A program made the translations under genes and the position numbers. Below the pieces are notes generated by a model, which had not been told where the DNA came from, ran no database searches, and was given only the letters and a program-made list of their open reading frames with translations. Shown one piece after another: positions 1 to 64,000 of a DNA stretch of 64,000 bases. The stretch's first letter is position 1; each line of letters begins with the position of its first letter. Source of the DNA: Bradyrhizobium sp. WD16 (lineage in GTDB: Bacteria; Pseudomonadota; Alphaproteobacteria; Rhizobiales; Xanthobacteraceae); contig NZ_CP028908.1 in assembly GCF_024181725.1 (NCBI RefSeq), forward strand, positions 5,755,501-5,819,500, read 5' to 3'.

Positions 1-2176
1 TCTGCCTGAAGCAGCGCTCGGAGAAGTCCTGTGGATAGCCACGTGCCACCATGTTGCCAACCATGCGATCGCGAAACTTGCGCACATCGCCCATGTTGCG
101 GAAAGTCGCCATGGAGCGGCGGAGCTGGTTGGCCTCGCTTGGAGTGAATTTCGCCGCCTCGATAGCGAGCCGCATCGCCTGCTCCTGGAACAACGGCACG
201 CCGAGGGTGCGCTGCAGGACATTGCGCAATTCGTCGGCCGGACCGTGGTCGGGATGCGGCGAGGGATAGTCGACCCTCTCCTGGCCGTTGCGACGGCGCA
301 GATAGGGATGGACCATGTCACCCTGGATCGGCCCCGGACGGACGATCGCGACCTCGATCACGAGGTCGTAGAATTTCTGCGGCTTGAGCCGCGGCAGCAT
401 GTTCATCTGGGCGCGGCTCTCGACCTGGAAGACGCCGATCGAATCGCCGCGCGAGAGCATGTCGTAAACGGCCTTCTCCTCCGATGGAATGGCCGTGAGA
501 TCGAGTCGCTCGCCCTTGTGCCCGGCGATCAGGTCGAAGCTCTTGCGGATGCAGGTGAGCATGCCCAACGCCAGCACATCGACCTTCATCATCCGCAGCG
601 CGTCGATATCGTCTTTGTCCCACTCGATGAAAGTACGCTCGTCCATGGCGGCATTGCCGATGGGGACGAATTCGTCGAGACGATCGCGGGTAAGGACGAA
701 GCCGCCGACATGCTGGGACAGGTGCCGGGGGAAACGCACGAGTTCTGCCGCGAGATCGACGGCGCGGCGAAGCATCGGATTGGAGGGATCCAGCCCGGCC
801 TGACGGACCTGCATGTCGTTGAGACCGTCGCCCCAGCTTCCCCACACGGTATCGGCGAGCGCCGCGGTGACGTCCTCGGTCAGGCCGAGCGCCTTGCCGA
901 CATCGCGGACGGCGCTGCGCGGCCGGTAATGAATGACGGTGGCGACGATCGCCGCCTTGTGACGGCCATAGCGGCGATAGACATATTGCATCACCTCCTC
1001 GCGTCGCGAATGCTCGAAATCGACATCGATATCCGGCGGCTCGCGCCGCTCTTCCGACACGAAGCGCTCGAACAGGAGGTCGATCTTGGTCGGATCGACC
1101 GAGGTGACGCCGAGCACGTAGCATACGGCAGAATTGGCCGCCGAGCCGCGCCCCTGACACAGAATGTTCTGGGACCGAGCATAGCTGACGATGTCGTGCA
1201 CGGTGAGAAAGTAATGTGCGTATTCGAGCCTCTCGATCAGCGCCAGCTCCTTGGCCAGGGTATCGTGCAGTTTCTGGTCGAGCCCTTGCGGAAACTGCCG
1301 GCGCGCGCCTTCCCAGGTGAGATCCTCAAGATGCTGCTGCGCGGACTTGCCCGGCGGCACCGGCTCGTCAGGGTATTGATAACGCAGATCGTCCAGCGCA
1401 AAGCGGATACGGTTCGCAAACCGCATGGTCTCGGCGATCGCCTCCGGAAAATCGCGAAACAACCGTACCATTTCGAAAGCGGGCTTGAGATGGCGCTCCG
1501 CATTGGCCTCGAGCTGCCGCCCGATGGCCTCGATGGTTGCCTTCTCCCGGATGCAGGTCAGGACATCCTGCAGCGGGCGCCGCGCCGGGTGATGGTAGAG
1601 CACGTCGTTGGTGGCGAGCAGCGGCACGTCGGCGCCATCGGCGAGGCCGGCGAGAAGCGCCAGCCGACGCCGGTCGTCTCCGCGATAAAGCAGGCTCGCC
1701 GCGAGCCACACCCCATCGGCGCCGGAGGCACGCAATCGCGCCAGCAGCGCGGCGGCAGCATCCGCGTCGAAACGATGCGGCAGCGCCAGGACCAGCAACT
1801 GTCCTTCGGCGAAGTCGATGAGATCCGCGAGCGTCAGACGGCACTCGCCCTTGGAAGCGGCACGCTTGCCGCGGGTGAGTAGCCGGCACAGCCGGCCATA
1901 GGCGGTCCGCTCGGTCGGATAGACCAGAATGTCCGGCGTTGCATCGGCGAAGACGAGGCGCGCGCCGATCAGCAGCTTCGGTTTGTAGCCAAGTTCCTCG
2001 TTGTCGAGTTCGCTATAGGCCCGCACCACGCCGGCGAGGGTGTTGTGGTCGGCGATGCCAATGGCCGAGAGCTTCAGCTTGGAGGCCTGGTGGACATAAT
2101 CCTGCGGGTGCGAGCCGCCGCGCAAGAAGGAGAAATTGGTGGTGATGCCGATCTCGGCGTAAGCAGGCGCGGTCAT
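1..2176 (-). CDS. dnaE2: Error-prone DNA polymerase DnaE2 (N-terminal part, cut by window edge)
   Basis: C-family polymerase alpha subunit that carries out translesion synthesis with ImuA and ImuB. The minus-strand frame is open from the ATG at 2176 to the window edge, giving about 725 of the 1,050-1,150 residues usual for DnaE2. The N-terminus begins [20 protein letters not shown] and runs into a PHP domain ([10 protein letters not shown]). Further on come the polymerase acidic motif [15 protein letters not shown] (near 1020-1045) and the stretch [12 protein letters not shown] typical of DnaE. Its ATG overlaps the imuB stop as ATGA, so translation is probably coupled. The gene is the last of an imuA-imuB-dnaE2 operon that very likely responds to LexA. 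The replicative paralogue DnaE1 is less likely because of the ImuAB context. Confidence 0.95.
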
Positions 2177-3795
2177 GCGAACAGCCCGTGCACGAACCAG
2201 CGCGGCGCTTGCGCTTCGCCTCCGTCCTCGCCGCCGTAGAGCCCGTCACGATAGATCCAGAACCGCAGGCCAGCGGCGTCCTCGACGCGGAAATAATCCC
2301 GTGTTGCCGCCCCGTCCGCCCGCCACCATTCCGGCGACAGGCGCTCCGGCCCCTCCGCCCGCGCCACCACATGGCCGGCCCGCCGCCATTCGAAACGCGC
2401 TGGCGCGCCATCGGGGATTTCGGCGATCACGGCGATCGGTTCGGGCCGCTCGAACAGACGCAACGGCCGGCGCGGCGGCTCGTCCTTGATCGGGGCGGGC
2501 CAGTCCGCCTGCTCCGCGGCGGCGAGCGCGGCCTGGGCAGGCACCGCCTCCTCAGCACGTTCGGGAATATGACTGTCGCGCGGCAGATGCACCTCGATGC
2601 GCGCGCCGCCGATCCGCGCGGCGATACAGTCGACCAGCGCAGCGACCTCGTCGCTGTCATGGGCCTGGCTGTCGAGATCGCGCTGCTCAGTGACCACCGT
2701 CTCGACCCGGCTCGCCGACAGTCGGATCAGATCGAAGCCGAAACCCGGATCGAGCGGATCGGCGAGCGCGTCGAGGCGTTCGCGAAACAGCCGCGCCATG
2801 GTCGCAGTACGCGTCACTGGGCGACCGGCATCGAGCGTGATGGTGCGCACGACGCCATCGGTGCGGAAGAAACTCGCCTCCAGCCGGCGCGCGCCCTTGG
2901 CCTGACGCTGCATGGCATCGACCAGCATGGCGCCGAGGCGGTCGAGGGTCGCCGCGATGACTCCATCGGAGGCAACCGGCTCGGCAAAACGCTTCTCCAC
3001 CAGGTAATCCGGCGCCGGCTTGCGCGGCGAGATCGGCGCGTCGCCGTCCCCCAGCGCCTGCCGCAGCAGCGCGGTGAAGGCGGCGCCGAACCGCGCCGTG
3101 ATCTCATGGGACTCGCGCGCCGCCACCTCCCCGATGGTCTTCAGCCCGGCACGACGCAGGCCGCGGATCACCGTGTCCTCGGTGCCGAGCGCCACCACCG
3201 CCAGCCCCGCGACGGCGGCCGCCTCCTTGCCTTCAGGCACGATCCGGCCGGGAGCGGCGCGCGCCACGGTGCGGGCACAGACCGGCGTCGAGGCCACCGC
3301 GGCCGTGACGGCAAAGCCCTGGCGGACCAGCAACGCGGATAATTTCCGCAACAATTCGGCTTCGCCGCCAAACAGATGGGCGCAGCCGGTGATGTCGAGA
3401 AACAGGCCATGGGGCGGATCGAGCGCCACCAGCGGCGTGAAGCGATCGCACCAGTCGGCAACGGCATTCAGCGTCCGCAGATCGGCATCTTCATCGGCGT
3501 CAAAGACGCGCAGATCGGGGCAGATCGCCCGCGCATTGGCGAGTGGCATGCCGATGGTCAGACCGATGGCCATGGCTTCGGAGTCGCAGGCCGTCAGGCG
3601 CAGCGCATTGTTCTCCTTCGCCACCACCACCCAGGGAGCTGGCGACGGCGAAGAGAATAATGGAGGCGAGGCGTCAGCCGGCGCGGCGCCAGATTGCATC
3701 GCGGCCCGGGCGAGCTGCCGCCGCAGCCGGTCGATCGGAAGGAAGGGCAGACGCAGACTGAGAATACGTCGCCGGTTCACGGAAGAGACACTCAT
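2173..3795 (-). CDS. imuB: ImuB, Y-family polymerase-like mutasome protein
   Basis: 540-residue Y-family-like protein that links DnaE2 to the sliding clamp during induced mutagenesis. The start ([20 protein letters not shown]) has the Y-family fold signature but lacks the catalytic DxD/FF motif of active Pol IV/V, as is known for ImuB. In the palm, [11 protein letters not shown] replaces the catalytic SxDE region. Near residue 450 the segment [12 protein letters not shown] resembles a beta-clamp binding motif, and the protein ends in WFVHGLFA, a common ImuB tail. The start overlaps imuA by 122 bp and the stop overlaps dnaE2 by 4 bp, so the three genes form one tight operon. Catalytic inactivity is inferred from the missing residues. 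Confidence 0.95.
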
Positions 3796-4498
3796 GACAA
3801 TTCCATTCCATGATCCACTGGCCGGTCTGGCCGTGACGATTGCGAACCAGGGCGGCTTCGAGCACCGGGCTGCCCCAGGCCTCGCGCAGCGAGGTGACGG
3901 GAGAACGCGCGCTGCGCACCACCCAGCGCGTCTCGGCGGTGCTGGCGGCGGGCTGCGCCACGCTGCGCAACAGAAAACAGGTCACGCCGGAGGCCTGGGC
4001 GGCGAGCGTCAGCTTGCGGCTGGCGACGAGATCGAGCAGGCGCGTCTCGCCCCAGGCATCCATGACCACGGCGCCCAGCGCGTCGCAGGCCAGCGCATCG
4101 GCGGCGACCCGCAGCGCCGTGGCGATATCCTGGGCCCGCACCGTGATGACCCGGCGCGGATCGAGCCCGAGTTCGGAAAAACCCTGCATCGACAATGCGC
4201 CCTGCTCCCGGGCGAGGAAGTCCTGGCGGACCCAGAGCAGCGGCCGGTGCAGGGCGGCGCGCCAGGCGAGGCCGGCGGCGAAACCGCTCGCCGCCGCATT
4301 GTACCGGCCTTCCATGGCGAAGACCTCGTGCAGCGCCCCGCGCACGAGCCCGCCCTGCAGGACGCTGTCCGCCGCCGCATGGCCGAGCGGCCGGCGCGCC
4401 GCCGACGTCGGCTGCAGGCCCGCGGCCTCGAGCCGGCTGATGGTTCCCCGCAGGGACGCAAGGGTGGACGCAAGGGTGCGTGTGCGCGCGCTGGTCAT
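3674..4498 (-). CDS. imuA: ImuA, RecA/SulA-like mutasome protein
   Basis: 274-residue ImuA, a RecA-fold partner of ImuB and DnaE2 in SOS mutagenesis. Family-typical stretches are LQGGLVRGALHEVFAMEG near residue 50 and the strand LGAVVMDAWG in the middle. No full Walker A lysine motif is seen, as usual in this family. It is the first gene of the imuA-imuB-dnaE2 operon and begins 60 bp from a perfect alphaproteobacterial LexA box. Its last 40 residues are rich in Ala, Arg and Pro and are encoded in the region shared with imuB. Confidence 0.92.
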   Translation of the reverse strand: MTSARTRTLASTLASLRGTISRLEAAGLQPTSAARRPLGHAAADSVLQGGLVRGALHEVFAMEGRYNAAASGFAAGLAWRAALHRPLLWVRQDFLAREQGALSMQGFSELGLDPRRVITVRAQDIATALRVAADALACDALGAVVMDAWGETRLLDLVASRKLTLAAQASGVTCFLLRSVAQPAASTAETRWVVRSARSPVTSLREAWGSPVLEAALVRNRHGQTGQWIMEWNCHECLFREPATYSQSASALPSDRPAAAAARPGRDAIWRRAG

Positions 4499-4558
4499 TG
4501 CGCCGCTCCTCGAATGGGCCGCCGGATCACCAGTTCATAACCAATGACCCCGCCAATT

Positions 4559-4573
4559 GTTCATGATATGTTC
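4559..4573. promoter_or_regulatory. LexA (SOS) box, GTTC-N7-GTTC
   Basis: The sequence GTTCATGATATGTTC is an exact match to the direct-repeat SOS box known for alphaproteobacterial LexA. It lies 61 bp upstream of the imuA ATG (minus strand) and 155 bp upstream of the udgX ATG (plus strand), in the only gap between the two. It can be read as controlling imuA-imuB-dnaE2 and possibly udgX as well. Confidence 0.85.
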
Positions 4574-4727
4574 TTATATAAGACCAAGGCGGCCGGCGGA
4601 GTCAAGGCGCTTTCCAGCCGCCGGACCGCAGCGCCGGCGGCGGAACTTCGCCAGGGCGTCGCCGATTGGTGCGACGATAAAGCGAGCGCCTGCCCAACGC
4701 CCTGCCGCCGCCAACAAGGAGCCGGTG

Positions 4728-5366
4728 ATGCCGTCATCGCGATCGCGCGCCGCAGCCGCGCTGGAGGACCTACGGCAGGAGGCGCGAGCCTGCCGTGCCT
4801 GTCCGCTGTGGAAAAACGCCACCCAGACGGTGTTCGGCGAGGGCCCGGCGCCTGCCCCGGTGATGATGGTCGGTGAACAACCCGGCGACAAGGAAGACCT
4901 CGCCGGCAAGCCCTTCATCGGCCCCGCCGGGCTGATGCTCGACCGCGCGCTGGAGGAGGCGCAGATCGACCGCGACAAGGTCTACGTCACCAATGCGGTG
5001 AAGCACTTCAAATTCGTGCCCCGCGGCAAGCTGCGGCTGCACCAGAAACCGGCGACGCCGGAGATCAGGGCCTGCCGCCAGTGGTACGAGCGCGAGCGCG
5101 CCACGGTGAAACCGAAGCTCGTCGTCGCCCTGGGCGCCACCGCGGCGCAAAGCGTGCTCGGCAAGATCACGCCGATCAACCGCAACCGCGGCCGCCTGAT
5201 CGCGATCGACGACGGCGCCCAGGCCTTGGTGACGGTGCACCCGTCCTACCTGCTGCGCCTGCCGGACGAAGCCTCACGGGCGCGCGAATATGCCCGCTTC
5301 CTCGACGACCTGAAGCTCGTCAGTGATTTCCTGCAGAACGGCCGCCGCGGCGCCGATGCGGCGTGA
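4728..5366 (+). CDS. udgX: UdgX-type uracil-DNA glycosylase
   Basis: 212-residue member of the family 4-like uracil-DNA glycosylases, which remove uracil from DNA. Motif A is GEQPGDKED (49-57), and the C-terminal motif is HPSYLLR. An inserted loop GKLRLHQKP (100-108) matches the UdgX-specific KRRIH-type loop; His105 would be the residue known in mycobacterial UdgX to form a covalent bond with the abasic site. Cys22 and Cys25 are probable iron-sulfur ligands. The ATG at 4728 was chosen over in-frame starts further upstream because AAGGAG sits 6-7 bp before it and the conserved domain starts just after. It diverges from imuA across a LexA box, so SOS control is likely but not shown. Confidence 0.9.
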   Translation: MPSSRSRAAAALEDLRQEARACRACPLWKNATQTVFGEGPAPAPVMMVGEQPGDKEDLAGKPFIGPAGLMLDRALEEAQIDRDKVYVTNAVKHFKFVPRGKLRLHQKPATPEIRACRQWYERERATVKPKLVVALGATAAQSVLGKITPINRNRGRLIAIDDGAQALVTVHPSYLLRLPDEASRAREYARFLDDLKLVSDFLQNGRRGADAA

Positions 5367-5419
5367 GGCGATTCGCCAGATGAGACGCCGGATGAACGCT
5401 GACTTGCCTGGGTGATGGC

Positions 5420-6589
5420 TCACGCCGCCAGCGTCGTCTCGACGAGGCGGATCCAGTACGAGGTGCCGTAGAGAATGGCCTCGTCGTTGAAGTCGTAGGC
5501 GGGGTGATGCAGGCCGGCGCTGTCGCCGTTGCCGACGAAGATGAAGGCGCCCGGCCGCGCCTGGAGCATATAGGCGAAATCCTCCGCCCCCATGATCGGG
5601 GTGGTGTCGGCCACCACCTGGGTGCCGCCGGCGATCTCGTTCGCCACCCGCAGCGCGTTGTCGGTCTCCGCGTCGTGATTGACCAGCACCGGATAACCCT
5701 CGGCGATGTCGGCCTCGATGCGGGTGCCGGTGAGCTGGGCAACGCCCGCCGCCACTTCGCGCACCCGCTGCTTGATCAGGTCGCGCACGCCGCCGTCGAG
5801 GGCGCGGATGGTGCCGAGCAGTTCCGCGGTCTGCGGGATCACGTTGGTGGTATGGCCGGCATGGAAGCTGCAGATCGACACCACCGCGGACTTGAGCGGG
5901 TCGATGGTGCGCGAGACGATGGACTGCAGCGCGGTGACGAGCTGGGCGCCGGCATGCAGCGAATCGACGCCCTTGTGCGGCATGGCGGCATGGGCGCCCT
6001 TGCCCTCGATGGTGATCCGCAGCTCGTCCATGGAGGCCATCATGGCGCCGGGCCGGATGGCGAAGCTGCCGAGCGCCAGGCCCGGGATGTTGTGCATGCC
6101 GTAGACCTGGTCGATGGCGAAGCGTTCCATCAGCCCGTCCTTGATCATGGCCGCGGCGCCGGCACCGCCCTCCTCGGCCGGCTGGAAGATCACCACCGCC
6201 TCGCCGGCGAAATTGCGGGTCTCGGCGAGATAACGCGCGGCGCCGAGCAGCATGCTGGTGTGGCCGTCATGGCCGCAGGCGTGCATCTTGCCGGGCGTCG
6301 TCGAGCGATATGGCAGGCCGGTGAGTTCCTCCACCGGCAGCGCGTCCATGTCGGCGCGCAGGCCGATGCCGCGCAGCGTAGCCGCCGGGCGCCGGCCGCG
6401 AATGACGCCGACCACGCCGGTGCGGCCCAATCCGGTCACCACCTCGTCGCAGCCGAACGCGCGCAGCCGCTCGGCGACGAAGGCCGAGGTGCGGTCGAGA
6501 TCGTACATCAGCTCGGGGTGGGCGTGGAGATCGCGGCGCCAGGCGGCGAGGTCCGGCTGCAATTCGGCAACGCGATTGACGATCGGCAT
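5420..6589 (-). CDS. M20D amidohydrolase (hippurate hydrolase-like)
   Basis: 389-residue zinc-dependent M20D amidohydrolase, a family that cleaves N-acyl amino acids such as hippurate or indole-acetyl-amino acids. Metal-site motifs are HACGHDGH (His103, Cys105, His107), QPAEEGG (Glu139/140) and GMHNIPG, with a late catalytic motif MGAEDFAYML. The start at 6589 has AGGGA 7-8 bp upstream; a longer open frame to 6727 lacks conserved sequence. It diverges from the GMC oxidoreductase gene. It resembles the enzyme at 59330-60499 in length and motifs. The substrate cannot be told from sequence. Confidence 0.9.
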   Translation of the reverse strand: MPIVNRVAELQPDLAAWRRDLHAHPELMYDLDRTSAFVAERLRAFGCDEVVTGLGRTGVVGVIRGRRPAATLRGIGLRADMDALPVEELTGLPYRSTTPGKMHACGHDGHTSMLLGAARYLAETRNFAGEAVVIFQPAEEGGAGAAAMIKDGLMERFAIDQVYGMHNIPGLALGSFAIRPGAMMASMDELRITIEGKGAHAAMPHKGVDSLHAGAQLVTALQSIVSRTIDPLKSAVVSICSFHAGHTTNVIPQTAELLGTIRALDGGVRDLIKQRVREVAAGVAQLTGTRIEADIAEGYPVLVNHDAETDNALRVANEIAGGTQVVADTTPIMGAEDFAYMLQARPGAFIFVGNGDSAGLHHPAYDFNDEAILYGTSYWIRLVETTLAA

Positions 6590-6797
6590 GTTTTGTCCCT
6601 TGAGCTCGGATCCTGCGTCGCGAGCTGCGGCGCGCAGAATGCAGAATAATGCAGCGGGCAGCCTAACATGCCGAGGCCGCCGGCCCAAGCCTTGGAAAGA
6701 GCAAAACAATTTGGCGCCGTGCCGCAAATTCAGGCGCTGTACAGCACGACGCGCCGGCGCTATGGCAACCGGAACAACAGCAACACGTCAATCGGGA

Positions 6798-8429
6798 ATG
6801 GAAATGCCGGGGGCCATCGAGGGGGATTTCGACTACATCGTCGTCGGCGCCGGCACCGCCGGCTGCATCGTCGCCAACCGCCTGTCGGCCGATCCCCGCC
6901 GCAGGGTGCTGCTGCTAGAGGCCGGCGGCCGCGACAACTGGATCTGGTTTCACATCCCGGTCGGCTACCTCTTCGCCATCGGCAATCCGCGCTCGGACTG
7001 GATGTTCCGCACCGAGCCCGAACCCGGCCTCAACGGCCGCTCGCTGGCCTATCCCCGCGGCAAGGTGATCGGCGGCTCGTCCGCCATCAACGCCATGATC
7101 TCGATGCGCGGTCAGGCCGCCGACTACGATCATTGGCGCCAGCTCGGGCTCGCCGGCTGGGGCTGGGAGGACGTGCTGCCCGCCTTCCGCCGCCTCGAGG
7201 ATCACTTCCTCGGCGCGAGCGAGCATCATGGCATCGGCGGCGGCTGGCGCATCGAGGCGCCGCGGCTGTCCTGGCAGGTGCTCGACACCGTGGCCGATGC
7301 CGCGGCGCAGATGGGCATCCGGCGCACCGCCGATTTCAACACCGGCGACAACGAAGGCATCGGCTATTTCCACGTCAACCAGAAGCGCGGCCGGCGCTGG
7401 TCGTCGGCACGCGGCTTCCTCAAGCCCGCCCTGGGCCGCCCCAACCTGCGGCTCGAGACCGGCGTGCTCGCCGACCGCCTGATCATCGAGAACGGCCGCG
7501 CGGTGGGCGTGCGCTTCATCCAGGACGGCGTGCCGCGCGAGGCCCGCGCCAGGGGCGAGGTCGTCCTGTGCTCGGGCTCGATCGGCTCGGTCCAGGTGCT
7601 GCTGCGCTCGGGCGTCGGCCCGCAGCAATTCCTCGCTGCCGCCGGCATCGACCCCGTCGTCGCCCGCGACGGCGTCGGCCGCAACCTCCAGGACCATCTC
7701 CAGCAGCGCGCGATCTACAAGGTCCACGGCATCCGCACGCTCAACGAGACCTACTGGTCGCTGGCGCGCCGCGGCCTGATGGGCCTCGACTACCTGCTGC
7801 GCCGCCGCGGCCCCCTGACCATGGCGCCGTCCCAGCTCGGCATCTTCACCCGCTCCGATCCGCGCCAGGAGCGCGCCAACATCCAGTTTCACGTCCAGCC
7901 GCTGTCGCTCGACAAGTTCGGCGATCCGCTGCATCGCTTTGCGGCGATCACGGTCGCGGCCTGCAACCTGCGGCCGACCTCGCGCGGCGTCATCCGCCTG
8001 CGCGACGCACGGCCCGACAGCGCGCCGATCATCGCCCCGAATTATCTCGCCACGCCGGAAGACCGCCAGGTCGCCGCCGACGCGATCCGCGTCACCCGCC
8101 GCCTGATGAAGCAGCCGGCGCTCGCCCCCTATACGCCGGAGGAATATCTGCCGGGGCCGGGCGTCGGCGACGACGATGCTTCGCTCGCCAAGGCCGCCGG
8201 CGATATCGGCACCACCATCTTCCACCCGGTCGGCACCGCCAGGATGGGCCGCCCCGACGATCCGCTCGCCGTGGTCGACGAGCGGCTGCGGGTGTTCGGC
8301 GTCGCGGGCCTGCGGGTGATCGATGCCTCGATCATGCCGACCATCACCTCGGGCAACACCAACACGCCAACCGCGATGATCGCCGAGAAGGGATCGGCGA
8401 TGATGATCGAGGACGCGCGGCAGGCGTAA
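6798..8429 (+). CDS. GMC-family FAD oxidoreductase (choline dehydrogenase-like)
   Basis: 543-residue GMC oxidoreductase that would oxidise an alcohol with FAD. The dinucleotide fold is at the start (VVGAGTAGCIVANRL, residues 15-29). GMC signature 1 is YPRGKVIGGSSAINAM, and the catalytic pair lies near His476 (HPVGTARMG) and Asn520 (SGNTNTPT). The start is uncertain: ATG at 6798 or 6804; a longer frame upstream has no conserved sequence. The last 38 codons are duplicated almost exactly at 9354-9477 and 23836-23958, outside any gene. The substrate is unknown; BetA itself is unlikely because no betaine genes are nearby. Confidence 0.93.
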   Translation: MEMPGAIEGDFDYIVVGAGTAGCIVANRLSADPRRRVLLLEAGGRDNWIWFHIPVGYLFAIGNPRSDWMFRTEPEPGLNGRSLAYPRGKVIGGSSAINAMISMRGQAADYDHWRQLGLAGWGWEDVLPAFRRLEDHFLGASEHHGIGGGWRIEAPRLSWQVLDTVADAAAQMGIRRTADFNTGDNEGIGYFHVNQKRGRRWSSARGFLKPALGRPNLRLETGVLADRLIIENGRAVGVRFIQDGVPREARARGEVVLCSGSIGSVQVLLRSGVGPQQFLAAAGIDPVVARDGVGRNLQDHLQQRAIYKVHGIRTLNETYWSLARRGLMGLDYLLRRRGPLTMAPSQLGIFTRSDPRQERANIQFHVQPLSLDKFGDPLHRFAAITVAACNLRPTSRGVIRLRDARPDSAPIIAPNYLATPEDRQVAADAIRVTRRLMKQPALAPYTPEEYLPGPGVGDDDASLAKAAGDIGTTIFHPVGTARMGRPDDPLAVVDERLRVFGVAGLRVIDASIMPTITSGNTNTPTAMIAEKGSAMMIEDARQA

Positions 8430-8438
8430 GTCTGCGGT
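8315..8438 (+). repeat. GMC 3'-end repeat, copy A (inside the intact gene)
   Basis: The last 115 bp of the GMC gene plus 9 bp recur at 9354-9477 (copy B) and 23836-23958 (copy C). Copies A and C differ at about four of 123 bases. Copy A is the only one joined to a whole gene, so it is the likely source or original attachment point. Confidence 0.85.
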
Positions 8439-8452
8439 CTCCGTGGCCTGGG

Positions 8453-8531
8453 CGGCCATCGCCTGCATCAGCCCGATCGAGATGGAACTAAAAGCGGGCT
8501 GAACCCTGTCCATTTTTTCGGGGGAAGATCA
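8453..8531 (+). mobile_element. Remnant of the right end of an IS3-family element
   Basis: These 79 bp match the last 78 bp of the complete IS3 element (10716-10793) with few changes and one indel. In the transposase frame they encode ISPIEMELKAG and a stop, against ISPIAMELKAA in the complete copy, followed by the same terminal repeat ending in GGGGGAAGATCA. The rest of this older copy is gone. It starts 23 bp after the GMC stop codon. Confidence 0.85.
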
Positions 8532-8610
8532 CGCCGGTCACGAGACTGCGACTTATCTGGCGCACGTCATTCAAATGCATCACATTAGCGGCGAAATATG
8601 GGAGCTCGCC

Positions 8611-8919
8611 ATGACTTCGAATGCCCTCGTCCAAACCCGCATAGATGCGGACGTGAAGGAAAAGGCCACCGCGATTCTGGAAAATATGGGTCTCACTGTA
8701 TCCGACGCCGTGAGGATCCTGCTGACGCGCACGGCCAACGAAGGGATGCTTCCGCTCGAGCTCGTGCGCAACAGCCAAGCCTACGATAGCTGGTTCCGTG
8801 AGAAGGTGCGCCAGGCGCTGGCGGACACCCGGCCCGATCTTGATGATTCAGAGGTCGAAAAGCATTTCGCGCAACGCCGCGCCGCTGCGCTTCGAAAAGC
8901 GGCGGAACAAAAACGGTGA
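8611..8919 (+). CDS. RelB/DinJ-family antitoxin
   Basis: 102-residue ribbon-helix-helix antitoxin. The N-terminus (VQTRIDADVKEKATAILENM then LTVSDAVRILLTR) is typical of RelB/DinJ: a DNA-binding strand and two helices. The charged C-terminus (EVEKHFAQRRAAALRKA) would wrap the toxin. The ATG at 8611 has GGGAG 6 bp upstream; the longer frame from 8575 lacks this. It overlaps the toxin frame by 4 bp (GTGA). The partner toxin carries an in-frame stop, so this antitoxin may now act alone as a repressor. Confidence 0.88.
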   Translation: MTSNALVQTRIDADVKEKATAILENMGLTVSDAVRILLTRTANEGMLPLELVRNSQAYDSWFREKVRQALADTRPDLDDSEVEKHFAQRRAAALRKAAEQKR

Positions 8920-9212
8920 AGCTCGTCTGATCGCGCCACGCGCGGTCCGATCGCGACGGTATCTTCAGCTACATCGACGCCGAGAATCCTCGTGCCGCGA
9001 TTCATGTTGACGAACAGATCGCCGATGCTGCGCGGCGCTTGCTCGACTTTCCCGAAAGCGGTCGACCCGGGCGTGTCGCTGGCACGCGCGAACTGGTCAT
9101 CTCGCGCACGCCCTACGTCGCGGCCTACCTGGTCGACAGCGATACCGTTCGCATCCTGCGCGTGCTTCATGGCGCGCAGATGTGGCCCGACGAACTCACC
9201 AACGACGATTAA
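8916..9212 (+). pseudogene. RelE/ParE-family toxin with nonsense codon at position 5
   Basis: Reading from the GTG at 8916 gives VKLV-stop-SRHARSDRDGIFSY and on to VRILRVLHGAQMWPDE, ending at TAA 9212. This is a 99-codon RelE/ParE-type toxin frame (beta strand, two helices, then the ISRTPYVAAYLV sheet and a C-terminal RVLHGAQ) with one internal TGA at 8928-8930. Related toxins usually have Trp at this place (WSxxA), so TGG to TGA is the likely change. All 93 codons after the stop are open. No good ATG/GTG restart with a ribosome site is seen before the middle of the protein. The toxin is probably inactive unless TGA is read through. Confidence 0.82.
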
Positions 9213-9254
9213 GGCCGACTTTGTACAGAACCCTTGTCGGGGCGAGTGCGGTTT

Positions 9255-9520
9255 GACGACATTGTCGGTCGCGTGGACCGGGGCTGGTTCCCTTCTGCGG
9301 CTTTTCTCGCCGCTTCGGGGATTATGCAGCGACACAGTTCAGCTTACAGTCCCGGTGATCGATGCCTCGATCGTGCCCACCATCACCTCTGGCAACACCA
9401 ACACGCCGACCGCCATGATCGCCGAGAAGGATCAGCGATGATGATCGAGGACGCGCGGCAGGCATAAGTCTGCGCCCCTTCCCCCTCCCCGCGCGCTCGT
9501 CGCCTCGCCCCACGAAAGCG
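9255..9520 (+). repeat. Composite direct repeat, copy B (R segment plus GMC 3' end)
   Basis: About 266 bp in two parts. 9255-9353 is a segment (R) also found at 23737-23835. 9354-9477 is a copy of the GMC gene's last 38 codons ([19 protein letters not shown]) with a 1-bp deletion after GAGAAGG that shifts the frame. The tail to 9520 is C-rich. The match to copy C runs through all parts, so the composite moved or was duplicated as a unit. The IS3 element begins 9 bp downstream. Confidence 0.85.
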
Positions 9521-9587
9521 CTATCGCATGAACCTCCTCCGAATTGATGGACACCTGTAGTAGGCTCAGAGAGCCAGGAGGTGTCGG

Positions 9588-9908
9588 ATGGAAACACGTC
9601 AACGTCGGTCGTTTACGGACGACTACAAGCGGCAAGCGGTCGATCTGGTCGCTTCGAGCGGCCGCTCGATCGGGTCGGTGGCCAAGGAGCTTGGCCTGCG
9701 CGATTCCGTGTTGCGGCGCTGGGTTGAACTTCGTGGGGCTGGGCGAGAACCGACGGCGGCGGCGCGGCGCCCCACAACGCAGGCGACGCTGCCGTCGGCG
9801 GATCACGCGGCAGAGATCGCTCGTTTGCAGCGAGAGAACGAGCGGCTGCGCATGGAGCGCGACATTTTAAAAAAGTCGATCGCGATCTTTGCTGGAGTTC
9901 CGAAATGA
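9588..9908 (+). CDS. IS3-family transposase OrfA
   Basis: 106-residue OrfA that binds the IS ends. A helix-turn-helix occupies residues 8-45 (FTDDYKRQAVDL, then SIGSVAKELGLRDSVLRRW). A leucine-zipper-like coiled coil follows at about 74-95 (AAEIARLQRENERLRMERDI). It has a ribosome site (CAGGAGG) about 9 bp before the ATG. It ends by overlapping orfB as ATGA. A -1 slip at 9869-9875 would join it to OrfB. Confidence 0.93.
   Translation: METRQRRSFTDDYKRQAVDLVASSGRSIGSVAKELGLRDSVLRRWVELRGAGREPTAAARRPTTQATLPSADHAAEIARLQRENERLRMERDILKKSIAIFAGVPK
9869..9875 (+). other. Programmed -1 frameshift heptamer A-AAA-AAG
   Basis: AAAAAAG sits in the phase required for tandem slippage (A AAA AAG in the orfA frame). 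The -1 frame is open from here to the orfB ATG at 9905, so a slip yields an OrfAB fusion, which is the active transposase in IS3 elements. That this site works is inferred. Confidence 0.7.
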
Positions 9909-10765
9909 GATTCCGCTTCATCGAAGATCGCCGCGCCGACTATCCGGTAAGACTCATGTGCGACGTGCTCGAGGTATCGCCGGCCGGCTATTATGCTTGG
10001 CGCTCGCGCCCGCAGAGCCGGCGGACCGCTGCCAATCGTGAGCTCCTGGACGACATCCAACAGGTCCATCGCGACAACCACGGGCGCTACGGCAGCCCGC
10101 GTATCCATGAAGAACTGAAGGCTCAGGGCCATGGGGTGAGCCGTGGCCGTATCGAACGATTGATGCGCCATCACGGGATCAGGGCCATCATGGCGCGGCC
10201 GCGCCGGGTGCGGACCACCGACAGCCGGCACGATCTCCCGATCGCTCCAAACCTGCTCGACCGCAACTTCATCGCCGACGCGCCGAACCGGATTTGGCTG
10301 GCCGACATCACCTATGTAGAGACCGATCAGGGCTGGCTCTATCTGGCCACCGTCATGGATCTCTACAGCCGCAAAATCGTCGGCTGGGCGATGGAGGATC
10401 ATCTACGCACCGACCTGCCGTTGGCCGCATTGAAGATGGCCATCGCGGCGCAGCGGCCTGGTCCAGGCCTGATCCACCATTCCGATCGCGGCGTTCAATA
10501 TGCCTCGGCCGATTACCGAAAGATGCTCCAGTCCGCAGGCTTCAGGGCCTCGATGAGCCGCAAGGGCAACTGCTACGACAACGCTCCGATGGAGAGCTTC
10601 TTCCACACGCTCAAAACCGAGCTCGTCCATCACCGCCACTATGCGACACGCGAGGAGGCCAGACGGGATATCTTTGCCTATATCGAGGGCTTCTATAATC
10701 GTATCCGTCGCCATTCGGCCATCGGCTACATCAGCCCGATCGCGATGGAACTAAAAGCTGCTTAA
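9905..10765 (+). CDS. IS3-family transposase OrfB (DDE integrase core)
   Basis: 286-residue catalytic part of the IS3 transposase. The N-terminal HTH_21-like region (GRYGSPRIHEELK) precedes the rve/DDE core. The catalytic acids lie in IWLADITYVE, IHHSDRGVQYAS and NAPMESFFHTLKTE, with the usual arginine-rich FYNRIRRHSAIGY after the glutamate. Length and motifs are full, with no internal stop. Confidence 0.95.
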   Translation: MRFRFIEDRRADYPVRLMCDVLEVSPAGYYAWRSRPQSRRTAANRELLDDIQQVHRDNHGRYGSPRIHEELKAQGHGVSRGRIERLMRHHGIRAIMARPRRVRTTDSRHDLPIAPNLLDRNFIADAPNRIWLADITYVETDQGWLYLATVMDLYSRKIVGWAMEDHLRTDLPLAALKMAIAAQRPGPGLIHHSDRGVQYASADYRKMLQSAGFRASMSRKGNCYDNAPMESFFHTLKTELVHHRHYATREEARRDIFAYIEGFYNRIRRHSAIGYISPIAMELKAA

Positions 10766-10793
10766 CCCTGTCCATTTTTTCGGGGGAAGATCA

Positions 10794-11454
10794 GCATTCA
10801 CACATCAAAAAAGAGATTCTGATTTCAATAGCTTGCTGAAGCAGATCCTGGGAGCGCGCCACGCTGGCGGTCCTCAGGAAGCGCTTCGACTCCCACCTCG
10901 TCGTCACCGGGCTTGTCATCGCAAGTCGGACCTATCCGACTTGCGACATTCAAGAAGGACGCAACTCGGCTGCGCCGAGTTGCTATGGACCTCGCTTAGG
11001 GAGGCACTGCGCCCCTCATCGGGGTGGCCGGGACCGGTCTTCGCCTTCGGCTTCGACCCGGCACAAGGCTGGGCGCGCCGAAGCTTCGTAGCGAAGGCGG
11101 CAAGCCCGGCCACGACGAAAGAAAGGTTGAATGAGTCGCTTTCCCGGCAGCGAAGCAAATGGGCGAATACGATAGGGTCAAGCCGGGCGACGACAACCCC
11201 GGGTGTGGCGGTCGCGCATATATGTGAATCTGAAAGCGGCGAACAGCGGGCAGATCATCGTCCCGGCCGGTCACGCGGCGAGCTCACCCCCAGCATGCAT
11301 CACTGTCGACTCAACGCCCCTCGAACAGCTCGGCGTGGCGGCCGGCCAGGGGCAAAGCGGGTGGTCTCCAAGCGGAAGCACCCCCGCCGCCCCACCACGT
11401 CATCGCACCCCCGCCGCCAAGTCTCTCGCCGTGGCCACCTCGCCTCTCGGTGCC
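10794..11454. other. Intergenic region with palindromic repeats, no gene seen
   Basis: No convincing gene in 660 bp. It holds a clear hairpin at 10919-10946 (TCGCAAGTCGGA, 4-base loop, TCCGACTTGCGA) and further GC-rich inverted stretches. The hairpin core and a downstream motif ending GTGAATCTGA recur together at 60647-60835, which marks a dispersed intergenic repeat family. Open frames here have no protein-like composition. Confidence 0.6.
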
Positions 11455-12495
11455 CTAATAGTTTGTCGCAGTCTTCTCGTTCGGAATGCCGTCAATCGGG
11501 CATTCGGCCGTTCCCGCGGTCGAGCGGGTCAATCCCTCGACCATCTCGCGCGTGCCTTCGGGGTCCGCGATCCACTTCGCATAGAAGTCGTAGGGACAGG
11601 CCGCGAGGCCTTTCGCGCTCTCGCCGGAATTGATCGTGCCGGTGTAGCCGCGATGCAGCAGCTTGAACAGGTGATTCTGCGACTGGTTGTTGCGGCGCGC
11701 GTCGCGGATCAGGCTCTTTGACAAGGCCGCGTATTGGATGCCGTATTCCTCCTCGCCGGTCTCGCCCAAGGTGCGGCCATCGAAGCCGATGATCGCGGAG
11801 TGACCGAAATACGAGTAGACGCCGTCGAAGCCGGCGGCATTGGCGACCGCGACATAGACGTTGTTGGCCCAGGCCATCGCCTTGGATATCAGCACCTGCT
11901 GCTCCTTGGCCGGATACATGTAGCCCTGGCAACGCACGATCAGCTCGGCGCCCTTCATAGCGCAGTCGCGCCAGATCTCCGGAAAATTGCCGTCGTCGCA
12001 GATGATCAGGCTGACCTTCAGGCCCTTCGGACCATCGGACACGTAGGTGCAATTGCCCGGATACCAGCCTTCGATCGGCACCCAGGGCATGATCTTGCGA
12101 TACTTCTGAACAATCTCGCCCTTGTCGTTCATCAGGATCAAGGTGTTGTACGGCGCCTTGTGCGGATGCTCCTCATGGCGCTCGCCCGTGAGCGAGAACA
12201 CGCCCCACACCTTCGCCTTGCGGCAGGCCTCGGCGAAGATCGCCGTCTCCTCGCCCGGCACCTGCGAGGCGGTATCGTACATCTCCTTGGAGTCGTACAT
12301 GATGCCGTGGGTCGAATATTCCGGGAAAATCACCAGGTCCATGCCCGGCAGGCCGAGCTTCATGCCGACGACCATGTCGGCGATCTTGCGGGCGTTGTCG
12401 AGCACCTCGGCCTTGGTGTGCAGCCGCGGCATCTTGTAATTGACGACTGCGACGCCGACCGTGTCGTTGCTCGAAGAAATGTCACCGTGAAGCAT
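11455..12495 (-). CDS. amiE: Aliphatic amidase AmiE
   Basis: 346-residue nitrilase-superfamily amidase that hydrolyses short aliphatic amides such as acetamide to acid and ammonia in the cytoplasm. Length and numbering match Pseudomonas AmiE exactly: the triad is Glu59 (IFPEYSTHG), Lys134 (YRKIMPW) and Cys166 ([11 protein letters not shown]). Last gene of the urtABCDE-fmdA-fmdB-amiE series, 55 bp after fmdB. The operon supplies transport, so the ammonia product fits a nitrogen-scavenging role. A formamidase of the AmiF type is possible, but the sequence is closer to AmiE. Confidence 0.95.
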
Positions 12496-12550
12496 TTGAA
12501 CGCCTTTCCGTTCCAGTTTGGATCTACCGTCAATCGAACGGCCACGCGTG

Positions 12551-12898
12551 TCAGTGGCTGATCATCCAGGGCCGCGCCGTCGGGAAGCCGACGGCACCGC
12601 TCCTGCTTTTCGCGACGAGCCGTCCCGCTTTCTTGCTGCCCGTGGCGCAACAGCCGCAGCGGGGGCCGTGGTCGGCCTTGTACTGGTCGAGCGTCTTCGG
12701 CGCGTGGCGGCTGCGCTCGTTCGTGGCGTGCGCCTTGCGCCTGTCCGCAGGCATGCAGACGAACGCCGGCGCCGTGAGGATCACGCGCGGTGATTCCATC
12801 TCGCACCGCGGGCAGACCTGCGGCGCGTCGCATTCGGCCATCGGCCGCATGTCCGTGAACGGGCCGCAGGCGTCGCAGAGATATTCATAGACCGGCAT
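12551..12898 (-). CDS. fmdB: FmdB-family zinc-ribbon protein
   Basis: 115-residue protein with an N-terminal FmdB zinc ribbon: [12 protein letters not shown] with Cys8 and Cys11, then CPRCE with Cys29 and Cys32. FmdB proteins accompany formamidase genes and are thought to be regulatory, but the function is not firmly known. The C-terminal half is basic and has no recognised domain, with an extra Cys-x-Cys-Cys near residue 83. It lies between fmdA and amiE in the same operon. Confidence 0.88.
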
Positions 12899-12981
12899 TG
12901 GATTTGTCCTTGCGCAATGGCGGATGAGCGGCGAATGCAGGGCGCGAAAGCCGTCGCCGCCCCTGCCCCGTCACGCAGCAC

Positions 12982-14211
12982 TCACTTGTCCGGCGAGATC
13001 GGCATCTGGATGTCGCCCTTGATGTGCTGCACCGGACCGGCCGAGGACGGCATGATGTCGAAATCGAAGATCTCGGTCGGCAGCCACAGCGTAGCGCAGG
13101 CGTTGGGCACGTCGACGACGCCCGAGATGTGGCCCTGGCACGGCGCGGTGCCGAGGATCGAATAGGCCTGGGCGCCGGAATAGCCGAACTTCTTCAGATA
13201 CTCGATCGCGTTCAGGCAGGCCTGGCGATAGGCGATGTGAACGTCGAGGTAATGCTGCTTGCCGGCCTCGTCGACCGAGATCCCCTCGAAGATCAGGTAG
13301 TCCTTGTAGTTCGGAGTGATCGGCGACGGCTTGAACACCGGGTTCTTGATGCCGTATTTCGCCACGCCGTCCTTGATGACATCGACCTTGATATGCAGCC
13401 AGCCGGCCATCTCGATGGCGCCGCAGAAGGTGATCTCGCCGTCGCCCTGACTGAAGTGCAGATCGCCCATCGATAGTCCACCGCCCGGCACATAGACCGG
13501 GAAGTAGATTTTCGACCCGCGCGAGAGATCCTTGATGTCGCAATTGCCGCCATGCTCGCGCGGCGGCACCGTGCGCGCGCCTTCGAGGCCGATCCTGGCC
13601 TTGGCGTCGCCCTTGGCCTGGCCGGCATGTGCGGTCGGCGCGAACGGCGGATTGGCGAGTCCGGGGACACGGGTCGGATTGGACGCGATCAGTTCCGCCT
13701 CGCGTGCGTTCCAGGCCGCCAGCATCTTCGGATCGGGCAGACAACCGATCAGTCCGGGATGGATCATGCCAGCGAAATTCACGCCGGGCACGTGACGCGA
13801 CAACGTATAGAGGCCCTTGATGTCCCAGATCGACTTCTGCGCCAGCGGGAAATGGTCGGTCAGGAAGCCGCCGCCATTCTGCTTCGAGAAGAAGCCGTTG
13901 AAGCCCCACAGGCTCTCCTTCAACGGACCGACATCGAGCAGGTCGACCACCAGGAGATCGCCGGGCTCGGCGCCCTTGACGCCGATTGGGCCGGACAGGA
14001 AGTGCACGATCGAGAGGTCGATGTCGCGCACGTCATCGGCGGAATCGTCGTTCTTGATGAAGCCGCCGGTCCAGTCATAGGTCTCGATGATGAAATCGTC
14101 GCCCGGACGGACCCACTCGACGATCGGGATGTCGGGATGCCAGCGGTTGTGGACCTTGTCGTTTTCATAGACCGACCTGGTGAGATCGACCTTGATCAGT
14201 GTCTCCGGCAT
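12982..14211 (-). CDS. fmdA: Formamidase FmdA (acetamidase/formamidase family)
   Basis: 409-residue enzyme that converts formamide to formate and ammonia. It opens MPETLIKVDLTRSVYENDKV HNRWHPDIP and contains LSGPIGVKGAEPGDLL, FAGMIHPGLIGCLPD and CGAIEMAGWLHIK, all typical of FmdA/AmdA. The start at 14211 is preceded by AAGGGGAGC; an in-frame extension to 14298 is not conserved and runs into urtE. It lies 31 bp after urtE, which ties the transporter to formamide and related amides, as known for fmd genes of Methylophilus. Confidence 0.95.
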   Translation of the reverse strand: MPETLIKVDLTRSVYENDKVHNRWHPDIPIVEWVRPGDDFIIETYDWTGGFIKNDDSADDVRDIDLSIVHFLSGPIGVKGAEPGDLLVVDLLDVGPLKESLWGFNGFFSKQNGGGFLTDHFPLAQKSIWDIKGLYTLSRHVPGVNFAGMIHPGLIGCLPDPKMLAAWNAREAELIASNPTRVPGLANPPFAPTAHAGQAKGDAKARIGLEGARTVPPREHGGNCDIKDLSRGSKIYFPVYVPGGGLSMGDLHFSQGDGEITFCGAIEMAGWLHIKVDVIKDGVAKYGIKNPVFKPSPITPNYKDYLIFEGISVDEAGKQHYLDVHIAYRQACLNAIEYLKKFGYSGAQAYSILGTAPCQGHISGVVDVPNACATLWLPTEIFDFDIMPSSAGPVQHIKGDIQMPISPDK

Positions 14212-14242
14212 CGAGATGCTCCCCTTGGTTGACTGGCTGAGG

Positions 14243-14932
14243 CTAGACTGAGAGGTATTTCGAGATCTGCGCGGCATCGACGCTGTCGCGCGGATCATCG
14301 CGCACGATCTCGCCGTTCTCGATCACGAGCACGCGGTCGGCGATGTCTAGCGCAAAGCTCATGACCTGCTCGGAGACCACGATCGACAGCCCGCGCTCGT
14401 CGCGAATGCGTCTGAGGGTCTTGGCAATGTCCTTGATGATCGACGGCTGGATGCCCTCGGTCGGCTCGTCCAGCAGCAGCACCTTCGGCCTCGTCGCGAG
14501 CGCGCGCGCGATGGCCAATTGCTGCTGCTGCCCACCGGAGAGATTGCCGCCGCGGCGGTTCTTCATCTCCAGCAGCACCGGGAACAGCTCATAGATATCG
14601 CCGGGCACTTCCGAGCCGCCGGACACCACAAGGCCGGTCTCGATATTCTCCTTCACCGTCATGGTCGAGAAGATCATGCGACCCTGCGGCACGTAGGCGA
14701 GGCCTTTGGCGACGCGATCATAGCTCGGCAGCGCGCCGAGCTCGGCGCCGTCCACCGTCACCGAGCCGCTGCTGGCCGGCACGATCCCCATCAGCGACTT
14801 CATCAGCGTCGTCTTGCCCATGCCGTTGCGGCCCATGATCGCGACGATCTCGCCCGGCGCCACCGAGACGTTGACGCCGTGCAGCACCTCGCTCTGGCCG
14901 TAGGCAACGTGGAGATCATTGATAGCCAGCAT
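14243..14932 (-). CDS. urtE: Urea/short-chain amide ABC transporter ATPase UrtE
   Basis: 229-residue LivF-like ATPase. Walker A is GRNGMGKTT (34-42), the signature is LSGGQQQQ (131-138) and Walker B is LLLDEPTEG (152-160). UrtE-specific wording includes EPTEGIQPSII. It pairs with UrtD to energise the UrtBC permease. Gaps of 11 bp to urtD and 31 bp to fmdA place it mid-operon. Confidence 0.93.
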   Translation of the reverse strand: MLAINDLHVAYGQSEVLHGVNVSVAPGEIVAIMGRNGMGKTTLMKSLMGIVPASSGSVTVDGAELGALPSYDRVAKGLAYVPQGRMIFSTMTVKENIETGLVVSGGSEVPGDIYELFPVLLEMKNRRGGNLSGGQQQQLAIARALATRPKVLLLDEPTEGIQPSIIKDIAKTLRRIRDERGLSIVVSEQVMSFALDIADRVLVIENGEIVRDDPRDSVDAAQISKYLSV

Positions 14933-14943
14933 GAACAGGCTCC

Positions 14944-15699
14944 TTAATGGCCGAGGTAGACTTCGATCACCCTGGGATCGTTCTTGACATGCTCCATGGT
15001 GCCCTCGGAGAGGATCTGGCCCTGGTGCAGAACGGTGACCTTGTGGGCGATTTCCTCGACGAACTTCATGTCATGCTCGATGACCAGCACGGAGCGATTT
15101 CTGATGATGCGGTTGAGCAGTTCGGCGGTCTTGGCGCGCTCGCTGACGCTCATGCCGGCGACCGGCTCGTCCAGCATCAGCAGATCCGGATCCTGGATCA
15201 GCAGCATCCCGATTTCGAGCCACTGCTTCTGGCCGTGACTGAGCAGCGCCGCGCGCATGTCGAGGCGGTCCTTAAGGAAGATCATCTCCGCGACTTCGTG
15301 GACACGCTCGCGCACGGCGGCATCTCGGGTGAAGGTCAACGCACCGAAGACGGTGCGTCCGCACGGAAAGGAGATCTCGAGGTTCTCGAACACGGAGAGA
15401 TCATCGTAGATCGACGGCGTCTGGAACTTGCGGCCGACGCCGGCCTTCACGATCTCGTTCTCCTTCAGCTTGGTCAGATCCTTACCGCGGAACTCGATCG
15501 AGCCCGACGTGGCTTTGGTCTTGCCGCAGATCAGGTCGAGGACCGTCGTCTTGCCCGCGCCGTTGGGACCGATGATGACGCGGATCTCGTTTTCCTCGAC
15601 ATAGAACGACAGATCGTTGACCGCCTTGAACCCGTCGAAGGACACCGTGAGCGCTTCGACCGACAGCAGGAACGGTTTGGGAAGTTGACCGATCAGCAT
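14944..15699 (-). CDS. urtD: Urea/short-chain amide ABC transporter ATPase UrtD
   Basis: 251-residue LivG-like ATPase. Walker A is GPNGAGKTT (44-52). The signature is LSHGQKQWLEIG, with His in place of Gly, as is usual in UrtD. Walker B is LLMLDEPVAGMS. Starts 10 bp after urtC and ends 11 bp before urtE. Confidence 0.93.
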   Translation of the reverse strand: MLIGQLPKPFLLSVEALTVSFDGFKAVNDLSFYVEENEIRVIIGPNGAGKTTVLDLICGKTKATSGSIEFRGKDLTKLKENEIVKAGVGRKFQTPSIYDDLSVFENLEISFPCGRTVFGALTFTRDAAVRERVHEVAEMIFLKDRLDMRAALLSHGQKQWLEIGMLLIQDPDLLMLDEPVAGMSVSERAKTAELLNRIIRNRSVLVIEHDMKFVEEIAHKVTVLHQGQILSEGTMEHVKNDPRVIEVYLGH

Positions 15700-15709
15700 G
15701 ACGTCCTCC

Positions 15710-16855
15710 TCATTCGGCCAGCGCGCCGTCGGAGACCGATTTGTCGGTCCAGCCGGCGCCGGACTTCGGCTTGCGCGAGGCGATCAACCGATCGATCCGC
15801 GGCTGAACATAGTCCTGCCAGAGACCGGCAAGGCCGTTGGGGAAGGCGAGAACGACGGCGATGAACAATGCGCCCAGGCCGAACAGCCAGAGCTCTGGAA
15901 ACGATTCGGAAAGGCTGGTCTTGGCGAAGTTGACGAGCATGGCACCATAGACAGCGCCGAGGATCGAAAGCCGGCCGCCGACCGCCGTATAGATCACCAT
16001 CTCGATCGACGGCACGATTCCGACGAACGACGGCGACATGAATCCGACATTGAGCGCGAACATGGCCCCGCCGATCGCGGCGAACACCGCGGCGATGCAG
16101 AAGGCAAAGATCTTGAAATTTGCGACGCTGTAGCCGGAGAAGCGGACGCGGTCTTCCTGATCGCGCATCGCGACCAGGATGCGGCCGAGCTTCGAATGCC
16201 TGACGAACTGTGCGATGAAGATGCAGACGAACAGGCAGCCGACCTCGACGAAATAGAGGACCGTCTTGGCGTGGTCGGGACGGATGTCCCAGCCCTTGAG
16301 CGTTCGCAGGTCGGTCATGCCGTTGATGCCGCCCGTGTAGCCCTGCTGACCGACGATCAGGATGGTCAGGATCGCGGCGACCGCCTGCGTGATGATCGCG
16401 AAATAGGTGCCGCCGACGCGGCGCTTGAACATGGCGGCGCCGATGATCAGGGCAAAGATGCCCGGCACCAAGACGACGGCGACGATGGTGAAGGAAAGGC
16501 TGTGGAACGGCTTCCAGAAGAACGGCAGCGCGGTGATCTGATTCCAGTCCATGAAGTCGGGGATGCCCGGGGTCGACTGGATCTTCGTGTTCTCGACGCT
16601 GGATGCCTCGAGCTTCAAGAACATCGCCATGCAGTAGCCGCCGAGGCCGAAGAACACGCCCTGCCCCAGGGTGAGAATGCCGCCATAGCCCCAGCAGATC
16701 ACCAGCCCCAGCGCGACGAAGGCGTAAGTGAGATATTTGGCGATCAGATTGAGTCTGAACACGTCGAGACAGAGCGGCAGGATCACGACGAGCAAGGTAG
16801 CGAGCACCAGGATGCCGATCAGCTCCGAACGCGTGATGAAGCGACTGTCGTTCAT
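15710..16855 (-). CDS. urtC: Urea/short-chain amide ABC transporter permease UrtC
   Basis: 381-residue LivM-like permease with many hydrophobic segments (for example LIGILVLATLLVVILPLCL near the start and LFIAVVLAFPNGLAGLW near the end). The stretch CWGYGGILTLGQGVFFGLGG is typical of UrtC. Length fits the family. Spaced 16 bp from urtB and 10 bp from urtD. Confidence 0.92.
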   Translation of the reverse strand: MNDSRFITRSELIGILVLATLLVVILPLCLDVFRLNLIAKYLTYAFVALGLVICWGYGGILTLGQGVFFGLGGYCMAMFLKLEASSVENTKIQSTPGIPDFMDWNQITALPFFWKPFHSLSFTIVAVVLVPGIFALIIGAAMFKRRVGGTYFAIITQAVAAILTILIVGQQGYTGGINGMTDLRTLKGWDIRPDHAKTVLYFVEVGCLFVCIFIAQFVRHSKLGRILVAMRDQEDRVRFSGYSVANFKIFAFCIAAVFAAIGGAMFALNVGFMSPSFVGIVPSIEMVIYTAVGGRLSILGAVYGAMLVNFAKTSLSESFPELWLFGLGALFIAVVLAFPNGLAGLWQDYVQPRIDRLIASRKPKSGAGWTDKSVSDGALAE

Positions 16856-16871
16856 GGATTGATCCCCCGGC

Positions 16872-17798
16872 TTATTTGCGGACCTTGAGAGCGAACAGCC
16901 CCTGCGGCCGCAGCATCAGAATTCCGACCACCGCGAGCAGCGTCAGCACCTTCGCCATCGATCCCGACGTGAAGAACTCGAGCGTCGACTGCGTCTGCGA
17001 GATCGAGAATGCCGATGCGATGGTGCCGAGCAGGCTGGCAGCGCCGCCGAACACGACGACCAGGAAGGTGTCGACGATGTAGAGCTGGCCCGAGGTCGGC
17101 CCGGTCGAGCCGATCATGGTGAAGGCGCTGCCGGCGACGCCGGCGATGCCGCAGCCGAGCGCAAAGGTGTAGCGATCGACTTTCGCGGTGTTGATGCCGA
17201 CGGCGCCCGCCATGACGCGGTTCTGCACGACGGCGCGCACCTGGCGGCCCCAGCGCGACCTGAACATGACGTAGGCGACCGCAATCGTGATCAGCACGGT
17301 CAGGCCCATGACGAAGACGCCGTTGATCGGAACCTCGATCGAGTCGGTGACGTGCAGCGATCCCAGCATCCACTGCGGAAGCTCGACACCGACTTCGCGC
17401 GCACCGAAGATCGAGCGATAGGCCTGCTGCAGCATCAGGCTGAGGCCCCAGGTCGCAAGCAGCGTATCGAGGGGCCGCTTATAGAGATGCCGGATCACGA
17501 CCCATTCCACCACCATCCCCAGCGCGCCGGAGGCCAGGAAGGCCAGGATCATCGCGAGGAAGAAGTAGCCGCCGAACAGGCCCGGCAGATAGGACTGGAA
17601 GGCGTTCGACGTCATCCAGGTGACGTAGGCGCCGAGGATCATGAATTCGCCATGCGCCATGTTGATGACGTTCATCTGGCCGAAGATGATCGCAAGACCG
17701 AGCGCCATCAGCACATAGACGGAAAACAGGATCAGGCCGGCAAAGCCCTGCATCACGAAGATGGAGCCCAGATCACCAATCGAATAGTCGCCAAACAT
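16872..17798 (-). CDS. urtB: Urea/short-chain amide ABC transporter permease UrtB
   Basis: 308-residue LivH-like permease. It shows FGQMNVINMAHGEFMILGAY and VFGGAASLLGT, both hallmarks of UrtB, with about eight membrane segments. The start at 17798 (MFGDYSIGDLG) has GGAGAAG about 5 bp upstream; the frame extends further but without conserved sequence. Unlike longer UrtB proteins it lacks a large N-terminal extension. It follows urtA after 128 bp containing two stem-loops. Confidence 0.92.
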   Translation of the reverse strand: MFGDYSIGDLGSIFVMQGFAGLILFSVYVLMALGLAIIFGQMNVINMAHGEFMILGAYVTWMTSNAFQSYLPGLFGGYFFLAMILAFLASGALGMVVEWVVIRHLYKRPLDTLLATWGLSLMLQQAYRSIFGAREVGVELPQWMLGSLHVTDSIEVPINGVFVMGLTVLITIAVAYVMFRSRWGRQVRAVVQNRVMAGAVGINTAKVDRYTFALGCGIAGVAGSAFTMIGSTGPTSGQLYIVDTFLVVVFGGAASLLGTIASAFSISQTQSTLEFFTSGSMAKVLTLLAVVGILMLRPQGLFALKVRK

Positions 17799-17824
17799 CG
17801 ATGCTTCTCCGCCGGGATGAAGGT

Positions 17825-17883
17825 CCCGCGTCGCGAAACAAATCGCGACGCGGGGGCGTGACGCGTGGAGCGACGCTCCACGC
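17825..17883 (-). other. Two intercistronic stem-loops between urtA and urtB
   Basis: On either strand these form perfect hairpins: arms 17863-17871/17875-17883 (GCGTGGAGC, 3-base loop) and 17825-17836/17843-17854 (CCCGCGTCGCGA, 6-base loop). No U-run follows on the minus strand, so they are not a standard terminator. Stem-loops after a binding-protein gene often protect the upstream mRNA and raise binding-protein output over permease output; that role is inferred here. Confidence 0.7.
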
Positions 17884-17926
17884 CAGGGAGCTCTTGCTCG
17901 CCGGACGATCGCGGTGCGCGACGCGC

Positions 17927-19186
17927 TTACTGGTAGCCCTTCGGGAACGGGTCGGGCTCGACGAGATCCGCGGTCTCGTAGATCAGCTCGAACTGGCCAT
18001 CGAGCCTGGCGCGGCCGACGCGGGTCTTCGACCAGAGGTGATGGTTTTCGTGGATGCGCACATAGCCTTCGGGCGCACCCTTGAATTCCACGCCCGGCGA
18101 GGCGGCTGCGATCTTGTCGACGTCGAAGCTGCCGGCCTTCTCGACCGTCAGCTTCCACAGCCACGGGCCGAGATAAGCGGCCTGCGTCACGTCGCCGATT
18201 ACGGTCTTCTCGCCCCAGCTCTTCTTGAAGGCGGAGACGAAGGCCTTGTTGTTGGCGTTGTCGAGCGACTGGAAGTACTTCATGCAGGCATAGGCGCCGG
18301 CGATATTCTCGCCGCCGATGCCATCGATCTCGTCTTCGGTCACCGAGATCGTCAGCAGCGCCTGCTTGGACAGATCGATGCCGGCCGCCTTGAGCTGCTT
18401 GTAGAAGGCGACGTTCGATCCGCCGACCACGTCGGTGAAGATCACGTCGGGCTTGGTCAGCTTGATCTTGTTGATCACCGAATTGAACTGGGTGCTGCCG
18501 AGCGCGTAATACTCCTCGCCGACGACCTTGCCCTTGAGCACGTTCTCGACGTGCTTGCGCGCGATCTTGTTCGAGGTGCGCGGCCAGATGTAGTCCGAGC
18601 CGATGAAGAAGAACGACTTCGCGCCCTTTTCCTTGGCGATCCAGTTCAGGCCGGCGAGAATCTGCTGGGTGGCCTCTTGGCCGGTGTAAATGACGTTCTT
18701 GGACTGCTCGAGACCTTCATAGAAGGTCGGGTAGTAGAGCATGCCGTTGTACTGCTCCACGACCGGCAGCACCGCCTTGCGCGACGCCGAGGTCCAGCAG
18801 CCCATGATCGCCGCGACCTTGTCGTTGACGAGAAGCTTCTTGGCCTTCTCGGCGAAGGTCGGCCAGTCGCTGGCGCCGTCTTCCTGGATGAACTTGATCT
18901 TGCGCCCGAGCACGCCGCCGGCGGCGTTGATCTGCTCGATCGCGAGCTTCTCGGCCTCGATCGAGCCGGTTTCCGAGATCGCCATCGTGCCGGTGGCCGA
19001 ATGCAGGATGCCGACGGTGACTTCAGTATCGGTCACCGCAAGTCCCGTGGTGTTGACCGCGGACGTTGCCAGCGCCTGCGCAAAGGAGGAACGCGGAAGC
19101 ATCGTCAAGGCAGGAATAGCCGCCATTCCCATCAGCAGCTTGCGGCGGAATGCCGACTGCAAGCCGTCGTTTGTTTCGCCAGACAT
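17927..19186 (-). CDS. urtA: Urea/short-chain amide substrate-binding protein UrtA (FmdD-like)
   Basis: 419-residue periplasmic binding protein of the Leu/Ile/Val-type fold. A signal with twin arginines (FRRKLLMGMAAIPALTMLP) ends near ASSFAQA-like sequence around residue 37. The mature part has TVGILHSATGTMAISE, CWTSASRKAVLPVVEQ and GSDYIWPRTSNKIARK, all UrtA-like. The ATG at 19186 is preferred over an upstream GTG (19192) because GGGG lies about 7 bp before it. First gene of the operon and divergent from the sensor kinase. With formamidase and amidase downstream and no urease in view, the ligand may be short-chain amides as well as urea. Confidence 0.93.
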   Translation of the reverse strand: MSGETNDGLQSAFRRKLLMGMAAIPALTMLPRSSFAQALATSAVNTTGLAVTDTEVTVGILHSATGTMAISETGSIEAEKLAIEQINAAGGVLGRKIKFIQEDGASDWPTFAEKAKKLLVNDKVAAIMGCWTSASRKAVLPVVEQYNGMLYYPTFYEGLEQSKNVIYTGQEATQQILAGLNWIAKEKGAKSFFFIGSDYIWPRTSNKIARKHVENVLKGKVVGEEYYALGSTQFNSVINKIKLTKPDVIFTDVVGGSNVAFYKQLKAAGIDLSKQALLTISVTEDEIDGIGGENIAGAYACMKYFQSLDNANNKAFVSAFKKSWGEKTVIGDVTQAAYLGPWLWKLTVEKAGSFDVDKIAAASPGVEFKGAPEGYVRIHENHHLWSKTRVGRARLDGQFELIYETADLVEPDPFPKGYQ

Positions 19187-19304
19187 GAGCACCCCATCGG
19201 TTCGAGAACGCGCTTATTTGTCAGGCGAGGATTGCCCGGAATTGTGCACCCCACGGATACGCAAGATCGCGTATATTGCACCGCAAAACAGCGACGTAGG
19301 CTTC

Positions 19305-19320
19305 TGGTACGGGATTTGCT
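19305..19320 (+). promoter_or_regulatory. Possible sigma-54 promoter (-24/-12) for the sensor kinase
   Basis: TGGTACGGGATTTGCT fits the RpoN consensus TGGCAC-N5-TTGCW with one change in the -24 block. It is oriented towards the kinase GTG 55 bp downstream. Nitrogen-scavenging genes are often RpoN/NtrC controlled, which supports it, but a chance match cannot be excluded. No clear counterpart was found for urtA on the other strand. Confidence 0.4.
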
Positions 19321-19374
19321 GACGAATTTGCCGGCGACCTGAAGGATCGGTCGCTTGCAGCGGGGAGCACGGAA

Positions 19375-22300
19375 GTGGCAGGGCTGCAGCGAATAGACCG
19401 CGTCAGGCGCCAGTACAATCAATGGGTCGCCAACCAGACGCTGGAAGACTACGCGCTACGCTTCACCGCCAAGAGTTCGCGGCGCTGGTCCGCCGCCCGC
19501 GTCGCCAACACCGCCCTCGGCGCGATCTCGTTTTTGGCGCTGGAAGCGATCGGCGGCACCATTACACTGAACTACGGTGCCGCCAACGCGACCGCCGCCA
19601 TCCTGGTCGTCAGCGTCATCATCTTCTGCTGCGGGCTGCCGATCGCCTATTATGCCGCAAAATGCGGCATCGACATCGACCTGCTGACCCGGGGCGCCGG
19701 CTTCGGCTATATTGGCTCGACCATCACTTCCCTGATCTACGCCTCCTTCACCTTCATCTTCTTCGCGTTCGAGGCGGTCATTCTCGCCGCCGCCCTGGAG
19801 ATGTGCTTCGGCATCCCGCGGCCGCTCGGCTATCTCGTCAGTGCGATCGTCATCGTTCCGCTGGTGACCTACGGCATCACCCTGATCAGCCGCTTCCAGC
19901 TCTGGACGCAGCCGCTGTGGGTCGTCCTTCACGTCCTCCCCTTCCTGGCGATCGCCTATGCAAACCCGCATTCCTTCACCGAGTGGCGAAAATTCGCCGG
20001 CGAGCATGGCGATCCCGGCGGCCATCTCGACCTCTTGTTGTTCGGCACGGCCGCCTCGGTGGTGTTTTCCCTGGTGGCGCAGATCGGCGAGCAGGTCGAC
20101 TTCCTGCGCTTTCTGCCGCGCGACGGCCGGACCTCGCGGGCCTCGTGGTGGATCGCCCTGCTCGGTGCCGGTCCCGGCTGGATCATCTTCGGCGCGCTCA
20201 AACTGCTGGTCGGCTCCTTCCTCGCCTATTTCGCGCTGAGCCACGGCGTTGCGATCGACCAGGCCGCCGAGCCCGCGACCATGTATCTCGAAGCATTCCG
20301 CTACGTGCTGTCGCAACCGGACCAGGCGCTGGCGCTCACCGGCACCTTCGTCATTCTCTCCCAGGTCAAGATCAACGTCACCAACGCCTATGCCGGCTCG
20401 ATCGCCTGGTCGAACTTTTTCTCGCGGCTGACGCATAGCCATCCGGGACGCGTGGTCTGGCTGGTGTTCAACGTCACGGTGGCGCTGCTGCTGATGGAAA
20501 TCGGCGTCTACAAGGCGCTGGAGCAGACGCTGGCGCTCTACTCCAATGTCGCGATCGCCTGGGTCGGCGCGCTGGTCGCCGATCTCGTCATCAACAAGCC
20601 GCTCGGCCTGCGCCCGCAGCAGATCGAGTTCAAGCGGGCCCATCTCTACGACATCAACCCGGTCGGCGTCGGCGCCATGACGATCGCGACCATCGCCTCG
20701 ATCAGCGCATTTTACGGCCTGTTCGGTCCGTCCGCGAAGGCGCTGTCCGCCTTCGTCGCGCTCGCGGCGGCCTTCGTCTCGGCACCGCTGATCGCATGGG
20801 CGACCGACGGCAAATACTACATCGCCCGCAAGCCGAAGCGGAGCTGGCAGAACGTCGAGGCGATCCAGTGCTGTATCTGCGAACATTCGTTCGAGCCGGA
20901 GGACATGGCCTCCTGCCCCGCCTATGCCGGACCGATCTGCTCGCTGTGCTGTTCGCTCGATGCCCGCTGCCACGATCTCTGCAAGCCGCACGCGCGGGCC
21001 GGCGCGCAGGTATCGGAGACGTTCGGCAAGTTGATGCCCGAGGCGATCCAAGCGCGGATCAACTCGCAGTTCGGACGCTATCTCGGCGTATTCGCGGTCT
21101 CGGCCGGCCTGGTGGGGCTGACGCTGGGGCTGATCTACCTGCAGACATCGACGACCGCGCACGCCGACGCGCTGCTGGCGGATGTGCTGTGGAAGGTGTT
21201 TTTCGCGCTCATCATCATCATCGGCGTCGTCGCCTGGCTGTTCGTGCTGGCGCAGCAGAGCCGCCGTGCCGCGGAAGAGGAAACACGGCGGCAGACCACG
21301 CTGCTGATCCAGGAGATCGAGGCGCACAAGCGCACAGATGCGCAATTGCAGCGCGCCAAGGAGGTCGCCGAATCCGCCAACCTTGCCAAAAGCCGCTACG
21401 TCGTCGGCCTGAGCCATGAGCTGCGCTCGCCGCTGAACGCGATCTCCGGCTATGCGCAGCTCCTGGAGCAGGACACCAGCCTGCAGGCCCGCCCGCGCGA
21501 TCAGGTGCGCGTCGTCCGCCGCAGCGCAGACCACCTCTCCGGACTGATCGACGGCATTCTGGACATCTCGAAGATCGAAGCGGGACGACTTTATCTGTCG
21601 CGCGACGAGGTCCGCTTCAGCGATTTCCTCGATCAGCTCGTCGGCATGTTCCGCGTTCAGGCGATGGCCAAGGGCATCGAGTTCGTGTTCAAGCGTCCTG
21701 CGGTGCTGCCTGTCGTGGTCTATGCCGACGAGAAGCGGCTGCGACAGATCCTGATCAATCTGTTGTCGAACGCGATCAAGTTCACGCCGGCCGGCTGTGT
21801 GCAATTCGTGGTGCATTACCGCAGCCCGGTCGCCGAGTTCGAGGTGACCGACACCGGGCCCGGCATCCGGGCGGACGATCTCGAGCGCATCTTTGCCCCC
21901 TTCGAGCGCGGCGCACTCGGCGTCTCGCAGCCGCAGACCGGCACCGGCCTCGGACTGACGATCAGCCGGCTGCTCGCCGGCGTCATGGGCGGCGACATCA
22001 AGGTGACGAGCACGGTCGGCCTCGGCAGCACATTCCGCGTCAAGCTGCTGCTCTCCGAGGTGACAAATCCGAGGTGCGACGCTCCGGTGGAAGCGCCGAT
22101 CTACGGCTATCTCGGCCCGCGCAAGACCATTCTGATCACCGACGACGATCCGACCCATCGCGACCTGCTGCGCGAGGTGCTGGCGCCGCTCGGCTTCATC
22201 CTGCTCAGCGCGCCCGACGGTCCCGGCTGCCTTGCGCTGGCGCAGCACTGCCGGCCCGATCTGTTCCTGCTCGACATCTCGATGGCCGGCATGGACGGCT

Positions 22301-22743
22301 GGACGGTCGCGGAGACGCTACGCGCCAACGGCCATCACCAGGCGCGGATCCTGATGGCGTCGGCGAGCGCGATCGAGGCGCATGGCGCGCCGCTGGCGCA
22401 GCCGTTCCACGACGGCTATCTGATGAAGCCGATCGACATCCCGCGCCTCCTGGAAACCATCCGCCAACTGCTCAGGATCGAGTGGCAATACGAGGCCGGC
22501 CAGGTCGCCGTGCCACTCTGGCGGCCGGACAGCGGCTCGCGGCCGCCGGTGAAATATATCGAGGAACTGATCGGCCTCGGCCACCTCGGCTATGTCAGGG
22601 CGATCCAGCTCAAGCTCGACGAGATCGGCAACAAGCACCCCGAGCATGCCGATTTCGTATCGCAGATGCGCTCGGTGATCGACCGTTTCGATCTCGACCA
22701 ATACATGGCGACGTTGAAGACATTGCACGCCCATGACCATTGA
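19375..22743 (+). CDS. NCS1-permease / histidine kinase / receiver fusion sensor
   Basis: 1,122-residue membrane sensor. Residues 1-485 look like a whole NCS1 (cytosine/purine/allantoin-type) permease with about 12 hydrophobic segments. Residues 499-540 form a Cys-rich module (Cys499, 500, 502, 514, 522, 525, 526, 532, 536), probably metal-binding. Two more membrane segments (about 566-590, 606-627) and a coiled coil follow. The kinase has H-box His681 (GLSHELRSPLNAISG), N-box Asn799 and G boxes DTGPG (826-830) and GTGLGL (856-861). A receiver follows with acids 923-925, phospho-acceptor Asp967 and Lys1018. The tail (1040-1122) is unassigned. GTG start with GGGGAG 8 bp upstream. It diverges from urtA and overlaps its regulator gene by 11 bp, so it probably senses amide or urea supply (inference). 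Confidence 0.9.
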   Translation: MAGLQRIDRVRRQYNQWVANQTLEDYALRFTAKSSRRWSAARVANTALGAISFLALEAIGGTITLNYGAANATAAILVVSVIIFCCGLPIAYYAAKCGIDIDLLTRGAGFGYIGSTITSLIYASFTFIFFAFEAVILAAALEMCFGIPRPLGYLVSAIVIVPLVTYGITLISRFQLWTQPLWVVLHVLPFLAIAYANPHSFTEWRKFAGEHGDPGGHLDLLLFGTAASVVFSLVAQIGEQVDFLRFLPRDGRTSRASWWIALLGAGPGWIIFGALKLLVGSFLAYFALSHGVAIDQAAEPATMYLEAFRYVLSQPDQALALTGTFVILSQVKINVTNAYAGSIAWSNFFSRLTHSHPGRVVWLVFNVTVALLLMEIGVYKALEQTLALYSNVAIAWVGALVADLVINKPLGLRPQQIEFKRAHLYDINPVGVGAMTIATIASISAFYGLFGPSAKALSAFVALAAAFVSAPLIAWATDGKYYIARKPKRSWQNVEAIQCCICEHSFEPEDMASCPAYAGPICSLCCSLDARCHDLCKPHARAGAQVSETFGKLMPEAIQARINSQFGRYLGVFAVSAGLVGLTLGLIYLQTSTTAHADALLADVLWKVFFALIIIIGVVAWLFVLAQQSRRAAEEETRRQTTLLIQEIEAHKRTDAQLQRAKEVAESANLAKSRYVVGLSHELRSPLNAISGYAQLLEQDTSLQARPRDQVRVVRRSADHLSGLIDGILDISKIEAGRLYLSRDEVRFSDFLDQLVGMFRVQAMAKGIEFVFKRPAVLPVVVYADEKRLRQILINLLSNAIKFTPAGCVQFVVHYRSPVAEFEVTDTGPGIRADDLERIFAPFERGALGVSQPQTGTGLGLTISRLLAGVMGGDIKVTSTVGLGSTFRVKLLLSEVTNPRCDAPVEAPIYGYLGPRKTILITDDDPTHRDLLREVLAPLGFILLSAPDGPGCLALAQHCRPDLFLLDISMAGMDGWTVAETLRANGHHQARILMASASAIEAHGAPLAQPFHDGYLMKPIDIPRLLETIRQLLRIEWQYEAGQVAVPLWRPDSGSRPPVKYIEELIGLGHLGYVRAIQLKLDEIGNKHPEHADFVSQMRSVIDRFDLDQYMATLKTLHAHDH

Positions 22744-23659
22744 CCCAAAAAAACGCGACGTCGCCCTCGTCGTCGACGATTCTCCCGAGACGCTCCGGCT
22801 GCTCACCGACGCGCTCGACGGCGCCGGGATGACCGTCATGGTCGCGCTCGATGGCCTCGCAGCGATGCGGATCGTCGATCAGATCACACCGGACATCGTG
22901 CTGCTCGATGCGGTGATGCCCGGCATGGACGGATTCGAGACCTGCAAGCGGCTGAAGCGGGATGCCGGCCTGGGTACGGTGCCGATCATCTTCATGACGG
23001 GTCTCGCCGAAACCGAGCACCTCGTCCGCGGGCTGGAGGCCGGCGGCGTCGACTATGTGACGAAGCCGGTCGCGATCGAGGAGATGCTGGCGCGGATCCG
23101 CGTTCACCTCGCCAATGCAAGGATGACCCTCAGCGCCCGCGCCGCCCTCGACGTCTCCGGCCGCTACCTGCTCGCGGTCGACAATGCCGGCCAGCTGCTC
23201 TGGGCGACGCCGCAGGCGCAAAAGCTGCTGTCGGACACGCTCGCCGGCGCCGCTGACGATTTCTCCCTGCCCGACCCGATGCCGCAATGGCTCGATGAGG
23301 TGCAGAAAGGCAATTCAGCGGCCAAGACCGCAACCATGGCGTCGTTTCCCGGCAAGGAGCAATTGCGGCTGCAATACATGGGCAAGCTCGGCGCCAACGA
23401 ATTCCTGCTGCGGCTCGCCAAGGACACCGGCGGCGATGCGCCGGCGGAATTTTCCAGAGAGCTCGGCCTGACCACGCGCGAAGGCGAAGTGCTGTCCTGG
23501 ATATCCAAAGGAAAGACCAATCGGGATATCGCCCAGATCCTGGGGTTGAGCCCCCGCACCGTCGACAAGCACCTCGAGCAAATCTATTCCAAGCTCGGCG
23601 TCGAGAATCGCACCGCGGCGGCCGCCGTCGCGGTCAAGGCGAGAAACCTGAAGCAATGA
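22733..23659 (+). CDS. LuxR-family response regulator paired with the fusion kinase
   Basis: 308-residue regulator. The receiver (1-125) has Asp15/Asp16, phospho-acceptor Asp59 (IVLLDAVMPGMDG) and Lys111. A middle region (about 150-235: GRYLLAVDNAGQLLWATPQA) resembles a PAS-like or redox-free sensory insert of unknown ligand. The C-terminal LuxR helix-turn-helix is LTTREGEVLSWISKGKTNRD then ILGLSPRTVDKHL. The ATG at 22733 lies inside the kinase gene, so the two are co-translated. Likely target is the divergent urt-fmd-amiE operon, by position only. Confidence 0.9.
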   Translation: MTIDPKKRDVALVVDDSPETLRLLTDALDGAGMTVMVALDGLAAMRIVDQITPDIVLLDAVMPGMDGFETCKRLKRDAGLGTVPIIFMTGLAETEHLVRGLEAGGVDYVTKPVAIEEMLARIRVHLANARMTLSARAALDVSGRYLLAVDNAGQLLWATPQAQKLLSDTLAGAADDFSLPDPMPQWLDEVQKGNSAAKTATMASFPGKEQLRLQYMGKLGANEFLLRLAKDTGGDAPAEFSRELGLTTREGEVLSWISKGKTNRDIAQILGLSPRTVDKHLEQIYSKLGVENRTAAAAVAVKARNLKQ

Positions 23660-23736
23660 TCCTGGAGGCCGCGTAGGCGGCTCACCTTGCGCGCGCGGCC
23701 GAAGTGCTGGTGAAGTCCGCCAGGCGAACGCCGCGC

Positions 23737-24005
23737 GACGACATTGTCGGTCGCGTGGACCGGGGCTGGTTCCCTTCGGCGGCTTTTCTCGCCGCTTCGG
23801 GGACTATGCAGCGACACATTTCAGTTTACAGTCCCGGTGATCGATGCCTCGATCATGCCGACCATCACCTCGGGCAACACCAACACGCCGACCGCGATGA
23901 TCGCCGAGAAGGGATCGGCGATGATGATCGAGGATGCGCAGCAGGCGTAAGACTGCGCCCCTTCCCCCCCCCCCGCGCGCTCGTCTCCTCGCCCCGCAAA
24001 AGCGA
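23737..24005 (+). repeat. Composite direct repeat, copy C (R segment plus GMC 3' end)
   Basis: About 269 bp matching copy B (9255-9520) along its length. The GMC-derived part (23836-23958) keeps the frame and reads [19 protein letters not shown] through to a stop, nearly identical to the gene's own end. It has no start or GMC body. Copies B and C are in the same orientation and enclose the IS3 element and the whole urt-amidase-sensor block. Confidence 0.85.
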
Positions 24006-24644
24006 GGGAGAAGTGACGACTCTGCCGCGCCGCTTCTTCACCTCGCGCCACGGCATGCTGGCCTCCCGGAGCCTGTCCATGCCTTCGATGTGTTACCCGT
24101 GTCTCCGAACACCCGTTACCCATCTCTCCGGTCCGTACACTGCGCCGGGCAACGACAACGGAAGGTGTGGCTCACGCGCCGCCGACGTCGTGCGATGCGC
24201 CGCTACGCCCTTCCACCGTCATCCCCGCGCAAGCGGGGATCCAGTATTCCGCGAGGGTGCGAAAGGGCAGGACGGTGCGTCGGCATTCCATCGATGGCGA
24301 CCTCGAGCACCGCCATCAACGACACGGAGTACTGGGTCGCCCGGTCAAAGCCGGGCGACGACAACGGAGTGTGTGGCTCGCGCGCCCGCGGGGCGAGGTC
24401 GGACCGCGTCAGCGGTCCGGTTGAGGGGCAAGCCGCGGCACGGCCGCACTTGTTGGTTGTGACGACACGAACCGCACCCGACGCGGGAAACGATGCATGT
24501 TGCCGCATGCGGTTCATGCGTCCACGCTGCCGCGACATCACACCATCATTGAGACACATCAAGGTCGCCATGGCCGGCCGGTGGAATGGATAGCCGACCC
24601 GATGCGCCGGGGGGCGGGGGCATTCACCAATCAAGGGCGACGCC
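24006..24644. repeat. Intergenic region with REP-like palindromes, no gene seen
   Basis: The 640 bp before oleate hydratase hold short palindromes: CCCCGCGCAAGCGGGG near 24227-24242, a GTCGCCCGG...CCGGGCGAC hairpin near 24331-24352, and GGACCGCnnnnGCGGTCC near 24394-24412. The phrase CGGAGTACTGGGTC also occurs in the 214-bp repeat units at 27.9-32.0 kb. Sequence near 24090-24140 (TGTTACCC, CTCCGGTCCGTACAC) resembles an IS end but no transposase is left. No coding frame is convincing. Confidence 0.6.
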
Positions 24645-26273
24645 ATGAGCAAGACCGTCTCCACTTCACCCAGCCATGCCGACATTCGGGTGCATCGCGC
24701 CGACATCAAGGCCTATCTGGTCGGCGGCGGCATCGCTTCGCTGGCCGCAGCCGCCTTCCTGATCCGCGACGGCGACCTGCTCGGTCACAACATCGTCATT
24801 CTCGAGGACAGCGACACGCTCGGCGGCAGCCTCGACGGCGCCGGCTCACCGCAGGCCGGCTATGTCCTGCGCGGCGGCCGCATGTTCGAGAGCAAATACC
24901 AGTGCACCTACGACCTGTTCTCCTCGGTCCCGACCCTCGACAAGTCGCGGACCGTCACCCAGGAGATCTTCGCCTGGAACGAGACCATGAAGACCTCGTC
25001 GAAGGCGCGTCTGGTGCGCGGCGGGCGCACCATCGACGCCCCGGACTACGGCCTCTCCGAAGCTCACGTCTTCGCCCTCGCCAAGCTCGGGATCGAACCG
25101 GAAAGCGCGCTCGGCAACAGCCGCATCAGCGACCGCTTCGACGAGGCCTTCTTCCGCACCAATTTCTGGCTGATGTGGTGCACCACCTTCGCCTTCCAGC
25201 CCTGGCACAGCGCCGTCGAGCTCAAGCGCTACCTGCTGCGCTTCAGCCACATGGTGGAAGGCTTCAACCGGCTGCGCGGCATCATGCGCACGGTCTACAA
25301 CCAGTACGACTCCCTGGTCCTGCCGCTGCACAAATGGCTCGACGAGCGCGGGGTCGAATTCCGCCGCAACACCCGCGTCACCGACATCGTCACGGCGACC
25401 GACGGCGCGGCCACGCGCATCGAGCGGCTCCTGTGCCGGCGCGACGGCAAGGACGTCGAGATCGCCGTCAGCCCCCAGGACCTCGTGATCGTCACGCTCG
25501 GCTCGATGACCGATGCCTCCAGCCTCGGCGACACCGACCATGCGCCGGTGATGAAGACCAAGGCCGACGGCGGCGCATTCAAATTGTGGGAGACGATGGC
25601 GGCCGGCCGCCCCGAATTCGGCCGTCCCGCCGTGTTCGCCGACCACATCGACGAATCCAAATGGGTGTCCTTCACGGCGACCCTGCGCGACCCGACCTTC
25701 TTCCGGATCGTGCGCGACATCACCGGCAACGTCCCGGGCGAAGGCGGCCTCGTCACCCTCACCGACTCGGCCTGGCTCGCCTCCTTCGTGCTACCCCATC
25801 AGCCGCATTTCATCGGCCAGCCCGCTGACGTCCAGGTGTTCTGGGGCTACGGCCTCGCCGTCGACCAGCCCGGCGACTTCGTCAGAAAGCCGATGACGGC
25901 ATGTTCGGGCCGCGAGATCCTCACCGAGGTGCTCGGCCATCTCGGCGTCACCACGGAAACGGCGAAGATCCTCGACAGCGCCATCGTCATCCCCTGCATG
26001 ATGCCGTTCATCACCAGCCAGTTCCTGCGCCGGGAGATCGGCGACCGGCCGCAGGTGCTGCCGAAGGGCTGGCGCAATCTCGCCCTGGTCGGGCAGTTCT
26101 GCGAGATTCCGGACGATGTCGTCTTCACCGTCGAGTATTCGGTGCGCGCGGCGATGCTCGCCGTCGACGGCCTGCTCGGCCTCGATCGGCCGCCGCCCGC
26201 CGTCTACAAGGGGCAATATGATCCGCGGGTCCTGTTCAAGGCGTTCCGCAGCCTGCACGATATGGCGGGCTGA
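24645..26273 (+). CDS. ohyA: Oleate hydratase (myosin-cross-reactive-antigen family)
   Basis: 542-residue FAD-dependent hydratase that adds water to the cis-9 double bond of oleic acid, giving 10-hydroxystearate. The FAD fold is YLVGGGIASLAAAAFLIRDG (24-43), followed by ILEDSDTLGGSLDG. The catalytic-loop motif RGGRMFES is at 76-83, with the conserved Glu82. YNQYDSLVLPLHKWL and a C-terminal NLALVGQFCEIPDDVVFTVE are family hallmarks. AAGGGCG lies 8 bp before the ATG. It stands alone; the downstream IclR gene is convergent. It may serve fatty-acid detoxification. Confidence 0.93.
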   Translation: MSKTVSTSPSHADIRVHRADIKAYLVGGGIASLAAAAFLIRDGDLLGHNIVILEDSDTLGGSLDGAGSPQAGYVLRGGRMFESKYQCTYDLFSSVPTLDKSRTVTQEIFAWNETMKTSSKARLVRGGRTIDAPDYGLSEAHVFALAKLGIEPESALGNSRISDRFDEAFFRTNFWLMWCTTFAFQPWHSAVELKRYLLRFSHMVEGFNRLRGIMRTVYNQYDSLVLPLHKWLDERGVEFRRNTRVTDIVTATDGAATRIERLLCRRDGKDVEIAVSPQDLVIVTLGSMTDASSLGDTDHAPVMKTKADGGAFKLWETMAAGRPEFGRPAVFADHIDESKWVSFTATLRDPTFFRIVRDITGNVPGEGGLVTLTDSAWLASFVLPHQPHFIGQPADVQVFWGYGLAVDQPGDFVRKPMTACSGREILTEVLGHLGVTTETAKILDSAIVIPCMMPFITSQFLRREIGDRPQVLPKGWRNLALVGQFCEIPDDVVFTVEYSVRAAMLAVDGLLGLDRPPPAVYKGQYDPRVLFKAFRSLHDMAG

Positions 26274-26279
26274 AGCGCA

Positions 26280-26390
26280 ACAGAGTCCGTGGCCGAGCGC
26301 CGACCGCTCCGCGCGGGAAGTGGTCGGATCGCGCAAGCGATCCGGCTGAGGGGCACGCAGGTTCACGGGCGCGGCCGCGCGATCCGTACA
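26280..26390. repeat. REP-like palindromic remnant
   Basis: Short palindrome GGATCGCGCAAGCGATCC followed by GGCTGAGGGGC. The same order (GGTCGGAnCGC, GCGnTCCGG, TGAGGGG) appears at 24391-24425, 50495-50525, 55770-55905 and 60530-60580. It marks a dispersed intergenic repeat family. Confidence 0.6.
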
Positions 26391-26492
26391 CAACTTCAAC
26401 GAAGGAAGGCACCTGCCGTCATCCTCCGCGAAAAGCAGTCGCGGAGGATGCGGCAGAAACCGTAGCAGACTCGCCGACGGCGCGAGCCGCTT

Positions 26493-27467
26493 TCAGCCCG
26501 CCTCCACTTCCCGGCGCCGCACATCGGCGGCGCGAATGCCTGCCGCGGCGCGCGTGCGCCCGGCGGCCGCTTCCAGTTCGCGACGGCAGCCCACGCCGGC
26601 CGCCGCCGCCGGCTTTCGCTTCTGCGGCGACACGCTGGGCTCGACGAAGGGATTGTCGTCGGCGCTGTCGGAAATCCGCAGGACGGATTGCGCCAGCTGC
26701 AGCAGCCGCGGCGCGACCTCGGTCCGCAGCCGCGGCTCGTCGTACATGGCGCCAAGCAGGCCGATGGTGAGGACGAGATAGTCGCGGTAATGCGGCGACC
26801 ACAGCGGCACCGAGATGCCGGTGATGTGGGAATTCCACAATCCGGCGGAGATCACGTAGCCGCTCTCGCGCAGCGAACGGCGGTTGGAGTCGAGCTTCTG
26901 GCGCAGGATGCGGGCGTCGTCCGGAATCTCCCGTTCCATGTCGGCGAGCAATGCGGCGCAGACGTCCGGATCGAGCGCCGCCGTATAGGCATGCCCCGAC
27001 GCGGTCCGCGCGATGTCGATGCGGCTGCCCGTCGTCGACTGCAGGCCGACCGCGTCATGGGCCCGGGCGCATTCCAGATAGACCATGTGGAAACGATCCG
27101 GTGCGACGAAGCCCACCGTGCCCGGGAACTCCTGGGCCAATTCGTCCATCAGCATCCGGACGAGACCGCGGAACCGCAGGCCGCGCATCATCGCGGTGCT
27201 CATGGCGATGGCCCCGGCTCCAAGCCGGTATTTCTGGTCCTGAGGCAGATAGACGAGTTGCCCCATGCGGGTCAGCGTGTGGGTGAGCCGCGACACCGTC
27301 GACCGCGGCAGTCGGCAGCGGTTGGCGATCTCGAGATTGCCGAGCCGCGTGTCGTGGCCGCCAAAGCAGCGCATCACCTCGAAGGCGCGCGACACCACCT
27401 GGATGACATCGCTTTCACCGCCGGCGTCTCCCGCCGGCCGACCAAGACGTTCCGAACGGCGTCCCAT
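26493..27467 (-). CDS. IclR-family transcriptional regulator
   Basis: 324-residue regulator. The winged helix-turn-helix lies in the first 80 residues (VIQVVSRAFEVMRCFGG, then LPRSTVSRLTHTLTRMGQL). The effector domain follows (RGLVRMLMDELAQEFPGTVG, then SGHAYTAALDP). The start at 27467 (MGRRSERLG) has GAGG upstream; the frame reaches 27515. The last 40 residues are a basic Arg/Ala tail that is not family-typical. Convergent with oleate hydratase and separated from the thiolase by repeats, so its target is unclear. Confidence 0.88.
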   Translation of the reverse strand: MGRRSERLGRPAGDAGGESDVIQVVSRAFEVMRCFGGHDTRLGNLEIANRCRLPRSTVSRLTHTLTRMGQLVYLPQDQKYRLGAGAIAMSTAMMRGLRFRGLVRMLMDELAQEFPGTVGFVAPDRFHMVYLECARAHDAVGLQSTTGSRIDIARTASGHAYTAALDPDVCAALLADMEREIPDDARILRQKLDSNRRSLRESGYVISAGLWNSHITGISVPLWSPHYRDYLVLTIGLLGAMYDEPRLRTEVAPRLLQLAQSVLRISDSADDNPFVEPSVSPQKRKPAAAAGVGCRRELEAAAGRTRAAAGIRAADVRRREVEAG

Positions 27468-27689
27468 CAGCAACCTCGCGCGGTAACGGCGCGTCGTCGC
27501 GCCCGACCACCCCACATCATGGTCTCCTCCATTCGTCTGATTTTCAGTTTCGCTGTGCGGAATGAAATTCCACTTGTGGAAGACGCTACCTCAGACCATC
27601 GCGATCTGACAAATGCAAAGCCGCGGGAGCGCTGCGGCAAAAGGTGGAGGGTCGCCCGATCGTTTTAAACGGATGTTTGAAAAATGACT

Positions 27690-28170
27690 CTGTACGCCGT
27701 GGCAGTGGTGACGGGCAGAACGTCCGCGCGCGGCCCGATGGCGACGACACGGAGGACTGGATTCGCCGCTTTCGCGGGGAATGACGGCAGAGGATGTGGC
27801 GGCGCATCGCACGACGTCGGCGGTGCGCCTCGTCATCGCTGCCGTTGTTCTGGCGCATGGTCGGCCCATGCGGCCACCGCACTCTCTGCTGTCATCGCCC
27901 GCTTCAAGCGGGCGAACCAGTACGCCGTGGCGGTGGTGACGGGCGGAGCGTCCGCCGCGGTGCCCGATTGCGACGACACGGAGTACTGGGTCCTCCGCGT
28001 GAAGCGGAGGACGACGGTGTGTGGTTGGGGCCGGCGTCTCGGCCGATCCATCGCTGTTGTTATCGACGCCTGACTGGCACAGCGCGCCTGCCGCGCTCTC
28101 CGCCGTCATCGCCCGCTTCAAGCGGGCGAACCAGTACGCCGTGGCGGTGGTGACGGGCAGAGCGTCCGCC
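27690..28170. repeat. 214-bp repeat units left of the thiolase gene
   Basis: One full 214-bp unit (27891-28104), a 66-bp start of another (28105-28170) and a decayed unit before them (27690-27890). Each unit carries two hairpins: CGCCCGCTTCAAGCGGGCG and GTCCTCCGCGTGAAGCGGAG. Frames inside are open by composition only. The same unit is repeated in tandem at 30974-32026. The stretch 27468-27690 shows no gene. Confidence 0.85.
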
Positions 28171-28179
28171 GCCGCATTG

Positions 28180-29349
28180 TCAACGCGACGGCTCGAGGAT
28201 CGAGACGTAGTTCGCAACGGCCGCGCCGCCCATGTTGAAGATGCCGCCGAGCTTGGGCGCCTTGAGCTGCATGCCTTCCGGCGCCTCGCCGGCGAGCTGC
28301 ATCGCGGTCATCACATGCATGGAGACGCCGGTCGCGCCGATCGGATGGCCCTTGGACTTGAGGCCGCCGGAGACATTGACCGGCAGCTTGCCGCCGACCT
28401 GCGTCCAGCCTTCCTTGACGGCGCAGGCGCCCTGCCCCTTGGCCGTCAGCCCCATGGCCTCGTATTCGATCAGCTCGGCGATGGTGAAGCAGTCGTGGGT
28501 CTCGACGAAGGAGAGGTCGGCGAGCGTGACGCCGGCGCGCTCCAGCGCGCGGCCCCAGGCCACCGAACAGCCTTCGAATTCAAGGATATTGCGCTTGGAG
28601 AGCGGCAGGAAATCCTGGGCATGCGCGGTGGCGCGCACCGTCACCGCCTTGCGCATCGACCTAGCGGTCTCGGCATCCGCCAGAATCAGGGCCGCGGCGC
28701 CGTCGGACACCAGCGAACAGTCGGTGCGCTTCAGCGGACCGGCGACGAAGGGATTCTTCTCGCCCTCGGAGCGGCAGTAATCGTAGCCGAGATCCTTGCG
28801 CATCTGGGCGTAAGGATTGGCGACGCCGTTCTTGTGGTTCTTGGCCGCGATCATGGCGAGGGCGTCGGACTGGTCGCCATAACGCTGGAAATATTGTTCG
28901 GCGATCTTGCCGAAGACGCCGGCGAAGCCGGCGGGGGTGTCGCCATCCTCGAGCAGATAGGACGCCTTGAGCAGGTTGCGGCCGATCTCCGGCCCAGGCG
29001 TCCTCGTCATCTGTTCGACGCCGACGACGAGGACGAGGCGCGCCGCTCCTGCGGCGATGGCCTTGAGCCCCTGATGCACGGCCGCCGAGCCGGTGGCGCA
29101 GGCATTCTCCACCCGCACCGCCGGCTTGAAGCGCAGCGCCGGATCGGCCTGCAGCACCAGTGCGGCGGTGAAGTCCTGGGGCGAGAAGCCGGCATTGAAG
29201 TGGCCGAGAACGATCTCGTCGACATCGCCCGGCGCAATGCCGGCGTCGGCAATGGCGTCGCTCGCCACCCGCACGATCAGGCTTTCGACCGTTTCGTTTT
29301 CCAGTTTGCCGAAGGGCGAATGGGCCCAGCCGACGATCGATGCGCTCAT
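28180..29349 (-). CDS. Thiolase-family acyl-CoA acetyltransferase (SCP2-like)
   Basis: 389-residue thiolase. The nucleophile is Cys84 (VRVENACATGSAAVHQG), and His335 is in GLKSKGHPIGATG. FVETHDCFTIAELIEYEA is typical of the SCPx-like thiolase branch, so the last motif differs from the CxGGG of classical thiolases. It would cleave or form 3-ketoacyl-CoA in fatty-acid or steroid-type side-chain breakdown. No beta-oxidation partner is adjacent. Divergent from the amidase gene, and the pair is enclosed by 214-bp repeats. Confidence 0.92.
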   Translation of the reverse strand: MSASIVGWAHSPFGKLENETVESLIVRVASDAIADAGIAPGDVDEIVLGHFNAGFSPQDFTAALVLQADPALRFKPAVRVENACATGSAAVHQGLKAIAAGAARLVLVVGVEQMTRTPGPEIGRNLLKASYLLEDGDTPAGFAGVFGKIAEQYFQRYGDQSDALAMIAAKNHKNGVANPYAQMRKDLGYDYCRSEGEKNPFVAGPLKRTDCSLVSDGAAALILADAETARSMRKAVTVRATAHAQDFLPLSKRNILEFEGCSVAWGRALERAGVTLADLSFVETHDCFTIAELIEYEAMGLTAKGQGACAVKEGWTQVGGKLPVNVSGGLKSKGHPIGATGVSMHVMTAMQLAGEAPEGMQLKAPKLGGIFNMGGAAVANYVSILEPSR

Positions 29350-29531
29350 GAGATCCTCCCGGACATGATTGCCCCGACTTTAAGCACTCCGCCTTGCCGG
29401 CATCAACTCGGCCGTCATGCGCGGGGCGGGATGGCACCCTGTGCGCGGATGCGTCACGGCCGCCTTGCCTTCCCCATGACAGTCAGTAGCATCCGCGCTC
29501 CTTTTCTTTCGGATTCTCGTGGAGTTCCGCC

Positions 29532-30887
29532 GTGTCCACCGCCCTTCCCACCCTCGACGCGCTTGCCGCTGCCCTGGCTGACGGCCGTACCACCAGCCGG
29601 GCGCTGGTTGAAGATTGTCTCGCCCGCATCGCCGATCAGGGCGGCGAAGGCGCGCGCGCCTTTGTGTCGGTCGATCCCGCGCGGGTGCGTCGCGCCGCCG
29701 ACGCCATGGACGGCCTGCGGGCGGCGGGCGCCGCGCCCTCGCGCTTCGCCGGCATTCCGATTTCGGTCAAGGACCTGTTCGACGTTACCGGCGAAGTCAC
29801 CCGCGCCGGCTCGAAGGTGCTGGCGGATGCCGCACCGGCGGCGCAGGACGCCGAGGTGATCGTCCGGCTGCGGGCCGCCGGCTTCATCGTCATCGGCCGC
29901 ACCAACATGACCGAGTTCGCCTATTCGGGGCTCGGCATCAATCCGCATTATGGCACGCCCGCCGCCCCCTGGCAGCGCGCGACGCCGCGGGTGCCCGGCG
30001 GCTCGTCCTCGGGCGCGGCGGTCTCGGTCGCCGACGGCATGGCCCATGCCGCGATCGGCACCGACACCGGCGGCTCGAGCCGGATCCCGGCGGCCTTCAC
30101 CGGCATCGTCGGCTACAAGCCCACCGCGCGGCTGATGCCGCAGGACGGCATCGTACCGCTCGCCCCCTCGCTCGACGCCGCCGGGCCGCTGGCGCGTTCG
30201 GTGCGCTGCTGCGCCAGCCTGCATGCGCTGATGAGCGGCGCCAAGGAGTCAAAAGTCGATGAACTGCCGCTCGGCGGGTTGCGCCTCGCCGTGCCGCAGA
30301 CGCTGGCCATGGACGATCTCGACCCCGAGGTCGCGACCACGTTCAAGGCCGCGCTGTCGCGCCTGTCGTCAGCGGGCGTGCGGGTCAGCGACGTCGCCTT
30401 CGATGCATTCGCAAAAATTCCGCCGATGAGCAGCAAAGGCGGCTTCCCGGCGATGGAAAGCTATGCCTGGCACAAGCCGCTGATCGAAACCAGGCGCGAC
30501 CTCTACGATCCGCGGGTCATCAGCCGCATCATGCGCGGCGCCGACGCCACGGCCGCCGATTATCTCGCGCTGCTCGCCGACCGCAAGACGCTCGTCGCCG
30601 CCGCCGAAGCGCAGCTGGCGCCATTCGACGCCCTAGTGCTGCCGACCGCCGCCATCGTGCCGCCGCGCATCGCCGATCTTTCAACCGACGAGGCCTATGC
30701 CAGGGCCAACATCCTGGCGCTGCGCAACACCACGCTGATCAACCTGATCGACGGCTGCGCCGTCTCGCTGCCGGTTCACCGCGCCGGCGAGGCGCCGGTC
30801 GGCCTGATGCTGGCCTGCCGCGGCGGCGACGATGCGCGCCTGTTCGCGCTGGCGGCGGCGGTGGAGCAGCTGTTCGCTAGCAGCTGA
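29532..30887 (+). CDS. Amidase-signature hydrolase
   Basis: 451-residue amidase. The Ser-cisSer-Lys triad is visible: Lys80 (PISVKDLFDV), Ser158 (PGGSSSGAAVS) and Ser182 (GTDTGGSSRIPA), with the normal 24-residue spacing between serines. It hydrolyses an amide bond in the cytoplasm; the substrate is not predictable. GatA is unlikely as no gatB or gatC is near. Start ATG follows CGTGGAGTTCCGCC, which gives GGAG about 8 bp upstream. Confidence 0.92.
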   Translation: MSTALPTLDALAAALADGRTTSRALVEDCLARIADQGGEGARAFVSVDPARVRRAADAMDGLRAAGAAPSRFAGIPISVKDLFDVTGEVTRAGSKVLADAAPAAQDAEVIVRLRAAGFIVIGRTNMTEFAYSGLGINPHYGTPAAPWQRATPRVPGGSSSGAAVSVADGMAHAAIGTDTGGSSRIPAAFTGIVGYKPTARLMPQDGIVPLAPSLDAAGPLARSVRCCASLHALMSGAKESKVDELPLGGLRLAVPQTLAMDDLDPEVATTFKAALSRLSSAGVRVSDVAFDAFAKIPPMSSKGGFPAMESYAWHKPLIETRRDLYDPRVISRIMRGADATAADYLALLADRKTLVAAAEAQLAPFDALVLPTAAIVPPRIADLSTDEAYARANILALRNTTLINLIDGCAVSLPVHRAGEAPVGLMLACRGGDDARLFALAAAVEQLFASS

Positions 30888-30973
30888 CAGCATCCGCGGC
30901 CAGCCGCGCTCTCCGCCGTCATCGCCTTCTGCAGAGATAAAGTCAGGACCGAGGCGCCGACATAACCTCCGCC

Positions 30974-32026
30974 GTCATCGCCCGCTTCAAGCGGACGAAC
31001 CAGTACGCCGTGCCGATGGCGAAGGGCAGAGCGTCCGCCGCGGTGCCCGATTGCGACGACACGGAGTACTGGGTCCTCCGCGTGAAGCGGAGGACGACGG
31101 TGTGTGGTTGGGGCCGGCGTCTCGGCCGATCCATCGCTGTTGTTATCGACGCCTGACTGGCACAGCGCGCCTGCCGCGCTCTCCGCCGTCATCGCCCGCT
31201 TCAAGCGGGCGAACCAGTACGCCGTGGCGGTGGTGAGGGGCAGAGCGTCCGCCGCGGCGCCCGATTGCGACGACACGGAGTACTGGGTCCTCCGCGTGAA
31301 GCGGAGGACGACGGTGTGTGGTTGGGGCCGGCGTCTCGGCCGATCCATCGCTGTTGTTATCGACGCCTGACTGGCACAGCGCGCCTGCCGCGCTCTCCGC
31401 CGTCATCGCCCGCTTCGAGCGGGAGAACCAGTACGCCGTGCCGATGGCGAAGGGCAGAGCGTCCGCCGCGGTGCCCGATTGCGACGACACGGAGTACTGG
31501 GTCCTCCGCGTGAAGCGGAGGACGACGGTGTGTGGTTGGGGCCGGCGTCTCGGCCGTCCCATCGCTGTTGTTATCGACGCCTGACTGGCACAGCGCGCCT
31601 GCCGCGCTCTCCGCCGTCATCGCCCGCTTCGAGCGGGCGAACCAGTACGCCGTGCCAATGGCGAAGGGCAGAGCGTCCGCCGCGGTGCCCGATTGCGACG
31701 ACACGGAGTACTGGGTCCTCCGCGTGAAGCGGAGGACGACGGTGTGTGGTTGGGGCCGGCGTCTCGGCCGTCCCATCGCTGTTGTTATCGACGCCTGACT
31801 GGCACAGCGCGCCTGCCGCGCTCTCCGCCGTCATCGCCCGCTTCAAGCGGGCGAACCAGTACGCCGTGCCGATGGCGAAGGGCAGAGCGTCCGCCGCGGT
31901 GCCCGATTGCGACGACACGGAGTACTGGGTCCTCCGCGTGAAGCGGAGGACGACGGTGTGTGGTCGGGGCCGGCGTCTCGGCCGATCCATCGCTGTTGTT
32001 ACCGACGCCTGACTGGCACAGCGCGC
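30974..32026. repeat. Tandem array of about 4.9 copies of a 214-bp unit
   Basis: Units start at 30974, 31188, 31402, 31616 and 31830; the last breaks off at 32026. Copies are nearly identical apart from a variable patch after GTACGCCGTG. Each has two hairpins (CGCCCGCTT...AAGCGGGCG and GTCCTCCGC...GCGGAGGAC). 214 is not a multiple of three, so the many 88-codon and 139-codon frames are repeats of the same noncoding text. Not CRISPR: the unit is long and has no spacers. 30888-30973 is a decayed edge. Confidence 0.9.
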
Positions 32027-32145
32027 CTGTAGGCAATTGCGAGACATAAGCCACACGAGATTTTTGATTTTGCTAGTGTCCCGATGTCTCCGAATGACCG
32101 TGCGAGGGTGAGGCAAACGAAGCGGTCATTCGGAGACGGGACACT
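32027..32145. repeat. 119-bp hairpin repeat, partner of 37174-37292
   Basis: It joins the last 214-bp unit directly. It comprises the right arm of one hairpin (TAGGCAATTGCGAGAC) and a complete second hairpin with arms GTCTCCGAATGACCG and CGGTCATTCGGAGAC between AGTGTCCCG and CGGGACACT. The match to 37174-37292 is almost perfect, and the arms here are better paired than in that copy. Confidence 0.88.
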
Positions 32146-32523
32146 CGCCGGCGATGCTGGTGACGGCAATACCGCTGCCGGCAAGCCTGCCGCGCCGGAG
32201 AGAGTTAATGGTCTCGCGGAAATTTGAAGGCGTCCACATCCGGATCGCTACGCCGTGAGCGCCATTCACCCCGGCAACCGGAGCGCCTGGTCAGGCCGGC
32301 TGAAACCGGATTAAAGACTAAATAATATTACATCTTCGCAAGAATCGACCTTTGGCCGTTTCGCATCGCAGCGAGATCAGATTAATGTCCGGATGCGGGC
32401 ACGCGACTGCTGCAACGGCCCGCAGGCCCGCAATGTGACTGGCGTATGATCGGGATGCTTGTCATCCCGCCAAGCGTCATCTTGATGCGACGTCTTCTGG
32501 TGAGATGGTTGGATAGACGGTCA
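32146..32523. other. Intergenic region upstream of the RND operon
   Basis: 378 bp with no gene or repeat that I can support. It is locally AT-richer near 32310-32360, which would suit a promoter for the efflux genes, but no clear -35/-10 pair was fixed. Confidence 0.35.
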
Positions 32524-33708
32524 ATGACGGCTCGACGTTGGTTTTTCATCGCCCTCCTCCTCGTGGTCTGCGCCGGCCTCTATGCCGGCTATGGGCGACT
32601 GTATGGACCGAACAAGTCCGCCGACAGCGCCAAGGGCCGCGGCCCGGCGCCGGTACCCGTCACCATTACCACCGCCAGGCCGACCTCCTTTCCCGTGGTG
32701 CAGAGCGGCCTCGGCACGGTGCAGGCCTTCAACTCGGTGACGGCGCGCACCCGGGTCGATGGCGAAGTCATCAAGATCCTGTTCAAGGAAGGCCAGATCG
32801 TGAAGCAGGGTGACCTGCTGGCGCAGATCGACCCCCGCCCCTACAAGGCCGCCGTCGACCAGGCCGCCGCCAAGAAAGCCCAGGACGAGGCGACGCTGCA
32901 CAATGCGCAGCTCGATTTGCAGCGCTATTCGACCCTCGCCCAGCAGAGCTTCGCCTCACGCCAGCAGCTCGATACCCAGACCGCGGCCGTGGCGCAGAAC
33001 ACCGCGCTGGTGGCCGCCGACGCCGCGGCGCTGGAGAACGCCCAGACCCAGTTCGACTACACCAACATCCGCTCGCCGATCACCGGCCGCGTCGGCTTCC
33101 GCCTCGTCGACCAGGGCAACATCGTCAATGCCTCGAGCCAGAACGGCATCGTGACCATCACCCAGGTCCAGCCGATCACCACCGTCTTCACCTTGCCCGA
33201 GAAGCAGATCAGCGACATCAACGCCGTCATGCAGAAGGGGCCGGTGCAGGCGATCGCCTATTCGGCCGACGGCGCCCGCAAGCTCGCCGAAGGCACCCTC
33301 GCCGTCGTCAACAACCAGGTCGACGCGACCACCGGCACGATCCAGATCAAGGCCACCTTCGAGAACCAGGACAACGCCCTGTGGCCGGGCCTCGCGGTCG
33401 TCGTCAAGGTGCCGGTCCACACGCTGGACAACGTGATCGCGCTGCCGCAGTCGGCCGTGCAGCACAGCCAGCAGGGGCTGTTCGCCTATGTCATCGACGA
33501 CAAGCAGAAGGCGAATTTCCGCAAGGTCGAGATCGGCGAGCAGAACAATGACAGCGTGGTCGTGACCAAGGGCATCTCGCCCGGTGAAAACGTCGTGGTG
33601 TCCGGCCAGTATCGGCTTCAGAACGGGGTGACGGTGACCGCCACCAGTGCCGATCAGGCCACGGTGGGCAGCGCCCAGCACCAGACCACGGTCGGGAGCG
33701 CCCGGTAA
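32524..33708 (+). CDS. RND efflux periplasmic adaptor (MdtA/MexA-like)
   Basis: 394-residue membrane fusion protein. An N-terminal signal anchor (ARRWFFIALLLVVCAGLYAG) is followed by the lipoyl half-motifs (VDGEVIKILFKEGQIVKQGD LLAQIDPRPY), an alpha hairpin and the second lipoyl part (NIRSPITGRVGFRLVDQGN). The beta barrel and C-terminal domain (GLFAYVID, VVVSGQYRLQNG) follow. Start choice is uncertain: 32524 puts the anchor at the N-terminus, but in-frame ATGs exist to 32446. It overlaps the pump gene by one base (TAATG). No outer-membrane channel gene is nearby. Confidence 0.92.
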   Translation: MTARRWFFIALLLVVCAGLYAGYGRLYGPNKSADSAKGRGPAPVPVTITTARPTSFPVVQSGLGTVQAFNSVTARTRVDGEVIKILFKEGQIVKQGDLLAQIDPRPYKAAVDQAAAKKAQDEATLHNAQLDLQRYSTLAQQSFASRQQLDTQTAAVAQNTALVAADAAALENAQTQFDYTNIRSPITGRVGFRLVDQGNIVNASSQNGIVTITQVQPITTVFTLPEKQISDINAVMQKGPVQAIAYSADGARKLAEGTLAVVNNQVDATTGTIQIKATFENQDNALWPGLAVVVKVPVHTLDNVIALPQSAVQHSQQGLFAYVIDDKQKANFRKVEIGEQNNDSVVVTKGISPGENVVVSGQYRLQNGVTVTATSADQATVGSAQHQTTVGSAR

Positions 33709-36700
33709 TGAGCGACGGCGGTCTCTCCAGCCCCTTCATCAAACGCCCGATCGCCACCTCGCTGATGATGGCGGGCGTGCTGTTCGTCGGCCTGATCGCC
33801 TATCCGCAGCTGCCGGTGGCGCCGCTGCCGCAGATCGACTTCCCGACCATCCAGGTCAGCGCCAGCCTGCCCGGCGCCAGCCCCGACACCATGGCCTCGT
33901 CGGTGGCCCAGCCGCTGGAAACCCAGTTCGCGCAGATCGCCGGCGTCGCCGAGCTGACCTCGACGAGCTCGCTCGGCTCGACCTCGATCACCATCCAGTT
34001 CGACCTCAACCGCAATATCGACGGCGCCGCCAACGACGTCGGCGCGGCGATCAACGCCGCCAGCGGCCTGTTGCCCAAAAACCTGCCGAGCCCGCCGACC
34101 TACCGCAAGGTCAACCCCGCGGATTCGCCCATCTTGCTGCTGTCGGCAACCTCGGACTCGATGCCGCTGATCGAGACGGACGACAATGTCGAGACCAAGA
34201 TCGCCCAGCAGATCAGCCAGCTGCCCGGCGTCGGCCTCGTCTCCATCGGCGGCCAGCAGAAGCCGTCGATCCGGGTGCAGATCGATCCGGGCCGGCTCGC
34301 GACCAAGGGCCTGTCGCTCGAGGATGTCCGCAGCCAGCTCGCGGTGACCACGGTCAACGGCCCGAAAGGCGCCATCGACGGCGACAAGCGCGCCTATACC
34401 ATCTACGCCAACGACCAGCTGACGATCGCCAAGGACTGGAACGACGTCATCCTCGCCTATCGCAACGGCGCGCCGCTGCGCATCCGCGATGTCGGCGAGG
34501 CGGTCGCCGGACCCGAGGACGTCAAGCAGGCGGCCTGGGCCAACGGCAAGCGCGGCATCTTCCTCGTCGTCTTCAAGCAGCCCGGCGCCAACGTCATCGA
34601 GACGGTCGATCGCGTCAAGGCGGCGCTGCCGCAGCTGGAGCTGGCGCTGCCGCCGGCGATCAAGATCGACGTGCTCAGCGACCGCACCCAGACCATCCGC
34701 GCCTCGGTCGCGGACGTGCAGTTCACGCTGGCCATCACCATCCTGCTGGTGGTGGCGGTCATCTTCGCGTTCCTGCGCAACGTCTGGGCCACCATCATTC
34801 CGGGCATTACCGTGCCGCTGGCGCTGCTCGGCGCCTGCGCGCTGATGTGGATGACGGGCTACACCCTCGACAACCTGTCGCTGATGGCGCTCACCATCTC
34901 GGTCGGCTTCGTCGTCGACGACGCCATCGTCATGCTGGAGAATATCAGCCGCTACGTCGAGGAAGGCGAGAACCCGATGAAGGCCGCCTTCAAAGGCGCC
35001 AGCGAAATCGGCTTCACCATCTTCTCTATCAGCCTGTCGCTGATCGCGGTGCTGATCCCGCTCTTGCTGATGGGCGGCATCATCGGCCGCCTGTTCCGGG
35101 AATTCTCCGTGGTGCTGTCGATGACCATCGTGGTCTCGGCCTTCGTGTCGCTGACGCTGACGCCGATGATGGCCTCGCGCTTCCTCAAGCCGCATACCGG
35201 CCACGAGAGCCATAGCCGGATCTACAATGCCAGCGAACGCGTCTTCGACGGCATGCTTGCCGGCTACGAGTGGATGCTCGACCGCGCGCTCAAGTTCCGG
35301 CGCATCACGCTCGCCGTGTTCCTGATCTCGCTGGCCGCGACCATCGCCCTCTTCATCATCATCCCCAAGGGCTTCTTTCCGCAGCAGGACACCGGCCTGA
35401 TCACCGGCCAGACCGAGGCCTCGCAGGACATCTCCTTCAAGGACATGCTGCGCAAGCAGCAGGAGCTCGGCGCCATCGTCCAGGCTGACCCGGCGGTCGC
35501 CAGCGTCGCCATGGCGATCGGCGGCGGCGGCGCCAACGCCCTCAATACCGGGCGGTTGTTCATCTCGCTCAAGCCACGTGACGAACGCGACGTCTCCGCC
35601 GACCAGATCATCGCCCGGCTGCGGCCGCAGGCCGAGAAGGTCGAAGGCGCACGGCTGTTCCTGCAGGCGGCCCAGGACGTCCGCATGGGCGGCCGCGCGA
35701 CGCGCACCCAGTACCAGATGTCGCTGCAGGACGCCGATCTCGACGAGCTCAACAGCTGGGCGCCGAAGATCCTCGACAAGCTCAAGACCCTGCCGCAGCT
35801 GCGCGACGTCGCCACCGACCAGCAGACCCAGGGCAACACCCTGACGCTGACCATCGACCGCGACCAGGCCTCGCGTCTCGGCATCCAGCCCCAGGTGATC
35901 GACGATACGCTCTACGACGCCTTCGGCCAGCGGCAGGTGGCGACCTATTTCACCCAGACCAGCACCTATCGTGTCATTCTCGAGGTGCCGCCGGCGCAGC
36001 AGGCCGATCTCGAGACGCTGAACCGGATCTATGTCAAATCGCCAACCACCGGCCAGAACGTGCCGCTGTCATCCTTCGTGCATTGGACGACGCTGCCGGT
36101 GCAGCCGCTCTCGATCGGCCACCAGGGACAATTCCCGGCGGTGACGATCAGCTTCAACCTCGCCCAGGGCGTGGCGCTCGGCCAGGCGACGCAGGCGGTC
36201 GAGCAGGCCCAGCGCGAGCTGCAGGTGCCCGGCGCGCTGACCATGCGCTTCCAGGGCACGGCCCAGGCCTTCCAGCAGTCGCTCAGCACGGTGCCGCTCT
36301 TGATCGTCGCGGCGCTGGTGGTGGTCTATCTGATCCTCGGCATCCTCTACGAGAGCTACATCCACCCGCTGACGATCCTCTCGACGCTGCCCTCGGCGGC
36401 GCTGGGCGCGATCGCCGCCCTGATGCTCGGCGGCTACGATTTCAGCCTGATCGCGCTGATCGGCGTCATCCTGCTGATCGGCATCGTCAAGAAGAACGGC
36501 ATCATGATGGTGGACTTCGCCATCGCCGGCGAGCGCGACCAGGGGATGTCGAGCGAGCAAGCGATCCGCCAGGCGGCGCTGCTGCGCTTCCGCCCGATCA
36601 TGATGACGACCATGGCCGCGCTGCTCGGCGCCGTGCCGCTGATGCTCGGCCACGGCACCGGCTCGGAGCTGCGCCAGCCGCTCGGCTGGGCGATGGTCGG

Positions 36701-36875
36701 CGGCCTGCTGGTGAGCCAGGCGCTCACCCTGTTCACGACACCTGTGGTCTATCTCTATCTCGACAAGCTCTCCAACTGGATCAGCCCGCGCCGCAAGGCC
36801 GAGCCCGAAGGCGCCGTCGCCGGCGCCGAGAGCGAGGAGCCCGAAGAGCGGCTGCGGACCGCGGCGCGCGGCTGA
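33708..36875 (+). CDS. RND multidrug efflux pump (MdtB/MdtC-like)
   Basis: 1,055-residue inner-membrane RND pump driven by proton flow. It begins SPFIKRPIATSLMMAGVLFV and has 12 membrane segments in two halves with two large periplasmic loops. The proton-relay pair is in TM4 (GFVVDDAIVMLENI, near 404). The repeat-half motif GIVKKNGIMMVDFAI is near 930. It is closest in wording to MdtB/MdtC, but there is only one pump gene, so a homotrimer is likely. Translationally coupled to the adaptor. Confidence 0.93.
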   Translation: MSDGGLSSPFIKRPIATSLMMAGVLFVGLIAYPQLPVAPLPQIDFPTIQVSASLPGASPDTMASSVAQPLETQFAQIAGVAELTSTSSLGSTSITIQFDLNRNIDGAANDVGAAINAASGLLPKNLPSPPTYRKVNPADSPILLLSATSDSMPLIETDDNVETKIAQQISQLPGVGLVSIGGQQKPSIRVQIDPGRLATKGLSLEDVRSQLAVTTVNGPKGAIDGDKRAYTIYANDQLTIAKDWNDVILAYRNGAPLRIRDVGEAVAGPEDVKQAAWANGKRGIFLVVFKQPGANVIETVDRVKAALPQLELALPPAIKIDVLSDRTQTIRASVADVQFTLAITILLVVAVIFAFLRNVWATIIPGITVPLALLGACALMWMTGYTLDNLSLMALTISVGFVVDDAIVMLENISRYVEEGENPMKAAFKGASEIGFTIFSISLSLIAVLIPLLLMGGIIGRLFREFSVVLSMTIVVSAFVSLTLTPMMASRFLKPHTGHESHSRIYNASERVFDGMLAGYEWMLDRALKFRRITLAVFLISLAATIALFIIIPKGFFPQQDTGLITGQTEASQDISFKDMLRKQQELGAIVQADPAVASVAMAIGGGGANALNTGRLFISLKPRDERDVSADQIIARLRPQAEKVEGARLFLQAAQDVRMGGRATRTQYQMSLQDADLDELNSWAPKILDKLKTLPQLRDVATDQQTQGNTLTLTIDRDQASRLGIQPQVIDDTLYDAFGQRQVATYFTQTSTYRVILEVPPAQQADLETLNRIYVKSPTTGQNVPLSSFVHWTTLPVQPLSIGHQGQFPAVTISFNLAQGVALGQATQAVEQAQRELQVPGALTMRFQGTAQAFQQSLSTVPLLIVAALVVVYLILGILYESYIHPLTILSTLPSAALGAIAALMLGGYDFSLIALIGVILLIGIVKKNGIMMVDFAIAGERDQGMSSEQAIRQAALLRFRPIMMTTMAALLGAVPLMLGHGTGSELRQPLGWAMVGGLLVSQALTLFTTPVVYLYLDKLSNWISPRRKAEPEGAVAGAESEEPEERLRTAARG

Positions 36876-36965
36876 CGCAAGCCGTCGTTGCTCCCCGGCT
36901 TTCGCCGTCGCCCTGACGGGCGCCGTTGCCGGATCAAGCCACCCGTTCGGACCGCCGTGCCGGAT

Positions 36966-37360
36966 CTAGTGTGGTGGATCTGACGCTCGTTTCAGTATTG
37001 CAGCGAGTTCTTCGAACGAGCGTCAGATCCAAAACCACACTAGAATCATAATGATGCTAGTGTCCCCTTGTTTCCAACGTTCGTATGAGCGCCTGCTGCA
37101 ATGGGATACGAACGTTGGAAACAGGACACTAGTGTGGCGTCTCGCAATTGCCTATGCCCTTTGCGGCAAGCCCCTGTAGGCAATTGCGAGACATAAGCCA
37201 CACGAGCTTTTTGATTTTGCTAGTGTCCCGATGTCTCCGAATGACCGTGCGAGGGTGAGGCAAACGAAGCGGTAATTCGGAGACGGGACACTAGTGTCCC
37301 GGTTCTAACGTTCGTCCCTTGCAGCGCGCACCTCTACGAGCGTCAGATCCACCGCACTAG
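36966..37360. repeat. Cluster of five CTAGTG-ended hairpin elements
   Basis: Elements 1-5: 36966-37043, 37057-37132, 37129-37206, 37220-37294 and 37291-37360. Each is 70-78 bp and starts CTAGTGT; elements 1, 2, 4 and 5 end in ACTAG and element 3 in CGAG. 1 has arms of 9+16 bp (CTAGTGTGG and GGATCTGACGCTCGTT), 2 has 9+18 bp and 3 has a 16-bp arm GTCTCGCAATTGCCTA. 4 has one arm mismatch. 5 is chimeric: its right arm resembles that of element 1, but its left arm does not pair with it. Neighbours 2/3 and 4/5 share one CTAG. Looks like a MITE-like or REP-like family. No transposase was seen. Confidence 0.88.
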
Positions 37361-37954
37361 TGGCCTTGGCGCGTCCGGCAATCTGTCCTCCAGCGGCTTG
37401 ACGATGCGCAGCATCCGCCAGTCGCCGGGAATCCCTTCGGCATGAAAACCATGCCGCCGCAGAAAGCCCTGGCTGCGGTCGTTGGTGCGCAATACCTCGG
37501 CGACGAGCACGTCAGCGTCGTCGGCGAGCGCGCGCTGCTCGAGTTCGGCCAAGAGCGCGGAGCCGACCCCCTGGCGCTGCCAGGCATCATGCACCGACAG
37601 CGCAATCTCGAAGCTGCGCCGCGCGGCGTCGAGATGGGTGCGGGCCTCCGCAATCAGGCTGCGGTAGCCGTCGACCACCGTCTCCACCAGCAGCGCGAAA
37701 CGGCCGCCCTCGCCTTGCGCCAAGGTCCGCGCCAGTTCGCCCGCCGGCAGCTCGCTGCCGGCGCCGGCCAGACGGTCGTAGCGCGAGCGCGGCGTCAGCG
37801 CGCGGAAATAGGCCTGCAGCGCGCCGGCGTCGGCGCGCGCGACCGGCCGGATCAGCAGCACGCGGCCTGAGGGCAGCGCCGTCAGCACCGGGGCGCGCAC
37901 GTCGTCCAGCGGGATCATCTCGGCATTCGCAGGAGCCGGCAGGGCGAGGGTCAC
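37343..37954 (-). CDS. GNAT-family N-acetyltransferase
   Basis: 203-residue acetyltransferase. The acetyl-CoA loop is VHDAWQRQGVGSALLAELEQ RA (Q/RxxGxG/A type), preceded by IAEARTHLDAARRSFEIALS and followed by TNDRSQGFLRRHGF. A GTG start at 37954 is chosen: GGAGAG lies about 6 bp before it and the stop of the DUF1127 gene is 1 bp away. The final codons (PLVRWI) and the stop come from hairpin element 5, so the original 3' end may have been replaced. Substrate unknown. Confidence 0.82.
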   Translation of the reverse strand: MTLALPAPANAEMIPLDDVRAPVLTALPSGRVLLIRPVARADAGALQAYFRALTPRSRYDRLAGAGSELPAGELARTLAQGEGGRFALLVETVVDGYRSLIAEARTHLDAARRSFEIALSVHDAWQRQGVGSALLAELEQRALADDADVLVAEVLRTNDRSQGFLRRHGFHAEGIPGDWRMLRIVKPLEDRLPDAPRPLVRWI

Positions 37955-37955
37955 G

Positions 37956-38186
37956 TCATGCTCTCCAGAACGGCTTGTCGATCTCGTACACGACATCGCC
38001 GCGCGACAGGGCGACGTCGTTGAGGTCGCGCTCGGTCCAGGCGGCGAGTTCGCGGCGCTCGGCGGCTCGCCGGCGCCAGGTCCGCAGCAGGGTCGCCATG
38101 CGGCTCAGGGGGGATGTCCCATCACCCCCGACATCATGACCAAGATCATGACCAAAGCTCATGTTCGTCGTCTGCAGGCAAGGCAT
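37956..38186 (-). CDS. DUF1127 small protein
   Basis: 76-residue protein ending in a DUF1127 (YjiS-like) domain: LLRTWRRRAAERRELAAWTE RDLNDVALSRGDVVYEIDKP. DUF1127 proteins are small and Arg-rich, and some bind RNA or affect phosphate and stress responses; the role here is not known. GGAGG lies 5-6 bp before the ATG. It is directly followed by the GNAT gene, so the two are probably co-translated. The N-terminal 25 residues are rich in His, Gly and Asp. Confidence 0.82.
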   Translation of the reverse strand: MPCLQTTNMSFGHDLGHDVGGDGTSPLSRMATLLRTWRRRAAERRELAAWTERDLNDVALSRGDVVYEIDKPFWRA

Positions 38187-38266
38187 CGCAGCCTCCTTCA
38201 ACGGGTGATTAGCGGAAGGATCAGCCCGACACTGCCGGTTGACAAACGACACTTTCTCCCCAGATT

Positions 38267-38283
38267 CATGAGATAATATCATG
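38267..38283. promoter_or_regulatory. Inverted repeat upstream of the LysR gene
   Basis: CATGA-N7-TCATG (17 bp, AT-rich centre), 15 bp before the LysR ATG in the divergent gap to DUF1127. Position fits an autoregulatory operator, but 5-bp arms can occur by chance. Confidence 0.35.
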
Positions 38284-38297
38284 CGATCGGGAACCCG

Positions 38298-39224
38298 ATG
38301 CCGCGCCTGCCCTCCCTCAATGGCCTGCGAGCTTTCGAGGCCGCCGCGCGCCACCGCAGCTTCACGCTGGCCGCCGCCGAGCTGAACGTCACCCAGACCG
38401 CCATCAGCCATCAGATCCGCCGGCTCGAGGACGAGCTCGGCGTCAAGCTGTTCGTCCGCGAAGGCCGGTCGTTGTCGCTCACCGCCACCGGGCGCGACTA
38501 CCTGCCCGGCATCCGCGCGGCGTTTCAGGATCTGCGCCTTGCGACCGACCGGCTGAAGCAGGGCAGCGACGGCCGCGTGCTGACGGTGAGCACGCTCGCC
38601 TCCTTCGCCGCGAAATGGCTGCTGCCGCGGTTCGGTGCCTTCCAGGAGCGGCATCCCGACATCGACGTGCGGATCACGACCTCGACGAGCCTCGTCGACT
38701 TCAAGAAGGACCGGGTCGATGCGGCGATCCGTTATGGGCGGGGCCAGTGGCCGGGCCTCAACGCCACCTGGCTGATGGCCGATGAATTGTTTCCGGTGTG
38801 CAGCCCGGCGCTGCTGCAGGGGCCGAACGCCCTGCGCAAGCCGGAGGATCTCGCCCGCGCCACGCTGCTGCACACCACCGGCTACAGCGACGACTGGCGG
38901 CTGTGGACGACCGTATTCGGCGTGCCGCTGCCCGCCGGCGCCCGACAGGGGCCGACCTTCGACCTGTCGCTGATGACCGTGCAGGCAGCGATCGACGGCA
39001 TGGGCGTCGCCATCGGCCGCAGCGCCTATGTGCGGGACGATCTGGAGAAGGGCCGCCTGGTGGCGCCCTTCGACATGGCGCTGCCGGCCGACGCCGGCTT
39101 CTATCTGGTGGTGCCCGAGGGGGCGCCGGCCAATGCGACGCTGACGATGTTCGGCGCCTGGCTGGTCGCCGCCGCGCGCGCCGAGGGCGAGGCTCAGCCC
39201 GCCAGCTTGGAGAAGTCGGGCTGA
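38298..39224 (+). CDS. LysR-family regulator (GcvA-like)
   Basis: 308-residue LysR regulator. The N-terminal helix-turn-helix is LRAFEAAARHRSFTLAAAEL then VTQTAISHQIRRLEDELG, typical of the GcvA branch. The effector domain begins near 90 (VSTLASFAAKWLLPRFGAFQ) and ends with VPEGAPANATLTMFGAWL. It diverges from DUF1127-GNAT and converges with the enoyl-CoA hydratase gene, overlapping its 3' end by 31 bp. Targets unknown; the divergent gene pair is the first guess. Confidence 0.92.
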   Translation: MPRLPSLNGLRAFEAAARHRSFTLAAAELNVTQTAISHQIRRLEDELGVKLFVREGRSLSLTATGRDYLPGIRAAFQDLRLATDRLKQGSDGRVLTVSTLASFAAKWLLPRFGAFQERHPDIDVRITTSTSLVDFKKDRVDAAIRYGRGQWPGLNATWLMADELFPVCSPALLQGPNALRKPEDLARATLLHTTGYSDDWRLWTTVFGVPLPAGARQGPTFDLSLMTVQAAIDGMGVAIGRSAYVRDDLEKGRLVAPFDMALPADAGFYLVVPEGAPANATLTMFGAWLVAAARAEGEAQPASLEKSG

Positions 39225-39970
39225 CGCCGCTCGGCGAAGGCGGCGAAGGCCTCGCGCGCCTCGGCCGATTTCAGCCTCTCCTGGAAGATCACCCCTTCCC
39301 GATCCATCTGGCCGCCGATCACGGCGGCATCGCGCATCAGGCGCTTGGTCGCGGCGAGCGCGCCGAGCGGCCGCCTGCTCAGCGCGACCGCGGCAGCCCG
39401 CGCCCTCGCGTGCAGCTCGGCCGACGGCACCACGGCGTTGGCGAGGCCGAGCGCCGCCGCGCCGGCGCCGTCGATGACTTCACCCAGCGCGAACATGGCA
39501 AAGGCGCGGGCATAACCGATGCGCGCCGGCATCAGCAGGCTCGATGCCGCCTCGGGCACCAGCGCCAGATTGACGAAGGGCGTCGACAGCCGCGCGCTGT
39601 CGGCGACATAGACGAGGTCGCAATGCAGCAGCATGGTGGTGCCGACACCCACCGCATTGCCCTGCACGGCAGCGACCAGCGGCCGCGTCGCGGAGGCAAG
39701 AGCGTTGAGAAACCGCAGCACATGGCGCTCGCCCTGATGCTCGCCGCGCGACTGCGCGCTGAAATCGGACAGGTCGTTGCCGGCCGTGAAGCTGTCGCCC
39801 TCGCCCTGCAGCAGCACGACGCGGATGGCGGGATCGCTCTCGGCGCGGCCGAGCGCGTCGGCCAACGCGCCATACATCGCATTGGTCAGCGCATTCTTCT
39901 TGTCGGCCCGCGACAGCGTCACGGTGAGGATGCCGGCGTCGCATTCGGTCTTCACATGGTCGGTCATCAA
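39194..39970 (-). CDS. Enoyl-CoA hydratase/isomerase family protein
   Basis: 258-residue crotonase-fold enzyme. It shows LSRADKKNALTNAMYGALAD ALG, an oxyanion-hole segment GDSFTAGNDLSDF and AAVQGNAVGVGTTMLLHCDL VYV. In the second active-site region, PEAASSLLMPARIGYARAF keeps a Glu (LVPEAAS). The tandem with marR, 30 bp apart, suggests control by an aromatic or acyl-CoA signal. The exact acyl substrate is not predictable. Confidence 0.9.
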   Translation of the reverse strand: MMTDHVKTECDAGILTVTLSRADKKNALTNAMYGALADALGRAESDPAIRVVLLQGEGDSFTAGNDLSDFSAQSRGEHQGERHVLRFLNALASATRPLVAAVQGNAVGVGTTMLLHCDLVYVADSARLSTPFVNLALVPEAASSLLMPARIGYARAFAMFALGEVIDGAGAAALGLANAVVPSAELHARARAAAVALSRRPLGALAATKRLMRDAAVIGGQMDREGVIFQERLKSAEAREAFAAFAERRQPDFSKLAG

Positions 39971-40000
39971 CGCGGTCCTTGCTGGTCGTTTCTGTCGTGT

Positions 40001-40435
40001 TCAGGTCACGTCTCTAGGAAATTTCGTCTGCAGGCTGGCGAGCCAGCGCGACACGGTGGCGATCTCCGCGTCGGAGAAGCCCTCGGTCAGCACTGCATTG
40101 AGCGCTTCGCTGCGCGCCGCGGCCTGCTTGCGAAGACGGCGGCCGGCGGCTGTGAGATGAATCCGGCAGGCGCGGCCGTCGCTGCCGTCGGACCTGCGCT
40201 CGACGAGGCCGGCGCTCGTCATGCGGTCGATCAGCCCGGTCATGGCCGAGGGCACGATGTCGAGCGCCGCGGCGACATCACCGATCAGCGCGCCGTCATG
40301 GCTGCCGAGCCAGAACAGCACGCCGGCCTGGGCGGCGGTCAGGCCACGCTCGGCGAGCTGCTTCTCGGTCCAGCGCTGCAGCCGGCGCTGGCCGACGCTC
40401 AGCAGGAAAATGAGGCGACGGTCGGGAGCGGTCAT
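40001..40435 (-). CDS. MarR-family transcriptional regulator
   Basis: 144-residue MarR protein from MTAPDRRLIF. The winged helix is GLTAAQAGVLFWLGSHDGAL, then DVAAALDIVPSAMTGLIDRM and wing RRSDGSDGRACRIHLT. The in-frame extension to 40498 would cover the palindromic operator, so 40435 is favoured. It precedes the enoyl-CoA hydratase gene in one operon and probably represses it together with itself. Confidence 0.9.
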   Translation of the reverse strand: MTAPDRRLIFLLSVGQRRLQRWTEKQLAERGLTAAQAGVLFWLGSHDGALIGDVAAALDIVPSAMTGLIDRMTSAGLVERRSDGSDGRACRIHLTAAGRRLRKQAAARSEALNAVLTEGFSDAEIATVSRWLASLQTKFPRDVT

Positions 40436-40447
40436 TGGCCCCAGGAT

Positions 40448-40467
40448 ATATTTCGCACACGAAATAT
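40448..40467. promoter_or_regulatory. Palindromic operator of the marR-hydratase operon
   Basis: ATATTTCGCACACGAAATAT: perfect 8-bp arms with a 4-base centre, starting 13 bp upstream of the marR ATG. The size and place are typical of MarR autoregulation. It stands out as AT-rich in a GC-rich setting. The gap to 40708 on the other side holds no gene. Confidence 0.65.
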
Positions 40468-40708
40468 CAACTGGCTTTGCCGGTCCCGGCTGCGACAATC
40501 TGCCTTCAACTCCTGTCGATCAACCATCGATTTACCGCTTGATGAAAATTAAGAGGACCTGGAACGGTCATATACGTCTTGACGTACCTGAAGCCTGCTT
40601 TGAAGGCTGCGGTTCACGGCCGATGGGGAGCTTGTTGATATAAGCATCCTGAAAATAAGCGGACTGCCGCCGGTCGCATTTGGCGAGCGGTACGAGATCC
40701 GCATCGGG

Positions 40709-41614
40709 TCAGACTCGGTCGTCTCCAATCCCCCCCTGCTCCACCGGCACGACGTCGACCGCGACATCGAGCGCCTGGGCGCCGGAACCGAGAAACACGC
40801 CGTAGATCGGCGAGACGTCGGAGAAGTCGCGTCCGGTGGCGAGCACGATGTGATCGTTGCCGACGTCGATCGCATTGGTCGGATCGATGCCGAACCAGCC
40901 GATCTCCGGGCCGCACCAGACCGCGACCCAGGCATGGGAGGCATCGGCGCCGGCGAGACGCTGCGCGCCCGGCGGCGGAATGGTGCGGATGTAGCCGCTG
41001 ACATAGGCCGCCGGCAGGCCGAGGCCGCGCAGCGCGGCGATCATGATATGGGCGAAGTCCTGGCAGACTCCGCTGCGCTGGGCGAAGGCCTCCTCGAGCG
41101 GCGTCGACACCGCGGTGGAGCTCGGATTGTAGGCGAAGTCGCGGCGGATGCGCCGGGCGAGATCGCGGGCGCCGTCGACGATGGGACAGCCGCCGGCGAA
41201 GCTCGCGACCGCGTAGGCCGTGATGTCCTCGAAGAGCGCGATGCGCGGGCTCGGATAGAGGAAATGCACCGGCGAGCGCGCATCGAGCGTCGTCACGCTC
41301 AAGGCGCGCTCGGCCACCGCCTGCCAGGCGGGGCTTGCGCCGGCGAGAAGTCCCACCGGCCTTTGCACCTCCACCCGCGCCGTCGCTTCGATCCGCAGCT
41401 CGGTCAGCGCGGTATCGATCAGCACCACGGTGACGTCGTTGCCGAAGAAATCGCGCTCGACGATCGACTGGCGCGGCGCCGGCCGCACGCTCAGCGCATG
41501 ACCGAGCCGATGCTGGCCGCCACCATCGGACGGGGTCAGGCGCAACGCCAGCTTCGCCGTGGCGACGCGCTGCTCATAGGCGTAACGGGTGACGTGCCGG
41601 ATGTCGTAGATCAC
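40709..41614 (-). CDS. Transglutaminase-like cysteine peptidase family protein
   Basis: 301-residue transglutaminase-like protein with the N-terminal beta region of this family (YDIRHVTRYAYEQRVATAKL) and a catalytic triad Cys184 (RSGVCQDFAH), His227 (DASHAWVAVW) and Asp244 (GIDPTN). The GTG start overlaps the stop of the ATP-grasp/alpha-E gene (GTGA). Members of this gene cluster have been predicted to make or cleave peptide-like amide bonds; no product is established for this organism. Confidence 0.92.
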   Translation of the reverse strand: MIYDIRHVTRYAYEQRVATAKLALRLTPSDGGGQHRLGHALSVRPAPRQSIVERDFFGNDVTVVLIDTALTELRIEATARVEVQRPVGLLAGASPAWQAVAERALSVTTLDARSPVHFLYPSPRIALFEDITAYAVASFAGGCPIVDGARDLARRIRRDFAYNPSSTAVSTPLEEAFAQRSGVCQDFAHIMIAALRGLGLPAAYVSGYIRTIPPPGAQRLAGADASHAWVAVWCGPEIGWFGIDPTNAIDVGNDHIVLATGRDFSDVSPIYGVFLGSGAQALDVAVDVVPVEQGGIGDDRV

Positions 41615-44121
41615 GCCAGCCCACTCTTGGTCCTCGAGCGCAATTCGCCCGGCCGCTGGAGGAAGTAGCGCGCCGCGACCGCATCGGCGAAGCGCATCAG
41701 GGTCTGCTCGAAGCCGAGCACCATGGACGGGCCGACCGCATTGGCGCTGACGCTGGCGATCTCGCCGGCGAACAGGTCGATGAAGCGCCTGGGCTCCTCC
41801 GGAATGCCGTCGTCGCTCAGGGTCGGCAGCGTGGCGATGTGGTCGCGCAGCTGGTTGACCTGGAAACTCACCGAGCGCGGATTGAACGGGTCGAGCAGCG
41901 CCATGTCGCGCACCGGCGCCAGCGCGACGCCGCCGAGATAGCGCGAGCGGTAGGTGATCTGGGAATCGATCAGGTCGAGCAGGATGTCGAGGTCGCCGGC
42001 GCTGGCCTTGTCGCCGGCGAAGACGCGCGAGAACCGGCAGGTGTTGATGGCCCGCTCGACCCTGCGGCCGATGTCGAGAAAACGCCAGCCGGCGACGCGG
42101 TTGATGTTCTCCTGCGACAGGCCCGACAGCGCGGCGAGGCTGACCAGCGCCCGATCGGCGACGTCGAAGGCGTCGGCTTCCGTGGCGAAATCGCCCGCCT
42201 TCACCGAAAGCTGGGCCTCGAGCACGCCGAGCAGTTTCCAGCTGTCGACCGACAGGCGCTCGCGGATCACCGAGGCCGCGCCATAGGCCATGCGCAGGCT
42301 GGACAGCACCGAACCGTATTCGGCTTCCGAGCCGATCGCCGCCAGGAGGCGCGTCAGCAGATCCTCGTTGGCGTCAGCGACGGCGACCGCGCCCCAGGCG
42401 ACCAGCATCCCGCCGAGCCGCTGCAGCGGCTCGACCGCATCGCCGGCGGCGAGATCGAGGTCGGTGGTCCTGGCGCTGAGACATCGGACGATGCGCAGCA
42501 CCGCCTCGGCGCGTTCGAGATAGCGGCCGAACCAGAACAGATTGTCGGCGGCCCGGCTCGGCAGATTGCCGAGGATGCGGCGGATGGCGACATTCTCCTG
42601 CGACGGCAGCAGGCTCTCGGCCACCACCGGGCTCTGCGACACCACCCAGACATCGGCCGACTGGACGCCATCGCCCATGCTGACCGCGCGCGCATCCGCC
42701 GTGTCGGAGATCAGGCAGAAGCCGCCGGGCATGACGTGCCAGCCCTCCGGCGTCGCCGCGGCGAAGACCCGCAGCACGAACGGGCGCGGCACCAGGCGCT
42801 CATTCTCGAACACCGGCGCCGTCGACAGCCGCACCACCTCCTGGCCGACAAAATCGATGCCGCGCCCGGCGACGGCGGCGCGGATGCGGGCCCGGGCGGA
42901 GGGATCGAGATCGGAGGCGATCAGGTTCTGCCGGTCGGGGAAGCCGGGCACGCTGCCCTCGAAGGCGCCGGCGATCGCCATGGTGTCGAGATTGTCCAGC
43001 ACCTTGTCGCGCGCCTGCGGCTGGCCGCACCACCAGGTGGCGATGTTGGGCATGCGCAGGTCCTCGCCGGTGAGCTGGCGGGCGAGACGCGGCACGAAGC
43101 CGAGCAGCGCGCGGGATTCGATGAAGCCGGCGCCGGGCATGTTGGCGACCGTGACGTTGCCGGCGCGGATCGCCGACAGCAGTTGCGGCACGCCGAGGCG
43201 CGAGGCGCCGTTGAGCTCGAGCGGATCGAGGAAATCGGCGTCGACGCGCCGCCAGATCACATCCGCCCGCTTCAATCCGGCGATGGTGCGGACATGCACC
43301 TTGCCCTCGTGGACCACGAGGTCGTCGCCCTCCACCAGCAGGAAGCCGAGATAGCGCGCGAGGTAGGACTGCTCCGCATAGGTCTGGCTGTAGGGGCCGG
43401 GCGTCATCAGGCAGATGCGCGGCTCCGAGCGGTCGGCGGCGGCCGCGAGGCCGCCGCGGAAGGCGCGGAAGAACGGCGCCAGCCGCTGCACGTTCATGCC
43501 GGCATAGGCGGCATGATAGGCCCGCGACATCGCCAGCCGGTTTTCCAGCGCATAGCCGGCGCCCGACGGCGCCTGGGCGCGATCGTTGAGCACCCACCAG
43601 CGGCCGTCGGGGCCGCGGCCGATATCGGCGGCGTAGAGATGCAGCCAGCGGCCGCCCGGCGGCGTGACGCCGACCAGCGGCCGCATGAATTCGCGGCTGC
43701 CGCCGACCACCGCCGCCGGCAGGATGCCGTCGCTGACGAGACGGCCGGGCCCATAGACGTCGGCGAGCAAGGCCTCGAACAGCGCCGCGCGCTGGGTGAT
43801 GCCGGCGCAGATCTCGTCCCAGTCCGAAGGCTCGATCAGGAGCGGCAGGCTCGACACCGGCCAGATCCGTTCCCTGGCCTCGTCGCCGACCCGGTAGGAT
43901 ACGCCGAGATCGCGCAGATAGCGGCGGGCGAGCGCGGAGCCATGCTCGATTTCCGCCGCGGTCAGTTGCCCGAGCAGGTTGCGCCAGTGCCCCTTCGGCT
44001 GGCCGTCGGCGCCGATCAGTTCATCGGGAATCCCGGGCAGCGGCCGGTAGGCCGCCAGGGCGGCGGCCCAGCCGTCGGCCTTGGAAACCTGCGAAATGGG
44101 GCTGCCCGCGGCCAATGTCAT
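41611..44121 (-). CDS. Circularly permuted ATP-grasp / alpha-E fusion protein
   Basis: 836-residue fusion. Residues about 60-490 form a circularly permuted ATP-grasp domain (GIPDELIGADGQPKGHW, MTPGPYSQTYAEQSYLARYL GFLLVEGDDL and NLDTMAIAGAFEGS). Residues about 515-830 form the helical alpha-E domain, starting LPSRAADNLFWFGRYLERAE. In many bacteria these are two separate genes; the fusion guarantees pairing. ATP-grasp enzymes ligate a carboxylate to an amine, so it is predicted to be a peptide-type ligase. Middle gene of the minus-strand cluster. Confidence 0.92.
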   Translation of the reverse strand: MTLAAGSPISQVSKADGWAAALAAYRPLPGIPDELIGADGQPKGHWRNLLGQLTAAEIEHGSALARRYLRDLGVSYRVGDEARERIWPVSSLPLLIEPSDWDEICAGITQRAALFEALLADVYGPGRLVSDGILPAAVVGGSREFMRPLVGVTPPGGRWLHLYAADIGRGPDGRWWVLNDRAQAPSGAGYALENRLAMSRAYHAAYAGMNVQRLAPFFRAFRGGLAAAADRSEPRICLMTPGPYSQTYAEQSYLARYLGFLLVEGDDLVVHEGKVHVRTIAGLKRADVIWRRVDADFLDPLELNGASRLGVPQLLSAIRAGNVTVANMPGAGFIESRALLGFVPRLARQLTGEDLRMPNIATWWCGQPQARDKVLDNLDTMAIAGAFEGSVPGFPDRQNLIASDLDPSARARIRAAVAGRGIDFVGQEVVRLSTAPVFENERLVPRPFVLRVFAAATPEGWHVMPGGFCLISDTADARAVSMGDGVQSADVWVVSQSPVVAESLLPSQENVAIRRILGNLPSRAADNLFWFGRYLERAEAVLRIVRCLSARTTDLDLAAGDAVEPLQRLGGMLVAWGAVAVADANEDLLTRLLAAIGSEAEYGSVLSSLRMAYGAASVIRERLSVDSWKLLGVLEAQLSVKAGDFATEADAFDVADRALVSLAALSGLSQENINRVAGWRFLDIGRRVERAINTCRFSRVFAGDKASAGDLDILLDLIDSQITYRSRYLGGVALAPVRDMALLDPFNPRSVSFQVNQLRDHIATLPTLSDDGIPEEPRRFIDLFAGEIASVSANAVGPSMVLGFEQTLMRFADAVAARYFLQRPGELRSRTKSGLA

Positions 44122-44171
44122 GCGCTCTTCGGTTCGCCTTGGTCCAATTCATGCCGCCGCCGATACGTCCA

Positions 44172-47100
44172 TCATCGCGCCCGGACAGGTCGTCGCAGGT
44201 CGAGCGTCAGCGGAAATTCGCCCGGCGGCTCCTCGGCCGGGGAATCGACCGGTCCGCCAGTATGGCCGTGATCCTGGAACCGCGCCAGCCGCCGCGCCTC
44301 CGCCTCATAGGCGTTGACCGGCATGGTTTCGTAATTGCGACCGCCGGGGTGGGCGACGTGATAGACGCAGCCGCCGAGCGAGCGCCGGCTCCAGCTGTCG
44401 ATCAAATCGAAGGTCAGCGGCGCATGGACCGCAATGGTCGGGTGCAGCCCCGATGCCGGCTGCCAGGCCTTGAAGCGCACGCCGCCGACCGCCTCGCCGG
44501 AGACGCCGGTCCCGCTCAGCGGTACGCGGCGGCCGTTGCAGCTGACGACATGGCGGCCGGGCACCAGCCCGCTGGCCTTGATCTGCAGCCGCTCCACCGA
44601 GGAATCGACAAAGCGGACGGTGCCGCCGGCCACGCCCTCCTCGCCGAGCACGTGCCACGGCTCGAGCGCCTGGCGCAGTTCGAGCCGGACGCCGCCATAG
44701 TCCACCGCGCCGTAGAAGGGAAAGCGAAACTCGCGCTGCGCTTCGAACCAGGCCGGCTCGAGGCGATAGCCGGCCGATGCGAGATCCGCGAGGACGTCGA
44801 GGAAATCGGCCCAGACGAAATGCGGCAGCATGAAGCGATCATGCAGCGCCGTGCCCCAGCGCACCAGGTCGCCGCTCCGGGGCGCACGCCAGAACCAGGC
44901 GATCAGCGCCCGCAGCAGCAACTGCTGGGCGAGGCTCATGCGGGCATCCGGCGGCATCTCGAAGGAGCGGAATTCGATCAGGCCGAGCCGGCCGGCGGGG
45001 CCGTCGGGCGAATAGAGCTTGTCGATGCAGATCTCGGCGCGATGGGTATTGCCGGTGACGTCCGTGAGCAGATGGCGGAACAGACGGTCGACCAGCCACA
45101 GCGGAATGTCGCCGGCGGCCGGATCGGGCACCGTCGCGAGCGCGATCTCGAGTTCGTAGAGACTGTCCTGGCGCGCCTCGTCGAGCCGCGGCGCCTGGCT
45201 GGTCGGTCCGATGAACAGGCCCGAGAACAGGTAGGACAGCGAGGGATGCCGCTGCCAGTAGATCAGGATGCTGCGCAGCAGATCCGGCCGTCGCAGGAGG
45301 GGCGAGTCCGGCGGGCTCGCGCCGCCCATCACTACGTGATTGCCGCCGCCGGTGCCGACATGGCGGCCGTCGACCATGAATTTGTCGGTGCCGAGGCGGC
45401 ACTGGCGCGCGTCCTCGTAGACGGCGGTGGTGGTCGCCACCGCCTCGCGCCAGGTCGTCGCCGGATGGATGTTGACCTCGATGACGCCGGGGTCGGGCGT
45501 CACCTTGATGACATTGAGCCGCGGATCGACCGGCGGCGGATAGCCCTCGATATGCACCGGCAGGCCGCAGTCACGGGCGCTGCGCTCGACGATGGCGATC
45601 AGCGCGAGATAGTCCTCGAGCCGCTCCACCGGCGGCATGAAGACGCAGAGAACGCCCTCGCGCGGCTCGACGGTGAGCGCGGTGCGGACGACGCCGCCGA
45701 TCTCGGACGCCGCGACCGGAGCCGGCCCGGAGCGCGGCGTTGCGACGGGCGGCGGCGGCACCACCTGCAGGCGGGCCAGCTCCGCCGCCGTCGGCAGCGG
45801 CGGCAGCGGCTGGGTCGGGTCCTGCTGATGGATATAGGGATAATCCGCGGCGCCGACATAAGGCAGGGCACCGAGCGGCAACCGCCAGCCGATCGCGGAA
45901 TCGCCGGGCATCAGGAACAGACGACCGCGCCGCAATTGCCAGATCTCGCTGCGCCAGCGCCACTCCCGCGCTTCCGCATTCCACGGCTGCACCGGCAGCA
46001 CATAGCCGGCCGGCGTGCCGAGGCCGCGCTCGAACGCCCGCACCATGCGCGAGCGCTGCTCGGGATCGTCGATGCGCGGATCGAGCACGTCGACATCGAC
46101 CGGCAGCTCGCCTTCCTTGAGCAGCCAATGCGCCGGGTCCTCATAGGCCGGCAGCACGTTCTGCGCATCGAGGCCGAGATGGGCGGCGATGGTCGCGATG
46201 AACTGTGCGGCCTGCGGCACGGCGGCCGCGTGAGCGTCGCGTTCGCGGGCGACGAGATCCGCATCCTGCCAGATCGGCAGCCCATCCTTGCGCCAATAGA
46301 GCGCGAAGGCCCAGCGCGGCAGGCTCTCGCCGGGGTACCATTTGCCCTGGCCGTAGTGCAGCAGGCCGTGCGGCGCGAAGCGCCGGCGCAGCCGCCGCAC
46401 CAGATCGTCGGCATAGTGCCGCTTGGTCGGACCGACCGCGTCCGTATTCCATTCGGCGCTCTGGAAATCGTCGATGGCGATGAAGGTCGGCTCGCCGCCC
46501 ATGGTCAGACGCACGTCCTGCGCGGCCAGATCGCCGTCGATGCGCTCGCCCAGCGCGTCGAGCCGCTGCCAGGCCTCGTCGGAGAACGGCCAGGTCACCC
46601 GCGGCGCCTCATTGATGCGCGCGACATCCATCTCGAAGCCGAAGGCGGTCTCCGCCGGCTCGACCATGCCGGAGATCGGCGCCGCCGAGCGGTAATGCGG
46701 CGCGGCGAACAGCGGAATATGGCCTTCGCCGCAAAGCAGGCCCGAGGTGGCGTCGAAGCCGATCCAGCCCGCGCCGGGAATGTAGATCTCCGCCCAGGCG
46801 TGGAGATCGCAGAAGTCGTGCGTGGTGCCGGCGGGACCGTCCAGCGGCGTCACGTCGGCGCGCAGCTGGATCAGATAGCCGGAGACGAAACGCGCAGCGA
46901 GGCCGAGATGACGGGCGATCTGCACCAGGAGCCAGGCGGAATCGCGGCACGAGCCCGAGGCGAGCGCGAGCGTGTCCTCCGGCTGCTGCACCCCCGGCTC
47001 CATCCGGATGACGTAAGCGATCTCCTTCTGCAGGCGGGCATTGAGCTCGACCAGCATCGACACCGTGGGCGTCGGCCCCTTCGGCACGCGCGCCAGCAGC

Positions 47101-47486
47101 GCCGAAAGCCGCGGGCCGGCGGGTTCGGGCATGCGGTAGGCGGCGAGTTCGCCGGTGAGGTCTTCGGGATAATCGAAGGGAAAGGTCTCGGCGAACGGTT
47201 CGACGAAGAAGTCGAACGGGTTGACCACCGCCATGTCGGCGGTGAGATCGACCTCGACCGCGAAGACCTCCGTCGGCTCGGGGAAGACGAGGCGCGCGAA
47301 CCAGTTGCCGTGCGGATCCTGCTGCCAGTTGATGAAATGGTTCGACGGCGTGATCCTGAGCGAATAGCTCGGAATGCGGGTGCGGCTGTGCGGCGCCGGC
47401 CGCAGCCGGACGATCTGCGGACCGAGCGCGACCGGCCGGTCATAGGCATAGCGCGTGAGGTGGTGGAGCGAGACGAGGATGGACAA
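44172..47486 (-). CDS. Transglutaminase-like / DUF2126 fusion protein
   Basis: 1,104-residue fusion. Residues 1-270 are a transglutaminase-like domain ([20 protein letters not shown]) with Cys180 (SGSCRDSAW), His229 (DLHAWAEIY) and Asp245 (GFDATSG). From about 300 to 1,100 runs the DUF2126 region ([60 protein letters not shown]). Its Glu- and Asn-rich motifs look like a glutamine-synthetase/GCS2-type ligase core, as suggested for this family. First gene of the cluster; 50 bp before the ATP-grasp gene. Confidence 0.92.
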
Positions 47487-47730
47487 ATGCTGAGGTCCCG
47501 CGTTGATGAGGCCCCGGCAGAGTTGAGCGCAATCGGCACCCTGTCAACGCGCTGTCGGCAACTCAGCGGGGCGAAGACGCGATTATGCCGGCAACGGCGG
47601 CACGATGCCCAAAACCAAGGCCGCCGCGGCCTGATTTAGCGGCAGCCCCGGATTACGCTCCCGCGCGCCGGAACCGTTGCCGGCGGCAACCGTTGTCTGC
47701 CTCCTGTCCGGTCACGAGGACCCTCCATCG

Positions 47731-48822
47731 ATGCGCCTGTTCAAATGCGCGGTTTGCGCCCAGCTCCTGCATTTCGAAAATACCCGGTGCGAACGCTGCG
47801 GCCACGTCCTCGGCTACGATCCGGTTCAGAACCAGCTGCTCGCGCTGCAATCGGGCGGCGAACAATGGCGATCCGTTGCCGCGGACGAGGCCGCCTATCG
47901 CTTCTGTGCCAACGCCGACCATGGCGCCTGCAACTGGCTGATTGCGGCCGCGTCCACCGAGCGCTTCTGCCTCGCCTGCCGCCACAACGGCATCATTCCG
48001 GACCTGTCGCAGCCGCAGAACCTCACCGACTGGCGGAAGATCGAAATCGCCAAGCATCGGCTGTTCTACACCTTGCTGCGGCTGCGCCTGCCGCTCGCGA
48101 CGCGCGCGCAGGAGGCGGGAGGACTCCAGTTCAATTTCCTCGCCGAGCTTCCCGCCTCGGCGCAGGCGCCGGTGATGACCGGTCACGACAGCGGCGTCAT
48201 CACGCTCGCCGTCGCCGAGGCCGAAGACGCCGAACGCGAGCGGCGGCGCGCGCAGATGGGCGAATCCTATCGCACCCTGCTCGGCCATCTGCGCCATGAA
48301 GTCGGCCACTATTTCTGGGGCCGCCTGGTGCGCGGCCAGAACGAGCTCGATGCCTTCCGCGCGACATTCGGCGACGAGCGGCGCGACTATCAGGAGGCCT
48401 TGCGGATTCATTACGGTACGGGCGCCCCGTCGGACTGGCAGAACGGCTTCGTCAGCGCCTACGCCACCTGCCATCCCTGGGAGGATTTCGCCGAGACCTG
48501 GGCGCATTATCTCCACATCATCGACACCCTGGAGATGGCGCGCGCCTTCCATCTCCAGGTCGAACCGCCGCTCGACGAGGGCGGCATTCTCCAGGCCCGC
48601 ATCGATTTCGATCCATACAGGATCGCGCAATTTGACACCATCATCGACGGCTGGGTGCCGATCACCTTCGCCATGAACAGCATCAACCGCTGCATGGGCC
48701 ATCCCGACCTCTATCCCTTCGTGCTGTCGCCGGCGGTGATGGGCAAGCTCGGCTTCATCCACGACCTGGTGCGGCAGAAGGCGGCGCCTCTCCCGGCAGG
48801 CGCGGCATCGCCGGCGGATTGA
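47731..48822 (+). CDS. Zinc-ribbon plus putative zinc metallopeptidase
   Basis: 363-residue protein. An N-terminal zinc ribbon (Cys6, Cys9, Cys20, Cys23) and a second Cys set (59, 67, 80, 83) precede the peptidase-like domain with HEVGH at 189-193 (LRHEVGHYFWGRL) and a downstream WEDFAETWAHYLH that may give the third ligand. This protein type often accompanies the transglutaminase/ATP-grasp/alpha-E genes. It is divergent from them here. ATG at 47731 is supported by CGAGGA upstream; the longer frame to 47677 is not conserved in style. Confidence 0.85.
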   Translation: MRLFKCAVCAQLLHFENTRCERCGHVLGYDPVQNQLLALQSGGEQWRSVAADEAAYRFCANADHGACNWLIAAASTERFCLACRHNGIIPDLSQPQNLTDWRKIEIAKHRLFYTLLRLRLPLATRAQEAGGLQFNFLAELPASAQAPVMTGHDSGVITLAVAEAEDAERERRRAQMGESYRTLLGHLRHEVGHYFWGRLVRGQNELDAFRATFGDERRDYQEALRIHYGTGAPSDWQNGFVSAYATCHPWEDFAETWAHYLHIIDTLEMARAFHLQVEPPLDEGGILQARIDFDPYRIAQFDTIIDGWVPITFAMNSINRCMGHPDLYPFVLSPAVMGKLGFIHDLVRQKAAPLPAGAASPAD

Positions 48823-48917
48823 GGTCGGAACGGCACAGGACCACCTGCAAGATTTGCGTTTCTCGCCACGGCGGAAACTTGTTAGCATCCGGTCTCATCG
48901 AAACATGTGAAGGGTGC

Positions 48918-50339
48918 ATGGTGGGTTCTCATCAGGAGCTTCTGCAGGCAACGGCCTGCGACCTCGTCCGGCGGCTGCGCGACAACGAGCTGCGTCCGCA
49001 CGATCTGCTCGATGTGCTGGAGACGCGGATCGCGCAGGTCGACGGCAAGGTCAACGCGCTGCCGACGCTGTGCTTCGATCGTGCCCGCAGCGCCGCCGAC
49101 GCCCTCGTCAGGAGGCCGGCCGCCGAACGCGGCGTGCTGGCCGGCCTGCCGGTGCCGATCAAGGACCTCACCGCCGTCGCCGGCGTCCTCACCACCCAGG
49201 GCTCGCCGATCTTCCGCGATCATGTGCCGCAGACGTCGGACATCCTGGTCGAACGGCTCGAGACCAGCGGCGGGCTGGTCTACGCCAAGAGCAACACGCC
49301 GGAGTTCGGCGCCGGCGCCAACACCTTCAACGAGGTCTTCGGCGCCACCCGCAATCCGTGGAATCTGGCGCGCTCGGCCGCCGGCTCCTCCGGCGGCGCC
49401 GCCGCGGCGCTGGCCAGCGGCACGGCCTGGGTCGCCCATGGCTCCGACATGGGCGGCTCGCTGCGCAACCCGGCGAGCTTCTGCGGCGTCGTCGGGCTGC
49501 GGCCGAGCGTCGGCCGCGTCGCCCATACCCCGGAATTCAAGATCGATCGCAGCCTCAGCGTCCAGGGCCCGATGGCCCGCAACGTCGAGGATTGCGCGCT
49601 GCTGCTCGACGCCATGGTCGGGGAAAGCGCCGCCGATCCGCTGTCGCTGCTGACGCCGCCCACCTCCTTCCTCGCCGCGGCGCGCTCCGGACGCAAGCCG
49701 CGCAAGGTCGCCTATTCGCCCGATCTCGGCATCACCCCGGTCGATCCCGAAGTCGCCGCCATCACCCGCAAGGCGGCGGAAGCCTTCGCCAAGGCCGGCG
49801 TGATCGTGGAAGAAGCCCATCCGGACCTGCGCGAGGCCCACGACTGCTTCCAGACCCTGCGCGCCTTCGACTTCGCCGTCACCAAGGCCGAGCTGCTGCG
49901 CGAGCACAGCGACCTGCTCAAGCCCGAGGTGATCTGGAACATCGAAAAGGGGCTCGCTCTTTCGGTCGAGGAGATCGCCAAGGCGGAAGCCCAGCGCCTC
50001 GCACTCGCCTCGCGCATGCTCGCCTTCTTCACCGACTACGATCTCCTGCTGGCGCCGGCGACCATCGTCGCCGCCTTCCCGGTCGAGCAGCGCTATCTCG
50101 CCGAATGCGCCGGCCATCGCTTCGACAACTATGTCGAATGGCTGGCCATCGTCTATGCCATCACGGTGACCTGCTGCCCGGCGCTGTCGCTGCCCTGCGG
50201 CTTCACCGCCGAGGGCCTGCCGGTCGGCCTGCAGATCGTCGCGCCGCCGCGCGCCGAAGCCGGCCTGCTCGCCGGCGCCCGGGTGCTGGAGGACATTCTC
50301 GGCCTGCGCGGTTCGACGCCGATCGAGCCGCGGGGATAG
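48918..50339 (+). CDS. Amidase-signature hydrolase
   Basis: 473-residue amidase with Lys82 (PVPIKDLTAV), Ser157 (AAGSSGGAAAA) and Ser181 (SDMGGSLRNPA), the expected 24-residue spacing. Wording such as VPQTSDILVERLETSGGLVY AKSNTPEF is common in the family. ATG at 48918 has AAGGGTG upstream; the frame extends back to 48819 inside the peptidase gene. It follows the peptidase by 95 bp in the same direction. It differs clearly from the amidase at 29532-30887. Confidence 0.92.
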   Translation: MVGSHQELLQATACDLVRRLRDNELRPHDLLDVLETRIAQVDGKVNALPTLCFDRARSAADALVRRPAAERGVLAGLPVPIKDLTAVAGVLTTQGSPIFRDHVPQTSDILVERLETSGGLVYAKSNTPEFGAGANTFNEVFGATRNPWNLARSAAGSSGGAAAALASGTAWVAHGSDMGGSLRNPASFCGVVGLRPSVGRVAHTPEFKIDRSLSVQGPMARNVEDCALLLDAMVGESAADPLSLLTPPTSFLAAARSGRKPRKVAYSPDLGITPVDPEVAAITRKAAEAFAKAGVIVEEAHPDLREAHDCFQTLRAFDFAVTKAELLREHSDLLKPEVIWNIEKGLALSVEEIAKAEAQRLALASRMLAFFTDYDLLLAPATIVAAFPVEQRYLAECAGHRFDNYVEWLAIVYAITVTCCPALSLPCGFTAEGLPVGLQIVAPPRAEAGLLAGARVLEDILGLRGSTPIEPRG

Positions 50340-50384
50340 CGGCGTCGATCTCCTCGTTCTCACCTCGTCCCGCGATCGGCGTCT

Positions 50385-50530
50385 CGCATCTGGCCCCCCT
50401 CACCCGGCGCTTCGCGCCGACCTCTCCCCGCAAGCGGGGCGAGGTGACGATGGGGCGAGGCATTGCCTTCACCTCTCCCCGCTCTTGCGGGGAGAGGTCG
50501 GATCGCATCAGCGATCCGGGTGACGGGCGG
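50385..50530. repeat. REP-like paired palindromes
   Basis: CCTCTCCCCGCAAGCGGGG and its inverted partner CCCCGCTCTTGCGGGG, with GGATCGCATCAGCGATCC and GGGTGACGGG at the edge. Same family as 55770-55905 and 60530-60580. Sits between two convergent genes, where it could act as a transcription barrier. Confidence 0.75.
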
Positions 50531-50555
50531 ACGCGGCGCGCTGCGACTTGCGCGC

Positions 50556-52214
50556 TCAGTCGTCCTTCTTCTCGACGTTCCAGAACACCGGGGTGGCCGG
50601 CCCGACGATGAGTCCGGTGATCTCCTTGCGCCAGACGCTCGGCTGGGTGAACTGGCCGAGCGGGATGTAGATCACCTGGTCGTAATTGCGCGCCTGGATC
50701 TCGGTCGCGATCTTCTTCTGCTCGTCAAGCGACTTGGCGCGCACGAAGGCGTCACGCAGTTCTTCCATCTTGGCGTCTTCCGCCCAGCCGAACCAGCCGC
50801 CGTTCTTGCCCCTGCCGCCGACCGAAACATTGGCGACCGGATTGGCGATATCCGGAGCGGCCCAATTGGTGAAGAACATGTTCCAGCCGCCCTCCTTCGG
50901 CGGCTTCTGGCTGACGCGGCGCGTCACCACGGTCTGCCAGTCGGTCGCCTGGACGTCGACCTTGAAGCCAGCCTCGCGCAGCAGCTGCGCCGAGACGATC
51001 GGCTGGGCCTTGAGCTGGACGACGTCGCCCGGCGCCATGATGACGACGGGAGTGCCGTCGTAACCCGACTCGGCGAGCGCCTTCTTCGCCGCGTCCATGC
51101 CGTTGCCCTTGACGAGGCTCTCCGAGCCGACATCGGTGGCGAGCGGCGTGCCGCAGCCGAACACGGCGCCGCAGAGCTTGTAGTATTTCGGATTGCCGAC
51201 CATGGCATCGAGCACATCCTTCTGCCGCAGGGCGAGAAGGGCCGCCCGCCGCACCTTGACATTGTCGAACGGCGGATAGAGAAAATTCATCCGGCCGATG
51301 GTCTGGAAGCCCATCTCGCTGAGAGTCCTGACGACGAGCTCGTTGTCCTTCTCCAGGACAGGCAGCATGTCCCAGGACGGCTGCTCGACGAAATCGATGT
51401 CGCCCGACTGCAGCGCGTTGACCGCGGTCTGCGCGTCGGCCATCGTCACCCACTCGACACGATCGACCTTCACCACCTTGCCGCCGGCGGTCCAGCTCGG
51501 CGCCTCCTTGCGCGGCACGTAATCGGCATTCTTGACATAGACGGCCTTCACGCCGGGCTGAAATTCCGCCTGAACGAATTTGAAGGGGCCGGAGCCGATC
51601 TGCTCGGTGATCGGCTTGTCCGGCGGCGTCTCGACGATGCGCTTGGGCATCATGAAGGGAACCACCGACGACGGCTTGCCGATCGATTCCAGCACCAGGG
51701 CGTAGGGTTCTTTCAGCTTCAGCGTGATGGTCTTGGCATCGGTGGCCTCCAGGCTGGCGGTGAAGTCCATCAGCTTCTGGCCCATGCCGTCGCGCGCCGC
51801 CCAGCGCTTGAGCGAGGCGACGCAGTCTTCGGCGGTCACCGGCTTGCCGTCGTGCCACTTCAATCCGTCGCGCAGCGTGAAGGTATAGGTGAGCTTGTCG
51901 TCGGAGATCTTCCAGTCCGCCATCTGCGGCTGGACCTTGAAGTTGGCATCCGTCGCCAGCAGCGTGTCGTAGACCATGTAGCCGTGATCGCGGCTGATGT
52001 AGGCGGTGGTGATGATCGGGTCGGTCACCCGCAAGTCGGAATGCATCACCGCGACCAGCGTCTTGGTCTTGGCCTGCGCCGGGCTCGCGCCGATCAGGCC
52101 CGACCATGCCAGCGCGGCCGCCACCAGCAGCGCACCCAGCGCCGTGCCGCGCTTTGCATGATGAAAGACAGACCTACCCTGCGGCGGGATGCTGACACGG
52201 GGGACGAACGACAT
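50556..52214 (-). CDS. Peptide/nickel-type ABC substrate-binding protein (SBP family 5)
   Basis: 552-residue periplasmic binding protein. The signal peptide (GTALGALLVAAALAWSGLIG) ends at about SPAQA-KT near residue 48. The mature part has SBP_bac_5 features: TYTFTLRDGLKWHDGKPVTA EDCV, YPPFDNVKVRRAALLALRQK and a C-terminal YDQVIYIPLGQF. The ATG at 52214 is preferred to 52229, as AGGAG lies 7 bp before it. It faces away from the M20-dppBCDF series but is the only binding protein here, so it most likely serves that transporter. Confidence 0.92.
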   Translation of the reverse strand: MSFVPRVSIPPQGRSVFHHAKRGTALGALLVAAALAWSGLIGASPAQAKTKTLVAVMHSDLRVTDPIITTAYISRDHGYMVYDTLLATDANFKVQPQMADWKISDDKLTYTFTLRDGLKWHDGKPVTAEDCVASLKRWAARDGMGQKLMDFTASLEATDAKTITLKLKEPYALVLESIGKPSSVVPFMMPKRIVETPPDKPITEQIGSGPFKFVQAEFQPGVKAVYVKNADYVPRKEAPSWTAGGKVVKVDRVEWVTMADAQTAVNALQSGDIDFVEQPSWDMLPVLEKDNELVVRTLSEMGFQTIGRMNFLYPPFDNVKVRRAALLALRQKDVLDAMVGNPKYYKLCGAVFGCGTPLATDVGSESLVKGNGMDAAKKALAESGYDGTPVVIMAPGDVVQLKAQPIVSAQLLREAGFKVDVQATDWQTVVTRRVSQKPPKEGGWNMFFTNWAAPDIANPVANVSVGGRGKNGGWFGWAEDAKMEELRDAFVRAKSLDEQKKIATEIQARNYDQVIYIPLGQFTQPSVWRKEITGLIVGPATPVFWNVEKKDD

Positions 52215-52533
52215 CGACGATCTCCTCATTGGCTGTCACACGATTGGCCGTCACACGGCTATCGATTGGGCATCACGGCGACTAATTGTGCAGAGCACTG
52301 CTGCATAACGCATTGAGCGCGATGACAAATCGAGACTTGCATCAAGCGCGTGAAGCGTCAATCCGGATTTGACGCATGCGCCATCGCCCGACGTCGACGC
52401 AGCGGCGCCGCAGCGCCATGCGTGGCGCGAATGCAAAGCGACGCGATTTCCATTGTGCGCCCAACGCGGATCGATATCCTGCCGGCGCCATCGAGCAACG
52501 ATGCGCAGCGAAAAAATGCAAGGTGCGAGCGAG
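52215..52533. other. Divergent promoter region, binding protein / M20 peptidase
   Basis: 319 bp between divergent genes. It contains a short direct repeat (GTCACACG at about 52235 and 52249) and AT-richer sequence near 52300, fitting promoters in both directions. No gene and no sure operator were seen. Confidence 0.4.
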
Positions 52534-53664
52534 ATGGATCCGTCCAAACTGCCATTCGATGCCGACGTGATGCTGCAGGGCCTGCGGCCATGGGTCGAAT
52601 GCGAGAGCCCGACATGGGACGCGGCCGCGGTCGAACGCATGCTCGACCTCGCTTGCCGCGACTTCGCCCTCGCCGGCGCCAACATCGAGCGCATCGCCGG
52701 TCGCGGCGGCTTCGCGGGCTGCGTCCGCGCGCGCTTTCCTCATCCGAAGCAGGGCGCGCCGGGCCTTCTGATCGCCGGCCATCTCGACACCGTGCACCCG
52801 ATCGGCACGCTGGCGCAGCTGCCGTTCCGGCGCGACGGCAGCCGTTGCTACGGGCCCGGCATCCTCGACATGAAGGGCGGCAATTACCTCTCGCTCGAGG
52901 CGGTGCGGCAATTGCAGCGCGCCGCGATCGCGACACCGCTGCCGGTGACGTTCCTGCTGACGCCGGATGAAGAGGTCGGCACACCGTCGACCCGCGATCT
53001 GATCGAAGCCGAGGCCGCCCGCAACAGATATGTGCTGGTGCCGGAGCCGGCGCGCGGCGAGACCGGCGTCGTCACCGGGCGCTACGCCATCGCCCGCTTC
53101 AATCTCGAGGCCGCCGGCAAGCCGAGCCATGCCGGCGCAACGCTTGCCGCCGGGCGTTCCGCCATCCGGGAAATGGCGCGGCGGATCATCGAGATCGACG
53201 GCATGACCACCGCGGACTGCACCTTCAGCGTCGGCATCGTCCATGGCGGCCAATGGGTCAACTGCGTCGCCTCGCACTGCACCGGCGAGGCGCTCAGCAT
53301 GGCCAAGCGCCAGGCGGATCTCGATCGCGGCGTCGAACGCATGCTGGCGCTGTCCGGAACGGAGAACGAGGTGACCTTCACCGTCACCCGCGGCGTGACG
53401 CGGCCGGTGTGGGAACCCGGCGAGAAGACCATGGCGCTGTTCGAGACCGCCCGACGCGTCGCCAGGACGCTCGGCATCGAACTCACCCACAGCAGCGCCG
53501 GCGGCGGCTCCGACGGCAATTTTACTGGCGCCATGGGCATCGCCACCCTCGATGGCCTCGGCGTCCGCGGCGACGGCGCCCATACGCTGCAGGAACATAT
53601 CGAGGTTGAGAGCCTCGCCCAGCGCGGGCGGCTGATGGCCGGCCTGCTCGCGGTCCTGGAGTAG
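52534..53664 (+). CDS. M20 metallopeptidase (glutamate carboxypeptidase-like)
   Basis: 376-residue di-zinc peptidase. Ligands are His83 (AGHLDTVHP), bridging Asp112 (GILDMKGG), catalytic Glu146 and Glu147 (TPDEEVGT) and a late His in GDGAHTLQEH. Wording fits the CPG2-like M20 branch that removes C-terminal glutamate or cleaves small peptides. It has no signal peptide, so it is cytoplasmic. ATG at 52534 is a best guess among three in-frame starts (52501, 52516, 52534). First gene before the dpp-like permeases. Confidence 0.9.
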   Translation: MDPSKLPFDADVMLQGLRPWVECESPTWDAAAVERMLDLACRDFALAGANIERIAGRGGFAGCVRARFPHPKQGAPGLLIAGHLDTVHPIGTLAQLPFRRDGSRCYGPGILDMKGGNYLSLEAVRQLQRAAIATPLPVTFLLTPDEEVGTPSTRDLIEAEAARNRYVLVPEPARGETGVVTGRYAIARFNLEAAGKPSHAGATLAAGRSAIREMARRIIEIDGMTTADCTFSVGIVHGGQWVNCVASHCTGEALSMAKRQADLDRGVERMLALSGTENEVTFTVTRGVTRPVWEPGEKTMALFETARRVARTLGIELTHSSAGGGSDGNFTGAMGIATLDGLGVRGDGAHTLQEHIEVESLAQRGRLMAGLLAVLE

Positions 53665-53888
53665 CCGGCCGCTTCGCGGCAGTGCGGCAGAGCCCTGTGC
53701 AGAAAACCAGAAGCGCTTGCAGCGCAAGCCGGGTTGGCACAGTATTTGCTGCCTGAAATCAGCGAAATAGCATGAAGAGCGTCATGTCCTCTGCCCTCTC
53801 TCCAATCCTTGGCCGTCACGGCGATCGCCCGGCGCGTGATCCGCAGGGCGGCTCGGCGCCCAACTCCGCGCGAAACTGAAGGCAGCAC

Positions 53889-54830
53889 ATGTTCGCCTAT
53901 CTCGTTCGTCGCCTGCTCGCCTCGATTCCCGTCATGGGCATCGTGGCGCTGTTCGTCTTCCTGCTGCTGCGGCTGACGCCGGGCGATCCGGCGGCCATCA
54001 TCGCCGGCGACATGGCGACACCGGAGCAACTCGATCGCATCCGCACCTCGCTCGGTCTGAACGAGCCGCTGCACATCCAGTTCATCACCTGGATCGGCAA
54101 GATCCTCCACGGCGATCTCGGCGTGTCGCTGATCTCGAATGTGCCGGTGCTGACCATGATCCATCAGCGCCTCGAGCCGACGCTCAGCATCGCGATCACC
54201 ACCATCGTGCTGGCCGTCGCCGTTGCCGTGCCGCTCGGCGTGGTGGCGGCGTGGCGTCACGGCACCTTTATCGACCGCTTCGTCATGGGGCTGAGCGTGC
54301 TCGGCTTCTCGGTGCCGGTGTTCGTCGTCGGCTATGTGCTGGTGCAGGTTTTCGCCATCGACCTGCGCTGGCTGCCGGTGCAGGGCTTCCGCAGCATCAG
54401 CAAGGGGATCGGGCCGTTCTTCGAGCGCGCGCTGCTGCCGACGCTCGCGCTGTCGTTCATCTATATCGCGCTGATCGCGCGCATGACCCGCGCCTCGATG
54501 CTCGACGTGCTCGGCGAGGACTATATCCGCACCGCACGCGCCAAGGGTCTCGGCGAACTGCCGGTCCTGCTGCAACACGCCCTGCGCAACGCCGCGGTGC
54601 CGGTCATCACCGTGATCGGCACCGGCTTCGGCCTCCTGATCTCCGGCGTCGTCGTCACCGAAAGCGTGTTCAACCTGCCCGGCATCGGCCGCCTCACCGT
54701 CGATGCGGTGCTGGCGCGCGACTATCCTGTGATCCAGGGCGTCATCCTGCTCACCAGCGGCCTCTATGTGGCGATCAACCTCGCCATCGACGTCGCCTAC
54801 ACTGCCCTCGATCCGCGGATTCGCTACTGA
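53889..54830 (+). CDS. Peptide ABC transporter permease DppB-like
   Basis: 313-residue permease. Starts MFAYLVRRLLASIPVMGIVA, with LRLTPGDPAAIIAGD and the EAA loop LGEDYIRTARAKGLGELPVL LQHALRNA near 225-250. Six membrane segments. GAAGG precedes the ATG by about 8 bp. Overlaps the next permease gene by one base (TGATG). Confidence 0.93.
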   Translation: MFAYLVRRLLASIPVMGIVALFVFLLLRLTPGDPAAIIAGDMATPEQLDRIRTSLGLNEPLHIQFITWIGKILHGDLGVSLISNVPVLTMIHQRLEPTLSIAITTIVLAVAVAVPLGVVAAWRHGTFIDRFVMGLSVLGFSVPVFVVGYVLVQVFAIDLRWLPVQGFRSISKGIGPFFERALLPTLALSFIYIALIARMTRASMLDVLGEDYIRTARAKGLGELPVLLQHALRNAAVPVITVIGTGFGLLISGVVVTESVFNLPGIGRLTVDAVLARDYPVIQGVILLTSGLYVAINLAIDVAYTALDPRIRY

Positions 54831-55723
54831 TGGCGCTCGAACCCATGCCCGATACCGCGCCGGTCGCCCTTGCCCTGCCGCGCGCCACGCGGCTGAACTT
54901 TCTCACCGCGAGCCCGATCGTCACCACAGCCACGGTCTGTCTGCTGCTGGTCGTTGCCTCGGCGGTGTTCGCGCCCTGGCTGGCGCCGCATGACCCGCTG
55001 CAGCTCGCCCCGGCGCTGCGGCTCAAGCCGCCCGGAGACGGATTTCCCCTGGGCACCGACGCCTACGGCCGGGACCTGCTGTCGCGCATTCTCTATGGCG
55101 GCCGGATATCGCTGCTGATCGGCATCGGCGCCGCCGTCGTCAGCGTCGCCATCGGCCTCGCCATCGGCCTCGTCTCCGGCTTCTTCAAATGGGTCGACGC
55201 CGTGGTGATGCGCATCATGGATGGACTGATGGCGATCCCGAGCATCCTGCTCGCCATCGCCGTGATCTCGCTGTCGGGCGCCAACCTCAAGACCGTGCTG
55301 ATCGCCATCGTCATCCCCGAGATTCCCCGTGTCGTCCGGCTGGTCCGCTCGGTGGTGCTGAGCGCACGGGATGAGCCTTATGTCGAGGCGGCGATCGCCA
55401 TCGGCTCGAGCCTGCCCAAGATCCTGTGGCGGCACCTGATGCCGAACACCTTCGCGCCGCTGATCGTCCAGGGCACCTATATCTGCGCCTCGGCGATTCT
55501 CACCGAGGCGATCCTGTCCTTCCTCGGCGCCGGCATCAGCCCGGAAACGCCGACCTGGGGCAACATCATGGCGGAGGGCCGCGCCGTGTTCCAGATCAAG
55601 CCGTCGCTGATCTTCTGGCCCGGCCTGATGCTGTCGGTCGCCATCCTGTCCATCAACCTGATCGGCGACGCGACCCGCGACGCGCTCGATCCGCGCATGA
55701 AGAAGCGCGAGGGCGGGGCATGA
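54830..55723 (+). CDS. Peptide ABC transporter permease DppC-like
   Basis: 297-residue permease. An N-terminal membrane anchor (VTTATVCLLLVVASAVFAPW LAPHDP) is followed by LGTDAYGRDLLSRILYGGRI, both typical of DppC/OppC. The EAA loop is EPYVEAAIAIGSSLPKILWR HLMPN. Translationally coupled to the DppB-like gene. A REP-like repeat separates it from the ATPase gene. Confidence 0.93.
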   Translation: MALEPMPDTAPVALALPRATRLNFLTASPIVTTATVCLLLVVASAVFAPWLAPHDPLQLAPALRLKPPGDGFPLGTDAYGRDLLSRILYGGRISLLIGIGAAVVSVAIGLAIGLVSGFFKWVDAVVMRIMDGLMAIPSILLAIAVISLSGANLKTVLIAIVIPEIPRVVRLVRSVVLSARDEPYVEAAIAIGSSLPKILWRHLMPNTFAPLIVQGTYICASAILTEAILSFLGAGISPETPTWGNIMAEGRAVFQIKPSLIFWPGLMLSVAILSINLIGDATRDALDPRMKKREGGA

Positions 55724-55764
55724 TCGCGCGTCGACGCCGGAATTGGGTGCGGACGCATCAAGAG

Positions 55765-55905
55765 CCCCTCGCCCGGATCGCTGACGCGATCCGACCTCTC
55801 CCCGCTGCCGCGGGGCGAGGTGAAGACGGCCATCATGGGTTGCACTTCACCTCTCTCCGCTTGCGGGGAGAGGTCGGCGCGGAGCGCCGGGTGAGGGGGA
55901 TTCGA
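55765..55905. repeat. REP-like paired palindromes inside the transporter operon
   Basis: CGGATCGCTGACGCGATCCG, CCTCTCCCCGCTGCCGCGGG G and CTCTCCGCTTGCGGGGAGAG, then CGCCGGGTGAGGGGG. It lies between the DppC-like gene and the fused ATPase, so it could modulate the ratio of permease to ATPase mRNA. Confidence 0.75.
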
Positions 55906-55962
55906 TGAAAAGTCCCGGCCTCATGGTTCAAAGGGTTCGACTCGTCGGAGAACGAAGGCACC

Positions 55963-57636
<1,674 letters not shown>

Positions 57637-57779
57637 GACATTCCGGTCATGCCGTAACACGCCTTCCTTCGGTGCTGCCGAGATGCGAGCCTGACGCCTC
57701 TTCAAGGATGAACGGTCCGAGCACTTCAGCTGACGTAGAGAGCGTTCAAGACGATCAAGAACAAGGCCAGCATCACACC

Positions 57780-59288
57780 ATGACCGCATTCCGCATCGCC
57801 ATCGGCGGCTTTCTCCACGAGACCAACACCTTCGCCCCGACCAAAGCCAGCTACGAAGGCTTCGTGCATGGCGGCGGCTGGCCGGCGATGGCGAGCGGCG
57901 AAGCGGTGCTCGCGCGGATCCGCAACATCAATGTCGGCGCCGCGGGCTTCATCGACGAGGCCGAGGCGCGCGGCTGGCAACTGATCCCGACCCTGTGGTG
58001 CGCCGCGAGTCCCTCGGCCCATGTGCGCGAGGACGCCTATGAGCGCATCGCCGGCGAGATTGTCGGCGGCATCGCCGCCGCCGGCCGGATCGACGCCGTC
58101 TATCTCGACCTGCACGGCGCCATGGTGGCCGAACATCTCGACGACGGCGAGGGCGAGGTGATCGCGCGCGTGCGGCGACTGATCGGCCCCGACGTGCCGC
58201 TGGTCGTCAGCCTCGATCTTCACGCCAATGTCACGCCGAGAATGGTGACCGAGGCCGACGCGCTGATCGCCTACCGCACCTATCCCCATGTCGACATGGC
58301 GGACACCGGCCGCGCCGCGGCGCGGCACCTCGCCTTGCTGCTCGGCACCGGGCGCCGCTTCGCCAAGGCGTTCCGGCAGCTGCCCTTCCTGATTCCGATC
58401 AGCTGGCAATGCACCATGATCGAGCCATGCCGCTCGATCTATCAGCGCCTCGCCGCGCTGGAGAGCGAGGCGGTGCCGACGCTGTCGTTCGCGCCCGGAT
58501 TTCCCGCCGCGGATTTTCCCGACTGCGCTCCGGCGGTGGTGGCCTATGGCGCCACCCAGGCCGATGCCGATCGCGCCGCCGATCAGGTCTACACTCTCGT
58601 CGCTGATGCCGAGAACGCCTTCGACGGCCGCATCTTCGATCCTGACGAGGGAGTCCGCCATGCCATGATGCTGGCGGCTCGGGCCACCAGGCCGGTGGTC
58701 ATCGCCGACACCCAGGACAATCCGGGCGCCGGCGGCGATTCCGACACCACCGGCATGCTGCGAGCCCTGCTGCGCAACGGCGCGACCCGCGCTGCGATCG
58801 GCGTCGTCGTCGACCCCGAGGCGGCGAAACTCGCCCATCAGGCCGGTGCCGGCGCCACCGTGCGGCTCGCGCTCGGCGGCAAGTCGGGCATTCCCGGCGA
58901 CGCGCCGCTGGAGGAGACCTTCACGGTGGAAACCCTGTCCGACGGCTGCTTCATCGCACCCGGCCCCTATTTCGGCGGCGGCGAAATGAATCTCGGGCCG
59001 TCGGCCTGTCTGCGCATCGGCGATGTCCGCGTCGTGGTCGGCTCGCGCAAGGCGCAGCTCGCCGACCAGGCGATGTTCCGCTTCGTCGGCATCGAGCCGA
59101 CCGAGCAGGCCATTCTCGTCAACAAGTCGTCGGTGCATTTCCGCGCCGATTTCGAGCCGATCGCGGAGACCATCATCGTCTGCGCCGCGCCGGGGCCGAT
59201 GCCGGCGGACACCGCCGCGCTGCCGTGGACGCGTCTGAAGCCGGGCATCCGCGTCCGGCCGAACGGGCCGCCCTTCTCCGGCCACTGA
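57780..59288 (+). CDS. M81 family metallopeptidase (MlrC-like)
   Basis: 502-residue MlrC-type enzyme; MlrC finishes linearised-microcystin breakdown in other bacteria, and relatives act on various peptides. Metal-site motifs are FLHETNTFAP near the start, YLDLHGAMVAEHLDDGEGE, SLDLHANVTPRM and RTYPHVDMADTG. The later part has DTQDNPGAGGDSDTTGMLRA LL. ATG at 57780; only a weak ribosome site is seen, and the frame extends to 57585 inside the ATPase gene. In line with the transporter, it would act on imported peptides in the cytoplasm. Confidence 0.92.
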   Translation: MTAFRIAIGGFLHETNTFAPTKASYEGFVHGGGWPAMASGEAVLARIRNINVGAAGFIDEAEARGWQLIPTLWCAASPSAHVREDAYERIAGEIVGGIAAAGRIDAVYLDLHGAMVAEHLDDGEGEVIARVRRLIGPDVPLVVSLDLHANVTPRMVTEADALIAYRTYPHVDMADTGRAAARHLALLLGTGRRFAKAFRQLPFLIPISWQCTMIEPCRSIYQRLAALESEAVPTLSFAPGFPAADFPDCAPAVVAYGATQADADRAADQVYTLVADAENAFDGRIFDPDEGVRHAMMLAARATRPVVIADTQDNPGAGGDSDTTGMLRALLRNGATRAAIGVVVDPEAAKLAHQAGAGATVRLALGGKSGIPGDAPLEETFTVETLSDGCFIAPGPYFGGGEMNLGPSACLRIGDVRVVVGSRKAQLADQAMFRFVGIEPTEQAILVNKSSVHFRADFEPIAETIIVCAAPGPMPADTAALPWTRLKPGIRVRPNGPPFSGH

Positions 59289-59329
59289 GTCCTCTCACCC
59301 CCTTCTGTCTCTCATCTGGATCCTTTCCC

Positions 59330-60499
59330 ATGGCCACCATCGACCGCATCGAAAGCTTCGCCGACGAACTGACCGCGATCCGCCGCGACATCCACGCCCA
59401 TCCCGAGATCGGCTTCGAGGAGCACCGCACGTCGGGCATCGTCGCCGACAAGCTCGCGGCCTGGGGCGTCGAGGTCCATCGCGGCGTCGGCGGCACCGGC
59501 GTCGTCGGCGTGCTCAAGGGCAAGAGCGACGGCACGAGGCGGATCGGCCTGCGCGCCGACATGGACGCGCTGCCGATGGACGAGAACACCAACCTGCCGT
59601 GGCGCTCGACCGTCCCCGGCCGCTTCCACGGCTGCGGCCATGACGGCCACACCACGATGCTGCTCGGCGCCGCGCGCTATCTCGCCGAGACCCGCGATTT
59701 CGCCGGCACCGCCGTCTTCATCTTCCAGCCGGCGGAGGAAGGCCTCGGCGGCGCCCGCGCCATGCTCGCCGATGGCCTGTTCGAACGCTTTCCCTGCGAC
59801 GAGATCTACGGCCTGCACAACTCCCCCGACCTCGAGCCCAACCAGGTCACGATCTTTCCGGGGCCGAGCATGGCGGGCGCCGACTTCTTCGACATCACCA
59901 TCCACGGCTACGGCAGCCACGGCGCCATGCCGGACCGCGCCAAGGACCCGGTGGTGATCGCGATCGCTCTCGGCCAGGCGCTGCAGACCATCGTCAGCCG
60001 CAACGTCAATCCGCTGCAGTCGGTGGTGCTGTCGATCACCCAGATCCATGCCGGCTCGGCCTACAACGTCATTCCCGGCGAGGCGAGGCTCGCCGGCACG
60101 GTGCGGGCCTTCTCCGACGACGTCCGCAAACTGGTGCGCGAGCGCATGCGAGCCATCGCGGCCGGGATCGCGGCAGCGTTCGATGTCGAGATCGAGGTCG
60201 ACATCCGCGACCTGTTCTCGGTGCTGGTCAACCACGAGGAGCATGCGGACGCCGTCGCCGCGGTGGCGCGCGAAGTCGTCGGCGCCGACAAGGTTTCCAC
60301 GGCGACGCTGCCGAAGATGGGCAGCGAGGATTTCGCCGACATGCTGCAGGCGGTGCCCGGAGCCTATTTCTGGATCGGCCACGAAGGCAAGGTGCCGCTG
60401 CACAATCCCGGCTACGTGCTCGACGACGGCATCCTGCCCGTCGGCGCCAGCCTCTATTCGCGCATCGTCGAGACGCGGCTGCCGCTGGGAAAATCGTAA
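59330..60499 (+). CDS. M20D amidohydrolase (N-acyl amino acid hydrolase-like)
   Basis: 389-residue M20D enzyme. Zinc motifs are GCGHDGH (Cys102, His104), QPAEEGLGGA and GLHNSPD, with IHAGSAYNVIPGEARLAGTV and MGSEDFADMLQ later. Same length as the enzyme at 5420-6589 and closely similar motifs, so the two are paralogues. The ATG at 59330 comes 41 bp after the M81 gene. Last gene of the peptide-import series; probably deacylates imported N-acyl compounds. Confidence 0.92.
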   Translation: MATIDRIESFADELTAIRRDIHAHPEIGFEEHRTSGIVADKLAAWGVEVHRGVGGTGVVGVLKGKSDGTRRIGLRADMDALPMDENTNLPWRSTVPGRFHGCGHDGHTTMLLGAARYLAETRDFAGTAVFIFQPAEEGLGGARAMLADGLFERFPCDEIYGLHNSPDLEPNQVTIFPGPSMAGADFFDITIHGYGSHGAMPDRAKDPVVIAIALGQALQTIVSRNVNPLQSVVLSITQIHAGSAYNVIPGEARLAGTVRAFSDDVRKLVRERMRAIAAGIAAAFDVEIEVDIRDLFSVLVNHEEHADAVAAVAREVVGADKVSTATLPKMGSEDFADMLQAVPGAYFWIGHEGKVPLHNPGYVLDDGILPVGASLYSRIVETRLPLGKS

Positions 60500-60524
60500 A
60501 CGGGCGGCGCGTCCCTCATAACAA

Positions 60525-60860
60525 GAGCCCCTCACCCGGATCGCTTGCGCGATCCGACCTCTCCCCGCAAGCGGCTCTCAGATTCACGCATTCGGGTGGC
60601 GACCGAGGCGCCCTGACCTTCATTCTCGTCATGGCCGGGCTTGTCACCGGAAGTCGGATGTTTCCGACTTCCGGCACGAGAAAAAGAACGCGATCCGGCC
60701 AGAGCCGGATCGCCATGCCATCCACGTCTTTCAGGTCGAGAGTCCCCAAAGTCGTGGATGCCCGGCGCAAGGCCGGGCATGACGATAGAAAGGCCGAAAG
60801 AGTGGCCGCTTTCTCGCCTGCGGATCAGATCTGTGAATCTGATAGCCGCATGGCGGGGAG
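60525..60860. repeat. Intergenic repeats between convergent genes
   Basis: It holds a REP-like palindrome (CGGATCGCTTGCGCGATCCG, 60537-60556), a hairpin at 60647-60674 (CCGGAAGTCGGA, 4-base loop, TCCGACTTCCGG), GATCCGGCCAGAGCCGGATC, and GCCCGGCGCAAGGCCGGGC. The second hairpin has a cousin at 10919-10946. Strong hairpins between convergent genes could serve as a bidirectional terminator. No gene seen in 60500-60875. Confidence 0.7.
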
Positions 60861-60875
60861 AGGTGAAGAACCCGC

Positions 60876-63800
60876 TCAGGTCGGCTTGAGCTCGAACTTG
60901 GCGACGTCGCGGGCGCGCTCGGAATTGGCCTGGGCGCGGTGATCGGTGGCGATCGCCGAATAGACGGCCGGCAGCACGAACAGCGTGAACAGCGTGCCGA
61001 TCGACATGCCGGCGACCACCACGAGGCCGATGGAGAAGCGGCTCGCGGCGCCCGCGCCATGGGCCGTCAGCAGCGGCAGCAGGCCCGCCACCATGGCGGC
61101 CGTGGTCATCAGGATCGGCCGCAGCCGCACCCGCGCCGCCATCTCGATGGCCGAGCGGCGGTCGAGTCCCTCCTTGAGCTGGAGCTCGTTGGCGAACTCC
61201 ACCATCAGGATGCCGTGCTTGCTGATCAGCCCGACCAGGGTGAGCAGGCCGACCTCGCTGTAGATGTTGAGCGTCGCCATCCCGAAAAACAGCGGAATCA
61301 GCGCGCCGCTGATCGCCATGGGCACGCTGATCAGGATGACGAGCGGATCCCTGATGCTCTCGAACTGGGCGGCGAGCACCAGGAAGATGATGATCACCGC
61401 GAATCCGAACGCCACCACGATCTGGTTGCCTTCCTGAACATACTGCCGCGAGTCGGCGAGGAAGTCGTGGTTGAAGCCGGCCGGCAGCTGCTTGGCCTGG
61501 TTCTCCAGGAACTCGACCGCCGTTCCCATGGTCACGCCCGGCATCGCCACCGCCGAGAAGGTGGCGGAGTTGAGCTGGTTGTAATGGGTCAGCGCGTTCG
61601 GGTCGGTCGCCGTCTCGATCGAAACCAGCGTCGCCAACGGGACCTGCGAGCCGCCCGGCGCCGGAACGTAGTAATTGTCCAGCATCTCCGGCGACAACCG
61701 CTTGTCGCGCGGCACCTGCGGGATCACCTGATAGGAACGGCCCTCCAGATTGAAGCGGTTGATGTAGTTGCCGCCCAGCATCACGGCGAGCGTGTTGCCG
61801 ATCTGCTGCATGGTGATCCCGAGCTCGTTGGCCTTGGCGCGGTCGATCTTCACCCGCACCACCGGCTGGTTGAAGTCGAGGTCGCTGTCGGACACGATGA
61901 ACAATCCGCTCTTGCGCGCGGCGTCCTTGAGCTTCTGCATCTGCTCATAGACGGTGCGGAAGCTCTGGGTGCTGTTGATCACCATCTGGATCGGCAGGCC
62001 GCCCGGACCGCCGGGCAGCGCCGGCAGGTTGAAGGCGAAGGCGCTGACGCCCTCGATCTTGCTGAGCTCGTTCTGCACCTCCTGCTTCATGGCGGTGGAG
62101 GAGCGCTTGCGCTCGTCCCACGGCTTGAGGATCATGCCGGCGATGCCCTGGCTGGGCGTCGGCGTGCCGTTGATGACGAAGCGCAGATCGGTCTCGGGGA
62201 ACTTGGCGAAGGCGGCATCCAGCCGTTTGCCGTAATAATTCAGGTAGTCGATATTGGCGTATTTCGGCGCCTTGGTGATCGAGAACAGGATGCCCTGGTC
62301 TTCCTCGGGCGCCAGCTCCTTGTTGGTATTGAGGAACATGAAACCGACGAGACCGAGGATCGTCGCCGCGAACAGCGCGGTGATCGGCCGATAGTCCAGC
62401 GAGCGGTCGAGCTGCCGGCCGTACCAGCGCGTCACCGACTGGAAGATGCCATCGACGAGCCGCGCGAAACGCCCCTGTTCGACATGGGTGAGCAGCACCG
62501 AGCACATCATCGGCGACAGCGTCAGGGCGATCACCCCCGACACGATCACCGAGCCCGCCAGGGTGAAGGCGAACTCCTTGAACAGCGCGCCGGTGACGCC
62601 ACCGAGGAAGCCGATCGGCGCGTAGACGGCCGCCAGCGTGATGGTCATGGAGATGACCGGCCCGACGATCTCGCGGGCGCCTTGCAACGAGGCCTGGACG
62701 GGCGACTTGCCCTCCTCCAGATGTCGATGGATGTTCTCCACCACCACGATGGCGTCGTCGACCACGAGTCCGATGGCCAGCACCATGGCCAGCAGGGTCA
62801 GCAGATTGATACTGAATCCGAGCGAGGTCATGAAGATGCAGACGCCGACCAGCGACAGCGGGATGGTGACGACCGGGATGATCACCGACCGGAACGAGGC
62901 CAGGAACAGGAAGATCACCACGACGACGATGCCGACGGCTTCGATCAGCGTCTTCTCGACCTCGTCGATCGAGGACTGGATGAACTTGGTCGAGTCATAG
63001 GCCACCGTCATCTTCATCGACGGCGGCAGGTTGCGCTGGAGTTCGGGAAACAGCGCGCGCACGCCCTTGACGATGTTGAGCGGATTGCCCTGCGGCGTCG
63101 ACTGCACGCCGATGAAGATGGCCTGCTGGCCGTTCATCGCCACGCTGGCGTCGGTGCTCTGGGCGGCGAGTTCGACCGTGGCGATGTCCTCGATCCGCAC
63201 CAAGGCGCCGTCCTTCGCCTTGACGGTCATGCGCTTGAACTGGTCGAGATTGGTCAGGTCGGTATTGGTGGAGACGTTGCTGACGGTAAGGTAGCCCTTG
63301 GTCTGGCCGGCGGCCGCCTGGAAGTTGTTGGCCTGGATCGCCGCCGCGAGGTCCGCCGACGACACGCCGCGGCCGGCCATCCGCACCGGATCGAGCCAGA
63401 TGCGCATGGCGAAGGTCTGGCCGCCGAGGATGTCGGCGGAGGCGACGCCGTCAACCGTGGACAGGATCGGCTGCACCACGCGCGTCAGATAGTCGGAGAT
63501 CGCCGAGCCGCCGAGTTCGTCGCTGGCGAAGCCGATATACATCACCGCCGTGGTCTGGCCGGTGGATTTCAGGATCACCGGGTCGTTGGCTTCCTTCGGG
63601 ATCAGGTACTTCACCGAATTGACCTTCGACAGCACTTCGGTGAGCGCCGCATTGGGGTCGGAATTCAGCTTGATGAAGACCTGGATCGTGCTGGTGCCCT
63701 GCACCGAGGACGACGTCATGTAGTCGACGCCCTCGGCCGAGGCCACCGCCTGCTCGATGGGCGTCGTAATGAAGCCCTGCATCAGGTCCGGCGAGGCGCC

Positions 63801-63956
63801 GGGATAGGCGGTCGTGATGGTCACGACCGTGTTGGACAGCTTGGGATATTGCCGGATCGGCAGCTTGAAGGCGGCCTGGAGGCCGATCAGCAGGATCAGC
63901 GCGCTGACCACGACCGACAGCACGGGCCGCTTGATGAAGATATCGGTAAACGACAT
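60876..63956 (-). CDS. RND multidrug efflux pump (AcrB/MexF superfamily)
   Basis: 1,026-residue RND pump. It starts MSFTDIFIKRPVLSVVVSAL and has the proton-relay pair in TM4 (GLVVDDAIVVVENIHRHLEE G, about residue 400) and the second-half motif GLISKHGILMVEFANEL. The long periplasmic loops are complete. It differs from the pump at 33708-36875 in both N-terminal and loop wording, so the two are not recent duplicates. The adaptor gene probably lies upstream, beyond the right edge. Confidence 0.93.
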   Translation of the reverse strand: MSFTDIFIKRPVLSVVVSALILLIGLQAAFKLPIRQYPKLSNTVVTITTAYPGASPDLMQGFITTPIEQAVASAEGVDYMTSSSVQGTSTIQVFIKLNSDPNAALTEVLSKVNSVKYLIPKEANDPVILKSTGQTTAVMYIGFASDELGGSAISDYLTRVVQPILSTVDGVASADILGGQTFAMRIWLDPVRMAGRGVSSADLAAAIQANNFQAAAGQTKGYLTVSNVSTNTDLTNLDQFKRMTVKAKDGALVRIEDIATVELAAQSTDASVAMNGQQAIFIGVQSTPQGNPLNIVKGVRALFPELQRNLPPSMKMTVAYDSTKFIQSSIDEVEKTLIEAVGIVVVVIFLFLASFRSVIIPVVTIPLSLVGVCIFMTSLGFSINLLTLLAMVLAIGLVVDDAIVVVENIHRHLEEGKSPVQASLQGAREIVGPVISMTITLAAVYAPIGFLGGVTGALFKEFAFTLAGSVIVSGVIALTLSPMMCSVLLTHVEQGRFARLVDGIFQSVTRWYGRQLDRSLDYRPITALFAATILGLVGFMFLNTNKELAPEEDQGILFSITKAPKYANIDYLNYYGKRLDAAFAKFPETDLRFVINGTPTPSQGIAGMILKPWDERKRSSTAMKQEVQNELSKIEGVSAFAFNLPALPGGPGGLPIQMVINSTQSFRTVYEQMQKLKDAARKSGLFIVSDSDLDFNQPVVRVKIDRAKANELGITMQQIGNTLAVMLGGNYINRFNLEGRSYQVIPQVPRDKRLSPEMLDNYYVPAPGGSQVPLATLVSIETATDPNALTHYNQLNSATFSAVAMPGVTMGTAVEFLENQAKQLPAGFNHDFLADSRQYVQEGNQIVVAFGFAVIIIFLVLAAQFESIRDPLVILISVPMAISGALIPLFFGMATLNIYSEVGLLTLVGLISKHGILMVEFANELQLKEGLDRRSAIEMAARVRLRPILMTTAAMVAGLLPLLTAHGAGAASRFSIGLVVVAGMSIGTLFTLFVLPAVYSAIATDHRAQANSERARDVAKFELKPT

Positions 63957-63975
63957 GCGTTGACTCCCCTGCCGC

Positions 63976-64000
63976 TCAGTAGCGCGGCGGGTTGGCGGGG
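63976..64000 (-). CDS. 3' end of the gene preceding the RND pump (probably the adaptor)
   Basis: Only 25 bp are in the window. One minus-strand frame ends ...PANPPRY-stop, 19 bp before the pump's ATG, with AGGGGAG in between as its ribosome site. Adaptor-then-pump order is usual for RND operons, which is the only reason for the guess. Confidence 0.4.

Follow-up and report, generated by a model that had tools for sequence, protein, structure and literature searches.

A permease-fused hybrid histidine kinase and its LuxR-type regulator lie beside urea and amide genes in Bradyrhizobium sp. WD16 and may control them through a conserved palindrome

The window, i.e. the whole stretch of 64,000 nucleotides of Bradyrhizobium sp. 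WD16 that was analysed, carries the gene of a hybrid histidine kinase with a permease-like N-terminal part and, overlapping it by 11 bp, the gene of a REC-LuxR response regulator. This pair diverges from the genes urtABCDE, fmdA, fmdB and amiE (Table 1). A first-pass annotation of the same DNA had described both the overlap and the divergence, and both were recovered here: the two regulatory open reading frames (ORFs) were found as described, UrtA, UrtB, UrtC, UrtD and UrtE all score above their NCBIfam cut-offs, and the small ORF between fmdA and amiE is presumably FmdB-like, a name given from its position. The region between kinase and urtA contains a conserved palindrome and a sigma-54-like element; a sigma-70 scan of this region found nothing.

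Table 1. Positions in the window of the genes, protein regions and DNA elements considered
Feature	Position	Strand	Evidence and remarks
amiE, aliphatic amidase	11455..12495	-	NF009802, 718 bits
fmdB-like small protein with CxxC pairs, 115 aa	12551..12898	-	ORF; similar ORFs adjoin fmdA in many loci
fmdA, formamidase	12982..14211	-	NF045496, 751 bits; probable start, ORF runs to 14298
urtE	14243..14932	-	TIGR03410
urtD	14944..15699	-	TIGR03411
urtC	15710..16855	-	TIGR03408
urtB	16872..17798	-	TIGR03409 from ORF residue 138; probable start near 17798, ORF to 18164
urtA	17927..19186	-	TIGR03407, 535 bits, above cut-off; ATG 19186 by inspection, ORF-tool start GTG 19192
Probable operator ATACGCAAGATCGCGTAT, ATACG-n8-CGTAT	19257..19274	.	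Conserved palindrome; putative site
Sigma-54-like -24/-12 element TGGTACGGGATTTGC, toward kinase	19305..19319	+	One mismatch to TGGCAC-n5-TTGC
Hybrid histidine kinase with N-terminal NCS1-like permease	19375..22743	+	1122 aa, GTG start; ORF and Pfam
Permease module, divergent NCS1, residues 1-486	19375..20832	+	Profile comparison; no direct Pfam/PDB match
Cys module, residues 499-537, C-x2-C-x11-C-x7-C-x2-C-C-x5-C-x3-C	20869..20985	+	Eight Cys invariant, 145/145
Two further hydrophobic segments, residues 569-587 and 608-626	21079..21252	+	Kyte-Doolittle peaks 2.01 and 3.09
HisKA (His681) and HATPase_c	21388..22053	+	Pfam; His681 in 145/145 sequences
Receiver domain (Asp967)	22129..22464	+	Pfam; Asp967 in 143/145 sequences
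C-terminal tail	22465..22740	+	Poorly conserved, median identity 28.6%; no Pfam match
REC-LuxR response regulator (Asp59)	22733..23659	+	308 aa; Response_reg and GerE in Pfam

The kinase was considered as a hybrid histidine kinase on the basis of Pfam, which delimits HisKA (residues 672-737), HATPase_c (785-893) and an attached Response_reg (919-1030), and of an alignment of 145 sequences, the window's own kinase included, in which the His and Asp of these domains are conserved. The two sequences without Asp967 (L200 and L232) have gaps in this column, and the receiver was absent from the L232 homologue in the Pfam scan. His681 and Asp967 are the residues named at first pass; the two extra membrane segments then proposed coincide with hydrophobic peaks, and the tail left unassigned at that time belongs to no Pfam family. 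An HPt domain in this tail is not supported: of the eight tails inspected, several carry Tyr in place of the His of the most conserved motif. Median identity to distant homologues is 61.9% for the permease, 58.7% for the HATPase and 43.7% for the receiver, and 117 of the 486 permease columns are conserved at 98% or more. Conservation of the permease at the level of the HATPase, above that of the receiver, suggests that the family shares one ligand.

The linker between permease and kinase has no Pfam match. It had been described as a nine-Cys module, and nine Cys are indeed present in the window's kinase (499, 500, 502, 514, 522, 525, 526, 532 and 536); C500 is variable, so that the invariant set is one of eight. 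Matches to this module in 398 genomes fall at places of kinase homologues in 57 of 58 cases. We know of no Cys module in the ammonium transporter-kinase of Kuenenia stuttgartiensis.

Assignment of the N-terminal part to NCS1, also proposed at first pass, needed further proof because direct family matches are absent or weak. A search with residues 1-490 found nothing in Pfam up to E = 10 and nothing among PDB sequences up to E = 1; the NCS1 model (Pfam PF02133) gave no direct match above its cut-off, and the sole NCBIfam match was a cytosine-permease model (E 1e-4; 21 bits, where the cut-off is 326). Profiles and intermediate sequences supplied this proof. Using hhalign, a kinase-only profile was compared with a profile of four NCS1 proteins (four of the five matching above cut-off, L140 being dropped because its longest ORF is another gene) and, as a control, with seven proteins out of a larger SSS/SLC5 set: the former alignment extends over 387 columns with a probability of 90% and an E-value of 1.7e-6, the latter has a probability of 0.5% and an E-value of 0.12, each E-value being that of a single comparison. 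With intermediate sequences added, the NCS1 comparison reaches 5.7e-26. The standalone NCS1 permease L198 shares 27% identity with the query over 480 aa (BLASTP), and L198 and L134 each match PF02133 as well as the query permease, as bridging sequences do. By these comparisons the assignment to NCS1 holds, and an SLC5 identity is rejected on the SSS control. Against PDB, the kinase-only profile had no match up to E = 10. For a mixed profile the closest solved structure is 7qoa, a cytosine permease; a structure model built from 30 near-identical sequences has a mean pLDDT of 35.5.

The partner protein combines a REC domain with its Asp and a GerE helix-turn-helix, as in NarL/FixJ (REC-LuxR) regulators, and Asp59 is present in all 68 aligned rows. 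Linkage of the pair was counted in 68 homologous loci, taking at most 20 kb per locus. These loci are the stretches kept from a list of 57 kinase places, after exclusion of the window's own locus, eight nearly identical genomes of the same family and the partial G583, together with a further set of homologues; a 94-aa fragment (G595) was scored as weak, and selected neighbour genes were annotated by Pfam and NCBIfam. In 63/68 loci and 45/47 genera, genes for urt, fmdA, urease or urea carboxylase are found close to the pair; of 40 control stretches (20 kb each), one has urea or amide genes, so that the arrangement is far beyond chance. Homologues are therefore not scattered away from amide and urea genes, an outcome that the first-pass annotation had set against its own proposal. 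Five loci (L122, L125, L126, L127 and L133) have no urea or amide gene in the stretch. Since some homologues adjoin urease, or urea carboxylase with allophanate hydrolase, with neither fmdA nor amiE in the stretch, urea was added to amides in the scope of the proposal.

The palindrome played no part in the first-pass argument. It scores 21.2, higher than any other site in the window, the runner-up reaching 10.1. Upstream of the kinase, TAC-n10-GTA occurs in 34/68 loci compared with 3/68 in one shuffle, and each of the other 15 half-site spacings tried occurs in 0-3 loci. Sites were then scored with a weight matrix, a strong site being one of at least 16 bits. In 1.32 Mb, scanned leaving out 18-mers with TA on neither side, all 66 strong sites lie at -60 to +400 bp before the start of a kinase, urtA, urtA2, fmdA, porin or atzF gene, in windows that cover 5.7% of this sequence; the unfiltered scan of control stretches gave two in 800 kb. 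The 19 strong sites that are not near the kinase are all in front of fmdA (8), urtA2 (6), porin (3) or atzF (2). A strong site is found in 35 of the 37 urtA loci, in 12 of the 17 urtA2 loci and in neither of the two loci without LuxR regulator; the 18 of 68 loci without one include all seven whose stretch contains urease and lacks urtA. In the best 80 of 282 close loci (a few on short contigs), 79 carry the site, and the exception, L018, is also the sole one without urt-fmdA. The motif RT..KH of the regulator's recognition helix is kept in 60 loci, 49 of them with a site, and changed in six, one of them with a site (Fisher 0.0025, for a grouping picked post hoc and uncorrected for ancestry). 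A palindrome common to the kinase pair and to urt, fmdA, porin and atzF promoters suggests that the pair controls these genes.

The bare pattern was rejected as a genome-wide regulon finder, being too unspecific in several genomes: by reading, 10 of its 34 sites in 12 genomes are inside the kinase stretch, and a few of the matches listed are in genomes without the kinase. The 5.95-Mb genome of the window has it at two places, the second (L250) at the end of an ORF which we take to be diguanylate-cyclase-like, beside a presumably CsoR-like ORF. Weak overlapping half-sites (scores 9-11) upstream of canonical urtA in the unlinked genomes G033, G162 and G260, and one weak site (10.7) at an UrtA-like gene in G051, are suggestive of control in trans and were left out of the counts. 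A relaxed form of the sigma-54-like element is directed toward the kinase in 70 of the close loci (best 80 of 282) and reversed in none, for a shuffled mean of 0.35; as a general feature a sigma-54 promoter is rejected, this form occurring in only 2 of the 68 wider loci.

Starting from the observed architecture, conservation, linkage and distribution of the palindrome, a wiring of the permease-kinase and its regulator to amide and urea use is well supported at the level of sequence. For the signalling route we propose the following scheme, which we regard as rather probable. Urea, or a short amide resembling it, would be recognised by the NCS1-like permease, which the eight-Cys module and the two extra hydrophobic segments would couple to the hybrid histidine kinase; the kinase would phosphorylate the co-encoded regulator, probably from His681 directly to Asp59, and the attached receiver may restrain the signal or act as a phosphate sink. 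The regulator would bind ATACG-n8-CGTAT and control urtABCDE-fmdA-amiE at the window's locus and, elsewhere, urt2, porin, fmdA or uca-atzF genes and likely urease genes, activation appearing likelier than repression. We give about even chances to the broader view that one transceptor family, found across Pseudomonadota, provides a common master switch for scavenging urea and amides. Its receptor for urea and short amides would be an NCS1 permease tied to the kinase by an eight-Cys module peculiar to the family, and a single operator would accompany this receptor at urt-fmd, urt2, porin and uca-atzF operons alike. To our knowledge, bacterial sensing of urea and short amides is poorly understood; here sensor, regulator, DNA site and predicted regulon are proposed jointly, so that each can be tested at once.

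The pair could also control the same genes with the permease as a mere anchor or structural relic, the signal being nitrogen status, redox or metal perceived through the Cys module, or else the condition of some other protein. We consider this unlikely. A relic is expected to drift, whereas this permease is conserved like the kinase core and keeps R106, E133, D242, R245, Q330, N337 and Y339 in common with standalone relatives; these features have to be set against the invariance of the eight Cys and the near confinement of their module, in the 398 genomes searched, to the kinase family, the nickel/cobalt transporter gene next to the pair in L124 and in L133, and the sigma-54-like element of the close loci, which may place kinase synthesis under nitrogen control. 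More doubtful still is a permease sensing a classical NCS1 ligand (cytosine, uracil, allantoin or hydantoin) whose breakdown yields urea or ammonia, the urea and amide genes being induced downstream and serving purine or pyrimidine use. Formamidase and amidase are not known to take part in purine or pyrimidine breakdown, and the closest standalone permease found (27-30%) adjoins a frame with two CN_hydrolase stretches and an UrtA-like binding protein, although the substrates described by Pfam for the family are cytosine/purines, uracil, thiamine and allantoin, and both the weak NCBIfam match and the nearest structure are cytosine permeases. Among 20 selected neighbour proteins scanned, no purine or pyrimidine catabolic gene was found, apart from an L118 neighbour (12253-13323) matching sulfolactate/ureidoglycolate dehydrogenase models, all below cut-off.

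That the pair regulates other genes, its place beside urt and fmd being inherited without function, we hold to be very improbable: the five unlinked loci and the pattern matches lying mostly elsewhere in some genomes would agree with it, but partners vary (urt-fmd, urt2-urease, urease, uca-atzF) under a constant urea/amide theme, and the strong sites away from the kinase are all at promoters of this type.

The NCS1 members known so far, CodB (7qoa) and Mhp1 among them, carry nucleobases or hydantoins as independent transporters. At the profile level the present permease resembles NCS1 permeases along its length, but it would serve as the input domain of a kinase. In excerpts of PMC7918813, PMC13022988 and PMC9100948, the SLC5-STAC kinases CbrA, CrbS/MxtR and RpuS likewise carry a transporter fold at the N-terminus of a histidine kinase, joined through a linker domain, with a partner regulator governing nutrient uptake or use. 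Here, in contrast, the permease is NCS1-like, the linker consists of the eight-Cys module and two hydrophobic segments, the REC-LuxR regulator has its own palindrome, and the linked genes concern urea and amides. The ammonium transporter fused to a histidine kinase in Kuenenia stuttgartiensis (excerpt of PMC5764959) also joins a nitrogen-compound transporter domain to a kinase, with an Amt fold instead of NCS1. No characterised NCS1-kinase was present among the literature matches listed, whose scope mostly excluded subscription journals, and the histidine-kinase review PMC8399564 mentions NCS1 once, in the title of a referenced thesis on both subjects. The architecture fits the transceptor class, of which the NCS1-kinase would be a new variant; NCS1 would then join the few transporter folds known to act as receptors for kinases, its linker apparently differing from STAC.

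Induction of the Methylophilus methylotrophus fmd genes (fmdCABDEF) by formamide and urea is reported in part of the review PMC10781810, whose main text does not contain the terms "sensor" and "two-component". In Ectopseudomonas guguanensis G3, excerpts of PMC13296017 list, for urtABCDE operon III, a response regulator of the LuxR family next to urtABCDE and fmdA, and the legend of its Figure 6 names a hybrid histidine kinase there. These excerpts name the genes only, with no mention of a permease domain or operator; operon III is probably the same system.

The kinase and its LuxR-type regulator overlap by 11 bp according to their reading-frame coordinates, as the first-pass annotation had stated, and the divergent minus-strand genes were confirmed (NCBIfam) as UrtA-E, FmdA and an aliphatic amidase. 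The kinase is present as a single copy in the WD16 genome (5.95 Mb, one contig), where the one ordinary NCS1 permease is encoded away from it. Strong kinase homologues were detected in 52 of 398 genomes of a phylum sample (61 counting weak matches) and in 26 of 385 genomes of a class sample (27 counting a weak match), the homologue being truncated in one of the 26; WD16 is included in both samples. The survey of homologues bore out the proposed linkage: urea or amide genes were found in 63 of 68 wider loci (stretches up to 20 kb) versus 1 of 40 control stretches of 20 kb each, taken from kinase-bearing genomes including WD16, and were not found in the 5 other loci. Canonical urtA occurs in 37 of the 68 loci (fmdA as well in 35 of these); another 17 have urtA2 but no canonical urtA, 7 have urease with neither urtA nor urtA2 (L216, L228 and L230 among these carrying other urt genes), and 2 have fmdA as the only marker. 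NCBIfam matches in representative loci verified the assignments of urease alpha, urea carboxylase and allophanate hydrolase. Among the best 80 of 282 close loci, nearly all titled Bradyrhizobium, urtA adjoins the kinase in 79.

Coordinates of features in the window and in homologous loci (L-numbers)
Feature	Location	Strand	Assignment or context
Small FmdB-like ORF	12551-12898	-	Neighbour of the UrtA-E/FmdA/aliphatic amidase set
Candidate operator	19257-19274		ATACG-n8-CGTAT
Sigma-54-like element	19305-19319	+	Directed at kinase
Kinase ORF	19375-22743	+	HisKA, HATPase_c, Response_reg (Pfam)
Regulator ORF	22733-23659	+	Response_reg, GerE (Pfam)
MCRA-family gene	24645-26273		PF06100; next large ORF downstream of regulator
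Amidase-family gene	29532-30887		PF01425; ~6 kb downstream of regulator
HlyD-type fusion protein and AcrB/AcrD/AcrF-family pump genes	32446-36875		
Receiver-less kinases	L200:7999-10656; L232:8163-10847		~890 aa
Standalone permease	L198:8949-10439		Within L198:8949-13370, with CN_hydrolase stretches and UrtA-like Peripla_BP_5 protein
Permease	L134:8998-10416		PF02133 member
Second operator pattern in WD16	L250:1500-1517 (1156232-1156247)		
Asymmetric sites	L118:6801; L119:11201; L120:9660; L333:2809		Near urtA2-like genes

The urtA-kinase intergenic region contains a conserved palindrome, considered as a candidate operator (ATACGCAAGATCGCGTAT in the window), whose centre lies ~80 bp before the urtA start. 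The pattern TAC-n10-GTA was found upstream of the kinase in 34 of 68 loci, versus 0-3 loci for other spacings from 2 to 17 and 3 loci after shuffling. With a symmetric weight matrix derived from these occurrences (strong site: at least 16 bits), the 68 loci yield 66 strong sites, every one of them located -60 to +400 bp from a start of kinase, urtA, urtA2, fmdA, porin or atzF, windows that represent 5.7% of the sequence; 47 of them, mostly training sites, are near the kinase, and all 19 held-out sites precede fmdA, urtA2, porin or atzF. The 40 control stretches contain 2 strong sites in 800 kb. In the WD16 genome, TACGY-n6-RCGTA occurs at two places, one being the window site, versus 27 for the reversed control pattern. 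The bare pattern is common in several genomes, where 24 of 34 matches are, on our reading, unexplained. The second WD16 occurrence (CTACGCCAAACGGCGTAG) is away from the window's urea genes.

Presence of the site was compared with gene content and regulator type. Among the best 80 of 282 close loci, L018 is the sole locus without urt-fmdA and the sole one without the site; its kinase and regulator reading frames are open. The two loci without a LuxR regulator (L200 and L232) have no strong site, and the site is present in 49 of 60 loci with an RT..KH recognition helix versus 1 of 6 with an altered helix (L215, L225, L231, L233, L234, L235), a grouping chosen after looking (Fisher 0.0025, uncorrected for ancestry); both comparisons comprise few lineages. 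Strong sites are absent in 18 of 68 loci, including all seven with urease but no urtA. In the three loci of genus g38, the site precedes the kinase, and canonical urtA is on another contig with weak half-sites only.

The N-terminal module of the kinase, annotated as NCS1-type in the first pass, is concluded from sequence comparison to be a divergent NCS1 permease. This assignment relies on relatives and profiles, since direct searches say little: no Pfam match even at E<=10, no match in a direct PDB sequence search, and a sole NCBIfam match to cytosine permease (E 1e-4, far under the model cut-off), the only model matched by two distant homologues as well (E 1.2e-6 and 1.5e-5). The closest standalone permease found (L198) shares 27% identity with the kinase permease across 480 residues (E 6e-33) and matches PF02133 above and TIGR00800 below cut-off; the L134 permease matches the query at E 3.7e-10. 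A kinase-only profile (ten kinase permeases) gave E 1.7e-6 over 387 columns against four bona fide NCS1 proteins, and SSS identity was rejected with only E 0.12 against seven SSS proteins (a single comparison each). A mixed profile including standalone relatives had one match in 177635 PDB sequences, cytosine permease 7qoa (E 1e-11); none was found there with the kinase-only profile. Downstream of the L198 permease, which may be an NCS1 amide transporter, lie a frame containing two CN_hydrolase stretches and then a UrtA-related Peripla_BP_5 protein (gene borders from a simple ORF caller).

The module described earlier as nine-Cys does contain nine cysteines, but only eight are invariant (145/145 sequences; 66/66 outside the close set). 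Matches to it fall at kinase places in 57 of 58 cases in 398 genomes, the remaining one being partial (E 6.7e-4), and within this sample the module can thus be assigned to the kinase family; its eight cysteines would be compatible with two Zn(Cys)4 sites or an Fe-S cluster. Compared with the window, 66 distant homologues have median identities of 61.9% (permease), 75.6% (Cys module), 60.9% (HisKA) and 58.7% (HATPase); in the 64 homologues possessing them, the receiver reaches 43.7% and the tail 28.6%. Because the sensor domain is conserved to the same degree as the kinase core, these values suggest a single shared ligand.

Most likely, the permease would bind urea or a short amide and change state, this change would reach the kinase through the Cys module and the two helices, and the regulator, phosphorylated at Asp59, would act at the candidate operator. 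In Methylophilus methylotrophus, formamide and urea reportedly induce the fmd genes (PMC10781810). Between direct phosphotransfer and a four-step relay, direct transfer is more likely, since no HPt domain was found. The sigma-54-like element is present in 70 of the best 80 of 282 close loci versus 2 of 68 wider loci; in the close lineage, nitrogen limitation may raise kinase and regulator, and the ligand may then switch the operon.

Transporter-kinase fusions of the SLC5-STAC (PMC7918813, PMC13022988) and Amt (PMC5764959) types are already known; the present protein shares this fusion, its permease being NCS1, not SSS, and we file it as a member of the transporter-kinase class, as a variant new to it. 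No NCS1-kinase study was found among the papers listed by the literature searches; PMC13296017 names what is probably the same kinase-regulator pair, beside urtABCDE.

Several lineage-specific arrangements were observed. After the L200 and L232 kinases come a gene for a separate REC-HisKA-HATPase protein and fmdA, with no match to the LuxR regulator; this arrangement represents a rewired form of the sensor system. The asymmetric sites (L118, L119, L120, L333), with one half conserved (e.g. TACGTCAAACGCCCCAT), appear to be a lineage-specific form of the operator. In L231, L233, L234 and L235, the altered regulator helix reads SPATVKKHLE or SPATAKKHLE, divergent half-sites (TACGCC or variants) occur in some near urease/urtA2 genes, and inserts between permease and Cys module are longer.
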